This document shows positions 1 through 51,827 of a DNA stretch of 51,827 nucleotides, in pieces. A model generated the notes under the pieces. That model was not told where the DNA came from. It did no database searches and was given only the letters and a program-made list of their open reading frames with translations. How positions within the stretch are numbered: position 1 is the stretch's first letter; each line of letters begins with the position of its first letter. The position numbers and the translations under genes were made by a program. Source of the stretch: Acidimicrobiaceae bacterium (GTDB taxonomy: Bacteria > Actinomycetota > Acidimicrobiia > Acidimicrobiales > Bog-793); contig DAHUXW010000041.1 in NCBI GenBank assembly GCA_027306925.1, positions 1 through 51,827 of the forward strand. Direction: 5' to 3'.

Positions 1-205
1 CGATCTCGCTGGTGCGGGCGTCGTCGGCCGGCGACGGGCGCCCGGTCTGCGCGTGGTAGACGATCCGCCCGAGCTCCTCCAGCAGGGCGTCGGCCCGCCG
101 CTTGGCCTGGACCGCCTCCAACTTCGCCTGCCCGGTCCGCCCGGCCTCCTGCGCCTTGTCGGCGATCTGCGTCGCCTGCGCCTTCACCTTGTCCATCAGC
201 CCCAT
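1..205 (-). CDS. Small conserved actinobacterial protein, 3' end outside window
   Basis: The minus strand opens with ATG at 205 and reads without a stop to the window edge, so only about the first 68 residues are present. The start reads MGLMDKVKAQATQIADKA and continues as a charged, Ala/Gln/Lys-rich helix that ends near GRIVYHAQTGRPSPADDA. This resembles short hypothetical actinobacterial proteins that start MG-MDKVKAQA, whose function is unknown to me. A predicted coiled coil or amphipathic helix is the only structural hint. It lies downstream of the cimA operon on the same strand, separated by 109 bases. Confidence 0.6.
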   Translation of the reverse strand, partial: MGLMDKVKAQATQIADKAQEAGRTGQAKLEAVQAKRRADALLEELGRIVYHAQTGRPSPADDARTSEI

Positions 206-314
206 GTCGGCCTCCCCGGCGCCTCGCTAGGAACCCGCACGGCGCCCGGCTCCGGTCGCCGGCGGCTGCGCCTCGCGGTCCAGCCTAGGACACGCGCCGC
301 GGCGCGGCGCGGCG

Positions 315-824
315 TCAGGTGCCGAGCAGCTCCGCCCACCGGGCCCGCCCGGCTCGCACCGCGTCGGGGGTCGACCGCAGCGATGACTCGGGCACCGACC
401 CGACGACCGATCGCCGCTTCGCGTAGTCGTGGCTCGCGCCGGCGAGGACCGCGCGTCGATGCGCGACGAGCTCGTCGGGCGCCTCCGACAGGCACCCGAA
501 CAGCTCGAGCGCGAGCTCGACGTCGGTCGCGACGGGCGCGCGCCCGAAGAGCGCGGCGCGGCGGAGGCCGATCGCGACGGCCGCCGCGAGCACGTCGTCG
601 GTGTGCTCGCCCGGGGCGAGCACGAGGCGGGGCGCAACGAGCTCGGCGAGGCGGAGCGCGTAGCCCTGGTCGGGCCCGGGCACGCCGCCTCCGGGGATCG
701 TCACGCTCCCGCCGGGCTCGAGGTCCGCGGGACGCCCGAGGCGCCACGGCGCGGGCGGCGCGAGGCGGTACGCGGGCCGGACCTCGTCCTCGGCCGCGAT
801 CGGTGCGAACTTCGGCTGGGTCAT
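315..824 (-). CDS. Hypothetical protein at end of the leuB-ilvE-cimA operon (169 aa)
   Basis: The ATG at 824 overlaps the cimA stop codon (ATGA), so it is probably translationally coupled to cimA. The protein starts MTQPKFAPIAAEDEVRPAY and has a proline-rich N-terminus (APPAPWRLGRPADLEPG). A helical middle follows, with LAELVAPRLVLAPGEHTDDVLAAAVAIG, and then a short C-terminal helical region. I recognise no catalytic motif, signal peptide or membrane segment. Its position as the last gene of a branched-chain amino acid operon is the only functional clue. The unrelated long frame that runs through this region and cimA is a shadow. Confidence 0.6.
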   Translation of the reverse strand: MTQPKFAPIAAEDEVRPAYRLAPPAPWRLGRPADLEPGGSVTIPGGGVPGPDQGYALRLAELVAPRLVLAPGEHTDDVLAAAVAIGLRRAALFGRAPVATDVELALELFGCLSEAPDELVAHRRAVLAGASHDYAKRRSVVGSVPESSLRSTPDAVRAGRARWAELLGT

Positions 825-2575
825 GAGCGCTCCTCCGGGGCGGTTGCCGTTACCGCGGACGACCGCAGCAACCCGAACACGACCGAGTCGACGAGTGCGT
901 GCCACGACGCCTCGATGACGTTCTCCGAGACGCCGATCGTCGACCAGCTCCCGTCGGGGTCCGCGGTGTCGAGCAGGACGCGCGTCACCGCGCCGGTCCC
1001 CTTCGCGGTGTCGAGGACGCGGACGCGGTAGTCCGTGAGGTGCATCGACGCGAGCTCGGCGAAGTAGGGGCCGATCGCCTCGCGCAGCGCCGCGTCGAGG
1101 GCGTTCACCGGCCCGTTGCCTTCGGCGGTCGCGACGACGCGCCGCCCCGCGACGCGGACCTTCACGGTCGCCTCGGTCATGAGCTCGCCGTCGCCCGCCC
1201 ACGGGTGGACGAGCCGGATCGCCCCCGCGCGACCGGCGGACCCCCCGGGGCGCTCGCGCCAGTCGGTGCTCACGCGGAAGGACTCGACCGAGAAGAAGCC
1301 GTCGAGCGCCGCGGCGCTGCCGCCCGCCGCCGCGCGCATGAGCAGCTCGAGCGAGCCGTCGGCGACCTCGAAGTGGTAGCCCGCGTGCTCGAGCCGCTTC
1401 AGCGCGTCGAGGACCTCCGCGAGCGCGGCCGAGTCGAGCTCGATCCCGAGCTCGGCGGCCTTCAGCGCGAGCGTCGAGCGCCCCGCGAGCTCGCTCACGA
1501 CAAAGCGCGCGCCGTTGCCGACCGAGTCGGGCCGGACGTGCTCGTACGCGTCGGACCGCCGCGCGATCGCGCTCGTGTGGAGCCCGGCCTTGTGCGCGAA
1601 CGCCGCGGTCCCCACATACGGGCGCTGCGGGTCGAGGTTCACGTTCACGAGCTCCGCGATGTGGCGCGCGACGGGCGTGACGAGCTCGAGCCGCTCGCGC
1701 GGGATCGTCTCGACGCCCATCTTCAAGCTGAGGTTCGGGATCGCCGCGGAGAGGTCCGCGTTGCCCGCGCACTCCCCGTAGCCGTTCACGCAGCCCTGGA
1801 CCTGTGTCGCGCCGTAGCGAACCGCGGTGATCGTGTTCGCGACCGCGCAGCCGCTGTCGTTGTGGAAGTGCACTCCGAGGTCCGCGGACGTCGCCGCCCG
1901 CACGCCGGACACGACCTGCTCGACCTGGAACGGGAGCATGCCGCCGTTGGTGTCGCAGAGGACGAGCGCCTCGGCGCCGGCGACCTCGGCGGCGGCGAGG
2001 ACCCGCAGCGCGAAGTCGCGGTCGCGAAGGTAGCCGTCGAAGAAGTGCTCCGCGTCGAGGAACACGCGAAGGCCGTGCGACCGGAGGAACGCGACGGAGT
2101 CCGAGACCATCGCGACCGCCTCGTCGAGGTTCGTCCGCAGCGTCTCGGTGACATGCAGGTCGGAGGACTTCGCGACGATGCAGACGGCCTCGGTCCCCGC
2201 GGTGACGAGGTGGGCGAGCGTGTCGTCGTGCTCCGCCGCGACGCCCGGCCGGCGCGTCGAGCCGAACGCGACGAGCGTCGCGGTCCGCAGCTTCAGCTCG
2301 TCACGGGCCCGGGCGAAGAACTCCTCGTCCTTCGGGTTCGCGCCGGGCCAGCCGCCCTCGATGTACGCGACGCCCAGGTGGTCGAGCTGCTCGGCGACGC
2401 GCAGCTTGTCCTCGACGGTGAGCGAGATGCCCTCCTGCTGCGAGCCGTCGCGAAGCGTCGTGTCGTAGACGTCGACGGCCGCGGGAAGCTCGGCGGCGCC
2501 GATCGGCACGTGGTCGTGCCGGTGCCCGGACGCGTGCGCGCCGCCGTGCTGCGCGCCGCCGTGCTCAGACGACAC
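821..2575 (-). CDS. cimA: (R)-citramalate synthase
   Basis: This enzyme condenses pyruvate and acetyl-CoA to (R)-citramalate, giving a threonine-independent route to 2-oxobutyrate for isoleucine. The 584-residue protein has the HMGL-like TIM barrel, with the catalytic Arg-Asp pair in YDTTLRDGSQ (R42, D43) and the metal-binding HFHND. YGECAGNADL, the CimA counterpart of the IPMS GERxGN motif, follows. A C-terminal LeuA-type regulatory domain (about 430-560) contains AEGNGPVNALD. The N-terminal 23 residues are unusually His- and Gly-rich. The start is GTG at 2575, inside the ilvE 3' end (11-base overlap). TLRDGSQQEGIS and the absence of a class 2 LeuA N-terminal extension favour citramalate synthase over isopropylmalate synthase, and a separate leuA is present at 8057. 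Confidence 0.9.
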   Translation of the reverse strand: MSSEHGGAQHGGAHASGHRHDHVPIGAAELPAAVDVYDTTLRDGSQQEGISLTVEDKLRVAEQLDHLGVAYIEGGWPGANPKDEEFFARARDELKLRTATLVAFGSTRRPGVAAEHDDTLAHLVTAGTEAVCIVAKSSDLHVTETLRTNLDEAVAMVSDSVAFLRSHGLRVFLDAEHFFDGYLRDRDFALRVLAAAEVAGAEALVLCDTNGGMLPFQVEQVVSGVRAATSADLGVHFHNDSGCAVANTITAVRYGATQVQGCVNGYGECAGNADLSAAIPNLSLKMGVETIPRERLELVTPVARHIAELVNVNLDPQRPYVGTAAFAHKAGLHTSAIARRSDAYEHVRPDSVGNGARFVVSELAGRSTLALKAAELGIELDSAALAEVLDALKRLEHAGYHFEVADGSLELLMRAAAGGSAAALDGFFSVESFRVSTDWRERPGGSAGRAGAIRLVHPWAGDGELMTEATVKVRVAGRRVVATAEGNGPVNALDAALREAIGPYFAELASMHLTDYRVRVLDTAKGTGAVTRVLLDTADPDGSWSTIGVSENVIEASWHALVDSVVFGLLRSSAVTATAPEERS

Positions 2576-3491
2576 GTTCCAGCCAGTCCTTGTACCGGTC
2601 GACCTCGCCGCGCACGGCGCCGAAGTAGACCTCCTGGATCGCGGTGGTCACGGGACCGGGCCTGCCGCCGGCGACGAGCCGGTCGTCCACCGAGGAGATC
2701 GGCACGACCTCGGCCGCGGTGCCGGTGAGGAACGCCTCGTCCGCGAGGTAGAGGTCCGAACGGCGCAGCAGCGCCTCGCGCACCTCGTAGCCGAGGTCCT
2801 GCGCGATCGTCCGGACCGAGTCCGCGGTGATGCCCTCGAGCGCGCCGACCGCCGAGCTCGGCGGCGTGAGGATCTCGCCCCGGCGGACGAGGAACAGGTT
2901 CTCACCCGTTCCCTCGGCCACGTAGCCGTCGGTCGTGCACATGAGCGCCTCGTCGTAGCCCGCGCGCACCGCCTCGACCTTCGCGAGCGACGAGTTCATG
3001 TACATGCCCGTCGCCTTCGCCGCGGTCGGGAGCGTGCGCGGATCGAGGCGCGCCCACGAGCTCACCTTCAGCCTGATCCCGTTCCGGACGCCGTCCTCGC
3101 CGAGGTACGCGCCCCACTGCCAGACCGCGACCGCGACCCGCACCTCGCACGGGAGCGGGTTCAGCCCCATCTCTCCGTAGCCGAGGTAGACGAGCGGCCG
3201 TATGTAGCACGCGTCGAGACCGCTTGCCCCGACGGTGTCGAGGACCGCGGCGACGAGCTCGTCCTCGCCGTAGGGCACGTCGAGCGCGAGCAGGTGAGCG
3301 GACGCGAGCAGGCGGGCGACGTGCTCGCGCAGCCGGAACACGGCCGTCCCCGCCGCCGTCGGGTACGCCCGGATGCCCTCGAAGACCGCGGTGCCGTAGT
3401 GGAGGCTGTGGGTGAGGACGTGCACCGTCGCGTCCTGCCAGTCGACGAGCTCGCCGTCCATCCAGATCTTCGCTGTCGGCGTGATCGGCAT
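2565..3491 (-). CDS. ilvE: Branched-chain amino acid aminotransferase
   Basis: This is a class IV PLP aminotransferase of 308 residues that makes the last step of Leu, Ile and Val synthesis with glutamate as amino donor. It starts MPITPTAKIWMDGELVDW. The typical HVLTHSLHYGTAVFEGIRAY follows near residues 25-45. The PLP lysine is in KATGMYMNSSLAKVEA, and GTGENLFLVRRGEILTPP and GTAAEVVPI come later. The ATG at 3491 lies three bases from the leuB stop codon, and the frame overlaps the cimA start. The gene is therefore the middle cistron of leuB-ilvE-cimA. The longer open frame upstream of 3491 only shadows leuB. Confidence 0.95.
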   Translation of the reverse strand: MPITPTAKIWMDGELVDWQDATVHVLTHSLHYGTAVFEGIRAYPTAAGTAVFRLREHVARLLASAHLLALDVPYGEDELVAAVLDTVGASGLDACYIRPLVYLGYGEMGLNPLPCEVRVAVAVWQWGAYLGEDGVRNGIRLKVSSWARLDPRTLPTAAKATGMYMNSSLAKVEAVRAGYDEALMCTTDGYVAEGTGENLFLVRRGEILTPPSSAVGALEGITADSVRTIAQDLGYEVREALLRRSDLYLADEAFLTGTAAEVVPISSVDDRLVAGGRPGPVTTAIQEVYFGAVRGEVDRYKDWLERVV

Positions 3492-3493
3492 CG

Positions 3494-4519
3494 CTAGATC
3501 CTCCTCGCCACGGCGTCGCCGACGCTCGCGGTCGTCCATTGCTCGTCGTTGGAAGCCATCTCGTCGCCGACCGCGAGCACCGCCGCGGTGATGCGCCGAG
3601 CCGCGTCGGTCTCGCCGAGGTGCTCGAGCATCATCGCCGCGGAGCGAATCGCCGCGAGGGGGTTCGCGCGGCCGGTGCCCGCGATGTCGTGCGCCGCGCC
3701 GTGCACCGGCTCGAACAGCGACGGCCCGGTGCGGTCGGGGTTCAAGTTCGCGGAGGCGGCGAGGCCGATGCCGCCCGCGACCGCTCCCGCGAGGTCCGTG
3801 AGGATGTCCCCGAACAGGTTGTCGGTCACGACGACGTCGTAGCGGCGCGCGTCGGTCGCGAAGTAGATGCAGGCGGCGTCGACGTGGTTGTACGCCGTCG
3901 ACACCGACGGGTGCTCCGTCGCGACCGCGTCGAACGTGCGCTGCCACAGGTCGCCCGCGTAGGTGAGGACGTTGGTCTTGTGCACGAGCGTCACCGAGCG
4001 GCGCTCGCGCTCCTCGGCGAGGCCGAACGCGAAGCGCACGCACCGCTCGACGCCGTGGCGCGTGTTCACCGAACCCTGGGTCGCGACCTCGTGGGGCGTG
4101 CCCCGCCGGAGCTGGCCGCCCTCGCCCGCGTACGGGCCCTCGGTGTTCTCGCGCACGACCGCGAAGTCCGCGCCCTCGGCGATCGAGCCGGGCGTCGCGT
4201 GGAAGGGGCGGAGGTTCACGTAGAGGTCGAGCTCGAAGCGCATCTTGAGCAAGAGGCCGCGCTCGAGCACGCCCGAGGGGACCTCGGTCGACCCGATCGC
4301 GGGCCCGACGGCTCCGAGCAGCACCGCGTCGACCTGGCGCAGCTCGTCGAGCACCGCGTCCGGGAGCACCTCCCCGGTGCGGACGTACCGGCTCGCGCCG
4401 AGGTCGTACTCGGTCGTGTCGAGCTTGACCCCGGCGGCGTCGACGACCTTCAACGCCTCCGCGACGACCTCCGGGCCGATGCCGTCGCCCCCGATCACCG
4501 CAACCGTGTAGCTGCCCAC
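3494..4519 (-). CDS. leuB: 3-isopropylmalate dehydrogenase
   Basis: This enzyme oxidatively decarboxylates 3-isopropylmalate in leucine synthesis. In cimA-containing organisms the same enzyme also acts on beta-methylmalate in the citramalate route. It has GDGIGPEV at the N-terminus, substrate arginines around [24 protein letters not shown], the Mg-binding [14 protein letters not shown], and [14 protein letters not shown] place the start at GTG 4519. [11 protein letters not shown] fits the family start, and a strong purine-rich ribosome site (GGGAGAAGGGG) lies just upstream. The longer frame to 4684 would run through the attenuator. The resulting 341 residues match actinobacterial LeuB. It is the first structural gene after the leader/terminator at 4645-4735. 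Confidence 0.93.
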
Positions 4520-4644
4520 GTCGACCCCTTCTCCCTCGCCGGGCTTCGCGCCGCCGCAGGTCTCCCGGCCCCTCACCGCGTCCTCGTCGCCGAGCACCGC
4601 ACCCCCGGTCACGACCGTCGCCCGGGAGCGGATCGCCCCGGAGC

Positions 4645-4675
4645 AACAAAAAGGCCGCCCACCTGGTGGACGGCC
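4645..4675 (-). terminator. Attenuator terminator upstream of leuB
   Basis: On the minus strand the stem GGCCGTCC/GGGCGGCC, with loop ACCAGGT, is followed at once by TTTTTGTT. This is a canonical intrinsic terminator placed between the leader peptide (4703-4735) and leuB (start 4519). Since no gene ends here on this strand, it reads as an attenuator. A weaker upstream pairing, GCGCAC with GTGCGT, could be the competing structure. Confidence 0.8.
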
Positions 4676-4702
4676 GCGACGCACTCCGGACGGGTGCGCC
4701 GT

Positions 4703-4735
4703 TCAGGTAATTACGCGCTCGCTCGGACCGGACAT
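4703..4735 (-). CDS. Leader peptide of the leuB-ilvE-cimA operon
   Basis: This is a ten-residue open frame, MSGPSERVIT, ending in TGA. It lies 28 bases upstream of the attenuator terminator. Val and Ile codons stand just before the Thr-stop, as expected for control by branched-chain aminoacyl-tRNA. A sigma70-like promoter ends seven bases upstream of the ATG, so the message would begin at or next to the start codon (leaderless translation). The frame stays open upstream (RIVV precedes the ATG), but that part overlaps the -10 box. It is therefore unlikely to be transcribed from this promoter. Confidence 0.6.
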   Translation of the reverse strand: MSGPSERVIT

Positions 4736-4742
4736 CACGACG

Positions 4743-4771
4743 ATTCTCGCGACCCCGGAGGCCCACGTCAA
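4743..4771 (-). promoter_or_regulatory. Promoter of the leuB leader
   Basis: The minus strand has TTGACG (4766-4771), a 17-base spacer and GAGAAT (4743-4748). Seven bases later comes the leader ATG at 4735. Spacing and boxes fit a housekeeping sigma factor, and the implied start site coincides with the ATG. Confidence 0.6.
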
Positions 4772-4794
4772 CTCATGCGCGCCATCGCCCGGTC

Positions 4795-5394
4795 ATGCGC
4801 GCCCTCCCCCGGGCGCGTCCGGCGGACCACGGCGCGACGCGCGATCATGTGGAGGTGTCCGAAGACGCACGCGAGCGGTCGAGGCGGGGGATCCGCGCCT
4901 CGGACGCGGACCGGGAGCGTGCGGTCGAGTTCGTCCGCAGCCACGCCGGCGAGGGTCGGCTGACCGTCGACGAGCTCGAGGACCGGGTCGGCCGGGCGCT
5001 CACCGCGAAGACGCTCGGCGACCTGGACGACCTCGTCTACGACCTCCCGCCGCTGCCCGCGAGCCGACTGGCCGCGACGTCGCCCGCACGGCCGCGGAGG
5101 CGTTCGCCGCTCCCGGGCTCCTGGACCTGGGTCCGGTACGCAGCGCTCGCGCTGTTCCTCGCCGCGATCGTCGGGCCGGGGCCCGGGCGCGGGGTGCTGT
5201 TCATCCCATGGCTGTGGATCGGGGTGTTCTTCCTCGTGCGTCGCGGGCGTCGCGGCCGGTCGGCCGGCTCCCCGCCGCAGTACTACGGCGCGCCCGGCGC
5301 GTTCGGCCCTCCGGCCTGCTGCGGCGCGCCCGAGGTGGCGCGCCCGCCGGCGACCCTCGAGTGGCGACCGCCGGAGGTCGACGAGCCGCGCTGA
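4795..5394 (+). CDS. DUF1707-domain membrane protein
   Basis: Residues about 35-85 match the DUF1707 (SHOCT-like) pattern: RASDADRERAVEFVRSHAGEGRLTVDELEDRVGRALTAKT in outline, then DLDDLVYDLP. Two closely spaced hydrophobic stretches follow (WVRYAALALFLAAIVG and GVLFIPWLWIGVFFLV), and then a basic patch and a Pro/Gly/Tyr-rich tail. DUF1707 proteins are common in actinobacteria and mostly uncharacterised. It is probably membrane-anchored with a cytoplasmic N-terminal domain. The ATG at 4795 has no clear ribosome site. A GTG at 4849 or 4855, just before the conserved domain, could be the true start. It diverges from leuB. Its last codons are duplicated 73 bases downstream. Confidence 0.7.
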   Translation: MRALPRARPADHGATRDHVEVSEDARERSRRGIRASDADRERAVEFVRSHAGEGRLTVDELEDRVGRALTAKTLGDLDDLVYDLPPLPASRLAATSPARPRRRSPLPGSWTWVRYAALALFLAAIVGPGPGRGVLFIPWLWIGVFFLVRRGRRGRSAGSPPQYYGAPGAFGPPACCGAPEVARPPATLEWRPPEVDEPR

Positions 5395-5398
5395 GGCG
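5359..5398 (+). repeat. Direct repeat, copy 1 (3' end of DUF1707 gene)
   Basis: This 40-base segment covers the last codons and the stop of the DUF1707 gene. It recurs at 5432-5471 with one mismatch, 73 bases apart. It looks like a local tandem duplication of the gene end. Confidence 0.85.
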
Positions 5399-5431
5399 CG
5401 CGTCCCGGTGCCGCCCGAGGCGCGGTCTCGG

Positions 5432-5471
5432 GAGTGGCGACCGCGGGAGGTCGACGAGCCGCGCTGAGGCG
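5432..5471 (+). repeat. Direct repeat, copy 2 (intergenic)
   Basis: This is the second copy of the 40-base repeat, with a C-to-G difference in the middle. It contains the duplicated stop codon and lies between the DUF1707 gene and greA. No function is visible. Confidence 0.85.
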
Positions 5472-5531
5472 GCTGCAGGGCTCCGCCCCGCGTGACGCCC
5501 ACGCCGCCATCGAGCGGGTACCCTCGTCGCG

Positions 5532-5999
5532 ATGAGCGAGACGCACCTGACGGCAGTGACCCATGCGCGGCTCGTAGCGGAGCTCGAGGACCTGACCACG
5601 CGCGGCCGCGTCGAGATCGCGCGGCAGATCGAAGCCGCGCGCGCGCTCGGCGACCTCTCGGAGAACGGCGACTACCACGCTGCGAAGGACGCGCAGGGCA
5701 AGATGGAAGCGCGCGTCCGCCAGCTGCAGGCGATGCTCGGGAGCGCGGTGATCGTCGGCGACGCGCCCGGCGAGGACGGCGTCGTCGCGACCGGCACGGT
5801 CGTCGCGATCCGCTACGAGGGCGACGACGACGTCGAGCGCTACCTCGTCGGCTCGATCGAGGAGCGGCGCGACGACGTCTCGGTGATCTCGCCGGGCTCG
5901 CCGCTCGGGCAAGCCCTCGTCGGGCGGAGCGAGGGCGACGTGGTCGAGTACGACGCGCCAAACGGCCGGCTGCGCGTCGAGATCGTCAGCGTCGGCTGA
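5532..5999 (+). CDS. greA: Transcription elongation factor GreA
   Basis: GreA stimulates transcript cleavage by backtracked RNA polymerase. The 155-residue length is normal for the family. The N-terminal coiled coil carries the hallmark [17 protein letters not shown] (about 37-53), which includes the acidic tip residues. The C-terminal FKBP-like domain contains [21 protein letters not shown]. The ATG at 5532 gives [21 protein letters not shown], a good family start, although no strong ribosome site precedes it. It stands alone on the plus strand, 23 bases before leuC, and may be co-transcribed with leuCD. Confidence 0.95.
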
Positions 6000-6022
6000 C
6001 CGAACGAGCACCGGGGAGCACC

Positions 6023-7429
6023 ATGGCGCGCACACTGTCGGAGAAGGTCTGGGACCGCCACGTCGTCCACGCGGGCGACGGCGGCACGGACCCCGACCTG
6101 CTCTTCATCGACCTCCACCTCGTCCACGAGGTCACCTCGCCCCAGGCCTTCGAGGGCCTGAGGCTTGCCGGCCGGCGCGTCCGCCGTCCCGACCTCACGG
6201 TCGCGACCGCGGACCACAACGTGCCGACGACCGACATCGACAAGCCCGTCGCCGACCCCGTCTCGCGCCGCCAGCTCGAGGCCCTCGCCACCAACTGCGA
6301 GGACTTCGGCGTCACGTGCTACCCGATGGGCGACGACGACCAGGGCATCGTCCACGTGATCGGCCCCGAGCAGGGGCTCACCCAGCCGGGGATGACCGTC
6401 GTGTGCGGCGACAGCCACACCTCGACCCACGGGGCGTTCGGCGCGCTCGCGTTCGGCATCGGCACCTCCGAGGTCGAGCACGTGCTCGCGACCCAGACGC
6501 TCCCCCAGGCCCGGCCGAAGACCATGGCGGTCGCGGTCGAGGGCGCGATCCCCGACGGCGTGAGCGCGAAGGACGTCGTGCTCGCGATCGTGGGGCGGCT
6601 CGGCACCGGCGGCGGGATCGGCCACGTGGTCGAGTACCGCGGCTCGGCGATCCGGTCGCTGTCGATGGAAGGCCGGATGACCGTCTGCAACATGTCGATC
6701 GAGGCCGGCGCGAAGGCCGGGCTCGTCGCGCCGGACGACGTGACGTTCGCCTACCTCGAGGGGCGCCGCCACGCGCCGAAGGGCGCGGACTTCGACCGGG
6801 CGGTCGAGGTGTGGCGCTCGCTCGCGACCGACGACGGCGCGACCTTCGACACGACGGTCTCGATCGACGCCGCGACGATCCGGCCGCACGTGACCTGGGG
6901 GACCAACCCGGGCCAGGTCGTGCCCGTCGACGGCTCGGTCCCCGACCCGGACGGCGCCACGGACCCCGCGGAGCGCGACGCGATCGCTCGCGCGCTCGAG
7001 TACATGGGCCTCAGCGCCGGCACGCCGATGCGCGAGGTGCGCGTGGACACCGTGTTCATCGGGTCCTGCACGAACTCGCGGATCGAGGACCTGCGCGCGG
7101 CGGCCGCCGTGCTCGACGGCCGGAGCGTGGCGCCCGGGATCCGGGCGCTCGTCGTGCCCGGATCGCGGCGGGTGAAGGCCCAGGCCGAGGACGAGGGGCT
7201 CGACAAGGTCTTCCTCGCCGCCGGCTTCGAGTGGCGCGAGCCCGGCTGCTCGATGTGCCTCGCGATGAACCCGGACAAGCTCGCCCCGGGCGAGCGGTCC
7301 GCGTCCACCTCGAACCGGAACTTCGAAGGCCGCCAAGGCCGTGGCGGGCGCACGCACCTCGTCTCGCCCGCGGTCGCCGCGGCGACGGCGGTCGCCGGCC
7401 ACTTCGCGACGCCCGACTCGTTGCACTGA
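6023..7429 (+). CDS. leuC: 3-isopropylmalate dehydratase, large subunit
   Basis: This is the 4Fe-4S aconitase-family large subunit, which works with LeuD to isomerise 2- to 3-isopropylmalate and, in the citramalate route, citramalate to methylmalate. Family motifs are [26 protein letters not shown], the first cluster cysteine in FIGSCTNSR, and the CxxC pair in [27 protein letters not shown] is near the C-terminus. The 468-residue length is typical. The ATG at 6023 follows a GGGGAG ribosome site, and the frame upstream of it shadows greA. leuD starts 16 bases after the stop codon. Confidence 0.96.
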
Positions 7430-7445
7430 GCGCGAAGGAGCGCAC

Positions 7446-8048
7446 ATGGAGCCCGTACGGATCGTCACTGGCCGAGCGGTGCCGCTCGACCGCTCGGACG
7501 TCGACACCGACCAGATCATCCCGAGCGACTGGCTGAAGCGCATCGAGCGCACGGGCTTCGGCGCCGGGCTCTTCTCCGAGTGGCGCGACGACCGCGACTT
7601 CGTGCTCAACAAGCCCGAGCACGCCGGGGCGACGATCCTCGTCGCAGGCCCGAACTTCGGCGTCGGCTCCTCGCGCGAGCACGCCGTCTGGGCGCTCGTC
7701 GACTACGGGTTCGCGGTCGTCGTCTCACCGCGATTCGGGGACATCTTCCGCAACAACTCGACGCGCTCCGGCCTCGTGCCCGCGCAGGTGAGCCCACAGG
7801 ACGGCCGGCGGCTTCTCGAGCTCGTCGCGGCGGACCCGACGCTCGAGCTCACGGTCGACGTCGAGCGGCGGACCATCGAGGTGCCGGCCGCAGGCGTCAG
7901 CGTCGAGTTCACGCTCGACGACGCGGCGCGCGAGCGGCTCCTGCTCGGCCTCGACGACATCGGCATCACGCTGGCCCACGAGCCCGAGATCGACGCGTAC
8001 GAGGCTGCGAGGCCGGCGTTCATGCCGAGCCTGCGCGCCTCGGCCTGA
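7446..8048 (+). CDS. leuD: 3-isopropylmalate dehydratase, small subunit
   Basis: This is the swivel subunit of isopropylmalate isomerase, 200 residues. It has the substrate-specificity region DTDQIIPSDWLKRI near the start, followed by GPNFGVGSSREHAVWAL and FGDIFRNNSTRSGLVP. A GAAGGAG ribosome site precedes the ATG at 7446. It forms a two-gene unit with leuC and converges on leuA, whose stop codon is nine bases away. Confidence 0.96.
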   Translation: MEPVRIVTGRAVPLDRSDVDTDQIIPSDWLKRIERTGFGAGLFSEWRDDRDFVLNKPEHAGATILVAGPNFGVGSSREHAVWALVDYGFAVVVSPRFGDIFRNNSTRSGLVPAQVSPQDGRRLLELVAADPTLELTVDVERRTIEVPAAGVSVEFTLDDAARERLLLGLDDIGITLAHEPEIDAYEAARPAFMPSLRASA

Positions 8049-8056
8049 GCGAGCCG

Positions 8057-9871
<1,815 letters not shown>

Positions 9872-9937
9872 TCAGGTAAGAAGGAGGAGGGTCGAAGCGC
9901 CGCCGCGGGAGACCATCGGAGCAGTGTGACGGAACAT
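9872..9937 (-). CDS. leuL: leuA leader peptide with four consecutive Leu codons
   Basis: This 21-residue frame starts MFRHTAPMVSRGGAS and ends TLLLLT before TGA. Four Leu codons (CTC CTC CTT CTT) just before the stop codon are diagnostic of a leucine attenuator. The stop is followed by a strong hairpin and then an intrinsic terminator upstream of leuA. The family expectation is that stalling at Leu codons under leucyl-tRNA shortage lets transcription continue into leuA. The frame lies 10 bases downstream of the diguanylate cyclase stop codon, so the leader promoter must overlap the end of that gene. I could not assign one with confidence. Confidence 0.85.
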   Translation of the reverse strand: MFRHTAPMVSRGGASTLLLLT

Positions 9938-9947
9938 CGTGTTCACG

Positions 9948-12900
9948 TCAAGCTCGGGGGGCGTACTCGCGGTCGGTGCTCGGGTCGGCGACCGTGTCGC
10001 CGGCGAGGTTGACCGGGCGTCCCGGCGCGCCGCCGGAGACGGGATCGGCCGGATCGCCGTCGCGCTCGGACCGTCCCGACTCGACGGCCGTGACCTCGAC
10101 GACCGTGCGCTCGACCAGCGGCCGCTCGGGGACGTCCACGGCCCCGCGCCCGGGCCGGCCGCCGAACACCTCGACGCGGGCGCGGCCGTTCTCCTTCGCC
10201 CGGTACATGGCCTCGTCCGCGCCGCGCAGCGCGACCTCGGGGCTCGCGGACCCGTCGACGACCGCGACGCCACACGAGACCGTGAGCGCGATGTCGCGTC
10301 CGTCGACGCGCACGGGCCGGTCGACGAGGCCGAGGACGCGGTCCGCGAGCACGCGCGCCTCGTCCTCGTCCGCGACGCCCTCGCAAACGACGAGGAACTC
10401 GTCGCCGCCGAAGCGGGCCGTCGTGTCGCCGATGCGGACGCCCGCGGCGAGCCGGCCGGCGAGCTCGACGAGGACGCGGTCCCCGACGACGTGCCCGAGG
10501 CCGTCGTTCACGAGCTTGAAGTTGTCGACGTCGACGAAGAGCACGGCGACCTTCGTCCCGTCCGCGCGCGCCTGCTCGAGCGAGCGGGCGAGGCAGTGCT
10601 CGAGCGCGAGGCGGTTCGGCAGGCCGGTGAGCGCGTCGTGGAGCGCCTGCTGCTCGAGCGCGCGCTCGACGCGCTTCCTCGCGGTGATGTCCTGCAGCTG
10701 GCCGAAGACGTACGCGACGGCACCGTTCTCGTCGCGCACTGCGGTCACGTCCACGAGCGCCCAGATGATCTCCGCGTCCGCCCGCAGGAGCCTGCGCTCG
10801 GCGCGGTAGTGGTTGCGGGTGCCGGCGAGCAGCTCGCCGAGGAGCTCGCGGCGCCCGGCGACGTCGTCGGGGTGGATGAAGCCCTCGGCGTTCGCGCCGA
10901 CGAGCTCCTTCTCGCGCCGACCGAGCAGGGTGCACAACGCGGCGTTCACGCGCGTGACCGTGCCGTCGGGGTCGAACATGACCATGCCGATCGCTCCGCG
11001 CTCGAAGCCGAGCCGGCAGCGCTCCTCGGCGAGCCGCCGGTCGCGCTCGAGCTGGCGCCGGTCGGTGATGTCCCGGCCGATCGACGACGCGCCGACCAGG
11101 TCGCCCGCGCTGTCGTACACGGGCGAGACGCTGAGCGAGAGCTCGAACGTGGAGCCGTCCGCGCGGGCCGCGTCGATCGCGGGGACGTAGACGTGCTCGC
11201 CACGCCCGACCTGCGCGAGCAGCTCCGCGAGGCGCGAGCGCTCGTGCCCGGCGACGATCAGGTCCGCAGCGCCGCCGACGACCGTGGCCGCCTCGTAGCC
11301 GTAGAGCTGCGCCGAGGACCGGTTCCAGCTCGAGATCCGACCGTCGAGCGTGATGCCGACGATCGAGTCCATCGAGGACTCGACGATGGCCGAGAGCTGT
11401 GCCATCGACTCCTCGGCGCGCTTTCGCGCGCTGATGTCGCGCACGTTGACGACGACACCGCAGATCGCCGGCTCGTCGAGCCGGTTGCTCAGCGTGACCT
11501 CGACCCAGCGGACCCCCTGCGCCGCGTCCGCGACGCGCACCTCCACCCGTCCGGTCGCGTGGGCACGGCCGGTGACGTCGGCGAACAGCCTGACGATCGG
11601 CCGGCGGTCGGCGCGGTGCACGAGCGCGCGCCCGTCGGCGCCGACGACGTCGTCGACGGGCGCGAAGGTCGCGATCGTCGCGCTCGCCTCCGTGACGATC
11701 CCGCGCTCGTCGATCACCAGGTACGCCTCCGCCGCGTGCTCGAGCAGCAGGTGCTGCCGGCGCTCGACCGTGACCAGCGCATCCCGCGCGGCGCGCGCCG
11801 CGGCGAGCTCGTCCTTCGCTGCAGCGAGCGCGTCTCTCGCGGTCCCGAGCTCGTCGAGCGCGGCGTGCGCGGCCCCGAGCTCGGCGTGCGCGGCGTGCGC
11901 GTCCTCGAGCTCGGCCTTCGCGGCCTCGAGCGCGTCGCGCGCGGCACGCTCGTCTTCGAGCGCGTCCTTCGTCGCGGCGAGCTCGGCCGTGGTGGCCGAC
12001 AGCGCGTCCTTCGCGGACGCGAGCTCGTCGCGCGCCGAGCGCGCGGCCGCGAGCTCGGCCGTCGCGACCGCGAGCGAGTCGTGCGCCGCCCCGAGCGCGG
12101 CCGGGGTGGCCGACAGCGCGTCCTTCGCGGACGCGAGCTCGTCCTGCGCCGAGCGCGCGGCCGCGAGCTCGCCCTTCGCGGACGCGAGCTCGTCCTGCGC
12201 TGACGCGAGCGCCTCCTTCGCGGCGGCGAGCTCGTCGTGCACGGCGCGCGCTGCGGTGCGGTCGCGCAGCGAGACGACGGCGCAGTAGGGCACCGGATCG
12301 CCGGCACGGGCGACCGGTGTGACCACGCACTCGACGACCAGCTCGCCCCCGTCGGGCGCCGGCACCAGGCACGGCGTCGCGGGAACGGCCTCGCCGGTGC
12401 GCAGCGCGACAGCCGGTGGCAGCTCGTCGGGCTCGTACGGCGTGCCGGTCGCGTCGCGCCAGCCCGCGAGCGCGCCTGCGAGCATCTCGAAGCGGAGGTC
12501 GTCGGGCGATCGGCCAAGCAGCGCGGCCCCTGCGGCGTTGACGTCGAGGACCCGGCCGGACATCGAGAGCAGGACGACTCCGTCGCCGACCGCCGCCGGC
12601 AGCGCACCGAGCAGCACGGCGACGTCGGCGGCAGCGGCGCGGCGGCGCTCCGGCGACGCGGACCGCTCGAGCGCGTCCCACAGCTTGCCGCGCGCCGCGC
12701 CCTTCCAGCCCACGCGCTCCGCGCCGCGCGCCGACACGTCCTGCGCGAGCTCGGACGGGCCGACGACGACGACCGGCGTCCCCGGTGCGCACACGGCGAG
12801 CTCGTCGACCAGGTCGACCCAGATCGCGCCGCGCGCGCTCCGCACGCCGACGACGACCGCCGCGGGCACGTCGCCGGCCGCGAGCGCGAGCGCGTCCCGG

Positions 12901-12950
12901 GCGGTCGCGGCGGGCCGGACCACGGCAGTCGTCCCGGCGACCGTGGTCAC
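9948..12950 (-). CDS. PAS-coiled coil-PAS-GGDEF diguanylate cyclase
   Basis: This is a signalling protein of at least 1000 residues that probably makes cyclic di-GMP. Visible order: an N-terminal alpha/beta region, a first PAS, and a long Ala-rich coiled coil (about 255-400). Three more PAS repeats (about 400-770) each end in R/DISARKR-like, RDITDRRQ or QDITARKR linkers. A GGDEF domain (about 785-945) has LHDALTGLPNR and the intact active-site motif FGGDEF. I saw no transmembrane segment. GTG 12950 is the first usual start. The frame stays open upstream and encodes APVVVVADPDDLDELAAIV, which looks like the first strand and helix of a receiver-like fold. A CTG at 13046 with AGGGGG upstream may therefore be the real start. 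The sensed signal is unknown. Confidence 0.88.
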   Translation of the reverse strand: MTTVAGTTAVVRPAATARDALALAAGDVPAAVVVGVRSARGAIWVDLVDELAVCAPGTPVVVVGPSELAQDVSARGAERVGWKGAARGKLWDALERSASPERRRAAAADVAVLLGALPAAVGDGVVLLSMSGRVLDVNAAGAALLGRSPDDLRFEMLAGALAGWRDATGTPYEPDELPPAVALRTGEAVPATPCLVPAPDGGELVVECVVTPVARAGDPVPYCAVVSLRDRTAARAVHDELAAAKEALASAQDELASAKGELAAARSAQDELASAKDALSATPAALGAAHDSLAVATAELAAARSARDELASAKDALSATTAELAATKDALEDERAARDALEAAKAELEDAHAAHAELGAAHAALDELGTARDALAAAKDELAAARAARDALVTVERRQHLLLEHAAEAYLVIDERGIVTEASATIATFAPVDDVVGADGRALVHRADRRPIVRLFADVTGRAHATGRVEVRVADAAQGVRWVEVTLSNRLDEPAICGVVVNVRDISARKRAEESMAQLSAIVESSMDSIVGITLDGRISSWNRSSAQLYGYEAATVVGGAADLIVAGHERSRLAELLAQVGRGEHVYVPAIDAARADGSTFELSLSVSPVYDSAGDLVGASSIGRDITDRRQLERDRRLAEERCRLGFERGAIGMVMFDPDGTVTRVNAALCTLLGRREKELVGANAEGFIHPDDVAGRRELLGELLAGTRNHYRAERRLLRADAEIIWALVDVTAVRDENGAVAYVFGQLQDITARKRVERALEQQALHDALTGLPNRLALEHCLARSLEQARADGTKVAVLFVDVDNFKLVNDGLGHVVGDRVLVELAGRLAAGVRIGDTTARFGGDEFLVVCEGVADEDEARVLADRVLGLVDRPVRVDGRDIALTVSCGVAVVDGSASPEVALRGADEAMYRAKENGRARVEVFGGRPGRGAVDVPERPLVERTVVEVTAVESGRSERDGDPADPVSGGAPGRPVNLAGDTVADPSTDREYAPRA

Positions 12951-13205
12951 GATCGCGGCGAGCTCGTCCAGGTCGTCCGGATCGGCGACGACGACGACGG
13001 GCGCCCCGCCCGCCGATCGTTCGTGCTCCGGATTACGTCGTGTCAGCGTGGGCCCCCTGCGCTCGTCCCTGGGAGCACCAACGGCCGGTCGACGGGGTCG
13101 GGTTTAGCCGATCGTGATCCGGCGGCGGCACGGTAGCCTGCAGGAGCGCCTTCGTGCGGGCCGCACGAAGTACGGGACCGGCGAGAACACGGGACGAGGG
13201 CTGAG

Positions 13206-13604
13206 ATGACGCGACGGCGAGCTGGGGCGTCCGGATCGCACAAGGTGCGCACGACGATCGTCGCCGGCGTGGCGGGCGGCCTCGTCGGTGCGGTCGTCCG
13301 GACCCTCGCGCGCCGTGCCCGCACGCGCCGCGAACAGGGGGAGCTGGCGTTCTCGCGCGCAAGCCACGGGCTGTGGCCGCCGGTGCCGCACGCCGAGGAG
13401 CGCTCGGTGCAGATCGCCGCAGACCGCGCGACCGGCGACGGTGCCGGTGACCTCGCGCCCGCGGAGACCGCCGGGGTCGCCGTCGCCGATCGGACGGCGG
13501 GCGAGCCGGCCGCCGGGGCGACCGGAGGCGCCGCGCCCGCCGACGACTCCCCGGACGGGGCCGACGGCACGCCGGACGGAACCGACGCGAAGGAAGCCGA
13601 CTAG
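13206..13604 (+). CDS. Hypothetical small protein with Gly/Val-rich hydrophobic segment (132 aa)
   Basis: The ATG at 13206 has a GGACGAGGG ribosome-site-like run upstream, and third positions are G/C-rich. The protein has a basic start (MTRRRAGASGSHKVRT). A short hydrophobic glycine-zipper-like stretch follows (IVAGVAGGLVGAVV), then an Arg-rich patch and a low-complexity Ala/Asp/Gly/Pro tail. It could be a small membrane-associated protein. Its stop codon shares the CTAG tetranucleotide with the stop of convergent serA. Overlapping antisense frames exist, so reality is probable but not certain. Confidence 0.55.
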   Translation: MTRRRAGASGSHKVRTTIVAGVAGGLVGAVVRTLARRARTRREQGELAFSRASHGLWPPVPHAEERSVQIAADRATGDGAGDLAPAETAGVAVADRTAGEPAAGATGGAAPADDSPDGADGTPDGTDAKEAD

Positions 13605-15166
13605 CTGGTCACCTGGTGGACGCCGAGGATCCCGGGGCGTGACGCGAGGTCGGCGAGGACCTCCCGGTCGAGCGGCCGGTCGACGGTGAGGACCATGAGC
13701 GCCGTGCCCTCACCGCGGGTCTGGCCGACCGCCATGTCCGCGATGCTCACGCCCGCGTCGCCGAGGGCGGTGCCGACGACGCCGATCATCCCCGGACGGT
13801 CGTCGTTGCGCACGACGAGCATCTGCGGGGCGGGCGGCAGCTCGACCTGGTGCTCGTCGACCATGACGATGCGCGGCGCGCCGTCGTGGCCGACGAGCGT
13901 GCCCGCGACCGAGTGGGCGTCGGAGCGGACTGTGACGAGGCTCACGCGGTCGCGCGTCGTCGTCGTCTGCGACTCCCGGACCGCGAGACCGCGCTCCTCG
14001 GCGAGGCGGGGCGCGTTCACGTAGGTCACGGGCTCGTCGCTCGCGACCGCGAAGACGCCCTTCAGCACCGAGAGCGTGAGGATCCCGACGTCCTCGGCCG
14101 CGAGCGCGCCCTCGTACTCGACCTCGATCTCGTCCGGGAGCCCGTCGGACAGCGACGAGAAGAACTTCCCGAGCTGCTCGGCGATGCCGAGGAACGGCCG
14201 GACCGCCTCGGACGCGCCGCGCGCCGCGACGTTCACCGCGTACGGGACGAAGTCGCCGGCGAGCGCGAGGACGATCTGCTCGGCGATCTGCTCGCCCGCC
14301 TTGTCCTGCGCCTCCCCCGTGCTCGCGCCGAGGTGCGGCGTGACGACGACGCTCGGAAGCGAGAACAGCGGCGACTCGGTCGTGGGCTCGCTCGCGAACA
14401 CGTCGAGCGCCGCGCCGGCGACGTGGCCGGCCGAGATCGCCTCCGCGAGAGCGTCCTCGTCGACGATGCCGCCACGCGCCGCGTTCACGATGCGCACACC
14501 GGGCTTGGCCTTCGCGAGGAGCTCCTTGCCGAACAGCCCGGCGGTCTCCTTGTTCTTCGGGAGGTGGATCGTGATGAAGTCCGAGGTCGCGACGAGGTCG
14601 TCGATACCGAGCAGCTCGACGCCCATGCGCCGCGCCCGGTCCGGCGCGATGTACGGGTCGTACGCGACGAGGCGCATGCCGAACGCGAGCGCACGCTGGG
14701 CGACGAGCGCGCCGATGCGCCCGAGGCCGACGACGCCGAGCGTCTTGCCGTGGAGCTCGACGCCCTCCCACTTCGAGCGCTCCCAGCGGCCGGCGACGAG
14801 CGCCGCGTGCGCCTGAGGGACGTTGCGCGCCTGGGCGAGGAGCAGGGCGAACGCGTGCTCGGCCGCGGACAGCACGTTGGACTCCGGCGCGTTCACGACC
14901 ATGACGCCGAGCCGGGTCGCCGCGGGGACGTCGACGTTGTCGAGGCCGACGCCCGCGCGGCCGACGACCTTCAGGTCACGGCCGGCCTCGAGCACCGCCT
15001 CGGTCACCTTCGTCGCCGAGCGCACGACGAGCGCGTCGGCGCCCGCGACGAGGCCGAGCAGCGACTCGGGAGTCCACTCGAGCTGCACGTCGACCTCGTG
15101 GCCGGCCGCGGCCATCGCGTCGAGCCCGCTCTGCGCGAGCTTCTCTGTCACCAGGATCCGGGCCAT
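13601..15166 (-). CDS. serA: D-3-phosphoglycerate dehydrogenase
   Basis: This NAD enzyme catalyses the first step of serine synthesis. It is the long, 521-residue actinobacterial form. It has a substrate/catalytic domain with GRAGVGLDNVD, a Rossmann motif VGLGRIGA (about 147-154), NAARGGIVDEDAL, and the catalytic His region VVTPHLGAST. The ASB intervening domain (about 320-440) and a C-terminal ACT domain (LVVRNDDRPGMIGVVG) probably mediate serine feedback. The ATG at 15166 gives MARILVTEKLAQSGLD. It follows an aminotransferase gene with 35 bases between, and converges with the small gene at 13206. Confidence 0.95.
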   Translation of the reverse strand: MARILVTEKLAQSGLDAMAAAGHEVDVQLEWTPESLLGLVAGADALVVRSATKVTEAVLEAGRDLKVVGRAGVGLDNVDVPAATRLGVMVVNAPESNVLSAAEHAFALLLAQARNVPQAHAALVAGRWERSKWEGVELHGKTLGVVGLGRIGALVAQRALAFGMRLVAYDPYIAPDRARRMGVELLGIDDLVATSDFITIHLPKNKETAGLFGKELLAKAKPGVRIVNAARGGIVDEDALAEAISAGHVAGAALDVFASEPTTESPLFSLPSVVVTPHLGASTGEAQDKAGEQIAEQIVLALAGDFVPYAVNVAARGASEAVRPFLGIAEQLGKFFSSLSDGLPDEIEVEYEGALAAEDVGILTLSVLKGVFAVASDEPVTYVNAPRLAEERGLAVRESQTTTTRDRVSLVTVRSDAHSVAGTLVGHDGAPRIVMVDEHQVELPPAPQMLVVRNDDRPGMIGVVGTALGDAGVSIADMAVGQTRGEGTALMVLTVDRPLDREVLADLASRPGILGVHQVTS

Positions 15167-15201
15167 CTGCGCGTCTGCTCCCTCGTCGCTCGGCTGCGCT
15201 C

Positions 15202-16455
15202 TCAACCCTCGACCGGCGGCTCGACCTCGCGGAGCAGCTCGCCGATGCGCGAGATGCCCTTCACGAGGTCGTCGTCGGAGAGGGCGTACGAGAAGCGAGC
15301 GTAGCCGGGGGCGCCGAAGGCCTCTCCCGGCACGAACGCGACCTGGGCCTCCTCGAGCACGACCTCGGCGAGCTCGAGCGTCGTCGAAGGCCGACGGCCG
15401 CGCAGCCCGCGGCCGAGGACCGCCTCGAACGACGGGAACGCGTAGAACGCCCCCTGCGGCTCGAAGCACGACACGCCGGCGATCTCGTTCAGCATCGTGT
15501 GGATCGTGCGCCGGCGCCGGTCGAACGCCGCCCGCATCCGTGCGACCGCCTCGAGGTCGCCGGAGACCGCGGCGAGCGCGGCTCGCTGCGCGACGTTCGA
15601 GACGTTCGACGTCACGTGCGACTGCAGGTTCGTCGCGGCGTCGACGACGTCGCGGGGCCCGACCATCCACCCGACGCGCCACCCGGTCATCGCGTACGTC
15701 TTCGCGACGCCGTTCACGACGACGCAGCGGTCGGCGAGGCCGGGGACGACGACCGGCATGGAGTGCTGCTCGGCGCCGTCGTAGACGAGGTGCTCGTAGA
15801 TCTCGTCGGCGAGCACCCACCAGCCCCGACGGAGCGCGAGCTCCCCGATCGCGGCGATCGCCTCGCGGCCGTAGACCGCGCCGGAGGGGTTCGACGGCGA
15901 TACGAACAGGAGCATCTTCGTCCGGGGGGTCGCCGCCCGCTCGAGCTGCTCGAGGCTCACCTGGAACCCGGTCGACGCGTCGGTCGGCACGGGCACGGGG
16001 ACCCCGCCGGCGAGCGCGATCGCCTCGGGGTAGGTCGTCCAGTACGGGGCCGGGACGATCACCTCGTCGCCGGGGTCGAGGAGCGTCGCGAACGTGTTCG
16101 CGATCGCCTGCTTGCCGCCGTTGGTCACGAGGACCTGGGAGGACTCGACCGCGTAGCCCGAGTCGCGCGCGGTCTTCGCGGCGATCGCGGCGCGCAGCTC
16201 GGGGAGCCCGGCGGTCGGCGTGTAGCGGTGGTTGCGCGGGTCGCGGCACGCGGCGGCGGCGGCCTCGACGATCGCCTCGGGAGTCGGGAAGTCCGGCTCG
16301 CCTGCGCCGAAGCCGACCACGTCGACGCCGGCCGCCTTCAGGGACTTCGCCTTCGCGTCGATCGCGAGCGTCGCGGACGGCGCGACGGCCCCGACGCGGC
16401 GCGAGATCCTCGGGCGGGTCGTGTCCGCGGTGGCGATGTCTGGAGGCGGTGCCAT
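15202..16455 (-). CDS. Class I pyridoxal-phosphate aminotransferase (aspartate/aromatic type)
   Basis: This is a fold-type I aminotransferase of 417 residues. [13 protein letters not shown] is near the start, followed by VTNGGKQAI, the PLP-contacting [12 protein letters not shown], and [12 protein letters not shown]. The Schiff-base lysine lies in [16 protein letters not shown], and a C-terminal arginine in ARFSYALS. The pattern is that of the AspB/AAT I-gamma subgroup, usually annotated as aspartate aminotransferase. Substrate preference cannot be read from the sequence. It lies upstream of serA on the same strand and diverges from serC with 73 bases between, which suggests a link to serine or general transamination. 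Confidence 0.85.
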
Positions 16456-16525
16456 ACCTGCAATGCTGGCACAGACGGACGATGAGGCTCATGGCGGCGC
16501 GCCCCGGAGCCGACGACGGAGGTAG

Positions 16526-17659
<1,134 letters not shown>

Positions 17660-17750
17660 GAAGGAGGATGGCCGGACCCGAGGCGACCGCGCGTCCCGCC
17701 GTGCTGGGTCCGGGTGGCGTTGCACCGCGACCCCGGCCCGTGCCGGGCGG

Positions 17751-19220
17751 TCACGGGTGGAGACGGGAGCCGGCCGCGTCGAACGCCGCCGCCCCCCCGG
17801 GCGTCGGCCGGTAGACGGGCAGCTCGGTGTGGGCGCGGACGACGGCCCGCAGCCCGGGGAGGTCCGCGCCGAGCGCACCCATGGCGCGCGCCTGGACGAG
17901 CACGTTGCCGATCGCCGCGGCCTCGGCCGGACCGGCGACGACGTCGCAGCCGCACGCGTCGGCGGTTAGCTGGCAGAGCAGCGCGTTGCGCGCTCCTCCC
18001 CCGACGAGGTGGACCGTGTCGACGTCCCGGTGCGCGAGCGCCTTCGCGCGCTCGATCGCACGCCGGTACGCGAGCGCGAGGCTGTCGAGCACGCACCGGG
18101 TGACCTCGCCCGGCGTGCGCGGCGCGGCCTGGCCCGTCGCGCGGCACGCGGCGGCGATCCGAGCGGGCATGTCCCCGGGGGCGAGGAGCGCGTCGTCGTC
18201 GACGTCGACGACGGACGCGAGCGCGGGCAGCGACGCGGCCTCGCGGACGAGGTCGTCGACCTCGACGACGAGACCGGCGCGCGACCACGTCCGAATCGAC
18301 TCCTGGAGGAGCCAAAGCCCCATGACGTTTCTCAGGTAGCGGGTCGTGCCGTCGAGGCCGCGCTCGTTCGTGAAGTTCGCGAGCCTGCTCGCCTCGTCGA
18401 TCACCGGCGCGGGCAGCTCGAGCCCGACGAGCGACCACGTGCCGCACGAGACGTACGCGAAGTGCTCGCCGGACGCGGGCACCGCGGCGACGGCGGACGC
18501 GGTGTCGTGCGACGCGACCGTGGTGAGCGGCACGCGCCCCTCGAGCCCGGTGTCCTCGAGGACGGCGGGCAGCAGGTCGCCCGCCGGGTCGCCGGGCCTG
18601 CGGAGGGGCGCGAGCAGGTCCGGCCGGACCCCGGCGATCGCGAGGAGCTCGCGGTCCCACTCGAGCCCGTGCGCGGCCAGCAGCGCCGTCGTCGAGGCGT
18701 TGGTCTCCTCCGTGCCCTCGACGCCCGTGAGGAAGTAGCCGAGCAGGTCCGGGACGAGCAGCAGGCGCTGCGCGGCGTCGAGCGCGGGGCTCCCCGCAGC
18801 GGCCGCGAGCTGGAAGAGCGTGTCGAACCGCTGGAGCTGGACGCCCGTGCGACGATAAAGCTCGGGCGCGGGGATGCGCGCGAGGACCTCCTCGACGACG
18901 CCGAGCGTCCGCGCGTCCCGGTGGTGGACCGGGTTCGACACGAGCGCTCCCGTGCGGTCGATGATCCCGTAGTCGACGGCCCAGGAGTCGATGCCGACCG
19001 AGTCGACGGAGCCCGCGAGCCGGCCGGCGGCGCGCAGGCCGTCGAGCACACCTCGGTGCAGCCGGAGGAGGTCCCAGTAGAGGGTGTCCGCGACCGGCAC
19101 CGCCCCGTTCCAGAACCGGGCGACCTCACGCAGCTCCAGCGCGCCCGCGTCGACCGAGCCGAGGAACACCCGGCCGCTCGACGCGCCGAGATCGACGGCG
19201 ACGACGCGCGCGGTGCTCAC
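17751..19220 (-). CDS. rhaB: L-rhamnulokinase
   Basis: This FGGY-family kinase phosphorylates L-rhamnulose at O1. The 489-residue length fits RhaB. VVAVDLGASSGRVFLG opens the protein and IDSWAVDYGIID contains the catalytic-site aspartate region. SCGTWSLVGLELP, RLANFTNERG and LRNVMGLWLLQE are typical of rhamnulokinases, and HLVGGGARNALLCQLTADAC is the ATP-binding C-terminal motif. I place the start at GTG 19220 (MSTARVVAVDLG). The longer frame to 19295 adds only Arg/Ala-rich sequence. No ribosome site is visible. It is the last gene of rhaI-rhaEW-rhaB, 94 bases after rhaEW. Confidence 0.92.
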   Translation of the reverse strand: MSTARVVAVDLGASSGRVFLGSVDAGALELREVARFWNGAVPVADTLYWDLLRLHRGVLDGLRAAGRLAGSVDSVGIDSWAVDYGIIDRTGALVSNPVHHRDARTLGVVEEVLARIPAPELYRRTGVQLQRFDTLFQLAAAAGSPALDAAQRLLLVPDLLGYFLTGVEGTEETNASTTALLAAHGLEWDRELLAIAGVRPDLLAPLRRPGDPAGDLLPAVLEDTGLEGRVPLTTVASHDTASAVAAVPASGEHFAYVSCGTWSLVGLELPAPVIDEASRLANFTNERGLDGTTRYLRNVMGLWLLQESIRTWSRAGLVVEVDDLVREAASLPALASVVDVDDDALLAPGDMPARIAAACRATGQAAPRTPGEVTRCVLDSLALAYRRAIERAKALAHRDVDTVHLVGGGARNALLCQLTADACGCDVVAGPAEAAAIGNVLVQARAMGALGADLPGLRAVVRAHTELPVYRPTPGGAAAFDAAGSRLHP

Positions 19221-19314
19221 CGACGGTCGGAGGGAGGGCGCCTTCGCCCGCGCGCGCGAGGCCCTGCCGCGACCCGGCCGGCGGGCACGGCCCACGCCCG
19301 GCGCGGTGCGGGCC

Positions 19315-21366
19315 TCACCGGAGGAACGCAGCAGCGACGCCTGCGTCCACCGGGACGTGCAGGCCCGTCGTGTGCGAGAGCTCCGAGCTCGCGAGCACGA
19401 ACACGGCGTTCGCGACGTGCTCGGGGAGCACCTCGCGCTTGAGCAGCGTGCGCTGCGCGTAGTACTCGCCGAGCTCCGCCTCCTCGACCCCGTACACGGC
19501 CGCTCGCTGTGCGCCCCAACCGCCCGCGAAGATCCCGGAGCCGCGCACGACGCCGTCCGGGTTCACGCCGTTCACACGGATGCCGTGCGCGCCGAGCTCC
19601 GCGGCGAGGAGGCGCACCTGGTGGGCCTGGTCCGCCTTCGTCGCGCCGTACGCGACGTTGTTCGGGCCGGCGAACACCGAGTTCTTCGAGACGACGTACA
19701 CGATGTCGCCCCCGATCCCCTGCTCGACCATGACGCGGGCCGCTTCGCGCGAGACGAGGAACGAGCCGCGTGCCATGACCGAGTGCTGGAGGTCCCAGTC
19801 GCCGGCGCTCGTGTCGAGGAGGCTCTTCGAGACCGAGAGCCCCGCGTTGTTCACGACGAGGTCCACGCCGCCGAACGCGAGCACCGCGGACTGCAGCGCG
19901 GACTCGACGTCCTGCTCGGACGTCACGTCCGCTGCGACCGACACGGCCGCGTCGGGCCCGCCGATCGCCGAAGCGACCTGCGACGCGCGTTCGGGGTCGC
20001 GGTCCGCGACGACGACGCACGCGCCTTCACGGGCGAGCCTCCGGGCCGTCGCGGCGCCGATTCCCGAGCCCCCGCCGGTGACGAACGCGACGCGCGTCGC
20101 GAGCGCTCGCGGCGGCGGCATGCGGCGGAGCTTCTGCTCCTCGAGCTCCCAATACTCGATCCGGAACTTCTCGGACTCCTCGATCGGACGGTACGTCGAG
20201 ACGGACTCGGCGCCGCGCATCACATTGATCGCGTTCACGTAGAACTCGCCCGCCACCCGGGCCGTCTGCTTGTCCTTGCCGAAGCTGAACATCCCGACGC
20301 CCGGGACGAGGACGATCGCGGGGTCCGCGCCGCGCATCGGGGGTGAGCCCGGCGTCGCGTGCCGCTCGTAGTACGCGCGGTACTCGTCGCGGTACGCACC
20401 GTGCAGCTCGCGGATGCGCGCGGTCAAGGTCTCGAGCGGCGAGTCCGCGCCGAGGTCGACGACGAGAGGGCGAACCTTCGTCCGAAGGAAGTGGTCCGGG
20501 CACGACGTGCCGAGCGCCGCGAGCGCTTCGAGACGCTCTCGCGAGCAGAAGTCCAGCACGACGTCGGAGTCCGTGTAGTGCCCGACCTGACGCGCGTCGG
20601 TGCTCGCGAGCCCGCGCAGCAACGGGAAGACCGCGGCGGCCCGGCTCCGGCGCGCCCCGGGCGCGAGCGGGGCCCGAGCGGCGACGACCGCGCCGAACGG
20701 TTCGGGCGCCCCATGGTCGTCCAGGTAGGCCTGGGCGGTCGCGATGATCTCGAGCGAGCGGGCCTCGCACTGCGCGCTCGTGTCGCCCCAGGCGGTGATC
20801 CCGTGGCCGCCGAGGACCGTGCCGATCGCCTCGGGGTGCTCGCGCTGCACCGCCGCGATGTCAAGGCCGAGCTGGAAGCCCGGGCGCCTCCACGGGATCC
20901 AGACGACCCGCTCGCCGAAGCACGCACTCGTGAGCGCCTCGCCGTCCGCTGCCGTCGCGAGCGCGATGCCGGCGTCGGGATGGAGGTGGTCGACGTGCGG
21001 CGAGGTCACGAGGCCGTGCATCGCGGTGTCGATCGACGGCGCAGCACCACCGCGCCCGTGCAGGCAGTAGTCGAAGGCCGCGACCATCTCGTCCTCGCGC
21101 TCCTCGCCCGGGTAGACGCCGGGAAGCGCTCGCAGCCGGTCGAGCCGGAGGACCGCGAGGCCCTGCTCGGTGAGCGTGCCGAGATCGCCGCCCGATCCCT
21201 TCACCCACATGAGCTCCGCGTCCTCGCCGGTCACCGGGTCGCGCCCGAGCGCCTTCGCGCTCGTGTTCCCGCCCGCGTAGTTGGTGTTGCGGGGGTCGGC
21301 CCCGAGGCGGTGCGAGCGGTCGAGGAGCTCCTGCACCGCGCGCGGCGGCGCGGACGGCGTCGTCAA
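19315..21366 (-). CDS. rhaEW: Bifunctional rhamnulose-1-phosphate aldolase / lactaldehyde dehydrogenase (RhaEW type)
   Basis: This is a fusion of a class II aldolase (about 1-430) and a short-chain dehydrogenase (about 440-683). The aldolase half has NYAGGNTSAKALG, the metal-binding histidines around SPHVDHLHPDAGIA, and GGHGITAWGDTS. The SDR half has TGGGSGIGAA, VNNAGLS, and the Ser/Tyr/Lys set in SVFAGPNNVAYGATKAD. Such fusions split L-rhamnulose-1-phosphate to DHAP and lactaldehyde and then process the lactaldehyde. I choose TTG 21366, because GGGGAG lies nine bases upstream and the resulting 683 residues fit the family. The start lies four bases from the rhaI stop codon. Confidence 0.9.
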   Translation of the reverse strand: MTTPSAPPRAVQELLDRSHRLGADPRNTNYAGGNTSAKALGRDPVTGEDAELMWVKGSGGDLGTLTEQGLAVLRLDRLRALPGVYPGEEREDEMVAAFDYCLHGRGGAAPSIDTAMHGLVTSPHVDHLHPDAGIALATAADGEALTSACFGERVVWIPWRRPGFQLGLDIAAVQREHPEAIGTVLGGHGITAWGDTSAQCEARSLEIIATAQAYLDDHGAPEPFGAVVAARAPLAPGARRSRAAAVFPLLRGLASTDARQVGHYTDSDVVLDFCSRERLEALAALGTSCPDHFLRTKVRPLVVDLGADSPLETLTARIRELHGAYRDEYRAYYERHATPGSPPMRGADPAIVLVPGVGMFSFGKDKQTARVAGEFYVNAINVMRGAESVSTYRPIEESEKFRIEYWELEEQKLRRMPPPRALATRVAFVTGGGSGIGAATARRLAREGACVVVADRDPERASQVASAIGGPDAAVSVAADVTSEQDVESALQSAVLAFGGVDLVVNNAGLSVSKSLLDTSAGDWDLQHSVMARGSFLVSREAARVMVEQGIGGDIVYVVSKNSVFAGPNNVAYGATKADQAHQVRLLAAELGAHGIRVNGVNPDGVVRGSGIFAGGWGAQRAAVYGVEEAELGEYYAQRTLLKREVLPEHVANAVFVLASSELSHTTGLHVPVDAGVAAAFLR

Positions 21367-21370
21367 TCGG

Positions 21371-22537
21371 TCACGCTCCCCAGCCGGCCTGGGTCCCGCC
21401 GACGCGCTCGGCGACCACGGCCTCGTAGTAGCCCGATCGCGTGTACGCGCCGATCGGGTCGGGGTCGAGGCCCATGTCCGCGCGTATCTCGGCGAGCAGC
21501 GGACGCACGTCGGTGTTGAACGCGTCGATGACGATCTCGTACGCTCCGAGCACGTCGCCCGAGGCCTGGGCCGCATCGAGTGCCCCCCGGTCGACGAGCA
21601 GCGCCTTCGCGGTCGCCTCCTGCACGTGCATCACCGATCGGATCTCCGCCTGCACCTTCGGCTCGATATTGTGGCATTGGTCGAGCATGAACGCGACGCC
21701 GGAGTCGGCGGCGAGCGCATCCGCCGCGACGATCTCGTTCATGATGCGGAACAGCTGGAACGGGTCGGCCGCACCGACCATCAGGTCGTCGTCGGCGTAG
21801 AAGCGGCTGTTGAAGTGGAAACCACCGAGGCGGCCGAGGCGCACCAGGTTCGCGACGATGAACTCGATGTTCGTCCCCGGCGCGTGGTGCCCGGTGTCGA
21901 CGAGAACCTTCGCTGCCTCGCCGAGCGCGAGGCAGTGGACGAGGGAGGTCCCCCAGTCGGGGACGTCCATCGTGTAGAAGGACGGCTCGAAGAGCTTGTA
22001 CTCGAGCAGCATCGTCATGCCGGATGGCATCGCCGCGTACGTCGTCGCGAGCGCCTCCGCGAGCCGGTCCTGGCGCGCACGGATGTCGTCCTGTCCGGGG
22101 TAGTTCGTCCCGTCGGCGAACCACAGGCTCAGCACCGTCGAGCCCGTCGCCTTCGCGATCTCGACGCACTCGAGCAGATGTGCCGTTGCCTTGCGCCGCA
22201 CCGCGGGATCGGGGTTGCAGACGCTCCCGAGACGGTACTCGGGCTCCTGGAACAGGTTCGGGTTGATCGCGCCGATCTGGATGCCAAGGTCGGCCGCGTG
22301 CTTGGCGAGGTCCGAGTAGTCGTCGACGCGATCCCAGGGGATGTGGAGCGCGACCGAAGGAGCGATCCCCGTGAAGCGATGGACGGCCGCCGCGTCGGCC
22401 ACCTTCTCGTACGGGTCGCGAGCTACCCCCGCCTGCGAGAAGACCTTGAACCTCGTGCCCGAGTTGCCGAACGCCCAGGACGGTGTCTCGATCCGTTGTT
22501 GCCGCAAGGCGGCCCGGACGTCGCTACGCGTAGTCAT
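21371..22537 (-). CDS. rhaI: L-rhamnose isomerase
   Basis: This metal-dependent TIM-barrel enzyme converts L-rhamnose to L-rhamnulose. The 388 residues match the RhaI (Pseudomonas/rhizobial) type rather than E. coli RhaA. Key stretches are APSVALHIPWD, GAINPNLFQEPEY, LEYKLFEPSFY, the metal-site segment DTGHHAPGTNIEF, and GGFHFNSRFYADDDL, followed by LDQCHNIEPK. The ATG at 22537 has a strong GGAGGGGG ribosome site. It is the first gene of the rhamnose operon. Its best promoter lies about 400 bases upstream. Confidence 0.93.
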   Translation of the reverse strand: MTTRSDVRAALRQQRIETPSWAFGNSGTRFKVFSQAGVARDPYEKVADAAAVHRFTGIAPSVALHIPWDRVDDYSDLAKHAADLGIQIGAINPNLFQEPEYRLGSVCNPDPAVRRKATAHLLECVEIAKATGSTVLSLWFADGTNYPGQDDIRARQDRLAEALATTYAAMPSGMTMLLEYKLFEPSFYTMDVPDWGTSLVHCLALGEAAKVLVDTGHHAPGTNIEFIVANLVRLGRLGGFHFNSRFYADDDLMVGAADPFQLFRIMNEIVAADALAADSGVAFMLDQCHNIEPKVQAEIRSVMHVQEATAKALLVDRGALDAAQASGDVLGAYEIVIDAFNTDVRPLLAEIRADMGLDPDPIGAYTRSGYYEAVVAERVGGTQAGWGA

Positions 22538-22936
22538 CCCCCTCCGATCCGTGTGCTCGCCACGCGGCGAGCGGCTGTCTCACCGGCCGCTGGGTTCCGG
22601 CAGATGTCGCCGAGAGGTGCCGCGGCACGCGGAACCCCTGGCGAGCCGGCGTCGCGACCGGGCACCCGACGAAGCGCGAGGAAGGCGGCTGCGGCGCACC
22701 GCGGCCGGCGATGGGGACGCTCCGACTCGATTCACCGTGGCGACGTCGTGCCCGGAGCGCGCGAGCGGCCGACCGCACGTGCCGCGAGCCGGCGAGATCT
22801 GGCACACCACTCCTCAGGGACCATCCGGCGCGCACGCGAGGGCCCGCGATGGCAGTCGTTTCCAGCATCACCGAGTGACACATCCGCAGATGCGCCACCC
22901 GGCACCGCCGCGAATGAATCGTTCAAATCCTGTCTC
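22538..22936 (-). other. Long 5' leader of the rhamnose operon
   Basis: No convincing gene lies between rhaI and the LacI-type regulator. If the promoter at 22943-22971 drives rhaI, the transcript has a leader of about 400 bases. A 124-codon minus-strand frame (22524-22898) runs through it, but it is Arg-rich, resembles no family I know and overlaps the rhaI start. I saw no recognisable riboswitch. Confidence 0.4.
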
Positions 22937-22957
22937 TGCGCTAGAGTACGGCCGTAC
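22915..22957. promoter_or_regulatory. Candidate operators for the LacI-type regulator
   Basis: Two palindromes lie here. One is TGAATCGTTCA (22915-22925), with half-sites TGAA/TTCA typical of LacI-family operators. The other is a perfect 12-bp GTACGGCCGTAC (22946-22957) that overlaps the -10 box of the minus-strand promoter. Either could be the operator of the divergent regulator at 23040. Confidence 0.5.
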
Positions 22958-22971
22958 CTATGCGATGTCAA
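22943..22971 (-). promoter_or_regulatory. Promoter of the rhaI-rhaEW-rhaB operon
   Basis: The minus strand has a perfect TTGACA (22966-22971), a 17-base spacer and TACTCT (22943-22948), which matches the actinobacterial TANNNT -10 pattern. The palindrome GTACGGCCGTAC spans the -10 end of the spacer, suggesting repression. Confidence 0.65.
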
Positions 22972-23039
22972 GATTCGTTCCACGCGCGACCTTCCGCCGG
23001 AACGCGGGACGCGTGCCCTACGCGATGCGAGGAGTGCGT

Positions 23040-24116
23040 GTGACAAGCGACGGCGACGGGCACCATCCCGGTCCCGAGAGGTGGCAGGCGCCGGGCAGGC
23101 AGCGACGGGTGACGATCCGCGAGGTCGCCGATCTCGCGCACGTCTCGCTCGGCACCGTGTCGAACGTGCTGAACAATCCTTCGGTCGTCGCGCCGTCGAC
23201 CCGCGAGCGCGTCCGGGAGGCGATACGGCAGGCCGGGTTCGTGCGCAGCACGGCGGCGCAGCAGCTGCGAGGCGGGCGGAGCCGAATGATCGGCGTCGTC
23301 GTCCTCGACATCGCGAACCCGTTCTTCACCGAGATGGTGCGGGGCGCAGAGCACGTGCTGCGCGAGCACGGCTACGTCCTCATGCTCTGCTCGACGGAGG
23401 AGTCCCCGGAGCAGGAGCGCCGGTACATGCGGATCCTGGAGGAGCACCGCGTCGACGGGCTGCTGATCACGCCCGCGGAACAGGACCTCGACCGCGTCGT
23501 CGAGTTTGCCGGGCACGGCATTCCGACGGTGCTCATCGACCGCGAGCGCGGCGCTCAGGGCCTTTGCTCCGCGACCGTCGACGACGTGCGCGGCGGCGAG
23601 CTCGCGGCACGACACCTGATGGAGCTCGGACACCGCGACATCGCGTTCCTGAACGGTCCCGTGACGATCCGTCAGTGTGCCGACCGCCGCAAGGGCGCTC
23701 GTCGGGCGATGCGCTCGCTCGGGCAGCGCGCCGGGGCGAGCCTCGTCGAGATCGGCGTCGCGTCGACCACCGTCGAGCACGGCGAGGCGGCGGTTCCTCG
23801 GCTGCTCGCGCTCGACCCCCCACCGACCGGAGTGATATGCGCGAACGACCTCCTCGCACTCGGCGTCCTTCGCGGTCTCGCGGCCGCGGGCCGGTCCGTT
23901 CCCGACGACGTCGCGGTCGTCGGCTACGACGACGTGACGTTCGCGTCCATGCTCTCGCCGGCGCTCACCTCGGTCCGCCAGCCGAAGTACGAGCTGGGGG
24001 CTGCCGCGGCGGAGCTGCTCCTCGAGGAGACGAGCGGAAACGGTCACGAGCATCGCGACGTGCGATTCGAGCCTGAGCTCGTCGTACGGGCCTCGAGCGG
24101 GTCCGGCCCGAGGTGA
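23040..24116 (+). CDS. LacI-family transcriptional regulator
   Basis: The N-terminal helix-turn-helix is VTIREVADLAHVSLGTVSNVLNNP (about residues 21-44), followed by a hinge helix region RSTAAQQLRGGRS. The periplasmic-binding-protein-like effector domain has GVVVLDIANPFFTEMVRGAE, GLLITPAEQD and VICANDLLALGVLRGL, and ends VVGYDDVTFASMLSPALTSVRQP. I choose GTG 23040 because GAGGAG sits five bases upstream; ATG 23025 is an alternative. It diverges from rhaI and is probably its repressor, with rhamnose or a phosphorylated intermediate as likely inducer. It converges with lerI. Confidence 0.9.
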   Translation: MTSDGDGHHPGPERWQAPGRQRRVTIREVADLAHVSLGTVSNVLNNPSVVAPSTRERVREAIRQAGFVRSTAAQQLRGGRSRMIGVVVLDIANPFFTEMVRGAEHVLREHGYVLMLCSTEESPEQERRYMRILEEHRVDGLLITPAEQDLDRVVEFAGHGIPTVLIDRERGAQGLCSATVDDVRGGELAARHLMELGHRDIAFLNGPVTIRQCADRRKGARRAMRSLGQRAGASLVEIGVASTTVEHGEAAVPRLLALDPPPTGVICANDLLALGVLRGLAAAGRSVPDDVAVVGYDDVTFASMLSPALTSVRQPKYELGAAAAELLLEETSGNGHEHRDVRFEPELVVRASSGSGPR

Positions 24117-24132
24117 GCGCCGCGGGTCGACG

Positions 24133-24927
24133 TCACGCCGAGAGCTCGTCGATCACGCGCGCGAGCCGAGCAGGGTCGTGGCCGAAACGTCCGAGGAACA
24201 GCCCGTCCACGCTGTCGCCGAGGCTCGACACGATCCCCTCGCGCGCCGCACCCCCGTAGATCACGCGGACCCGAGTGCCGGCGACCCAGTCGGCGGCCCA
24301 CCGCTTGATCGCTGCGCACACCGGTGCGACGTGGTCGGGCGGTGCGGCCTCTGCGGCTCCGATCGCCCAGACGGGCTCGTAGGCCACGACGAGGTCGTGC
24401 GGCCCGGGCGCACCTCCGCCCTGTCCGGCGAGCGCAGCGCCGAGCTGGCGGATGCACTCGCCGACGGCGTCACGCTCCGTGCCTCGGCGCTCCTCGCCGA
24501 CGCACAGGATCGGTGTCAACCCGTTGCGAGTCGCCGCCACGAGCTTTCGGCGCACGAGGTCGTCGGACTCGGCGAAGATGCGCCGGCGCTCCGCGTGCCC
24601 GACCTCGGCGAACCCGCAGCCGATTGCCGCGAGGTCGGCGCCGCTGATCTCCCCGGTGAACGGACCGCCGTCTTCTGTCCAGAGGTCCTGGCCGCCGATC
24701 GCGACGCCCGCGGGTCCGAGAATCTCCGCGACGGCCGACAGCGCCGTCACCGCCGGGAGGACGACCAGATCGAGGAGCCCGCCGGTGACCGCAGGAGCGC
24801 GGGACGCGATGTCGCCCACCGATCGGCACCACTCGAGCGTCGCGACGTGGCCGAGGTAGAGCTTGAGGCTGACCGCGAGGATCGCCGCGCGACCCGGTCC
24901 CGCCACTGCCGGTGCGGAGTCGCTCAT
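24133..24927 (-). CDS. lerI: L-erythrulose-1-phosphate isomerase (TIM family)
   Basis: This is a triosephosphate-isomerase-like barrel of 264 residues. It keeps the catalytic set: Lys in AVSLKLYLG, His in EVGHAERRR, and Glu in [11 protein letters not shown]. It differs from housekeeping TpiA at the usual NWKMN (SLKLYLG here) and in the flexible loop after YEPVWAIG. It starts at ATG 24927, overlapping the stop codon of the RpiB-like gene (ATGA). The neighbours, an RpiB-like isomerase and a DHA-kinase-like protein, match the tetrulose-phosphate pathway described for mycobacterial threitol use and for apiose, in which LerI makes D-erythrulose 4-phosphate. Ordinary TpiA is the alternative but is unlikely here. 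Confidence 0.75.
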
Positions 24928-25412
24928 GGCTCGCCGCGCGCCTCGTAGTCGGCGAGAACCTGGACCTTCGCCGCCGACGGCGACGTCGCGTCGAACCGGT
25001 AGCCGAGCCACTCGCTCACGAGCCGCCGGGCGAGCTCGATGCCGATCACCCGCTGGCCGATCGCGAGCACCTGGGCGTTGTTGCTGAGGACGGCCCGCTC
25101 CACCGAGTAGCTGTCGTGCGCGGTCACTGCACGGATCCCCGGCACCTTGTTCGCGGCGATCGCGACGCCGAGCCCCGTGCCGCAGACGAGCAGTGCCCGA
25201 TCGGCGAGCCCGGCCGCGACCCGCTCGGCGGCGGTGATCGCGACCGTCGGGTACGGAGTGTGTCCGTCGGCGTCGACACCGACGTCCTCGACGCTCGCGA
25301 CGAGGCCACTCGACTGGAGCTCCGCCTTGAGCGCCTCCTTGTACTCGAAGCCCGCGTCGTCGGAGCCGACGACGATCCGCCACGATCTCGCCGGCAGTTG
25401 CTCCTCAGCCAC
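24924..25412 (-). CDS. derI: D-erythrulose-4-phosphate isomerase (RpiB family)
   Basis: This RpiB/LacA-family sugar-phosphate isomerase has 162 residues. The catalytic cysteine is in [22 protein letters not shown], and [22 protein letters not shown] follows. The usual SDHAG of ribose-5-phosphate isomerase B reads SDDAG, and the active-site His before the Asn-Asp-Ala segment is replaced. Both changes argue for a substrate other than ribose 5-phosphate. The start is GTG 25412 with a GGAAGGGG ribosome site, overlapping the kinase 3' end by eight bases. In context it would convert D-erythrulose 4-phosphate to D-erythrose 4-phosphate. Confidence 0.75.
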
Positions 25413-27174
25413 TCTCGCCACCCCTTCCCGCTCGTCCGGCCGCGTCCACGACGAGCGCGAGCGAGATCGCGCCGGGGTCAGGCGTTCCGCGACTCCTCTC
25501 GCCGTGCAACCGCGCGCGTCCGGCCCGAGGGAGCAACGCGGACGTGGCGTCGGCAGCCTCCCGGGCGATCGGCGCGGCGGCCGCCCACGCGTCCGCCACG
25601 GTCGCTCCTCGTGCGATCTGCTCCCGAAGTGCTCGGCCGAACGGCGCCAGAGCGTCGAGCATCGTCTTGTCGCCCTCGACGACATCGCCGGCCCGCGCGA
25701 TCGCCGCGCACGCGGCGTCCACCGCGTCGGCGACGGCGACGGGACCGGGTGGTACGGCGTCGCCGAGACACGCGCCGGCCGTGCGAAGTCCGAGACCCCA
25801 GAGGGCTCCGGACGTACCGCCACCCGCGTCGGCCCACGCGGCACCCGCCGCCTCGAGCGCGCTGCCCGCCCCGGAGCCGAGGCCCGCGAACCGAGCGGCC
25901 TCCGCCGCGGCCGCCGTCGCGCCTCGTAGCATCCCGATGCCGTGGTCGCCGTCACCCGCGATCGCGTCGTAGCGCCCGAGCTGCTCCGCTGCCGTGTCGA
26001 GCGCGTCCGACGCGAGGCGCAGCCCATGAGCGATCGTGACGGCCGCCGCGCGCGATCCCTCGTGCGCCGGTCCGGGCTCGGCCCCGTCCGACTGGGCCGC
26101 ACGATCGAGCGAGGCCACGCCCGCCGCCTGCGCTTGCCCGGTCGTCGCCGCCGAAGGGAGCTCACCGGCGGGGAGCGACCGACGAAGCGCCGGTGCGAGC
26201 GCCGGTGCGAGCCACAGCCGCTCGAGATCGTCGTCGAGCCAGCAGAGCGAGAGCGAGACGCCGGCCATCGCGAAGCTCGTGACGAGCTCGCCGACCTCCG
26301 GCTCGACAGCGACCACGCCCTCGGCGACGAGCACCTGGGCGACGCGCCGGTAGAGGACGAAGAGCTCCTCGTACTTCACGGACCCGAGGCCGTTGAGCAC
26401 GACGGCGACCCGCCCACCGCGCCTCTTCGCCGCGGGTGGCGACTCACGCCACAGCTCCTCCACGAGCAGGTCCGCGAGCTCGTCGGCGCTCACGGCGTCG
26501 CGCTCTGCGACACCGGACTCCCCGTGGACGCCCATCCCGACGGCCATCCGACCGCGTGGCACGTCGAACAGCGGCTCTCGCGACCCCGGGAGCGTGCAGC
26601 CGGAGAAGGCCACGCCGATGGAGCGCGTCCGGTCGTTGGCGAGCTCGGCGAGTCGCCGCACCTCGCCGAGCTCGGAACCTTCCCGCGCTGCCGCACCCGC
26701 GACCTTGTAGACGATCAGCCCGCCGGCGATGCCCCGCCGCCGCCGCCGTTCGCCGTCGGGTGCGCTCGCCACGTCGTCGGTCACCGGCACCGACGCGCAC
26801 GCGATCCCCTCGGCGGCGAGGCGGGTCGCGGCCTCCCCGAAGTTCAGGGCGTCACCCGCGTAGTTGCCGTAGGAGAACAGCACACCGCCGCCCGCTTCGA
26901 CCGCCCGGGCGACGGAGCGGACATGCTGGGCCGACGGGGACGCGAACACGTTGCCCATCGCGGCGCCGGCAGCGAGCCCCTCACCCACGTACCCGGCGAA
27001 GGCCGGGTAGTGACCGGAGCCGCCACCGATCACGACCGCAACGGTTCCCGGCGCCAGCGGCGCACGACGCACGACGCCGCCCGGCACGCGTCGCACGAGT
27101 CGGCCGTACACGGCAGCGAACCCGTCGGCAGCCTCGTCCGCGAACCGTTCGGGCGCGTTGAACAGGTAGGTCAT
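25405..27174 (-). CDS. lerK: L-erythrulose/dihydroxyacetone kinase (DhaK-DhaL fusion)
   Basis: This ATP-type DAK kinase has 589 residues. The DhaK domain (about 1-330) has [28 protein letters not shown], and the substrate-binding His in [11 protein letters not shown]. The DhaL domain (about 385-575) has the Mg/ADP motif [11 protein letters not shown], then [11 protein letters not shown] and GDKTMLDAL. Single-chain DHA kinases phosphorylate DHA or glyceraldehyde. In this operon, with lerI-like and derI-like genes and an oiaC-like decarboxylase, L-erythrulose is the most likely substrate. The ATG at 27174 lies 19 bases after oiaC. A Gly/Ala linker of about 50 residues joins the domains. Confidence 0.8.
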
Positions 27175-27193
27175 CGCCGCGCCGCGCCGCGGT

Positions 27194-27994
27194 TCATCCC
27201 GCCAGTCCTCGCATCACCGCGAGCGAGCGCTCGGTCCAGCGCTGCTCGGTCTCCACGGTCGTGACCTCGTCACCCTGCCACGGAAGCCAGTGCTCAACGA
27301 TCTCGCTGATGCCGCGCTCGGACGGCCGTACCCGGTCGTAGAGGTAATCGAGGTCGAGCAGCCCGGTGCCGAGCTCGCAACCCGTGAGCGCGAAACCGAC
27401 GAGCCCGGGCGAGCGTTTGAACGCGAAGTCCTTGACGTGCAGGTTCACGACGTGCTCGGCGACCTGGTCGATCGTCGCCTGCGGCTGCTCGAGGCGCGCG
27501 ACCGTGTTGGCCGGATCGAGGCACACGCCGACGCCCGGGTCGCCGACTCCCGTGACGACTCGGAGCAGGTCGCTGGTCGCGAAGACCTCGTAGGTCTCGA
27601 GACCGATCCTCACACCGGCGTCCGCGTACCGGGGCGCGACGGCGCGGAGCTCCCGGACCGCCTCCTGCACCGTCGGTCGGTCTGCGCCGGCACCGAGCAT
27701 CGTGCGGACGAGGCGAGCGCGCAGCGCCACCGCGACGTCGAGGAAGCGCTCGAGGCTCGCCGATCGCACCCCTCGGAACCCGACCTCGAGTGCCACGCCG
27801 GCCTGCTCGCTCGCGGCACGGAGCGCCGCCAGCTCGGCCGCGGAGAGCCGTTCGAGGTCGGGCACGTCGCAGATCTGGAGCACCCCCGCGCCCGCGGCGG
27901 CGGTGCGCTCGATCACGGCGAGAAGGTCGAGTGGGCGGCTGACCCGCTCCGACCTGCGCCAGAAGAACGCGTACGTGCTGAGGCCGATCGTCAC
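27194..27994 (-). CDS. oiaC: 3-oxo-isoapionate decarboxylase-like TIM-barrel protein (AP endonuclease 2 family)
   Basis: This is a xylose-isomerase-like TIM barrel of 266 residues. It starts MTIGLSTYAFFWRRS and carries the metal-site pattern of the family: Glu in IGLETYEVF, Asp in GVCLDPANTVAR, His in VNLHVKDFAF, and Glu near SEIVEHWLPW. This superfamily includes epimerases, isomerases and the OiaC decarboxylase of the D-apiose pathway. The family alone does not fix the reaction. Co-localisation with apnL, apnO and the tetrulose kinase and isomerases points to 3-oxo-isoapionate to L-erythrulose plus CO2. GTG 27994 has a GGGGG ribosome site. A sugar-phosphate isomerase is the main alternative. 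Confidence 0.65.
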   Translation of the reverse strand: MTIGLSTYAFFWRRSERVSRPLDLLAVIERTAAAGAGVLQICDVPDLERLSAAELAALRAASEQAGVALEVGFRGVRSASLERFLDVAVALRARLVRTMLGAGADRPTVQEAVRELRAVAPRYADAGVRIGLETYEVFATSDLLRVVTGVGDPGVGVCLDPANTVARLEQPQATIDQVAEHVVNLHVKDFAFKRSPGLVGFALTGCELGTGLLDLDYLYDRVRPSERGISEIVEHWLPWQGDEVTTVETEQRWTERSLAVMRGLAG

Positions 27995-28031
27995 CGGCGT
28001 CGCCCCCGGACCGGCGGTTCCCGTCGTCGTG

Positions 28032-28445
28032 TCATTCGGGATCGGTCGGGCCGAGCGGCGGCGGAACCTCGACTCCGAGCTCCTCGAGCGTGTCGGTGAC
28101 GACGCGGATGGCGTTCAGCGCGCGGGGGAAGCCCGCGTACTGAACGGTGTGGATGACGGTCTCGAGGATCTCGGTCGCGCTGAGCCCCGCCCGTATCGCG
28201 CCGCGCGTGTGGCCGCGCACCTGCGGCTCGAGGCCGCCGAGCGCGACCAGCGCGGCGAGCGACGCCATCTCGCGCTGCGCGAGTGTCAGGCCCGGGCGCG
28301 AGTAGACGTCGCCGAAGTTGAACTCGATCCCGTAGCGGGCGAGATCCTGCGCCAGTCCGGTCTGCATGTCGATCAGGCCCTGCGCCCGACCCTCGCCGTA
28401 GAGCTCTTCGAACTTCTCGCGCCCGCGCCGCAACCGGTCGTTCAT
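28032..28445 (-). CDS. Carboxymuconolactone decarboxylase-family protein
   Basis: This 137-residue all-helical protein of the CMD/AhpD family has LYSRPGLTLAQREMASLAALVALGG in outline (VYSRPGLT here), HTRGAIRAGLSATEILETVIH, and YAGFPRALNA. No CxxC peroxidase motif is present, so it resembles the PcaC branch rather than AhpD. Relatives often sit in sugar or aromatic acid operons with unclear roles. The ATG at 28445 has a GAGGAGGG ribosome site. It lies between the SDR and oiaC in the same operon and may act on a sugar lactone or keto-acid, but nothing visible proves this. Confidence 0.8.
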   Translation of the reverse strand: MNDRLRRGREKFEELYGEGRAQGLIDMQTGLAQDLARYGIEFNFGDVYSRPGLTLAQREMASLAALVALGGLEPQVRGHTRGAIRAGLSATEILETVIHTVQYAGFPRALNAIRVVTDTLEELGVEVPPPLGPTDPE

Positions 28446-28460
28446 CGCACCCTCCTCTGG

Positions 28461-29210
28461 TCAGATCGAATGCCCGCCGTCGAGCGGGAGTATGACTCCC
28501 GTGATGTTCACGGCTGCCGGACCGGCGAGGAAGACGACCGCCTGCGCCAGGTCCTCCGGCCGGCCGAGCAGCCGGGTCGGGATCTGCGCGAGCAGCTCCT
28601 CCCTCCGCTCGGGTGTGTCCCGATCGCGACCGGGCGTCGCCTGTGCGCCAGGGGCGAGGCAGTTGACCGTCACGCCGTGCTCCGCGACCTCGATCGCGAG
28701 CGCCTTCGTCAGGCCGACCACTCCCGCCTTCGCCGCCGCGTACGCGGTCGCGCCGCGCACGAGACGCCCGCCCGCGATCGCGGCGACCGAGGCGATGCTC
28801 ACGATCCGGCCGTCCCGCTGCTCGAGCATGCCCGGGAGCACGTGGCGCGTCACGTTGAACACCGCGTTGAGGTTCCGGTCGACCTGCGTCGTCCAGGTCT
28901 CGGCGCTCATCTCGTGGAAGAAGCTGACCGCGCCCCCGCCCGCGCAGTTCACGAGGATGTCCACGCCACCGAGGCTCTCGCGTGCGGCCTCGACGCTCCC
29001 ACCGACGGCGTCGAAGTCGGTCAGGTCCACGACGAACGCGCGCGACGGGCGGCCGCGACCGGCGACGAGCTGGGCGGTCAGCTCGAGCCCGGGCCCGTCG
29101 AGGTCCAACCCCGCGACGGCCGCGCCCTCGTCGGCCAGCGCCGAGGAGATCACCCGCCCGAGCGCGCCCGCCGCTCCGGTCACGATCGCCCGCTTGCCCT
29201 GCAGTCTCAT
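28461..29210 (-). CDS. Short-chain dehydrogenase/reductase
   Basis: This classical SDR has 249 residues: the cofactor motif TGAAGALGR near residue 10, the NAG-type motif NCAGGG, and catalytic Ser in SIASVAAIAGG. The YxxxK is in TAYAAAKAG, and the C-terminus is GVILPLDGGHSI. An Asp at the end of strand 2 (GLDLDG) suggests NAD preference. It probably oxidises or reduces a sugar or sugar acid of the apiose/rhamnose pathway; a role as apiose or other aldose dehydrogenase is possible. It starts at ATG 29210 and is the second gene of the minus-strand operon that begins at operator 29673. Confidence 0.88.
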   Translation of the reverse strand: MRLQGKRAIVTGAAGALGRVISSALADEGAAVAGLDLDGPGLELTAQLVAGRGRPSRAFVVDLTDFDAVGGSVEAARESLGGVDILVNCAGGGAVSFFHEMSAETWTTQVDRNLNAVFNVTRHVLPGMLEQRDGRIVSIASVAAIAGGRLVRGATAYAAAKAGVVGLTKALAIEVAEHGVTVNCLAPGAQATPGRDRDTPERREELLAQIPTRLLGRPEDLAQAVVFLAGPAAVNITGVILPLDGGHSI

Positions 29211-29231
29211 GTTCCCCCGTCCGTCTGCTCG

Positions 29232-29651
29232 TCAGCGCACGGCGAACGAGGCCGGCAGTGGCCGCTGCGGCACCTCGTGGCCGGATCGGTCCTCGTCGCG
29301 CGCGTACTGGTGGCCGGCGCGGCCCCCCGCGGGATGCCCGGTCTCGACGAAGAACCCCTCGAGGTCCTCGTACACCTCCAGCACGTCGTGCACCTGGCCC
29401 GCTTGCGTCATGACGAGATCGCCTGGCTGGACGAAGTGCTCGACACCCTCGGTTGCCACCTTCGCCCTGCCCTTCGTGATGATCCACAGCTCGTCGTCGT
29501 CGTGGAAGTGGCGATCGAACCGACCGCCCCCGACCACCGTGAAGCGCCCGACCGCGACGACCTGGAGCCACGGTGGCCGGGTGCCCGGATGGATCCAGTC
29601 GGCGGTCAGGTCGAATACGGGCGTGGTGTCCTCCAGTCCGCCGATGTGCAG
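29232..29651 (-). CDS. Cupin protein, first gene of the oiaC-lerK operon
   Basis: This single cupin domain has DRHFHDDDELWIITKGRAKV, then VQPGDLVMTQAGQVHDV, giving His and Glu residues for metal binding. GTG 29537 is the first standard start, but family-like sequence continues in frame upstream (TPVFDLTADWIHPGTRPPWL). The true start must therefore be earlier. CTG 29651 is the best position I can offer, giving about 139 residues, and the message may be leaderless. Cupins in such operons are often sugar or keto-acid isomerases, or accessory proteins. It lies just downstream of the GntR operator and diverges from the rhamnosidase. Confidence 0.7.
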   Translation of the reverse strand: MHIGGLEDTTPVFDLTADWIHPGTRPPWLQVVAVGRFTVVGGGRFDRHFHDDDELWIITKGRAKVATEGVEHFVQPGDLVMTQAGQVHDVLEVYEDLEGFFVETGHPAGGRAGHQYARDEDRSGHEVPQRPLPASFAVR

Positions 29652-29672
29652 CCGATCGGTCGTCCGGCTGAG

Positions 29673-29700
29673 TGGTCGACCAGTTGGCCACTGCTACCCT
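29673..29700 (+). promoter_or_regulatory. GntR operator site A and promoter of the GH78 gene
   Basis: The perfect palindrome TGGTCGACCA (29673-29682) overlaps the -35 region of a plus-strand promoter whose -10 is TACCCT (29695-29700). Almost the same arrangement recurs at 44235-44263. Bound regulator would block RNA polymerase and would also reach the divergent operon at 29651. Confidence 0.75.
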
Positions 29701-29743
29701 ACCCAACGGCACGGCACGTCGCACCGCAAAGGGGGACCAACAC

Positions 29744-32383
29744 ATGGCAACCGTCCCGGGCGCGCCGGCGGTCGAGCACCACCGCGAGCCGTTCGGCATC
29801 GGCGAGCGGCGTCCGCGGCTGTCGTGGAAGGTCGACGCGGCGCCCGGCTGGTCGCAGCGCGGGTACGAGCTCGAGATCACCCGCGACCAAACCGTGCCCG
29901 CGCGCCTTGCGGTCCTCTCGCCCGACTCCGTGCTCGTCCCCTGGCCGTTCGACGACCTCCGGTCGCGCGAGGAGGTGCGCGTGCGCGTGCGGGTGCGTGG
30001 CGCCGACGACGAGCCCTCTGCCTGGAGCCCGCCCGCGCTGATCGAGGCCGGCCTGCTCGAGCCACAGGACTGGCAGTGCGTGCCCGTCGGTCCGGCATGG
30101 GCGGAGGACCCCGAATCCGACGATCGGCGACCGCCGCTCGTGCGTCGGCGGTTCGACATTCAAGGACCGGTCGCGCGCGCCCGGCTCTACGTCACCGCGC
30201 ACGGGCTGTACGAGGTCGAGATCAACGGCGGGCGCGTCGGCCGCGAGGCGATGGCGCCGGGATGGACCGTCTACGGCACGCGCCTCGAGTACGAGACCTA
30301 CGACGTCGCCGCCTTGCTGCGCGAAGGAGCCAACGCCATCGGCGCGTGGCTCGGGGACGGGTGGTACCGGGGCCGGCTCGGCTGGAACGGCGGCTTCCGG
30401 AACCTGTACGGCGACGACGTCGGCCTGATCGCGCAGCTCGAGATCGACACGGTCCAAGGCGAGCGCCTGCTCGTGACCACCGACGGTCGGTGGCAGGCGG
30501 CCCCGGGGCCCATTCTGAGCGCCGGCAACTACGACGGCGAGGTCTACGACGCCCGCGAGGAGCGGCCGGGCTGGTCGTCGCCGGGCTTCGACGAAGCCGG
30601 GTGGGCGCCGGTGCGCGTCGGCACCCGCGACCCGTCGACGCTCGTCGCCCCGACGGGTCCCCCGGTGCGCTGCACCGACGAGCTTCGCCCGCGCGAGGTG
30701 CTCCGCACGCCCGCCGGGAAGCAGGTCCTCGACTTCGGCCAGAACCTCGTCGGGCGCGTGCGGATCCAAGTCACCGGACCGGCGGGCGCGACCGTCACGA
30801 TGTCGACGGCAGAGGTGCTGCAGGACGGCGAGATCTACACGCGGCCGCTGCGTGAGGCGAAGTCGACGGACGTCTACGTGCTCGGCGGCCGCGGTGTCGA
30901 GGAGTGGGAGCCGAGGTTCACGATCCACGGCTTCCGCTACGTCCAGGTCGACGGCTGGCCGGGGGACCTCGACGCCGCCGCGTCGCACGGCGACGTCGTC
31001 GCCCGCGTGTACCACACCGACATGGAGCGGACCGGCTGGTTCGAGTGCTCGGACGCGGACGTGAACCGACTTCACGAGAACGTCGTGTGGGGCATGCGCG
31101 GCAACTTCGTCGACATCCCGACCGACTGCCCGCAGCGCGACGAGCGCGTCGGATGGACCGGCGACATCCAGGTGTTCGCCCCCACGGCGACGTTCCTCTA
31201 CGACTGCAGCGGGATGCTCGACTCCTGGCTGCGCGACGTCGCGATCGAGCAGCTGCCCGACGGCACGGTGCCGTGGTACGTGCCCGTGATCCCCGCCCAC
31301 AAGATGTGGACCCCGATCCGGCCCGGCGCGGTCTGGGGGGACGTTGCGGTCCTCACGCCCTGGACCCTCTACGAGCGTTTCGCGGACTCCGAGATCCTCG
31401 CTCGCCAGTACGCCAGCGCGAAGGCCTGGGTCGACCTCGTCGACCGTCTCGCCGGCGAGGACCACGTGTGGGACGAGGGCTTCCAGCTCGGGGACTGGCT
31501 CGACCCGAGCGCTCCGGTCCAGGAGCCCGCTCGTGCGATGACCGACCCCTACCTCGTCGCGACCGCGTACTTCTTCCGCTCCGCGACCCAGCTCTCGCGT
31601 ATGGCCGCCGTTCTCGGGGAACGCGACGACGAGGCCCACTACCGCGCGCTAGCGGACCTCGTCCGAGACGCGTTCGTGCGCCGCTTCGTGGACGTCCCTG
31701 GCCACCTGTCGAGCGACACGCAAACCGCGTACGCGCTCGCGATCCGGTTCCGGTTGCTCCCGGAGGACCAGGTCGGCGCCGCGGGCGCGCGCCTCGGCGA
31801 GCTCGTCGAGGCGAGCGGCGGGCGCATCGCGACCGGTTTCGCCGGAACGCCCGTCGTGTGCGACGCCCTCTGCGACGCGGGCGAGGTCGCGCGCGCCTAC
31901 CAGCTCCTGCTCCAGCGCGAGTGCCCGTCGTGGCTCTACGCGGTGGCGTGCGGCGCGACCACGGTCTGGGAGCGGTGGGACGCGCTCCTCCCCGATCTCA
32001 GCGTGAATCCGGGAACCATGACCTCGTTCAACCACTACGCGCTCGGCGCGGTCGCCGACTGGATGCACCGCGTGGTCGCCGGCCTCGCGCCGGCTTCCCC
32101 CGGCTATCGAGATGTGCTGTTCCGCCCGCGCCCCGGTGGCGCCATCACGTCCGCGTCCGCGCGTCACGAGTCACCGTATGGCACCGTCGCGATCTCGTGG
32201 CGCGTCGCCGACGGTGGCCTCGTCGTCGACACGGCGGTCCCGACCGGCGCGCGGGGAATTCTCGACCTCGACGGCTGCGAGCCGGTCACGCTGCCGTCCG
32301 GACGCCACCGCGCGACCGTCCGGGAAGGCGGCGTGCGGCTCGAGGAGCGTTCGCGCGACGACTTGCGCGACGACCCACGCTGA
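29744..32383 (+). CDS. Alpha-L-rhamnosidase (GH78)
   Basis: This inverting hydrolase releases terminal alpha-L-rhamnose from glycosides or pectin side chains. The 879-residue protein has N-terminal beta domains with PRLSWKVDAAPGWSQRGYEL and TRLEYETYDVAALLREG. A Bac_rhamnosid-type region ending in GQNLVGRVRI and YTRPLREAKSTD follows, and then the (alpha/alpha)6 barrel. The barrel contains the hallmark IPTDCPQRDERVGWTGD with the general-acid Glu, ATTVWERWD, and TSFNHYALGAVADW. No signal peptide is seen, so it probably acts in the cytoplasm on imported oligosaccharides. I choose ATG 29744 after GGGGG, because GTG 29672 lies inside the promoter. Confidence 0.93.
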   Translation: MATVPGAPAVEHHREPFGIGERRPRLSWKVDAAPGWSQRGYELEITRDQTVPARLAVLSPDSVLVPWPFDDLRSREEVRVRVRVRGADDEPSAWSPPALIEAGLLEPQDWQCVPVGPAWAEDPESDDRRPPLVRRRFDIQGPVARARLYVTAHGLYEVEINGGRVGREAMAPGWTVYGTRLEYETYDVAALLREGANAIGAWLGDGWYRGRLGWNGGFRNLYGDDVGLIAQLEIDTVQGERLLVTTDGRWQAAPGPILSAGNYDGEVYDAREERPGWSSPGFDEAGWAPVRVGTRDPSTLVAPTGPPVRCTDELRPREVLRTPAGKQVLDFGQNLVGRVRIQVTGPAGATVTMSTAEVLQDGEIYTRPLREAKSTDVYVLGGRGVEEWEPRFTIHGFRYVQVDGWPGDLDAAASHGDVVARVYHTDMERTGWFECSDADVNRLHENVVWGMRGNFVDIPTDCPQRDERVGWTGDIQVFAPTATFLYDCSGMLDSWLRDVAIEQLPDGTVPWYVPVIPAHKMWTPIRPGAVWGDVAVLTPWTLYERFADSEILARQYASAKAWVDLVDRLAGEDHVWDEGFQLGDWLDPSAPVQEPARAMTDPYLVATAYFFRSATQLSRMAAVLGERDDEAHYRALADLVRDAFVRRFVDVPGHLSSDTQTAYALAIRFRLLPEDQVGAAGARLGELVEASGGRIATGFAGTPVVCDALCDAGEVARAYQLLLQRECPSWLYAVACGATTVWERWDALLPDLSVNPGTMTSFNHYALGAVADWMHRVVAGLAPASPGYRDVLFRPRPGGAITSASARHESPYGTVAISWRVADGGLVVDTAVPTGARGILDLDGCEPVTLPSGRHRATVREGGVRLEERSRDDLRDDPR

Positions 32384-32448
32384 CGGCCCAACCGCCCGCG
32401 CGCCGGGCCCGTGCCCGGGTTCCGCTCCGGTCGCGTGGCGGCAGCTAT

Positions 32449-32469
32449 TGGTCAACCGGTTGATATGAT
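32449..32469 (+). promoter_or_regulatory. GntR operator site B and -10 box of the GH63-like gene
   Basis: TGGTCAACCG (32449-32458) is a one-mismatch copy of the regulon operator and overlaps the perfect palindrome TCAACCGGTTGA (32452-32463). TATGAT (32464-32469), a strong -10 box, follows at once. The -35 is not clear. Confidence 0.7.
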
Positions 32470-32502
32470 CCACGGCGATCCACGCCGACGAGCCACGGAG
32501 CG

Positions 32503-33771
32503 ATGATGCTGGACCGCTGGGCACGCCTTCTCGAAGAGCACGTGCGCACGAATTGCGAGCAGATGACGCGCGAGCCCGACGGTCAGCTCGCCCATCCCTA
32601 CACGGTGCCGTCCAGCCCCGGTTCCCCTTACTACTCGAGCGCGCTGTGGGACTGGGATTCCTGGTCCATCAGCATCGTGCTCGGCCAGGTCGAGCTCGAC
32701 ACGGACTGCAGCGGTCGATTCGCGGCGTACGAGCAGGGGTGCATCCTCAACTTCCTCGACCACACCGACGACGACGGCGTCATGCCGATCCAGCTCACGC
32801 CCGAGAAGACCCTGACGCACGGCGACCCGACGCGCGCCGGAGGGTTCGCCGAGAACATGCACAAGCCGGTCGTGGCGCAGCACGCCGCGCTGCTGACCCA
32901 GCGCATCGGGAGCGCCGACTGGATCCGCTCGCGTGTGCCGACGATCGGTCTGTTCGTCGATCGTTACCTCGAGAGCCACGTGCATGCCGACACCGGCCTC
33001 GCTTACTGGCAGAGCGACTTCGCGGTGGGCGTGGACAACGACCCGTCCGTCTTCTACAGGCCGAACAAGAGCACTGCGTCCGTCTACCTCAACTCGCTGC
33101 TCTACCGCGAGCTGCTTGCGTACGCGTACCTGCTCGAGGAGCTGGGTGACCTGCCCGAGTCGAACCGTCGGCGCCGTCGGGCGCAGGACCTCGCGGACGC
33201 GATGGACGTCCACCTCTGGGACGAGCGAGACGGTACGTTCTACTCGGCCGACCTCGCGCTCCGGCCCGTCGACCCGGGGGACTGGCTGCACCGAGGCGCC
33301 CCGCGATCGTGGCCGGCGCTTCTCATGCGCGTCGACGGGTGGTCGAGCTTCCTTCCGATGTGGGCGGGCCTCGCGACCCACGAGCAGGCCGAGCGCATGG
33401 TGGAGCGCGTCCGCGACCCGCGCACGTTCCAGGCGACCTACGGAGTCCGCAGCCTCTCGTGTCTCGAGAAGATGTACGACCTGCGCGCGTCCAACAACCC
33501 GTCCAACTGGCTCGGCCCGGTCTGGGGCATGAGCAACTACATGGTGTTCCGAGGGCTCGTGAAGTACGGCTTCGACGAGGACGCCCGCAGGCTCGCCGAG
33601 AAGACCGTGCGGCTGTTCGGGCGCGACCTCGAGACCTCTGGCGGCCTGCACGAGTTCTACCACCCCGACTCGGGCGAACCCGTGATGACCAAGGGCTTCC
33701 AGAACTGGAACTTCCTCGTCCTCAACATGATCGCCTGGCTCGACGGGCGGGTCGCGGTCGCCGAGTTCTAG
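32503..33771 (+). CDS. GH63-like (alpha/alpha)6 glycoside hydrolase
   Basis: This 422-residue cytoplasmic protein has the pattern of mannosylglycerate-hydrolase/trehalase-like six-hairpin enzymes (GH63/GH37 clan). It has SPYYSSALWDWDSWSIS near residue 40, HKPVVAQHAALL, KSTASVYLNSLLYRELL, LWDERDGTFYSADL, FLPMWAGLATHEQAERMV, and NWLGPVWGMSNYMVFRGL. FHEFYHP-like HEFYHPDSGEP and KGFQNWNFLVLNM are near the C-terminus. WDWDSW and the Trp/Glu-rich end fit the clan's catalytic Asp/Glu pair. The substrate is unknown; context suggests an intracellular plant-derived disaccharide. It starts at ATG 32503, just after the regulon operator, and stands alone on this strand. Confidence 0.75.
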   Translation: MMLDRWARLLEEHVRTNCEQMTREPDGQLAHPYTVPSSPGSPYYSSALWDWDSWSISIVLGQVELDTDCSGRFAAYEQGCILNFLDHTDDDGVMPIQLTPEKTLTHGDPTRAGGFAENMHKPVVAQHAALLTQRIGSADWIRSRVPTIGLFVDRYLESHVHADTGLAYWQSDFAVGVDNDPSVFYRPNKSTASVYLNSLLYRELLAYAYLLEELGDLPESNRRRRRAQDLADAMDVHLWDERDGTFYSADLALRPVDPGDWLHRGAPRSWPALLMRVDGWSSFLPMWAGLATHEQAERMVERVRDPRTFQATYGVRSLSCLEKMYDLRASNNPSNWLGPVWGMSNYMVFRGLVKYGFDEDARRLAEKTVRLFGRDLETSGGLHEFYHPDSGEPVMTKGFQNWNFLVLNMIAWLDGRVAVAEF

Positions 33772-33833
33772 GACCCGCGGCGGACCGCGGACCGCGGCCC
33801 GCCGCCCGTGATCGCGGTCGTCCGTCGCGGGTC
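33772..33833. terminator. Inverted repeat between convergent genes
   Basis: GACCCGCGGCGGAC at the left pairs with GTCCGTCGCGGGTC at the right with one mismatch, and inner CGCG segments can extend the stem. It sits exactly between the ends of the GH63-like gene and the convergent cupin gene, so a bidirectional terminator role is likely. There is no U-tract. Confidence 0.5.
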
Positions 33834-34251
33834 AGGCGGACTGGCTCCAGTGCGGCATCGCTCCCGCGTCGAGCACGCGAGCTCCGGGCAAGGAGTCGAG
33901 GACGGTCTCCGCGCCTCCGGGGGTGTAGACGACGACCAGCCGCAGCGGGCTCCACGTCGTGTTGTACGTCGAGTGCAGGACGTTTGTCGGAATGTACACG
34001 ACGTCGCCTTCGGCGATCGGGAAGCGCTCCTCGTCGTCACCCTCGCCGACCGTCTGGATCCCCCGTCCCGAGATGACGTAGATCACCTCTTCCTCGCCCG
34101 GGTGCCGATGCGGGGCGTGCCCTTCGCTCGGGTAGACGATCACCTCGCCCGTGGTCAGCCCGGCACCGTCGTCGAGGTGCGGCGTCACCAGCCACTTGAT
34201 CGTCCCCCAGTCGAACACCCTCGTCGGGACGTCATCCGCCGTGCGATGCAT
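33832..34251 (-). CDS. Cupin protein at the end of the Tm-1-like operon
   Basis: This single-domain cupin has 139 residues, with metal-site motif 1 in [22 protein letters not shown] and motif 2 in [21 protein letters not shown]. The ATG at 34251 has GGGAGGA eight bases upstream and overlaps the end of the PEP-hydrolase-like gene by 20 bases. Such proteins often isomerise or stabilise sugar acids, but the activity cannot be inferred. It is the last gene of an operon with the two uncharacterised proteins upstream. Confidence 0.82.
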
Positions 34252-35098
34252 CTCTGGTTCCTCCCGTAGGTTCGCTGTGCCCGAGGGCCGACTTGAACTC
34301 CTCGGTCTGAAGACGGATCGCCCGCTCCGTCGGCAGCCGCTCGACGGAGGATGCCCCGAAGAAGCCGACGACGCCGGTAGTGCGCGCGAGCACGTACGCG
34401 GCGTCGGGCGGCTCGCTGATCGGGCCCCCGTGGCACAGGACGACGACGTCGGGGTTCACCGCGGCCGCAGCGTCGCGCATCACCTGGATCCGGTGGGCGG
34501 CCTCGTCGAGGCTGAGCGCGGTCTTCGCCCCGATCGTGCCCGAGGTCGTCAACCCGACGTGCGCGACGACGATGTCTGCGCCCGCCGCGGCCATCGCCGC
34601 GGCCGAATCTTCGTCGAAGACGTACGGCGCGGTCAGAAGGTCGCGCTCCGCGGCGAGGCGGACCATCTCGACCTCGAGGTCGTAACCCATCCCGGTCTCT
34701 TCGAGGTTCTGGCGGAACACCCCGTCGATGAGGCCGACCGTCGGGAAGTTCTGGACGCCGGAGAATCCCATCGTCCGGAGCTCGTCGAGAAAGCGACTCA
34801 TGACCCTGAACGGATCCGTCCCGTTCACTCCCGCGAGAACCGGCACGTCGCGCACGACGGGCAGGACCTCGCGGCTCATGTCGACGACGATCTGGTTCGC
34901 GTCGCCGTACGCGAGCAGTCCCGAGAGCGAACCCCTCCCGGCCATCCGGTAGCGCCCCGAGTTGTAGATGATGATGAGATCGGCTCCACCGGCTTCGGCG
35001 GCCTTCGCGGAGATGCCCGTCCCCGCTCCGGCGCCGACGATCGCCTCGCCGCGTGCGATCGTCTCACGCAGGCGGGCGAGCGCCCGCTGCCGCTCCAC
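34232..35098 (-). CDS. PEP-hydrolase-like TIM-barrel protein (PF09370 type)
   Basis: This 288-residue TIM barrel belongs to the family annotated as phosphoenolpyruvate hydrolase-like or TIM-barrel signal protein. It has [35 protein letters not shown] in outline, then [28 protein letters not shown] and [67 protein letters not shown] completes it. The reaction of this family is not established to my knowledge. It almost always travels with a Tm-1-like partner, as here (one-base spacing). GTG 35098 has GGGAGG nine bases upstream. The gene is under the island's GntR-type operator. Confidence 0.85.
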
Positions 35099-35099
35099 C

Positions 35100-36341
35100 T
35101 CAGTCCACCTCCCGGATCATCGCGTCCAGCGCCTCGGCGGCGCGCACTGCGAGATCCTCGTCGTTGATGTTCCCGGGGTGGTCGATCACCGTGACCGCCG
35201 ACCCGGCCACCGCGCCGAGGACCGCCTCGAAGAGCCGACGGTCCGCCTCGGGGTCGTAGAACTCCTCGCCCTCGGCGTCGATCGCCGACACTCCTCCGCG
35301 GGGGACGACGAGCACGGTCGGAGCTCGAGAGGCGGCGAGCTTCGCACCCAGCCGGCGACCGAGCTCCTCGCACTCCTCCGGCGTCGTGCGCATCAAGGTG
35401 ACGGTGGGGTTGTGCACGTGGAGGTGGCGATCCCTGAACTGCTCGGGCACGCTCTCGACCGGACCGAAGTTCACCATGTCGAGCGCGCCGAGACCGACGA
35501 CCTGCGGCACGCCCGCGGCCCCGGCCGCCGTCACACGTTCCGGGCCTGCGCTCAACGTGCCGCCGACGAGGTCGTCCGCGAGCTCGGTGGTGGTCAGGTC
35601 GAGCACGCCGGCGAGAAATCCCGAGCGCGCCAGGTTCTCGAGCGCACGTCCTCCCGAGCCGGTCGCGTGGAACGTGAGCACCTCGTAGCCGAGCTCCTCG
35701 AGTCGGCGCCTCGCAGCGCTCACCGCAGCCGTCGTGACCCCGAACATCGACGCGCCGACGAGCGGCCGGCCGCGCGCCGCGGGTGTCGCCGCGCGGCTCG
35801 CGTGCGTGCGCGCCATCGCCGCGATCGCCGCCGCGGCGTTGGCGAGGACGGCGCTCGACACCTGGTTGATCCCGGCCACGTCGACGACGCTGTACATCAA
35901 GGTGACGTCGCTGGCGCCGACGTAGGCGGAGACGTCGCCGGACACCATGGTCGACACCAACAGCTTCGGCAGACCGAGCGGGAGGTCGCGGACTGCCCGC
36001 GCGGCGATCGACGACCCACCGCTGCCGCCGAGCGCGAGCACGCCGTCGAGGTCGCCTCCTTCGTGGAGCTCTGCGAGCACGCGCGCCGCGCCCTCGCCCA
36101 TCTCCGTGACCGCACGCCCGCGGTCGCGGGCGCTTCGAAGGCGGTCGAGGTCGGAGCCGGCCGCGCGCGCGACCCGCCGCTGGTCGATCGCGACCGGGCC
36201 GTCGAACCCTTGCGGGTCGAAGACTCCCGTGTCGACGACGATCGCGCGAGCGCCCGCCGCCGCGAGTCGCTCGGCAACCCACGCGATCTCGGTGCCCTTG
36301 GTATCGAGCGTCCCGAGCAGCGCGACACCTGGTGTCGTCAA
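35100..36341 (-). CDS. Tm-1-like ATP-binding protein (UPF0261/PF06792)
   Basis: This 413-residue member of the family includes the N-terminal half of the tomato Tm-1 resistance protein. It has [19 protein letters not shown], a glycine-rich loop [51 protein letters not shown], and VFHATGSGG-type [43 protein letters not shown] follows near the end. Its enzymatic function is not known. TTG 36341 follows a very strong GGAGGGGGGAG ribosome site. It is the first gene of the operon with the PEP-hydrolase-like protein and a cupin, downstream of operator site C. Confidence 0.87.
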
Positions 36342-36380
36342 GCTCCCCCCTCCCCGAGGCCGAACCGGAACAGTCGGCTC

Positions 36381-36420
36381 AGGCTACCAGGGTGTGGCCG
36401 ACTGGTGTACTGGTCGACCA
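36381..36420 (-). promoter_or_regulatory. GntR operator site C, upstream of the Tm-1-like operon
   Basis: The perfect TGGTCGACCA at 36411-36420 lies directly beside the stop codon of the hydroxyacid dehydrogenase gene. Downstream on the minus strand, TAGCCT (36381-36386) fits a TANNNT -10 box. The -35 is weak. Confidence 0.65.
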
Positions 36421-37476
36421 CTACTCCCTGGGGACGAGGGGGAAGTACGGCCGGGACCCGGCGAGCACCCGTAGGACCTCGTCCACCATGAGGTCGAAGA
36501 AGCGCGGCTCGCTCGCGGCGGTCACGCCAGCGATATGCGGACTGAGGAAGACGTTCGGCATGGTCCGGAGCGCGCAGTCCACCGGAATCGGCTCGGGCTC
36601 GACCACGTCGAGGCACGCGACCACGTCACCGCGCGCGAGACGCGCGACGAGCGCCTCGGTGTCGACGACGGCACCGCGCGACACGTTCACGAAGACCGCA
36701 CCCGGTCGCAGGCGCTCGAGCTCGGCGGCGCCGATGAGCCCGCGCGTGCCCGCCGTGAGCGGGACGAGGCACACGACGACGTCCGATCGCTCGAGAACGG
36801 CGTCGAGCGAAGTCAGCTCGAGCCCGTAGATCGGCCCGAGCTCGCTCGGCGCTCCGGGGTCGTGGGCCAGCAGCGACACCGCGAACGGCTCGAGGAGCGC
36901 GATGAGCCTCCGGCCGACGTTTCCGACGGCGAGCAGCCCGACGGTCTTCCCGCTGAGCTCGCCTCCCAGGTATCCGGGATCCTGCCTGAAGACCTCTCGG
37001 TCCGGCCAGAGGACCTCTCCCGCGACGAGGCGGCGAAAGTGCGCTCCCGCGTTGCGCAGGCCGACGAGGACGAGCGCGAGCGCCCATTCGGCGACGGGGT
37101 CGGAGGAGCCGTTCGTCGTGTCCACGACCGCGATGCCGCGACGTGCGGCGGCGGCGACGTCGACTCGCGCAGCGAACCGGTCGCCGTGCGTGTCGCCGAC
37201 CACCTTCAGCGACGGGGCGGCCGCGAGCACCTCGTCGGTCACCCGCGGCGCGCCGTAGCCCACGACGAGCGCGTCGAGATCGCGTGCGAACTCACGCAGC
37301 CGCCTGGTGAGCGGCGGATCGACGGGTGGGGGCCCCGAGGTGCGCGACGGCCCGGGGAGCTCGAGCACGGTCACGTCGGCCGCTGCGCGCAGCCGCTCGA
37401 GAGACGCCGGGCCGACGTAGCGCGCCCGCGCCGCGGCGGTGCACACGATCCCGACCCGCGCGCGGCGCTCAGGCAC
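36421..37476 (-). CDS. D-isomer-specific 2-hydroxyacid dehydrogenase
   Basis: This NAD(P)-dependent dehydrogenase has 351 residues. The catalytic domain carries the substrate Arg region VVGDTHGDRFAARVDV. The Rossmann motif is LLAVGNVGRRL (about 180-190), followed by FVNVSRGAVVDTEAL and the His in NVFLSPHIAGVT. The glycine motif GNVG and the position after an amidohydrolase fit oxidation or reduction of a sugar-derived 2-hydroxy/2-oxo acid; the substrate is unknown. GTG 37476 overlaps the amidohydrolase stop codon by eight bases. It is the last gene of the ABC transporter operon. Confidence 0.85.
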   Translation of the reverse strand: MPERRARVGIVCTAAARARYVGPASLERLRAAADVTVLELPGPSRTSGPPPVDPPLTRRLREFARDLDALVVGYGAPRVTDEVLAAAPSLKVVGDTHGDRFAARVDVAAAARRGIAVVDTTNGSSDPVAEWALALVLVGLRNAGAHFRRLVAGEVLWPDREVFRQDPGYLGGELSGKTVGLLAVGNVGRRLIALLEPFAVSLLAHDPGAPSELGPIYGLELTSLDAVLERSDVVVCLVPLTAGTRGLIGAAELERLRPGAVFVNVSRGAVVDTEALVARLARGDVVACLDVVEPEPIPVDCALRTMPNVFLSPHIAGVTAASEPRFFDLMVDEVLRVLAGSRPYFPLVPRE

Positions 37477-38353
37477 CGCGCACCGCCTCGCCGACCGAGA
37501 GCCAGCGTGCGACGTTGCCTCCGAGCACGGCCTCGAGGTCGCCAACGGAGAGGAAGGGCGCGTGCCCCCGCAGCAGCTCGAGGGATTGCCGATACGTGAC
37601 GTGCGGCAGGTTCGACGGGAAGTCCGACCCCCACACGAGCCGCTCGGGGCCCCAGGCGTCACAGAAGCGCCGCACGAGCGCCATCCGGTCGCCGTACGGG
37701 TACTCCCACGGCCTCGGGTGCCCGTAGTAGAGACCGGACACCTTGGCGAGGAGGTTCGGGACGTCGTCGTAGCCGAGGAGCCGGCGCTCCGAGTCCTCGC
37801 CTCCACCCGGGCCGAGCGCGACGCCGCCGAGATGGTTCACGAGCAGGCAGAGCGGCGGGAACCTCCTCGCGACCTCTCGCAGATCCGCGTGCCAGGGTGC
37901 CGACGCCGCCAGGCTCACGACGAGGCCGTGATCGGCGGCGACGGCGAAGAACGCGAGCCCTTCGGAGGAGACGAGCCACCCGTCGTTCACGGGCCCGAGG
38001 TAGTGGGAGACGCCGACGGGACGGTACTTCTCGACGAGCAGTCGGAGCCGCTCGGCCGCGCCCGCGCGGTGGTAGTCGCCGCTCCAGCGGCTGTCCGCGT
38101 CGACAAGCTGGCTCAGCCGCCCCGCGTGCGCCGCCGCCGTGCGCGCCCCGTAGTCGTTGTTGTCACGGGCGTTCTCGATCTCGGCGCTCACGAACAGGGC
38201 TCGCCCGACCCCGCAGGAATCCATCTCGAACAACAGGTGTGCAGCGCTGCCGCGGGTGAGCGGGTCGGGGACACCCGCGCCGTGTGGCCAGCGCGACCAC
38301 GCGTGCGCGTGGCAGTCGACGATCACCACTGCGCACGGTTGCGCGCACCGCAC
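37469..38353 (-). CDS. Amidohydrolase-2 family protein, candidate sugar lactonase
   Basis: This 294-residue metal-dependent TIM barrel starts with the HxH motif in VIVDCHAHAWSRW. CLLVNHLGG supplies the strand-5 His, and LVWGSDFPSNLPHV supplies the terminal Asp. The subfamily (PF04909) includes sugar lactonases, for example those of fungal and bacterial rhamnose or fucose oxidation, and decarboxylases. Its place in a sugar uptake operon makes a lactonase most likely. GTG 38353 has AAGGGG upstream and lies four bases from the permease stop codon; GTG 38329 is an alternative start. Confidence 0.8.
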   Translation of the reverse strand: MRCAQPCAVVIVDCHAHAWSRWPHGAGVPDPLTRGSAAHLLFEMDSCGVGRALFVSAEIENARDNNDYGARTAAAHAGRLSQLVDADSRWSGDYHRAGAAERLRLLVEKYRPVGVSHYLGPVNDGWLVSSEGLAFFAVAADHGLVVSLAASAPWHADLREVARRFPPLCLLVNHLGGVALGPGGGEDSERRLLGYDDVPNLLAKVSGLYYGHPRPWEYPYGDRMALVRRFCDAWGPERLVWGSDFPSNLPHVTYRQSLELLRGHAPFLSVGDLEAVLGGNVARWLSVGEAVRGA

Positions 38354-38357
38354 GGCG

Positions 38358-39272
38358 TCACCCCTTGACCGCTCCCGACGTGAGACCCCGCATGATCTGC
38401 TTGTTGATGAACAGGTAGAGGATCAACAACGCGAAGATTACGATGCTGATCGCGGCAAACAGCGGACCGTACGCGACGCTGCCGTACTGGCCGTTGAAGT
38501 TCAGCAGCCCGACCTGGATCGTCGAGAGCGACGGCTTCGAGTTGAAGGTCAGCGCCACGAGCAGGTCGTTGAACACCGAGAAGAAGACGAGCATGCCGAC
38601 CGTGAAGATCCCGTTCCGCACGAGCGGAAGGGCGACGGAGAAGAAGCAACGATAGGTGCCGCCGCCGTCGATCGCGCACGCCTCGAACAGCTCACGGGGC
38701 ACGGAGCGGAAGTACGTGGCCATGAGGAACACCGTGAGCGGCAGACCCTGGCCCACGTAGGTGATGATCATGGGTAGCAGCGTGTTGTTGAGCCCGAGCT
38801 TGAAGTAGATCTCGAACAGCGGCAAGAGCACGAGCTGCGCGGGGACCATCAGGCCGCCGACCAGGAAGAACAGGATCCCGCCCCGGCCCTTGAACACGAG
38901 CACCTCGAGGGCGAACGCTGCCCCGGCGCCGAGCAGCAGGATGACGACCACCGAGCTCACCGTGACGATCAGGCTGTTGATGACGTCGCTCGGGATGTGC
39001 GCGGTCGTCCACGCCGACGCGTAGTTCCCGAAATCGAGCTTGCTCGGGATCGTCCACAGCGGCTGCGACACGAACGCGTTCTGCGTCTTGAGCGAGCTCG
39101 TGAGCAGCCAGAAGAGCGGGTAGATCTCGACCACCAGGATGATCCCGATGATCGCCCGCGTGAGCGTCTTGCGCGAGAGCTGCACGGTGCGCGCCCGACC
39201 TGGGCGGGCCCGGGTGACCCGTGCCCGACGGGTCGAGACCGCCGACTCCACCCGGCCGCTGCTGATCGCCAT
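38358..39272 (-). CDS. Sugar ABC transporter permease (MalG/UgpE type)
   Basis: This inner-membrane permease has 304 residues and about six hydrophobic helices, for example IIGIILVVEIYPLFWLLTSS, VSSVVVILLLGAGAAFALEV and FFLVGGLMVPAQLVLLPLFE. The EAA loop that contacts the ATPase is RELFEACAIDGGGTYRCFFSVALP. The basic N-terminal tail of about 35 residues is longer than usual. The gene follows the partner permease by six bases. It belongs to the CUT1 family that imports oligosaccharides and glycosides. Confidence 0.92.
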   Translation of the reverse strand: MAISSGRVESAVSTRRARVTRARPGRARTVQLSRKTLTRAIIGIILVVEIYPLFWLLTSSLKTQNAFVSQPLWTIPSKLDFGNYASAWTTAHIPSDVINSLIVTVSSVVVILLLGAGAAFALEVLVFKGRGGILFFLVGGLMVPAQLVLLPLFEIYFKLGLNNTLLPMIITYVGQGLPLTVFLMATYFRSVPRELFEACAIDGGGTYRCFFSVALPLVRNGIFTVGMLVFFSVFNDLLVALTFNSKPSLSTIQVGLLNFNGQYGSVAYGPLFAAISIVIFALLILYLFINKQIMRGLTSGAVKG

Positions 39273-39278
39273 GGTTTC

Positions 39279-40163
39279 TCAGTCCTTCGTGATGTCGCGT
39301 CGCAGGGAACGGAAGACGACCACGGTGACGACGAGGCTCAAGCCGGTGATGAGTAGTGCGATCGTGCTGCCGTAGCCCCAGTTGTCGTAGTTGAAGGACT
39401 CCTGGAACATGTACAGGTTGAGCGGCGTCGTGGCCGTCCCGGGGCCGCCGTTGTTCAAGGCCAGGATCGAGTCGAAGACCTTGAGGTCGGCGTTCAGCGC
39501 GAAGATCGTGGCCGCTGCCACGATGGGGCGGGACATCGGGAGGATGATCCGCCGCAGCAGGCCGAACCCGCTGGCCCCGTCGATCCTTGCGGACTCGATC
39601 ACCTCCTCGGGAATGTCGAGCAGCCCGACGTAGAGGATCACGGCGAAGAGGCCCACCGATCGCCACATGTCCATCGCGATGATCACGACGAACGCGTGGC
39701 TGCCCGAGACGAACCAGTCGACTGGATGTCCGCCGAACAGATGGATGATCGAGTCGACCGGGCCTGCCTGCGGGGTCACGGCGAAGAGCTGTGCGAAGAG
39801 GAGCGCGATCGCGACCGTCGGCAGGACGACCGGGAAGAACACGAGCGTGCGGATGAAGGTCGACGACCGGCGCAGCACGAACTTGAAGAGCAGCGCGAGC
39901 GAGTAGCCGATCACGATCTGGCCGACCGTGAGCACGGTGGCGTACTTGACCGTGAACCAGAGCGTCTGCGGGATCGTCGGGTCCGCGAACAGCGCCCGGA
40001 AGTTCTTGAGCCCGGCGAACGCAAACCCGGACGCCGGGCTTCCCGTGAAGACGGAGTAGACGAGCGACCAGCCGACGGGGACGACGATCACGCCGATGTA
40101 CACGAGCAGGGCGGGGGCGAGGAAGAACGCGATTGCTCGCCTGTTGCCGAACACCTGGCGCAT
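39279..40163 (-). CDS. Sugar ABC transporter permease (MalF/UgpA type)
   Basis: This inner-membrane permease has 294 residues. The first helix is AIAFFLAPALLVYIGVIVVPVGW. The EAA motif is PEEVIESARIDGASGFGLLRRIILPM, the ATPase docking loop. About six membrane helices are present, including TFIRTLVFFPVVLPTVAIALLF. It follows the binding-protein gene after a spacer containing a strong hairpin. No ATPase gene is present in the window, so a shared MsmX/UgpC-type ATPase encoded elsewhere is expected. Confidence 0.93.
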   Translation of the reverse strand: MRQVFGNRRAIAFFLAPALLVYIGVIVVPVGWSLVYSVFTGSPASGFAFAGLKNFRALFADPTIPQTLWFTVKYATVLTVGQIVIGYSLALLFKFVLRRSSTFIRTLVFFPVVLPTVAIALLFAQLFAVTPQAGPVDSIIHLFGGHPVDWFVSGSHAFVVIIAMDMWRSVGLFAVILYVGLLDIPEEVIESARIDGASGFGLLRRIILPMSRPIVAAATIFALNADLKVFDSILALNNGGPGTATTPLNLYMFQESFNYDNWGYGSTIALLITGLSLVVTVVVFRSLRRDITKD

Positions 40164-40200
40164 TACCGGAGCCTATCTAGACGAGATTCGGTCGCCTGGA

Positions 40201-40245
40201 ACGGACGAGGCGGCACCGCCGTCACGGCGGTGCCGCCCTGTCCGT
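40201..40245 (-). other. Intercistronic hairpin between the binding-protein and permease genes
   Basis: The nearly perfect stem ACGGAC-GA-GGCGGCACCGCCG pairs across a three-base loop with its complement; only a GA/CT step interrupts it. It has no U-tract. Such hairpins commonly protect or separate the binding-protein message so that more binding protein than permease is made. Confidence 0.75.
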
Positions 40246-40260
40246 CCCAACCAGGTCGTG

Positions 40261-41619
40261 CTACGGCTGCGACTGGTCCGCCTGCAAGATGCCCATGTAC
40301 TGCTGCGGGCTCATGGCCCCGGTCACGAGCGCAGCTGCGTTCCCGGAGGCGTCGTCGTTTGCCTTGAGACCGAAGAGCGCCTCGAACCAGAGCACGCTCT
40401 GCTTCGCGGAGTTGATGGTCTTCTGGATCGTCTGGGTGATCGGAGCCAGGCCGGCGACCGGCTGGTTCGTCCGGAATCCTGTGAACACACCCTGGTCCTT
40501 GAGCGACGCGCTCCCGTAGTTCTCAGCGATGCACTTCAGCCACGCCTGCGCGTGGGGACCGTAGAGGTTCGGGTTGATCACGTTCGGCGAACCGGTGTTC
40601 GCCGGGTACTGCCCGATCGATCCCTTGCCGCCCTTCACCGCCGGGAACGGCATGAAGCCGACGTTGTCCCGGCCGACCTTGTCCTGCGAGGAGAGGATCT
40701 GGGCGAGAAGCCACGTACCCATGTACATCATGGCCGACTTCCCGTCCAGGAACTGGGCGACCGCCGCGTTGTAGCTGAGGTTCGTGATGCCAGGTGAGAA
40801 GTACCCGTCCTTGCCCATCTGGGCGACCTGCTTGGCCGCCGTCATGTACGCCGCCGAGGTCAGCGACGCCTTCTTCTGAGCGATGAGGTTCATGGCGTTC
40901 GGGCCGAGCTCGCGGAAGAGCAGGACGCCGACCCAGCGGCTGATCGTCCAGCCGGAGGAGCCCGAGGCGCTGATCGGGATGATGTGGGCCTTCTTCAGCA
41001 CTGCCGCGTCGGCGAGCAGCTGGTCGAACGTCTTCGGCTGCGTGAGGTGGTGGTTCGCGAAGATCCTCTTGTTGTAGAAGAGGCCCTCGATGTTCATCTG
41101 GAACGGCACCGACGGGACGCCACCCTGGAACTGCGCCTTCGTCGTCGACAGGGCGAGCGGAGTCATGTCGTTTCCGACGCCGAGCTGGTTGAGCGCGCTC
41201 TCGACGTTGAGCACGTCGCCCTTCTTCACGAGCGACCCGCCGGGGATGATGTCGGGGTTCGACGCCGCGTACATCAGCGGGAGGTTGTTCTGCGACGCAA
41301 GCAGCTGGATCTTGGACTCGATGTTCTGGCTCGGCGTCTGCTGGAGGGCGATCGGCTGGGCCTGCGCCTCGGTCTTGCACGAGGTCGTGGCCAGTTTCTG
41401 CAGCTCCGCCGGTGTCTGGGTGTCCTCGGTCGTCAGCAGGATGGAGAAGCTCGACTGGTCCGTTCCGTGCGCGGTCGCGCCGCTCGCGTGTGAGAGACGC
41501 GCCGGCACCGAGCTGCTCGCGCTCGCGCTCGTCGTGGACGCGACAAGTGCGAGCGTGCTCATGCCAGCGGCCGCCGCGACGAGCGCGCGGCGCGTCCTGC
41601 CTGCGGATGGTGATTTCAA
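40261..41619 (-). CDS. Sugar ABC transporter substrate-binding protein
   Basis: This CUT1 extracellular solute-binding protein has 452 residues. Its signal peptide comprises KSPSAGRTRR, the hydrophobic ALVAAAAGMSTLALVAS, and TTSASA. No lipobox cysteine is present, unlike most Gram-positive binding proteins. The mature part shows NIEGLFYNKRIFANHHLTQPKTFDQLLADAAVLK, GSSGWTISRWVGVLLF and FLDGKSAMMYMGTWLLAQIL. I choose TTG 41619 because GGGGGGAAG lies just upstream. The ATG at 41664 and the longer frame to 41706 overlap or precede the predicted transcription start. It is the first gene of a five-gene operon. Confidence 0.9.
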   Translation of the reverse strand: MKSPSAGRTRRALVAAAAGMSTLALVASTTSASASSSVPARLSHASGATAHGTDQSSFSILLTTEDTQTPAELQKLATTSCKTEAQAQPIALQQTPSQNIESKIQLLASQNNLPLMYAASNPDIIPGGSLVKKGDVLNVESALNQLGVGNDMTPLALSTTKAQFQGGVPSVPFQMNIEGLFYNKRIFANHHLTQPKTFDQLLADAAVLKKAHIIPISASGSSGWTISRWVGVLLFRELGPNAMNLIAQKKASLTSAAYMTAAKQVAQMGKDGYFSPGITNLSYNAAVAQFLDGKSAMMYMGTWLLAQILSSQDKVGRDNVGFMPFPAVKGGKGSIGQYPANTGSPNVINPNLYGPHAQAWLKCIAENYGSASLKDQGVFTGFRTNQPVAGLAPITQTIQKTINSAKQSVLWFEALFGLKANDDASGNAAALVTGAMSPQQYMGILQADQSQP

Positions 41620-41662
41620 GGCACTTCCCCCCGATCTGTCTTCACTGAATTGTTGAAACGTC

Positions 41663-41690
41663 ATAATAGCGGTGCGCGTCAGGTTGTCAA
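41663..41690 (-). promoter_or_regulatory. Promoter of the ABC transporter operon
   Basis: The minus strand carries a perfect TTGACA (41685-41690), a 16-base spacer and TATTAT (41663-41668). It is one of the best promoters in the window. The implied start near 41656 shows that translation must begin downstream, at TTG 41619. Confidence 0.75.
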
Positions 41691-41699
41691 CTGGTCGTG

Positions 41700-41709
41700 T
41701 GGTCAACCA
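41700..41709. promoter_or_regulatory. GntR operator site D
   Basis: TGGTCAACCA lies 10 bases upstream of the -35 box of the transporter promoter. A related half-site pair, TTGTCAACTGGTC (41684-41696), overlaps the -35 box, so two regulator dimers could bind here. Confidence 0.7.
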
Positions 41710-41848
41710 CTTTTCCCCTGCGCCTCACGGGATCTCGCGCACGCGACGCTGCCACAGCTCGCGATCCGGATCACACCGTTGCACGCCGCCCGGCCGCCGG
41801 CACGTCCCGGGCGCGGCCGGGCGCGGCGTGCGCCGGCGACGCGCAGGA

Positions 41849-43255
41849 TCACTCCTGCGGCGAGCGCGCGCGGAGCACGCGGCCCACCGCCTCGAGGTTC
41901 TCGTGGGTCATCTCCGAGTACTTGCGCGACAGGACCACGCCGTCGGCGCCGGCGTCCAGCGCGGCACCGAGCGCTGCGCCGAGCCGGGCGGGGGTCGTCT
42001 GCCGGACGTGCGGCGGGGTGGAGACGTTCACGTCGAGCCCCGGGTAGACCTTCGCGGACCCCGCGAGCGAGTCGACCGCGCGCGCGGTCTCACGCCGCAC
42101 GTAGTCGGCCGAGAGGCCGCGCTCGGGCAGATCGTCGAAGCGCACGTCCTCGTCGTACCCGAGGACCGCCTGGCAGAGGTCGAGCAGCACCTGCTCGCCG
42201 ACACCTCGGAAGATCCCCGCCGCGAGGGCTTGGACGTGATGGTGGAGGCGATAACCCGCGCAGTCGCCGTAGAGGACGGGCTTGACGAAGTCGACACATC
42301 CCGCGAGGTCGGAGAAGTCGCTCTGCGCCCGGTGGAGCGGCGAGAAGGAGTTGTGGTGCCAGAGATGCCACCCGACCTGGACCTGTGGATCCAAGAACTT
42401 CACCGCGCCGTAGATGCGCCTCTGCAGCTCGCGGTACCCGTCGTGCCACAGCTGGTCCCACCCCAGGATCTCCGGATACCGGCCGAGCAGCCGGAGGAAC
42501 CGGACGAACGCGCTGTCGCCGGCCGGGGCGCCGTCGTCGACATCGCGCACCAGCTCGTCCAGCTTCACGTACGCCTCGCGGGTGCGGCGGCTGTCCATGC
42601 CGCGCCGTTCGCCGGCCGCCTCGCAGTGCGCGCAGAAGCAGTACGGGTTGCCGTTCCGGGCGAATCCGCCGCCGCCGAGCACGTTGCCGAGGGGTCCTCC
42701 GCGTTCCGACCCGAACATCAACCCGTCGAGCGGATACGACGTGACCTGGTCCTCGATCAACGCGAGCCACCACGTCACGTAGTCGGGGTTTCGCAGGCAC
42801 GCATCGGTGTCGAGCCGCCCCCGCGCGTCGACCTGGAGGACCCTCGGCCAGCCGGCGACTCCCCGCGTGAGGCCCGAGTGGGTGTTCTCGAGCACGAACG
42901 AGTAGACGGCCTGCCCGCGCTCGCGCGCCGCGGGGATCACCCGTGCGAGGACGTCGAAGCCCGCGACCTGCGCGTCGCGCGCGCGGTGGGCGCCGATCAC
43001 GGCGGCGCGGTAGAACTCGTCGTGCTGGGTCACGTAGGAACCGCCCGAATGGTCGTCGGGCTCCGTCGGACCGTGGCCGGGCCACGGACGTCCCGGCACC
43101 TGCCGACCCTGGACGCCGCGGTCGAACGACTGGGTCGCGAGGAACAGCGCGTTCACGCAGGCCTTCTCCGCGACAAGGTCGAGGACCTCGTCGACTCCCT
43201 CGTCGACGAAGGAGACGGCGCCGATCTGGATCCCGACGAGCGGGGCGGCCGCCAC
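41849..43255 (-). CDS. Uncharacterised TIM-barrel protein, candidate glycoside hydrolase
   Basis: This 468-residue protein belongs to no family I can name with confidence. It starts VGIQIGAVSFVDEGVDEVLDLV and has the look of a (beta/alpha)8 retaining glycosidase. Visible elements are AVYSFVLENTHSG, DYVTWWLALIEDQVTSYPLDGLMFGSERGGPL, the zinc-like cluster YCFCAHCEAAGE, and VGWHLWHHNSFSP. KPVLYGDCAGYRLHHHV and VYPGLDVNVSTP come later. The cysteine cluster after strand 4 recurs in uncharacterised GH-like barrels. There is no signal peptide. GTG 43255 lies 10 bases after apnO, so it is the second gene of the apnO operon and may cleave an apiose-containing glycoside. Confidence 0.65.
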   Translation of the reverse strand: MAAAPLVGIQIGAVSFVDEGVDEVLDLVAEKACVNALFLATQSFDRGVQGRQVPGRPWPGHGPTEPDDHSGGSYVTQHDEFYRAAVIGAHRARDAQVAGFDVLARVIPAARERGQAVYSFVLENTHSGLTRGVAGWPRVLQVDARGRLDTDACLRNPDYVTWWLALIEDQVTSYPLDGLMFGSERGGPLGNVLGGGGFARNGNPYCFCAHCEAAGERRGMDSRRTREAYVKLDELVRDVDDGAPAGDSAFVRFLRLLGRYPEILGWDQLWHDGYRELQRRIYGAVKFLDPQVQVGWHLWHHNSFSPLHRAQSDFSDLAGCVDFVKPVLYGDCAGYRLHHHVQALAAGIFRGVGEQVLLDLCQAVLGYDEDVRFDDLPERGLSADYVRRETARAVDSLAGSAKVYPGLDVNVSTPPHVRQTTPARLGAALGAALDAGADGVVLSRKYSEMTHENLEAVGRVLRARSPQE

Positions 43256-43265
43256 CCGATCGGGC

Positions 43266-44159
43266 CTAGTCGCCGGCGGTGCTTCCCGCCGCGGTCACCT
43301 CGGGATCACGTCGCACCGCGTCGATCCGCAGCATCTTCGCGATGACGTCGTCCAGCTCCTTGTCGTCGAAGATCTTCTTCCAGTCGTCCCGGACGACCGC
43401 GCGACGGCCGTAGTCCATCGCGATGAGGCAACCCTCGGAGAACGGGTTGGAGCCGCGCAGCGAGTTCGTGAGCGCGACCTGCGTGTGACCGAGCAACATC
43501 GCCCTGGCCGCCTCCTCCGGCACGCCGGCGGTGTGGACCGCTTCGTGGAGCGCGTCCTTCAAGAGGCCGCTGATCATGCAGGTGATCGTCTCGACGAGCG
43601 TCGGCTCGAGCACTGCGAGCTGCTTGACCGTCACCCAGTGAACGCCGATGACGGGACCGTAGATCGTGCGGATGACCGCGGTGGCCCGCTCTCGTACCAT
43701 GTCGTCGCCGGACTCGAGCGCTGCGATGACGTCCTGAGGTGCGGCGACGCCCCCGAAGGTGTCGGCCCACTCCTCCTTCGACGTCCGCTCGAGGAAGATC
43801 GACGGATGGCACGGGTGCGCGACCGCGACGTGGACGTCGGGGCGACGGGCGATCACACCCGCGTACGCCGCTGCCGGGTCGAGCGTGAGCAGGATCGCCC
43901 CGGGGCGAAGACGTGGCACGATGGCTTCCGACACGTCGCCGAGCACGACGTCGGGCACGGCGAGGATGACGACGTCGCTCCGGGGTGCCGTGTCGAGCGC
44001 CTCGCTGAGTTCGCGACCCGCAGCCCGCACGCGGTCCTGGGCAGCAGGGTGGGTCTCGGAGTAGAAGACGGTGTATGGACTGCGAGCGAGATTGTCGGAC
44101 ACCCGCATGCCCATCTTGCCTCCGGCACCGACGACGGTCACGGTCAGGTCTGCAGTCAT
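43266..44159 (-). CDS. apnO: D-apionate oxidoisomerase
   Basis: This NAD-binding protein has 297 residues: the Rossmann motif VTVVGAGGKMGMRVSDNL at the start, ILAVPDVVLGDV, VAVAHPCHPSIF, and a C-terminal helical domain (GVHWVTVKQLAVLEPTLVETITCMISG) like the phosphogluconate dehydrogenase C-terminal family. The combination matches ApnO, which oxidises and rearranges D-apionate to 3-oxo-isoapionate. I choose ATG 44159, since GGAGAGAG lies about seven bases upstream and earlier starts lie at or before the -10 box. It diverges from apnL over a shared operator. Confidence 0.8.
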   Translation of the reverse strand: MTADLTVTVVGAGGKMGMRVSDNLARSPYTVFYSETHPAAQDRVRAAGRELSEALDTAPRSDVVILAVPDVVLGDVSEAIVPRLRPGAILLTLDPAAAYAGVIARRPDVHVAVAHPCHPSIFLERTSKEEWADTFGGVAAPQDVIAALESGDDMVRERATAVIRTIYGPVIGVHWVTVKQLAVLEPTLVETITCMISGLLKDALHEAVHTAGVPEEAARAMLLGHTQVALTNSLRGSNPFSEGCLIAMDYGRRAVVRDDWKKIFDDKELDDVIAKMLRIDAVRRDPEVTAAGSTAGD

Positions 44160-44211
44160 CCTCGCGCTCTCTCCATGCATCCGGCGGTGCCTTGCCACAC
44201 GCGCTGATCCC

Positions 44212-44241
44212 ACGATACCGCCCAACCGTTCGACTGGTCAA
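44212..44241 (-). promoter_or_regulatory. Promoter of the apnO operon
   Basis: The minus strand has TTGACC (44236-44241), an 18-base spacer and TATCGT (44212-44217). The -35 box lies inside operator site E. Confidence 0.6.
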
Positions 44242-44263
44242 CCAGTTGGCCGGATGCTACCGT
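44235..44263 (+). promoter_or_regulatory. GntR operator site E and promoter of the apnL operon
   Basis: TGGTCAACCA (44235-44244), within the longer ACTGGTCAACCAGT, overlaps the -35 boxes of both divergent promoters. On the plus strand TGGTCA, 17 bases and TACCGT (44258-44263) form the apnL promoter, nearly identical to site A. Confidence 0.75.
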
Positions 44264-44349
44264 GCGGAGATGCGGCGGCCCGGGCGCTCGACGTCCCCGG
44301 GTTCCGGCCGGTGACCCGGGACCACGACGGTGACCGTGCGGACCGCTCC

Positions 44350-46185
44350 ATGAGCCCCGACGCGGCGCGCGACGCGGCCGCCGCGTGGGGCGAGTCGCCC
44401 GGGGAGGGCACGGTGCACGCGTTCGCGTCGGGTGACTGGACGATGCTGCTCACCGGGCACGGGCTCGAGGACGTTGCGTACCGAGGAGACGTCGTCGCGC
44501 CCCGCGTCTTCTTCTCCGTGCGCGACGAGTCGTGGAGGAGCCCCGAGATCCCGATCTCCTACGACCTGCCGGCCGGCCCGTCGAAGACTCCCGGCGACGC
44601 GGTCACCTTCGCCGGCCGGGTCGCGGGACATCCCCTCACCGTGAACGGCTCCGCGCAGGTCGCCGGACGTGCGCTGCGGATCGCCTTCGAGCTCGACGTG
44701 GAGTCCGCGGTCGACGTCGCCCGTGCCGGACCGTGCGTCCTCCACACCCCGCCGGCCCCCGGCGCGCCCGTCGCGACCGGACCTCCTGGCGCCGAGACTT
44801 CGGTCGCCGCCCCCTCGCGCGTCTCCGCGCGCCCGGTCGTCTCGGGTTTTCGCCGGTTGCGCCTGCCCGCGGACGGTGTGGCCGTCACGGTCGAGCTCGA
44901 CGGTGCGCTCTTCGAGATGGAGGACCAGCGCAACTGGGGTGACGCCACGTTCAAGTCCTACTGCCCGCCGCTGAGCGCCGAGCGTCCGCTGCGGCTCGCA
45001 CCCGGGCCCCCCGCCGCGTTCACCGTCACGCTCTCCACGGAGGACCGCGCGACCGCGCCGAGCCGGAATCCTCCTGGCGACGCGGGCGCACAGGTCGGCG
45101 ACGTCGCCGACCTGTGCGCCGGAGCCCCGGTCGCGACGCTCCCCCCTATCGGCCTGACCCACCCCGGTGGCGAGCTGGACGACAAGACGCTGGCGCGGAT
45201 CGCGGAGATCGGACCGGCGTACGTCCACCTCCTCGTCGACCTCGGCGACGAGGAGTGGACCGACCGCCTGCGGCGCGACCTCGAGGTCGCTCGGCGCCTC
45301 GCCGGACACGCGGTGCTCACGGTCGACTGCCCACCCGGCCGCGAGGCGCGGCTTCACGCGCTCGCGTCGATCAGCTCGGGCGTCGCGGACACCGCGTTCC
45401 TCTTCGCGAGCGACGAGCCGGTCACCTCGGACCGGCTCGCCGACACGGCACGCCACGCGTTCGAAGGGAGCGGCGTCCGCGTGGGGGCGGGAACGCGCGG
45501 GCACTTCGCGAGCTTGAACATCGCCGGTCGGGTCCCGGACGCGGCCGAGGTCGTCGGCGTCGCGCTCGCGGGCGCGGCGCACGACGACGACCGGCGCGCG
45601 ATCACGACCGGGCCCGCGAGCTACGCGGCGATCGTCGCCGAGGTGCGTAGGATCGCAGCCGGCCGCGACCTGTACCTCGGGCCGGTCGGGCTCGCGCCCA
45701 CCTTCGACTCGTGGCCCCCACGCGGTGCGGCACTCCCCGTGCGCGCGGCCTGGGACGGACCGCACCGCCGGCACTCCAGCCGTTTCGGCGCGACGTGGGC
45801 GGTCGCCGCCTACGCCGCGCTCGCCGCGCTCGGGCCGGCCCGCGTGTGCCTCGCCGGGACGGTCGGCGGGCGCGGTGTCGGCTCGATGGTCGACGGCCGC
45901 TTCCACCCCCATCCGCTGCACGCGGCGCTCGCCCGTCTCGCGGCGCTCGGACCGGGACCGTACGCGACCCTGCCCCCCGGCGGGTACGTCGCCGGGTTGA
46001 TCGGCGCCCAGGACGGGCTGGTCGCAGTGATGGGCGAGGACGGGTGGCGGGTGCCGAGCACCTCCGCCGGCCGACCGGTCGTCGCGCGCGCCGTGCTCCG
46101 CCCCGCGGCGCTTCCCGGGCGCGACGCGGTCGTGACCGGTCCCGACCTGGTCGCGCTGTCGTGGGGCGACGACCGATCCGTATAG
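44350..46185 (+). CDS. apnL: D-apionolactonase
   Basis: This 611-residue protein hydrolyses D-apionolactone to D-apionate if it is ApnL, as the layout suggests. It has an N-terminal beta-sandwich with DVAYRGDVVAPRVFFSVRD and LDGALFEMEDQRNWGDATFKSYC, and a central TIM barrel starting LTHPGGELDDKTLARIAEIGPAYVHLLVDL. A small C-terminal beta domain (YATLPPGGYVAGLIGAQDGLVAVMGEDGWRVP) closes the protein. This three-part build and the adjacent apnO match the apionolactonase family. ATG 44350 lacks a strong ribosome site. GTG 44311, overlapping the stop codon of a 14-codon upstream frame, is an alternative start. Confidence 0.75.
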   Translation: MSPDAARDAAAAWGESPGEGTVHAFASGDWTMLLTGHGLEDVAYRGDVVAPRVFFSVRDESWRSPEIPISYDLPAGPSKTPGDAVTFAGRVAGHPLTVNGSAQVAGRALRIAFELDVESAVDVARAGPCVLHTPPAPGAPVATGPPGAETSVAAPSRVSARPVVSGFRRLRLPADGVAVTVELDGALFEMEDQRNWGDATFKSYCPPLSAERPLRLAPGPPAAFTVTLSTEDRATAPSRNPPGDAGAQVGDVADLCAGAPVATLPPIGLTHPGGELDDKTLARIAEIGPAYVHLLVDLGDEEWTDRLRRDLEVARRLAGHAVLTVDCPPGREARLHALASISSGVADTAFLFASDEPVTSDRLADTARHAFEGSGVRVGAGTRGHFASLNIAGRVPDAAEVVGVALAGAAHDDDRRAITTGPASYAAIVAEVRRIAAGRDLYLGPVGLAPTFDSWPPRGAALPVRAAWDGPHRRHSSRFGATWAVAAYAALAALGPARVCLAGTVGGRGVGSMVDGRFHPHPLHAALARLAALGPGPYATLPPGGYVAGLIGAQDGLVAVMGEDGWRVPSTSAGRPVVARAVLRPAALPGRDAVVTGPDLVALSWGDDRSV

Positions 46186-46196
46186 GGAGGTACCAG

Positions 46197-47210
46197 ATGG
46201 ACTATGCGGTGCTCGGGACGTCGGGAATGCGCGTGTCGCGTCTCGTGCTCGGTACGGCGACCTTCGGTGTCGCGCCGCGCGAGGAGGAGGCGGACCGGGT
46301 CCTCGGGGCAGCCCTCGACGCGGGGATCAACATGGTCGACACCGCCAACGCGTACGGCAACCTGGCGCACTTCGATCGCGAGGGTGTGGCCCCGGCCGCG
46401 CAGCGCAAGTCGGCGGAGGAGATGATCGGCGCGGTGCTCGGCAGCCGACGCGACTCGCTGCTGCTCTCGACCAAGGCGAGCGAGCAGGTCGGACCTGGCG
46501 TGAACGACTCGGGACTGTCCCGACGCCACCTCGTCGAGCAGCTCGACCGGAGCCTGCGACGACTGCGCACCGACCACGTCGACCTGTTCTATGCGCACCA
46601 TCCCGACCCCGACACGCCGCTCGGTGAGACGCTGTACGTGCTCGACGAGCTTGTGCGGTCGGGCAAGACCCGCAGCTACGGACTCTCGACCTACCCGGCC
46701 TGGCAGACGATGCACGCGCTCTGGATCTGCGACCGGCGCAATCTCCGGACGCCGGCCTGCATCCAGGTGCGCTACAACCTCGTCGCGCGCCAGGTCGAAT
46801 CCGAGGTCGTCCCGCTCGCAGGCGAGTTCGGGCTCTCGCTCCTCGCCTTCAGCCCGATCGCCGGCGGCCTGCTGACCACGGCGGCGGCGCGCGAGCGCCC
46901 CTACACCGGTGAAACGCGCTGGGGCGGGGGCGCGTTCACCGACTCCCAGATCGACGCGGCGACACGCCTCGAGGAGCTCGCCCGGCGTTGGGGGCAGCCG
47001 CCTGCTCGGCTCGCCCTGGCGTGGCTGCTGCGCCGGCCGTCGGTCGCCGCGGCGATCATCGGGCCGGAGTCGGCCGACCAGGTCGCGGCGAGCGCGGCGG
47101 CGGTGCCGCTCGCGACCGAGCTCGACGACGAGCACCTCGCCGAGCTCGACGCGATCGGCTCGGCCGGGGTCGTCGATCCCCGTCCACGCTCGAGCCGGGC
47201 CCGGAGCTGA
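46197..47210 (+). CDS. Aldo/keto reductase, candidate D-apiose 1-dehydrogenase
   Basis: This AKR barrel has 337 residues and an intact catalytic tetrad: D48 and Y53 in DTANAYG, K93 in STKAS, and H134 in YAHHPDPD. The NADP-binding C-terminal end is AAAIIGPESADQVAASAAA. GGGAGG precedes the ATG at 46197, 11 bases after the apnL stop codon, so the two are co-transcribed. Since its neighbour opens apionolactone, oxidation of D-apiose at C1 to that lactone is the most economical role. Some AKRs are known aldose 1-dehydrogenases. Other aldehyde or glycoside substrates remain possible. Confidence 0.82.
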   Translation: MDYAVLGTSGMRVSRLVLGTATFGVAPREEEADRVLGAALDAGINMVDTANAYGNLAHFDREGVAPAAQRKSAEEMIGAVLGSRRDSLLLSTKASEQVGPGVNDSGLSRRHLVEQLDRSLRRLRTDHVDLFYAHHPDPDTPLGETLYVLDELVRSGKTRSYGLSTYPAWQTMHALWICDRRNLRTPACIQVRYNLVARQVESEVVPLAGEFGLSLLAFSPIAGGLLTTAAARERPYTGETRWGGGAFTDSQIDAATRLEELARRWGQPPARLALAWLLRRPSVAAAIIGPESADQVAASAAAVPLATELDDEHLAELDAIGSAGVVDPRPRSSRARS

Positions 47211-47211
47211 G

Positions 47212-47940
47212 CTAGAGCGTCTGCTTGAGACGCCGGTCGGCGCGCTGCATCAGCTGGCGCATCCGCCTCTCGGCGTCGGCCGGCGCGCGCCGTTCGATCG
47301 CGTCGAAGACCGCCTCGTGCTCCTTGATCGTCGCCTTCATCGTGCCCTCGACTCGAAGCGTACGGTCGAACCACGCGCGCAAGAGCGAGCGGATGCTCTC
47401 CAGCAACGCCTCGAGCACGGTGTTCTTGGCGATGATCGCCGTCTCGAGGTGGAAGGCGATGTCGGCCTCGACGAACTCCTCGACCGAGGTATCCGGTGCC
47501 CGCATCTGCTCGAGATGGCATCTCAGCCGCTCGACGTCGTCGTCCGACGCGCGAGCGGCGGCCAGGTACGCGGCGAGCAGCTCGAGGTGCTCGCGCATCT
47601 CGACCAGGTCCTGGACTTCCGGCTGGGCGAGCATCAAGCCCCACTTCAGGGCCTGCGGAAGGAGCTGCGAGCTATCGGCCTTGAGATACGAGCCGGAGCC
47701 CGGCCGCACCTCGATGATGCCGAGGAGGTCGAGCGCCGCCATCGCCTCGCGGAGCGTGGACCGGCCCACTCCGAGCGTGTCGGCCATGTCACGCTCCGAC
47801 GGCAGCCGCGTGCCGGAGACGAAGTCGTCCTTCGCGAGCTCGTCGAGCAGCTGTCGGGCCACGACGCTCGCGGTGGACGTCCGCTCGATCGGCCTCAGCC
47901 GGGAGTTCGGGAACTCGATCTTCGCCGTTGGATCGGCCAT
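47212..47940 (-). CDS. GntR-family regulator, FadR (FCD) subfamily
   Basis: The 242-residue protein has an N-terminal winged helix (residues about 25-90) with GTRLPSERDMADTLGVGRSTLREAMAALDLLG and IEVRPGSGSYL. The all-helical FCD effector domain has LVEMREHLELLAAYLAA, the metal/ligand Asp and His in VEADIAFHLETAIIAKN, and the His in IKEHEAVFDAIERR. FadR-type proteins recognise palindromes of the TGGTC-n-GACCA kind, very close to the five TGGTC(G/A)ACCA sites in this island. It converges on the AKR gene with one base between the stop codons. The inducer is probably an apiose-pathway acid. Confidence 0.9.
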   Translation of the reverse strand: MADPTAKIEFPNSRLRPIERTSTASVVARQLLDELAKDDFVSGTRLPSERDMADTLGVGRSTLREAMAALDLLGIIEVRPGSGSYLKADSSQLLPQALKWGLMLAQPEVQDLVEMREHLELLAAYLAAARASDDDVERLRCHLEQMRAPDTSVEEFVEADIAFHLETAIIAKNTVLEALLESIRSLLRAWFDRTLRVEGTMKATIKEHEAVFDAIERRAPADAERRMRQLMQRADRRLKQTL

Positions 47941-48069
47941 GTGCCGCGCGCCTCACTTCTGTACGGAGGGGCAACTCCGGCGCGGCGCGTCCGCCTGCCA
48001 GTGAACGTGCACCGAAGCTCGGTCCAACGATACCCGCGCCGTGCGCAGCACCATCGCCCGACGCGTCCG

Positions 48070-48103
48070 GCGTGCGGGGCGCGGGCGGCCGCGCCCCGCA
48101 CGC
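48070..48103 (-). terminator. Strong hairpin at the end of the ilvBNC operon
   Basis: A 15-bp perfect stem with a four-base loop starts three bases beyond the ilvC stop codon. It is very GC-rich and lacks a U-tract, as is common for actinobacterial terminators. Confidence 0.6.
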
Positions 48104-48105
48104 GC

Positions 48106-49131
48106 TCAGCCTCCCGAGACGTCCTCGACGCGTTGGCGCCCCGCCGAGATGAACGGCATCATCTCGCGCAGCTGGGCGCCGATCTTCTCGATCTGGTGCG
48201 CCTGGCCCTTCTTGCGCAGCTCCTCGAAGCGCGGGAGGCCAGCGGCGTTCTCGTCGATCCACTCGCGCGCGAAGCGACCGTCCTGGATCTCGTCGAGCAC
48301 CTTTCGCATCTCCGCGCGCACCGAGTCCGAGATGATCCGCGGTCCTCGCGTGAGGTCGCCATACTCGGCCGTCGTCGAGATCGAGTAGCGCATCCCCGAG
48401 ATCCCCTGCTCGTACATGAGGTCGACGATGAGCTTGAGCTCGTGGAGGCACTCGAAGTACGCGGACTCCGGCTGGTAGCCGGCGGCGACGAGCGTCTCGA
48501 ACCCTGCGGTCACGAGCGCGGTGAGGCCGCCGCAGAGCACGACCTGCTCGCCGAAGAGGTCCGTCTCGGTCTCCTCGGTGAAGGTCGTCTCGAGCACGCC
48601 CGCCCGCGTCGCGCCGATCGCGTCCGCGTATGCGAGCGCGAGCGCCATCGCCTTGCCCGACGCGTCCGCGGCGACCGCGATGAGCGCCGGCACGCCGCCG
48701 CCCTCGACGTAGGTCCGGCGCACGAGGTGACCCGGGCCCTTCGGCGCGACCATCGCGACGTCGATGCCGGGAGCCGGCGAGATCGTCCCGTAGCGGATGT
48801 TGAAGCCGTGCGCGAAGAACACCGCGTCGCCCTCGTGCAGGTGCGGCGCGATATCGGCCTCGTAGACCGCGGCCTGGTCGGTGTCCGGGAGCAGGATCAT
48901 GACGAGGTCGGCCTCGGCGGCCGCGTCGGCGATCGAGAGCACCCGGAGGCCCGCGGCCTCGGCCTTCGCGACCGACGACGATCCGGCGCGCAGGCCGACG
49001 CGCACGTCGACGCCCGAGTCGAGCAGGTTCAACGCGTGCGCGTGCCCCTGGGAGCCGTAGCCGACGACGGCGACCTTGCGGCCGTCGAGCAAGCCGCGGT
49101 CGGCGTCCTGTGCGTAGTAGAGCTTCGGCAT
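48106..49131 (-). CDS. ilvC: Ketol-acid reductoisomerase, class I
   Basis: This enzyme converts acetolactate and acetohydroxybutyrate to dihydroxy acids in Val/Leu/Ile synthesis. The 341 residues are the short class I form. [17 protein letters not shown] is the Rossmann motif. [12 protein letters not shown] is the specificity loop, whose serines favour [20 protein letters not shown] follows, and the metal ligands lie in ETDLFGEQ (Asp/Glu) and [18 protein letters not shown]. The ATG at 49131 follows ilvN by 112 bases. It is the last gene of ilvB-ilvN-ilvC. Confidence 0.96.
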
Positions 49132-49243
49132 CGTGGGTCGTCCTTCGTTGTCTCGTCGTGGACCGCCGGGCCGGTGTGGCGTCGGCGGCGGGATCGCGGC
49201 GGTCAGGCCCGGGCGTCGCGCGCCGGGACGTCGCCTCGGGTGC

Positions 49244-49828
49244 TCACGCCTCGCGGCCCAGCTTAGGTAAGGCGATCCGCCCGGTGCGCTGGAGCTCGCG
49301 GATCCCGTACGGGCGCATGACCTCCTCGAAGTCGTCGAGCGCCTCGGGCGCGGACGCGAAGCGCAGCGTGAGCGCGTCCGCGCCGACGTCGACGACCTTC
49401 GCGCCGAACACCTCGGCGAGCTGGATGACCTGCGACCGGCTGACCGCGTCGGCCGAGACCGTGAGGAGCAGGAGCTCGGCCTCGCGTGCGGCGAGCGGGT
49501 GGAGCTCGCCGATCTCGACGACGTTCACGAGCTTGTCGAGCTGGTCGACGACCTGCTGGAGCGGCGCGGACTCGACGTCGACGACGATCGAGATCCGCGA
49601 GAACCGCGGGTCGTGCGTCGGCGCGACGGCGAGCGAGAAGATGTTGAAGCCGCGCCGCGCGAACAGCCCCGCGACGCGCACGAGCACGCCGGCCTTGTTC
49701 TCGACCAGCAGCGTGACCACGTGGTGGCGGAGCCGCCGTCCGCCGCGCGCGTCGGACCCCGACCCCGACCCCGACCCCGGCATCGGCACGACGCGGCCCG
49801 GCCCGGCCGACGTGCCCTGGACGCTCAT
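49244..49828 (-). CDS. ilvN: Acetolactate synthase small subunit
   Basis: This is the regulatory subunit that mediates valine inhibition, 194 residues. An N-terminal ACT domain ([26 protein letters not shown]) is followed by the second ACT-like domain with [31 protein letters not shown]. The first 35 residues are an added Gly/Ser/Pro tail with GSGSGSGSD encoded by a tandem six-base repeat. ATG 49828 overlaps the ilvB stop codon (ATGA), so translation is coupled. Confidence 0.95.
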
Positions 49829-51585
49829 CGGGGCAGGCCCTGCTGGCTCGGGTGGACGACGATGTCGTCGTTCGACGCACCGGACGGCACCATCGGGTAC
49901 ACCTGCTCCATCGAGTCCGTCCTGAAGTCGATGACCACCGGCCGGTCGTCGATCGCGTTGGCCTTGTCGATCGCCGGACGCACCTCCTCGGGTGACGTCA
50001 CCCGCAGCCCGACGCAGCCCATCGCCTCGGCCCACATCACGTAGTCGGGGAGGTCGGGCGAGAGGTAGACCTCCGAGTACCGCTCCTCGTAGAACATGTG
50101 CTGCCACTGGCGCACCATCCCGAGGTACGCGTTGTTCAGGATCGCGATCTTCACCGGAATGCGCTCCGCCGAGGCGGTCACGAGCTCCTGGGCCGTCATC
50201 TGGAAGCACCCGTCGCCGTCGACGGCCCAGACCGTGCGGTCCGGACGCCCGACCTTCGCGCCGATCGCCGCGGGGACCGCGAAGCCCATCGTGCCGAGGC
50301 CGCCCGAGTTCACCCAGGTACGCGGATGGTCGAACGCCCAGAACTGCGTCGCCCACATCTGGTGCTGGCCGACGCCCGAGACGAGGACCGTGTCGTCGGG
50401 CGTCGCGTCGCGAAGCTGCTCGATGACGAACTGGGGCTTGAGCGCGGGCCCACCGTCGAGCGAGGAGCCGCCGGCCGGCACGTCGCGCGCGGCGTCGTAG
50501 ACGAGCGGGAAGCGCTGCCGCCACTCGTCGAGCAACGCGATCCACGGCGCGATCCGCCGCGGATCCGCCGCGTCTGCACCCGAGCGTCCGCGGATCACGG
50601 CGACGAGCGCCTCGATCGCGGCCCGGCAGTCCGCGACGACCGCGACGTCCGGCCGGCGGACCTTGCCGATCTCGGCGCGGTCCACGTCCACGTGGACGAC
50701 CTTCGCGCCCGGCGCAAAGGCGTCGACCTTGCCGGTCACCCGGTCGTCGAAGCGGCTGCCGAGCGCGACGAGCACGTCCGAGCGCTGCACCGCGGTCACC
50801 GCCGTGTAGTTGCCGTGCATCCCGGGCATCCCGAGGCAGCGCGGGTCGCTGTCGGGGAACGCGCCGCGCGCCATCAGCGTCGTCACGACCGGTGCGCCGG
50901 TGAGTTCGACGAGCTCCGCGAGCGCGGCCGAGGCCTCGGCCTTCAGGACGCCGCCGCCGACGTAGAGCACCGGGCGCTCGGCCGCGAGCAGCAGGTCCGC
51001 GGCCGCGGCGATCGCGGCCGGATCGGGCGACGAGGGGGGCGAGTAGCCGGGGAGGTCGATGGGACCGGGCTCGTGCCACGTCGTCGTCGCGTTCGCGACG
51101 TCCTTCGGGAAGTCGATCAGCACCGGGCCCGGCCGTCCCGTCGTCGCGACGTGGAATGCCTCGGCGACCACGCGCGGGATGTCGGCGGCGTCGGTCACGA
51201 GCCAGTTGTGCTTCGTGACGCCGGCGGTGATGCCCGTGATGTCGACCTCCTGGAACGCGTCGGAGCCGATCGCGCTCCTCGCGACCTGTCCGGTGACCAC
51301 GACGAGCGGCGTCGAGTCCATGTACGCGTTCGCGAGCGGCGTGACCACGTTGGTCGCGCCCGGGCCGCTCGTCACGATCGCGACGCCCGGGCGGCCGGTG
51401 GCCTGTGCGTAGCCCTCGGCGGCGTGCCCCGCACCCTGCTCGTGGCGGACGAGTATGTGCCGGATCGAGGAGTCGATGATCGGGTCGTAGACCGGGAGGA
51501 TCGCCCCCCCGGGGAGGCCGAACACGACCTCGACGCCCTGCTGCTCAAGGCTCTTGATGAGCGACTGCGCCCCGGTGAGCTCCAT
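49825..51585 (-). CDS. ilvB: Acetolactate synthase large subunit
   Basis: This ThDP/FAD enzyme makes acetolactate or acetohydroxybutyrate, 586 residues. The catalytic Glu lies in [16 protein letters not shown], followed by [30 protein letters not shown]. The FAD-domain segment is [14 protein letters not shown]. The ThDP-binding motif starts [12 protein letters not shown] and ends ILNN. ATG 51585 ([17 protein letters not shown]) follows AAGGGG. The in-frame extension to 51666 is Arg/Gly-rich and lies next to the attenuator. It is the first structural gene after the leader at 51743-51778. Confidence 0.96.
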
Positions 51586-51679
51586 CGTGTCCCCTTCGTC
51601 CCTCGCGTCCCGGCCGGCTCGCGGCCCCAGCTGGCGGCTCCACCCACCGGGAGCCAGCGCCGCCACGACTCGCGCCCGG

Positions 51680-51708
51680 AAACGAAACGACCTCCCTTTC
51701 GGGAGGCC
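51680..51708 (-). terminator. Attenuator terminator upstream of ilvB
   Basis: The minus-strand stem CCTCCC/GGGAGG has a GAAA tetraloop and is followed by TCGTTTCGTTT, an interrupted U-tract. It lies between the branched-chain leader peptide and ilvB. Confidence 0.75.
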
Positions 51709-51712
51709 GTGA

Positions 51713-51743
51713 GCGCACGATCGACGACGACGTCGTCGTGCGC
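51713..51743 (-). other. Leader RNA hairpin next to the ilvB leader stop codon
   Basis: GCGCACGA and TCGTGCGC form an 8-bp stem around an inner palindrome (CGACGACGTCGTCG). The 5' arm begins at the last base of the leader stop codon, so a terminating ribosome would disrupt it. Confidence 0.65.
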
Positions 51744-51778
51744 TACGTGAGAAGTACGACGATGGTGGCGGTCGTCAC
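51743..51778 (-). CDS. ilvB leader peptide rich in Ile, Val and Leu
   Basis: This 11-residue frame reads [11 protein letters not shown] (GTG start, TAG stop). The run Ile-Val-Val-Leu-Leu just before the stop codon covers all three end products of the pathway, the standard design of an ilv attenuator. A promoter with its -10 box ending seven bases upstream places the transcript start on the GTG, so translation is probably leaderless. A hairpin and an intrinsic terminator follow before ilvB. Confidence 0.85.
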
Positions 51779-51784
51779 GGTGCA

Positions 51785-51813
51785 ATCGTGCCAGACCGCG
51801 CCGACGGGAGCAA
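51785..51813 (-). promoter_or_regulatory. Promoter of the ilvBNC leader
   Basis: The minus strand has TTGCTC (51808-51813), a 17-base spacer and CACGAT (51785-51790), seven bases from the leader GTG. The boxes are moderate but the spacing is ideal. Confidence 0.5.
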
Positions 51814-51827
51814 GCCGACGGCCGGGC

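Follow-up and report, generated by a model that had tools for sequence, protein, structure and literature searches.

One branch of a GH42/GHL6-related protein family is tied to apionate catabolism in the 51,827-nucleotide stretch of DNA analysed here (the window). The gene concerned, at 41849-43255 on the minus strand, begins with GTG and encodes a 468-residue GH42/GHL6-like protein, predicted to be a cytoplasmic TIM barrel. This protein, referred to below as the target, is probably a glycoside hydrolase acting inside the cell, and it belongs to a family that, as judged from profile searches, is unannotated in Pfam and NCBIfam and functionally uncharacterised. An apioside is the single likeliest substrate, and we propose tentatively that the target is a beta-apiosidase.

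The open reading frame is a real gene according to its GC pattern, its orthologues and its dN/dS values. GC content at codon positions 1, 2 and 3 is 0.75, 0.47 and 0.93, with the strong third position also seen in neighbouring genes. Orthologues were found at 93, 72 and 61% identity, and dN/dS was 0.14 against the L001 orthologue and 0.21 against that of L003, so amino-acid-altering changes are fewer than silent ones. The gap between apnO and the target is 10 bases in the window and in L001, and 9 bases in L003. Coordinates, orthologues and coding statistics thus agree with the preliminary description of this DNA, which had reported a 468-residue frame 10 bases after apnO and had taken both genes to be co-transcribed. 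A promoter-like site is found at 44241-44212, just 5' of the apnO-type frame, and a second, stronger one at 41690-41663, between the target and the gene for a binding protein. This arrangement makes co-transcription of apnO and the target as a pair, on a single transcript, plausible. The second site (sigma-70-like, 11/12) coincides in part with the beginning of the binding-protein frame (TTG at 41706). The real start of that gene therefore probably lies downstream of this codon. No signal peptide is visible in the target, which appears to open directly with its first strand, in keeping with the intracellular protein described earlier; twin-arginine-type leaders were found on two distant relatives (Granulicella, Parabacteroides), at or slightly under the model cut-off.

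Apionate can derive from the plant sugar apiose, and the apionate pathway is a route to L-erythrulose. The D-apionate operon (apn/oia) was reported by Carter et al. 2018, and the enzyme names used here follow the D-apiose catabolism work as represented in PMC6302742 and PMC11747546. The gene before the target (43266-44225, minus strand) was assigned to an ApnO-type D-apionate oxidoisomerase by PF16896 and by 62% identity to its counterpart in the Erwinia and Pantoea operons. In these operons apnO sits with oiaC-, dihydroxyacetone-kinase-, triose-isomerase- and RpiB-type genes, all of which are carried by the window on the minus strand: an OiaC-type 3-oxo-isoapionate decarboxylase (PF01261; 27194-27994), a dihydroxyacetone-kinase-type L-erythrulose kinase (25405-27174), and RpiB-type (24933-25403) and triosephosphate-isomerase-like (24133-24870) erythrulose-phosphate isomerases, the starts of the last two being not settled. 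A divergent ApnL-like D-apionate lactonase (44305-46185, plus strand) matches NF049900 with an E value of 4e-24, scoring 85 bits where the cut-off is 750. Its alignment extends over the greater part of the ApnL model; ApnL-like genes at other apn loci share about 26-31% identity with this protein, whose substrate may have changed. An aldo-keto reductase gene (46188-47210, plus strand), with an approximately 29% identical gene also near two distant target relatives, and a GntR/FCD regulator of the apn set (47212-47940, minus strand) complete this side. The apnO label given earlier is upheld by the profile, the identity and the ApnL-like neighbour, and the linkage of apnO and oiaC with the kinase and isomerases identifies the neighbourhood, by gene content, as a true apionate cluster. 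No match to PF13204, the profile of the GH140 apiosidases, was detected in the target or anywhere in the genome, which bears out for GH140 the earlier statement that no known apiosidase family is evident.

A further set of genes accompanies the target. On the minus strand these encode an ABC sugar-binding protein (40261-41706), ABC permeases 1 (39279-40163) and 2 (38358-39272), a PF04909 amidohydrolase that may be a sugar lactonase (37469-38353), a D-2-hydroxyacid dehydrogenase resembling glyoxylate/hydroxypyruvate reductases (36421-37470, start not settled), a short-chain dehydrogenase (SDR; 28461-29210) and a carboxymuconolactone decarboxylase-like protein (CMD; 28032-28445). On the plus strand they encode a GH63/MGH1-like glycosidase (32503-33771) and a GH78 alpha-L-rhamnosidase (29672-32383). 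UPF0261, PEP-hydrolase-like and cupin genes lie between the 2-hydroxyacid dehydrogenase and GH63-like genes (33832-36341); the Rhodoglobus cluster (L002) showed none of them, so they are no fixed part of the set. An apparent L-rhamnose catabolism cluster upstream (17751-22537; FGGY kinase, aldolase-dehydrogenase fusion, TIM-barrel isomerase) fits with the cell using rhamnose that the GH78 enzyme releases.

For comparison, about 10 kb on each side of apnO was inspected at 16 loci whose genomes are not in the target-bearing group. Core apn genes were present at all 16. None had the target, the importer genes, the PF04909 amidohydrolase, a close 2-hydroxyacid dehydrogenase, a close SDR, or CMD-like or GH63-like genes, and a GH78 gene was found at one. 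The full accessory set occurs together with the target in the window and in G665. In G666 the GH63-like, GH78, SDR and CMD-like genes share one contig and the target lies on another, short one; L001, also a short contig, has the importer and amidohydrolase genes. By this distribution the target belongs to an accessory set attached to the apionate operon. A role as a core apionate enzyme was rejected because all 16 loci lack the target and because, among 300 genomes of the Rhodoglobus family, 62 carried apnO and only two a full-length target relative. Both of these carried apnO, a coincidence expected by chance at about 4% and weak evidence alone. In a sample of the phylum apnO was rare (7/396 genomes).

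The target stays under the cut-off of every Pfam and NCBIfam family, and a sequence and profile search of the PDB gave no clear natural protein match. The best PDB profile match, the apparently designed protein 8g8i (1.2e-5), aligned over a single short segment (profile 246-288) and was discounted. Phage and viral collections were also searched and yielded no relative. Profile-profile comparison, with 10 target-family members as query and ten GH42-type sequences on the GH42 side, gave P values of 2.4e-7 with GHL6 and 8.1e-6 with GH42. The controls, nine unrelated families from the target's own cluster, gave 0.11-0.70; they included its PF01261, amidohydrolase and PEP-hydrolase barrels, so glycosidases are closer to the target than these. 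Sub-threshold Pfam matches among family members pointed the same way: GHL10 at E 1.4e-5 (PF02638; best member 24.8 bits, gathering score 27.9) and GHL6 at 5.7e-4 (PF14871; 20.5 bits, gathering score 35), with no match to PF02449 (GH42) by the target or family members. AlphaFold was run twice on four sequences and returned mean pLDDT values of 50 and 45, both of low confidence, in which the active site is not visible. For the better, still low-confidence model, the leading Foldseek matches included barrels of GH42, Cwp19, PgaB and GH13, with Cwp19 on top (4e-4, weak model); at such pLDDT values these matches are no more than a hint. A glycosidase-type barrel related to GHL6, GH42 and GHL10 is supported by these comparisons.

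Asp18, Glu19, Cys153, Asp177, Glu184, Arg185, Cys206 and Cys208 are invariant in all 10 family members. In the target (codons on the minus strand) Glu184 (42704-42706) stands in an S/N/G/A-E-R motif behind a modelled strand at 178-183 and, at the end of strand 4, is the candidate acid/base. Asp408 (42032-42034), in a G-x-D motif and invariant in the seven members covering it, is the candidate second catalytic acid. We infer from residue order that strand 7 ends at Asp408 and strand 6 at Tyr329 (42269-42271; invariant in the eight members covering it). The preliminary description had looked to structure prediction for an acid pair; the Glu184/Asp408 pairing proposed here comes instead from conservation and strand order. 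In a retaining TIM-barrel glycosidase of the clan GH-A type, the two acids would face each other from the ends of strands 4 and 7, a geometry that models at pLDDT 50 and 45 are too poor to display. The CFCAHC cluster it had noticed is present at residues 206-211 (42623-42640), with position 211 being Cys, or His in the two Parabacteroides paralogues. A GH42 enzyme coordinates its zinc through four cysteines (PMC8573354): the first precedes the acid/base Asn-Glu and the other three follow it, which gives the order C, NE, CxCxxC. The same order, Cys153 (42797-42799; its flanks align to the GH42 profile), Glu184 and C206/C208/C211 (or His), is conserved across the target family, and CFCAHC is thus best interpreted as the C-terminal half of a zinc site like that of GH42. 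Cys153 would provide the first ligand and C206, C208 and C211 would complete the site; zinc binding by these residues is what we infer from this correspondence.

The proposed second acid, Asp and not Glu, is compatible with the target being a non-hydrolytic TIM-barrel enzyme (lyase, isomerase or phosphorylase) of the same catabolic set, and that set does hold several non-glycosidase enzymes whose roles are unclear. In addition, a sister family of about 410 residues, which aligns with the target family over almost its full length (P 5e-20, profile comparison), sits amid genes that by eye resemble creatininases, deacylases and RidA, away from evident sugar operons. We consider this reading unlikely, as the target's closest profile relatives are glycosidases, which it resembles more than it does the PF01261, amidohydrolase and PEP-hydrolase barrels of the cluster. 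Members of the sister family have a DEG start and CFCxxC; copies at L030:6495-9327 and L031:5320-8086 lie by creatininase-like and metallo-beta-lactamase-like genes, and others adjoin N-acyl-amino-acid deacylase-like and RidA-like genes.

The target family itself, with 36-93% identity, is scattered over a few Actinomycetota, Granulicella and Parabacteroides (including a plasmid record). All four genomes with close orthologues (61-93%, window included) carry apnO, and a clear oiaC was found in three of them. Neither gene was found in G480 or G495, whose relatives are at 36-42% identity, and a family-wide apiosidase role was rejected for this reason. The homologues of G480 and G767 adjoin GHL6/GH42-like genes and ABC importers, away from apn genes. 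This context, the existence of core apn operons without the target, and the fact that GH42 relatives are beta-galactosidases would all suit a glycosidase that acts on the same imported compound at another bond (e.g. beta-galactosyl, glucosyl or arabinosyl), with apiose freed by another enzyme or entering as free apiose or apionate. Such a role, which shares the glycosidase part of our preferred reading, is a serious possibility even if below an even chance; it is countered by the four closest orthologues, all from apnO genomes and three of them with the 9-10 base gap between apnO and the target.

At the Parabacteroides locus (L007:13381-20361) two target paralogues lie side by side, together with SusC/SusD-type genes, a GntP-family permease and a glycerate kinase, and there is no other hydrolase from SusD to the glycerate kinase. 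The locus suggests that other substrates exist within the family, which, given also the lack of apn genes in G480 and G495, is not apiosidase-specific as a whole. The placing of both paralogues between SusD and glycerate kinase plus GntP permease would also fit a target that frees a small sugar acid (e.g. glycerate) from a conjugate, as would the MGH1-like GH63 and glyoxylate/hydroxypyruvate-reductase-like genes of the window set and a malate-synthase-like frame, read by eye, after the target in Rhodoglobus. The linkage to apionate would imply the same substrate class. We regard this as improbable: the window cluster showed no glycerate kinase, and the annotations involved are broad. In Granulicella (L008:7779-17823) the relative lies amid proline-racemase, dihydrodipicolinate-synthase-like and peptidase genes, near GH127 genes, a neighbourhood that suggests use of hydroxyproline-rich glycoprotein there.

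Under the preferred reading, a small plant-derived glycoside would enter via the linked ABC transporter, and the target, the GH78 enzyme and the GH63-like enzyme would strip off its sugars in the cytoplasm. In the target, Glu184 at the end of strand 4 would serve as acid/base and Asp408 on strand 7 as second acid, with CFCAHC and Cys153 forming a structural zinc site. Freed apiose could be converted to apionate by a reductase or dehydrogenase and a lactonase of the set (oxidation to the lactone, ring opening), and apionate would then be processed by the products of apnO and oiaC. An apioside is favoured over any other single substrate because the released sugar most probably feeds the neighbouring apionate pathway. 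A substrate-freeing role would account for a target that the core pathway can spare yet that stands directly behind apnO, and for how the genome could manage without GH140; supply of substrate fits the accessory status of the gene. Apiose supply must differ in bacteria with the core operon and no target.

Counting against the preferred reading are the lack of any Pfam or NCBIfam match above cut-off, the low pLDDT, Asp rather than Glu on strand 7, distant relatives without apnO or oiaC, and core operons without the target. The new apiosidase proposed in the preliminary description is accordingly retained in part: a glycosidase-type barrel with candidate acids, a cytoplasmic location and linkage to apionate speak for it, and apiose as the sugar released is possible rather than probable. 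The two outcomes it had named as contrary, absence of an acid pair and clear membership in a non-hydrolase family, were not encountered. That the target founds a new intracellular beta-apiosidase family, GH42-like, zinc-stabilised, with a Glu/Asp pair, outside GH140 and feeding the apionate pathway, is likewise a tentative proposal. Enzymes that free apiose are poorly known relative to the apiose-consuming pathway, and a defined set of import and glycosidase genes on an apionate operon makes this missing step directly testable; an uncharacterised glycosidase-like family of actinobacteria, Granulicella and Parabacteroides would gain its first assigned function.

We compared the target with known systems. 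The apn/oia operon around it, with ApnO, OiaC, a kinase and two isomerases, is of the type found in Erwinia and Pantoea, but the target and the accessory genes lie outside the usual operon. GH140 (PF13204) releases apiose, the activity proposed for the target, and differs in its profile and in being absent from the genome. GHL10 (PF02638; Cwp19) is represented by sub-threshold Pfam matches (1.4e-5) and the top Foldseek match, but it stays under cut-off, and actinobacterial GHL10 aligns over just a short region. GHL6 (PF14871, hypothetical glycosyl hydrolase 6), the best profile match, has the Cys and CxCxxC in common with the target, and its genes adjoin two target-family members; the target and all family members nevertheless fall under its Pfam cut-off. 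The likeness to GH42 (PF02449) is a weak but specific profile match (P 8e-6), together with the order Cys, (N/S)-Glu, CxCxxC and a Tyr probably at the end of strand 6. In contrast to GH42, the target has 22 residues and not 5 between the Glu and CxCxxC, is too short for the trimerisation domain, and carries Asp408 where GH42 has Glu as nucleophile, its strand placement being predicted from order. Where GH42 has Asn-Glu on strand 4, the target family has an invariant Glu184 preceded by Ser, Asn, Gly or Ala. The zinc site occurs in many, not all, GH42 enzymes, and residues of the target match its four-Cys pattern.
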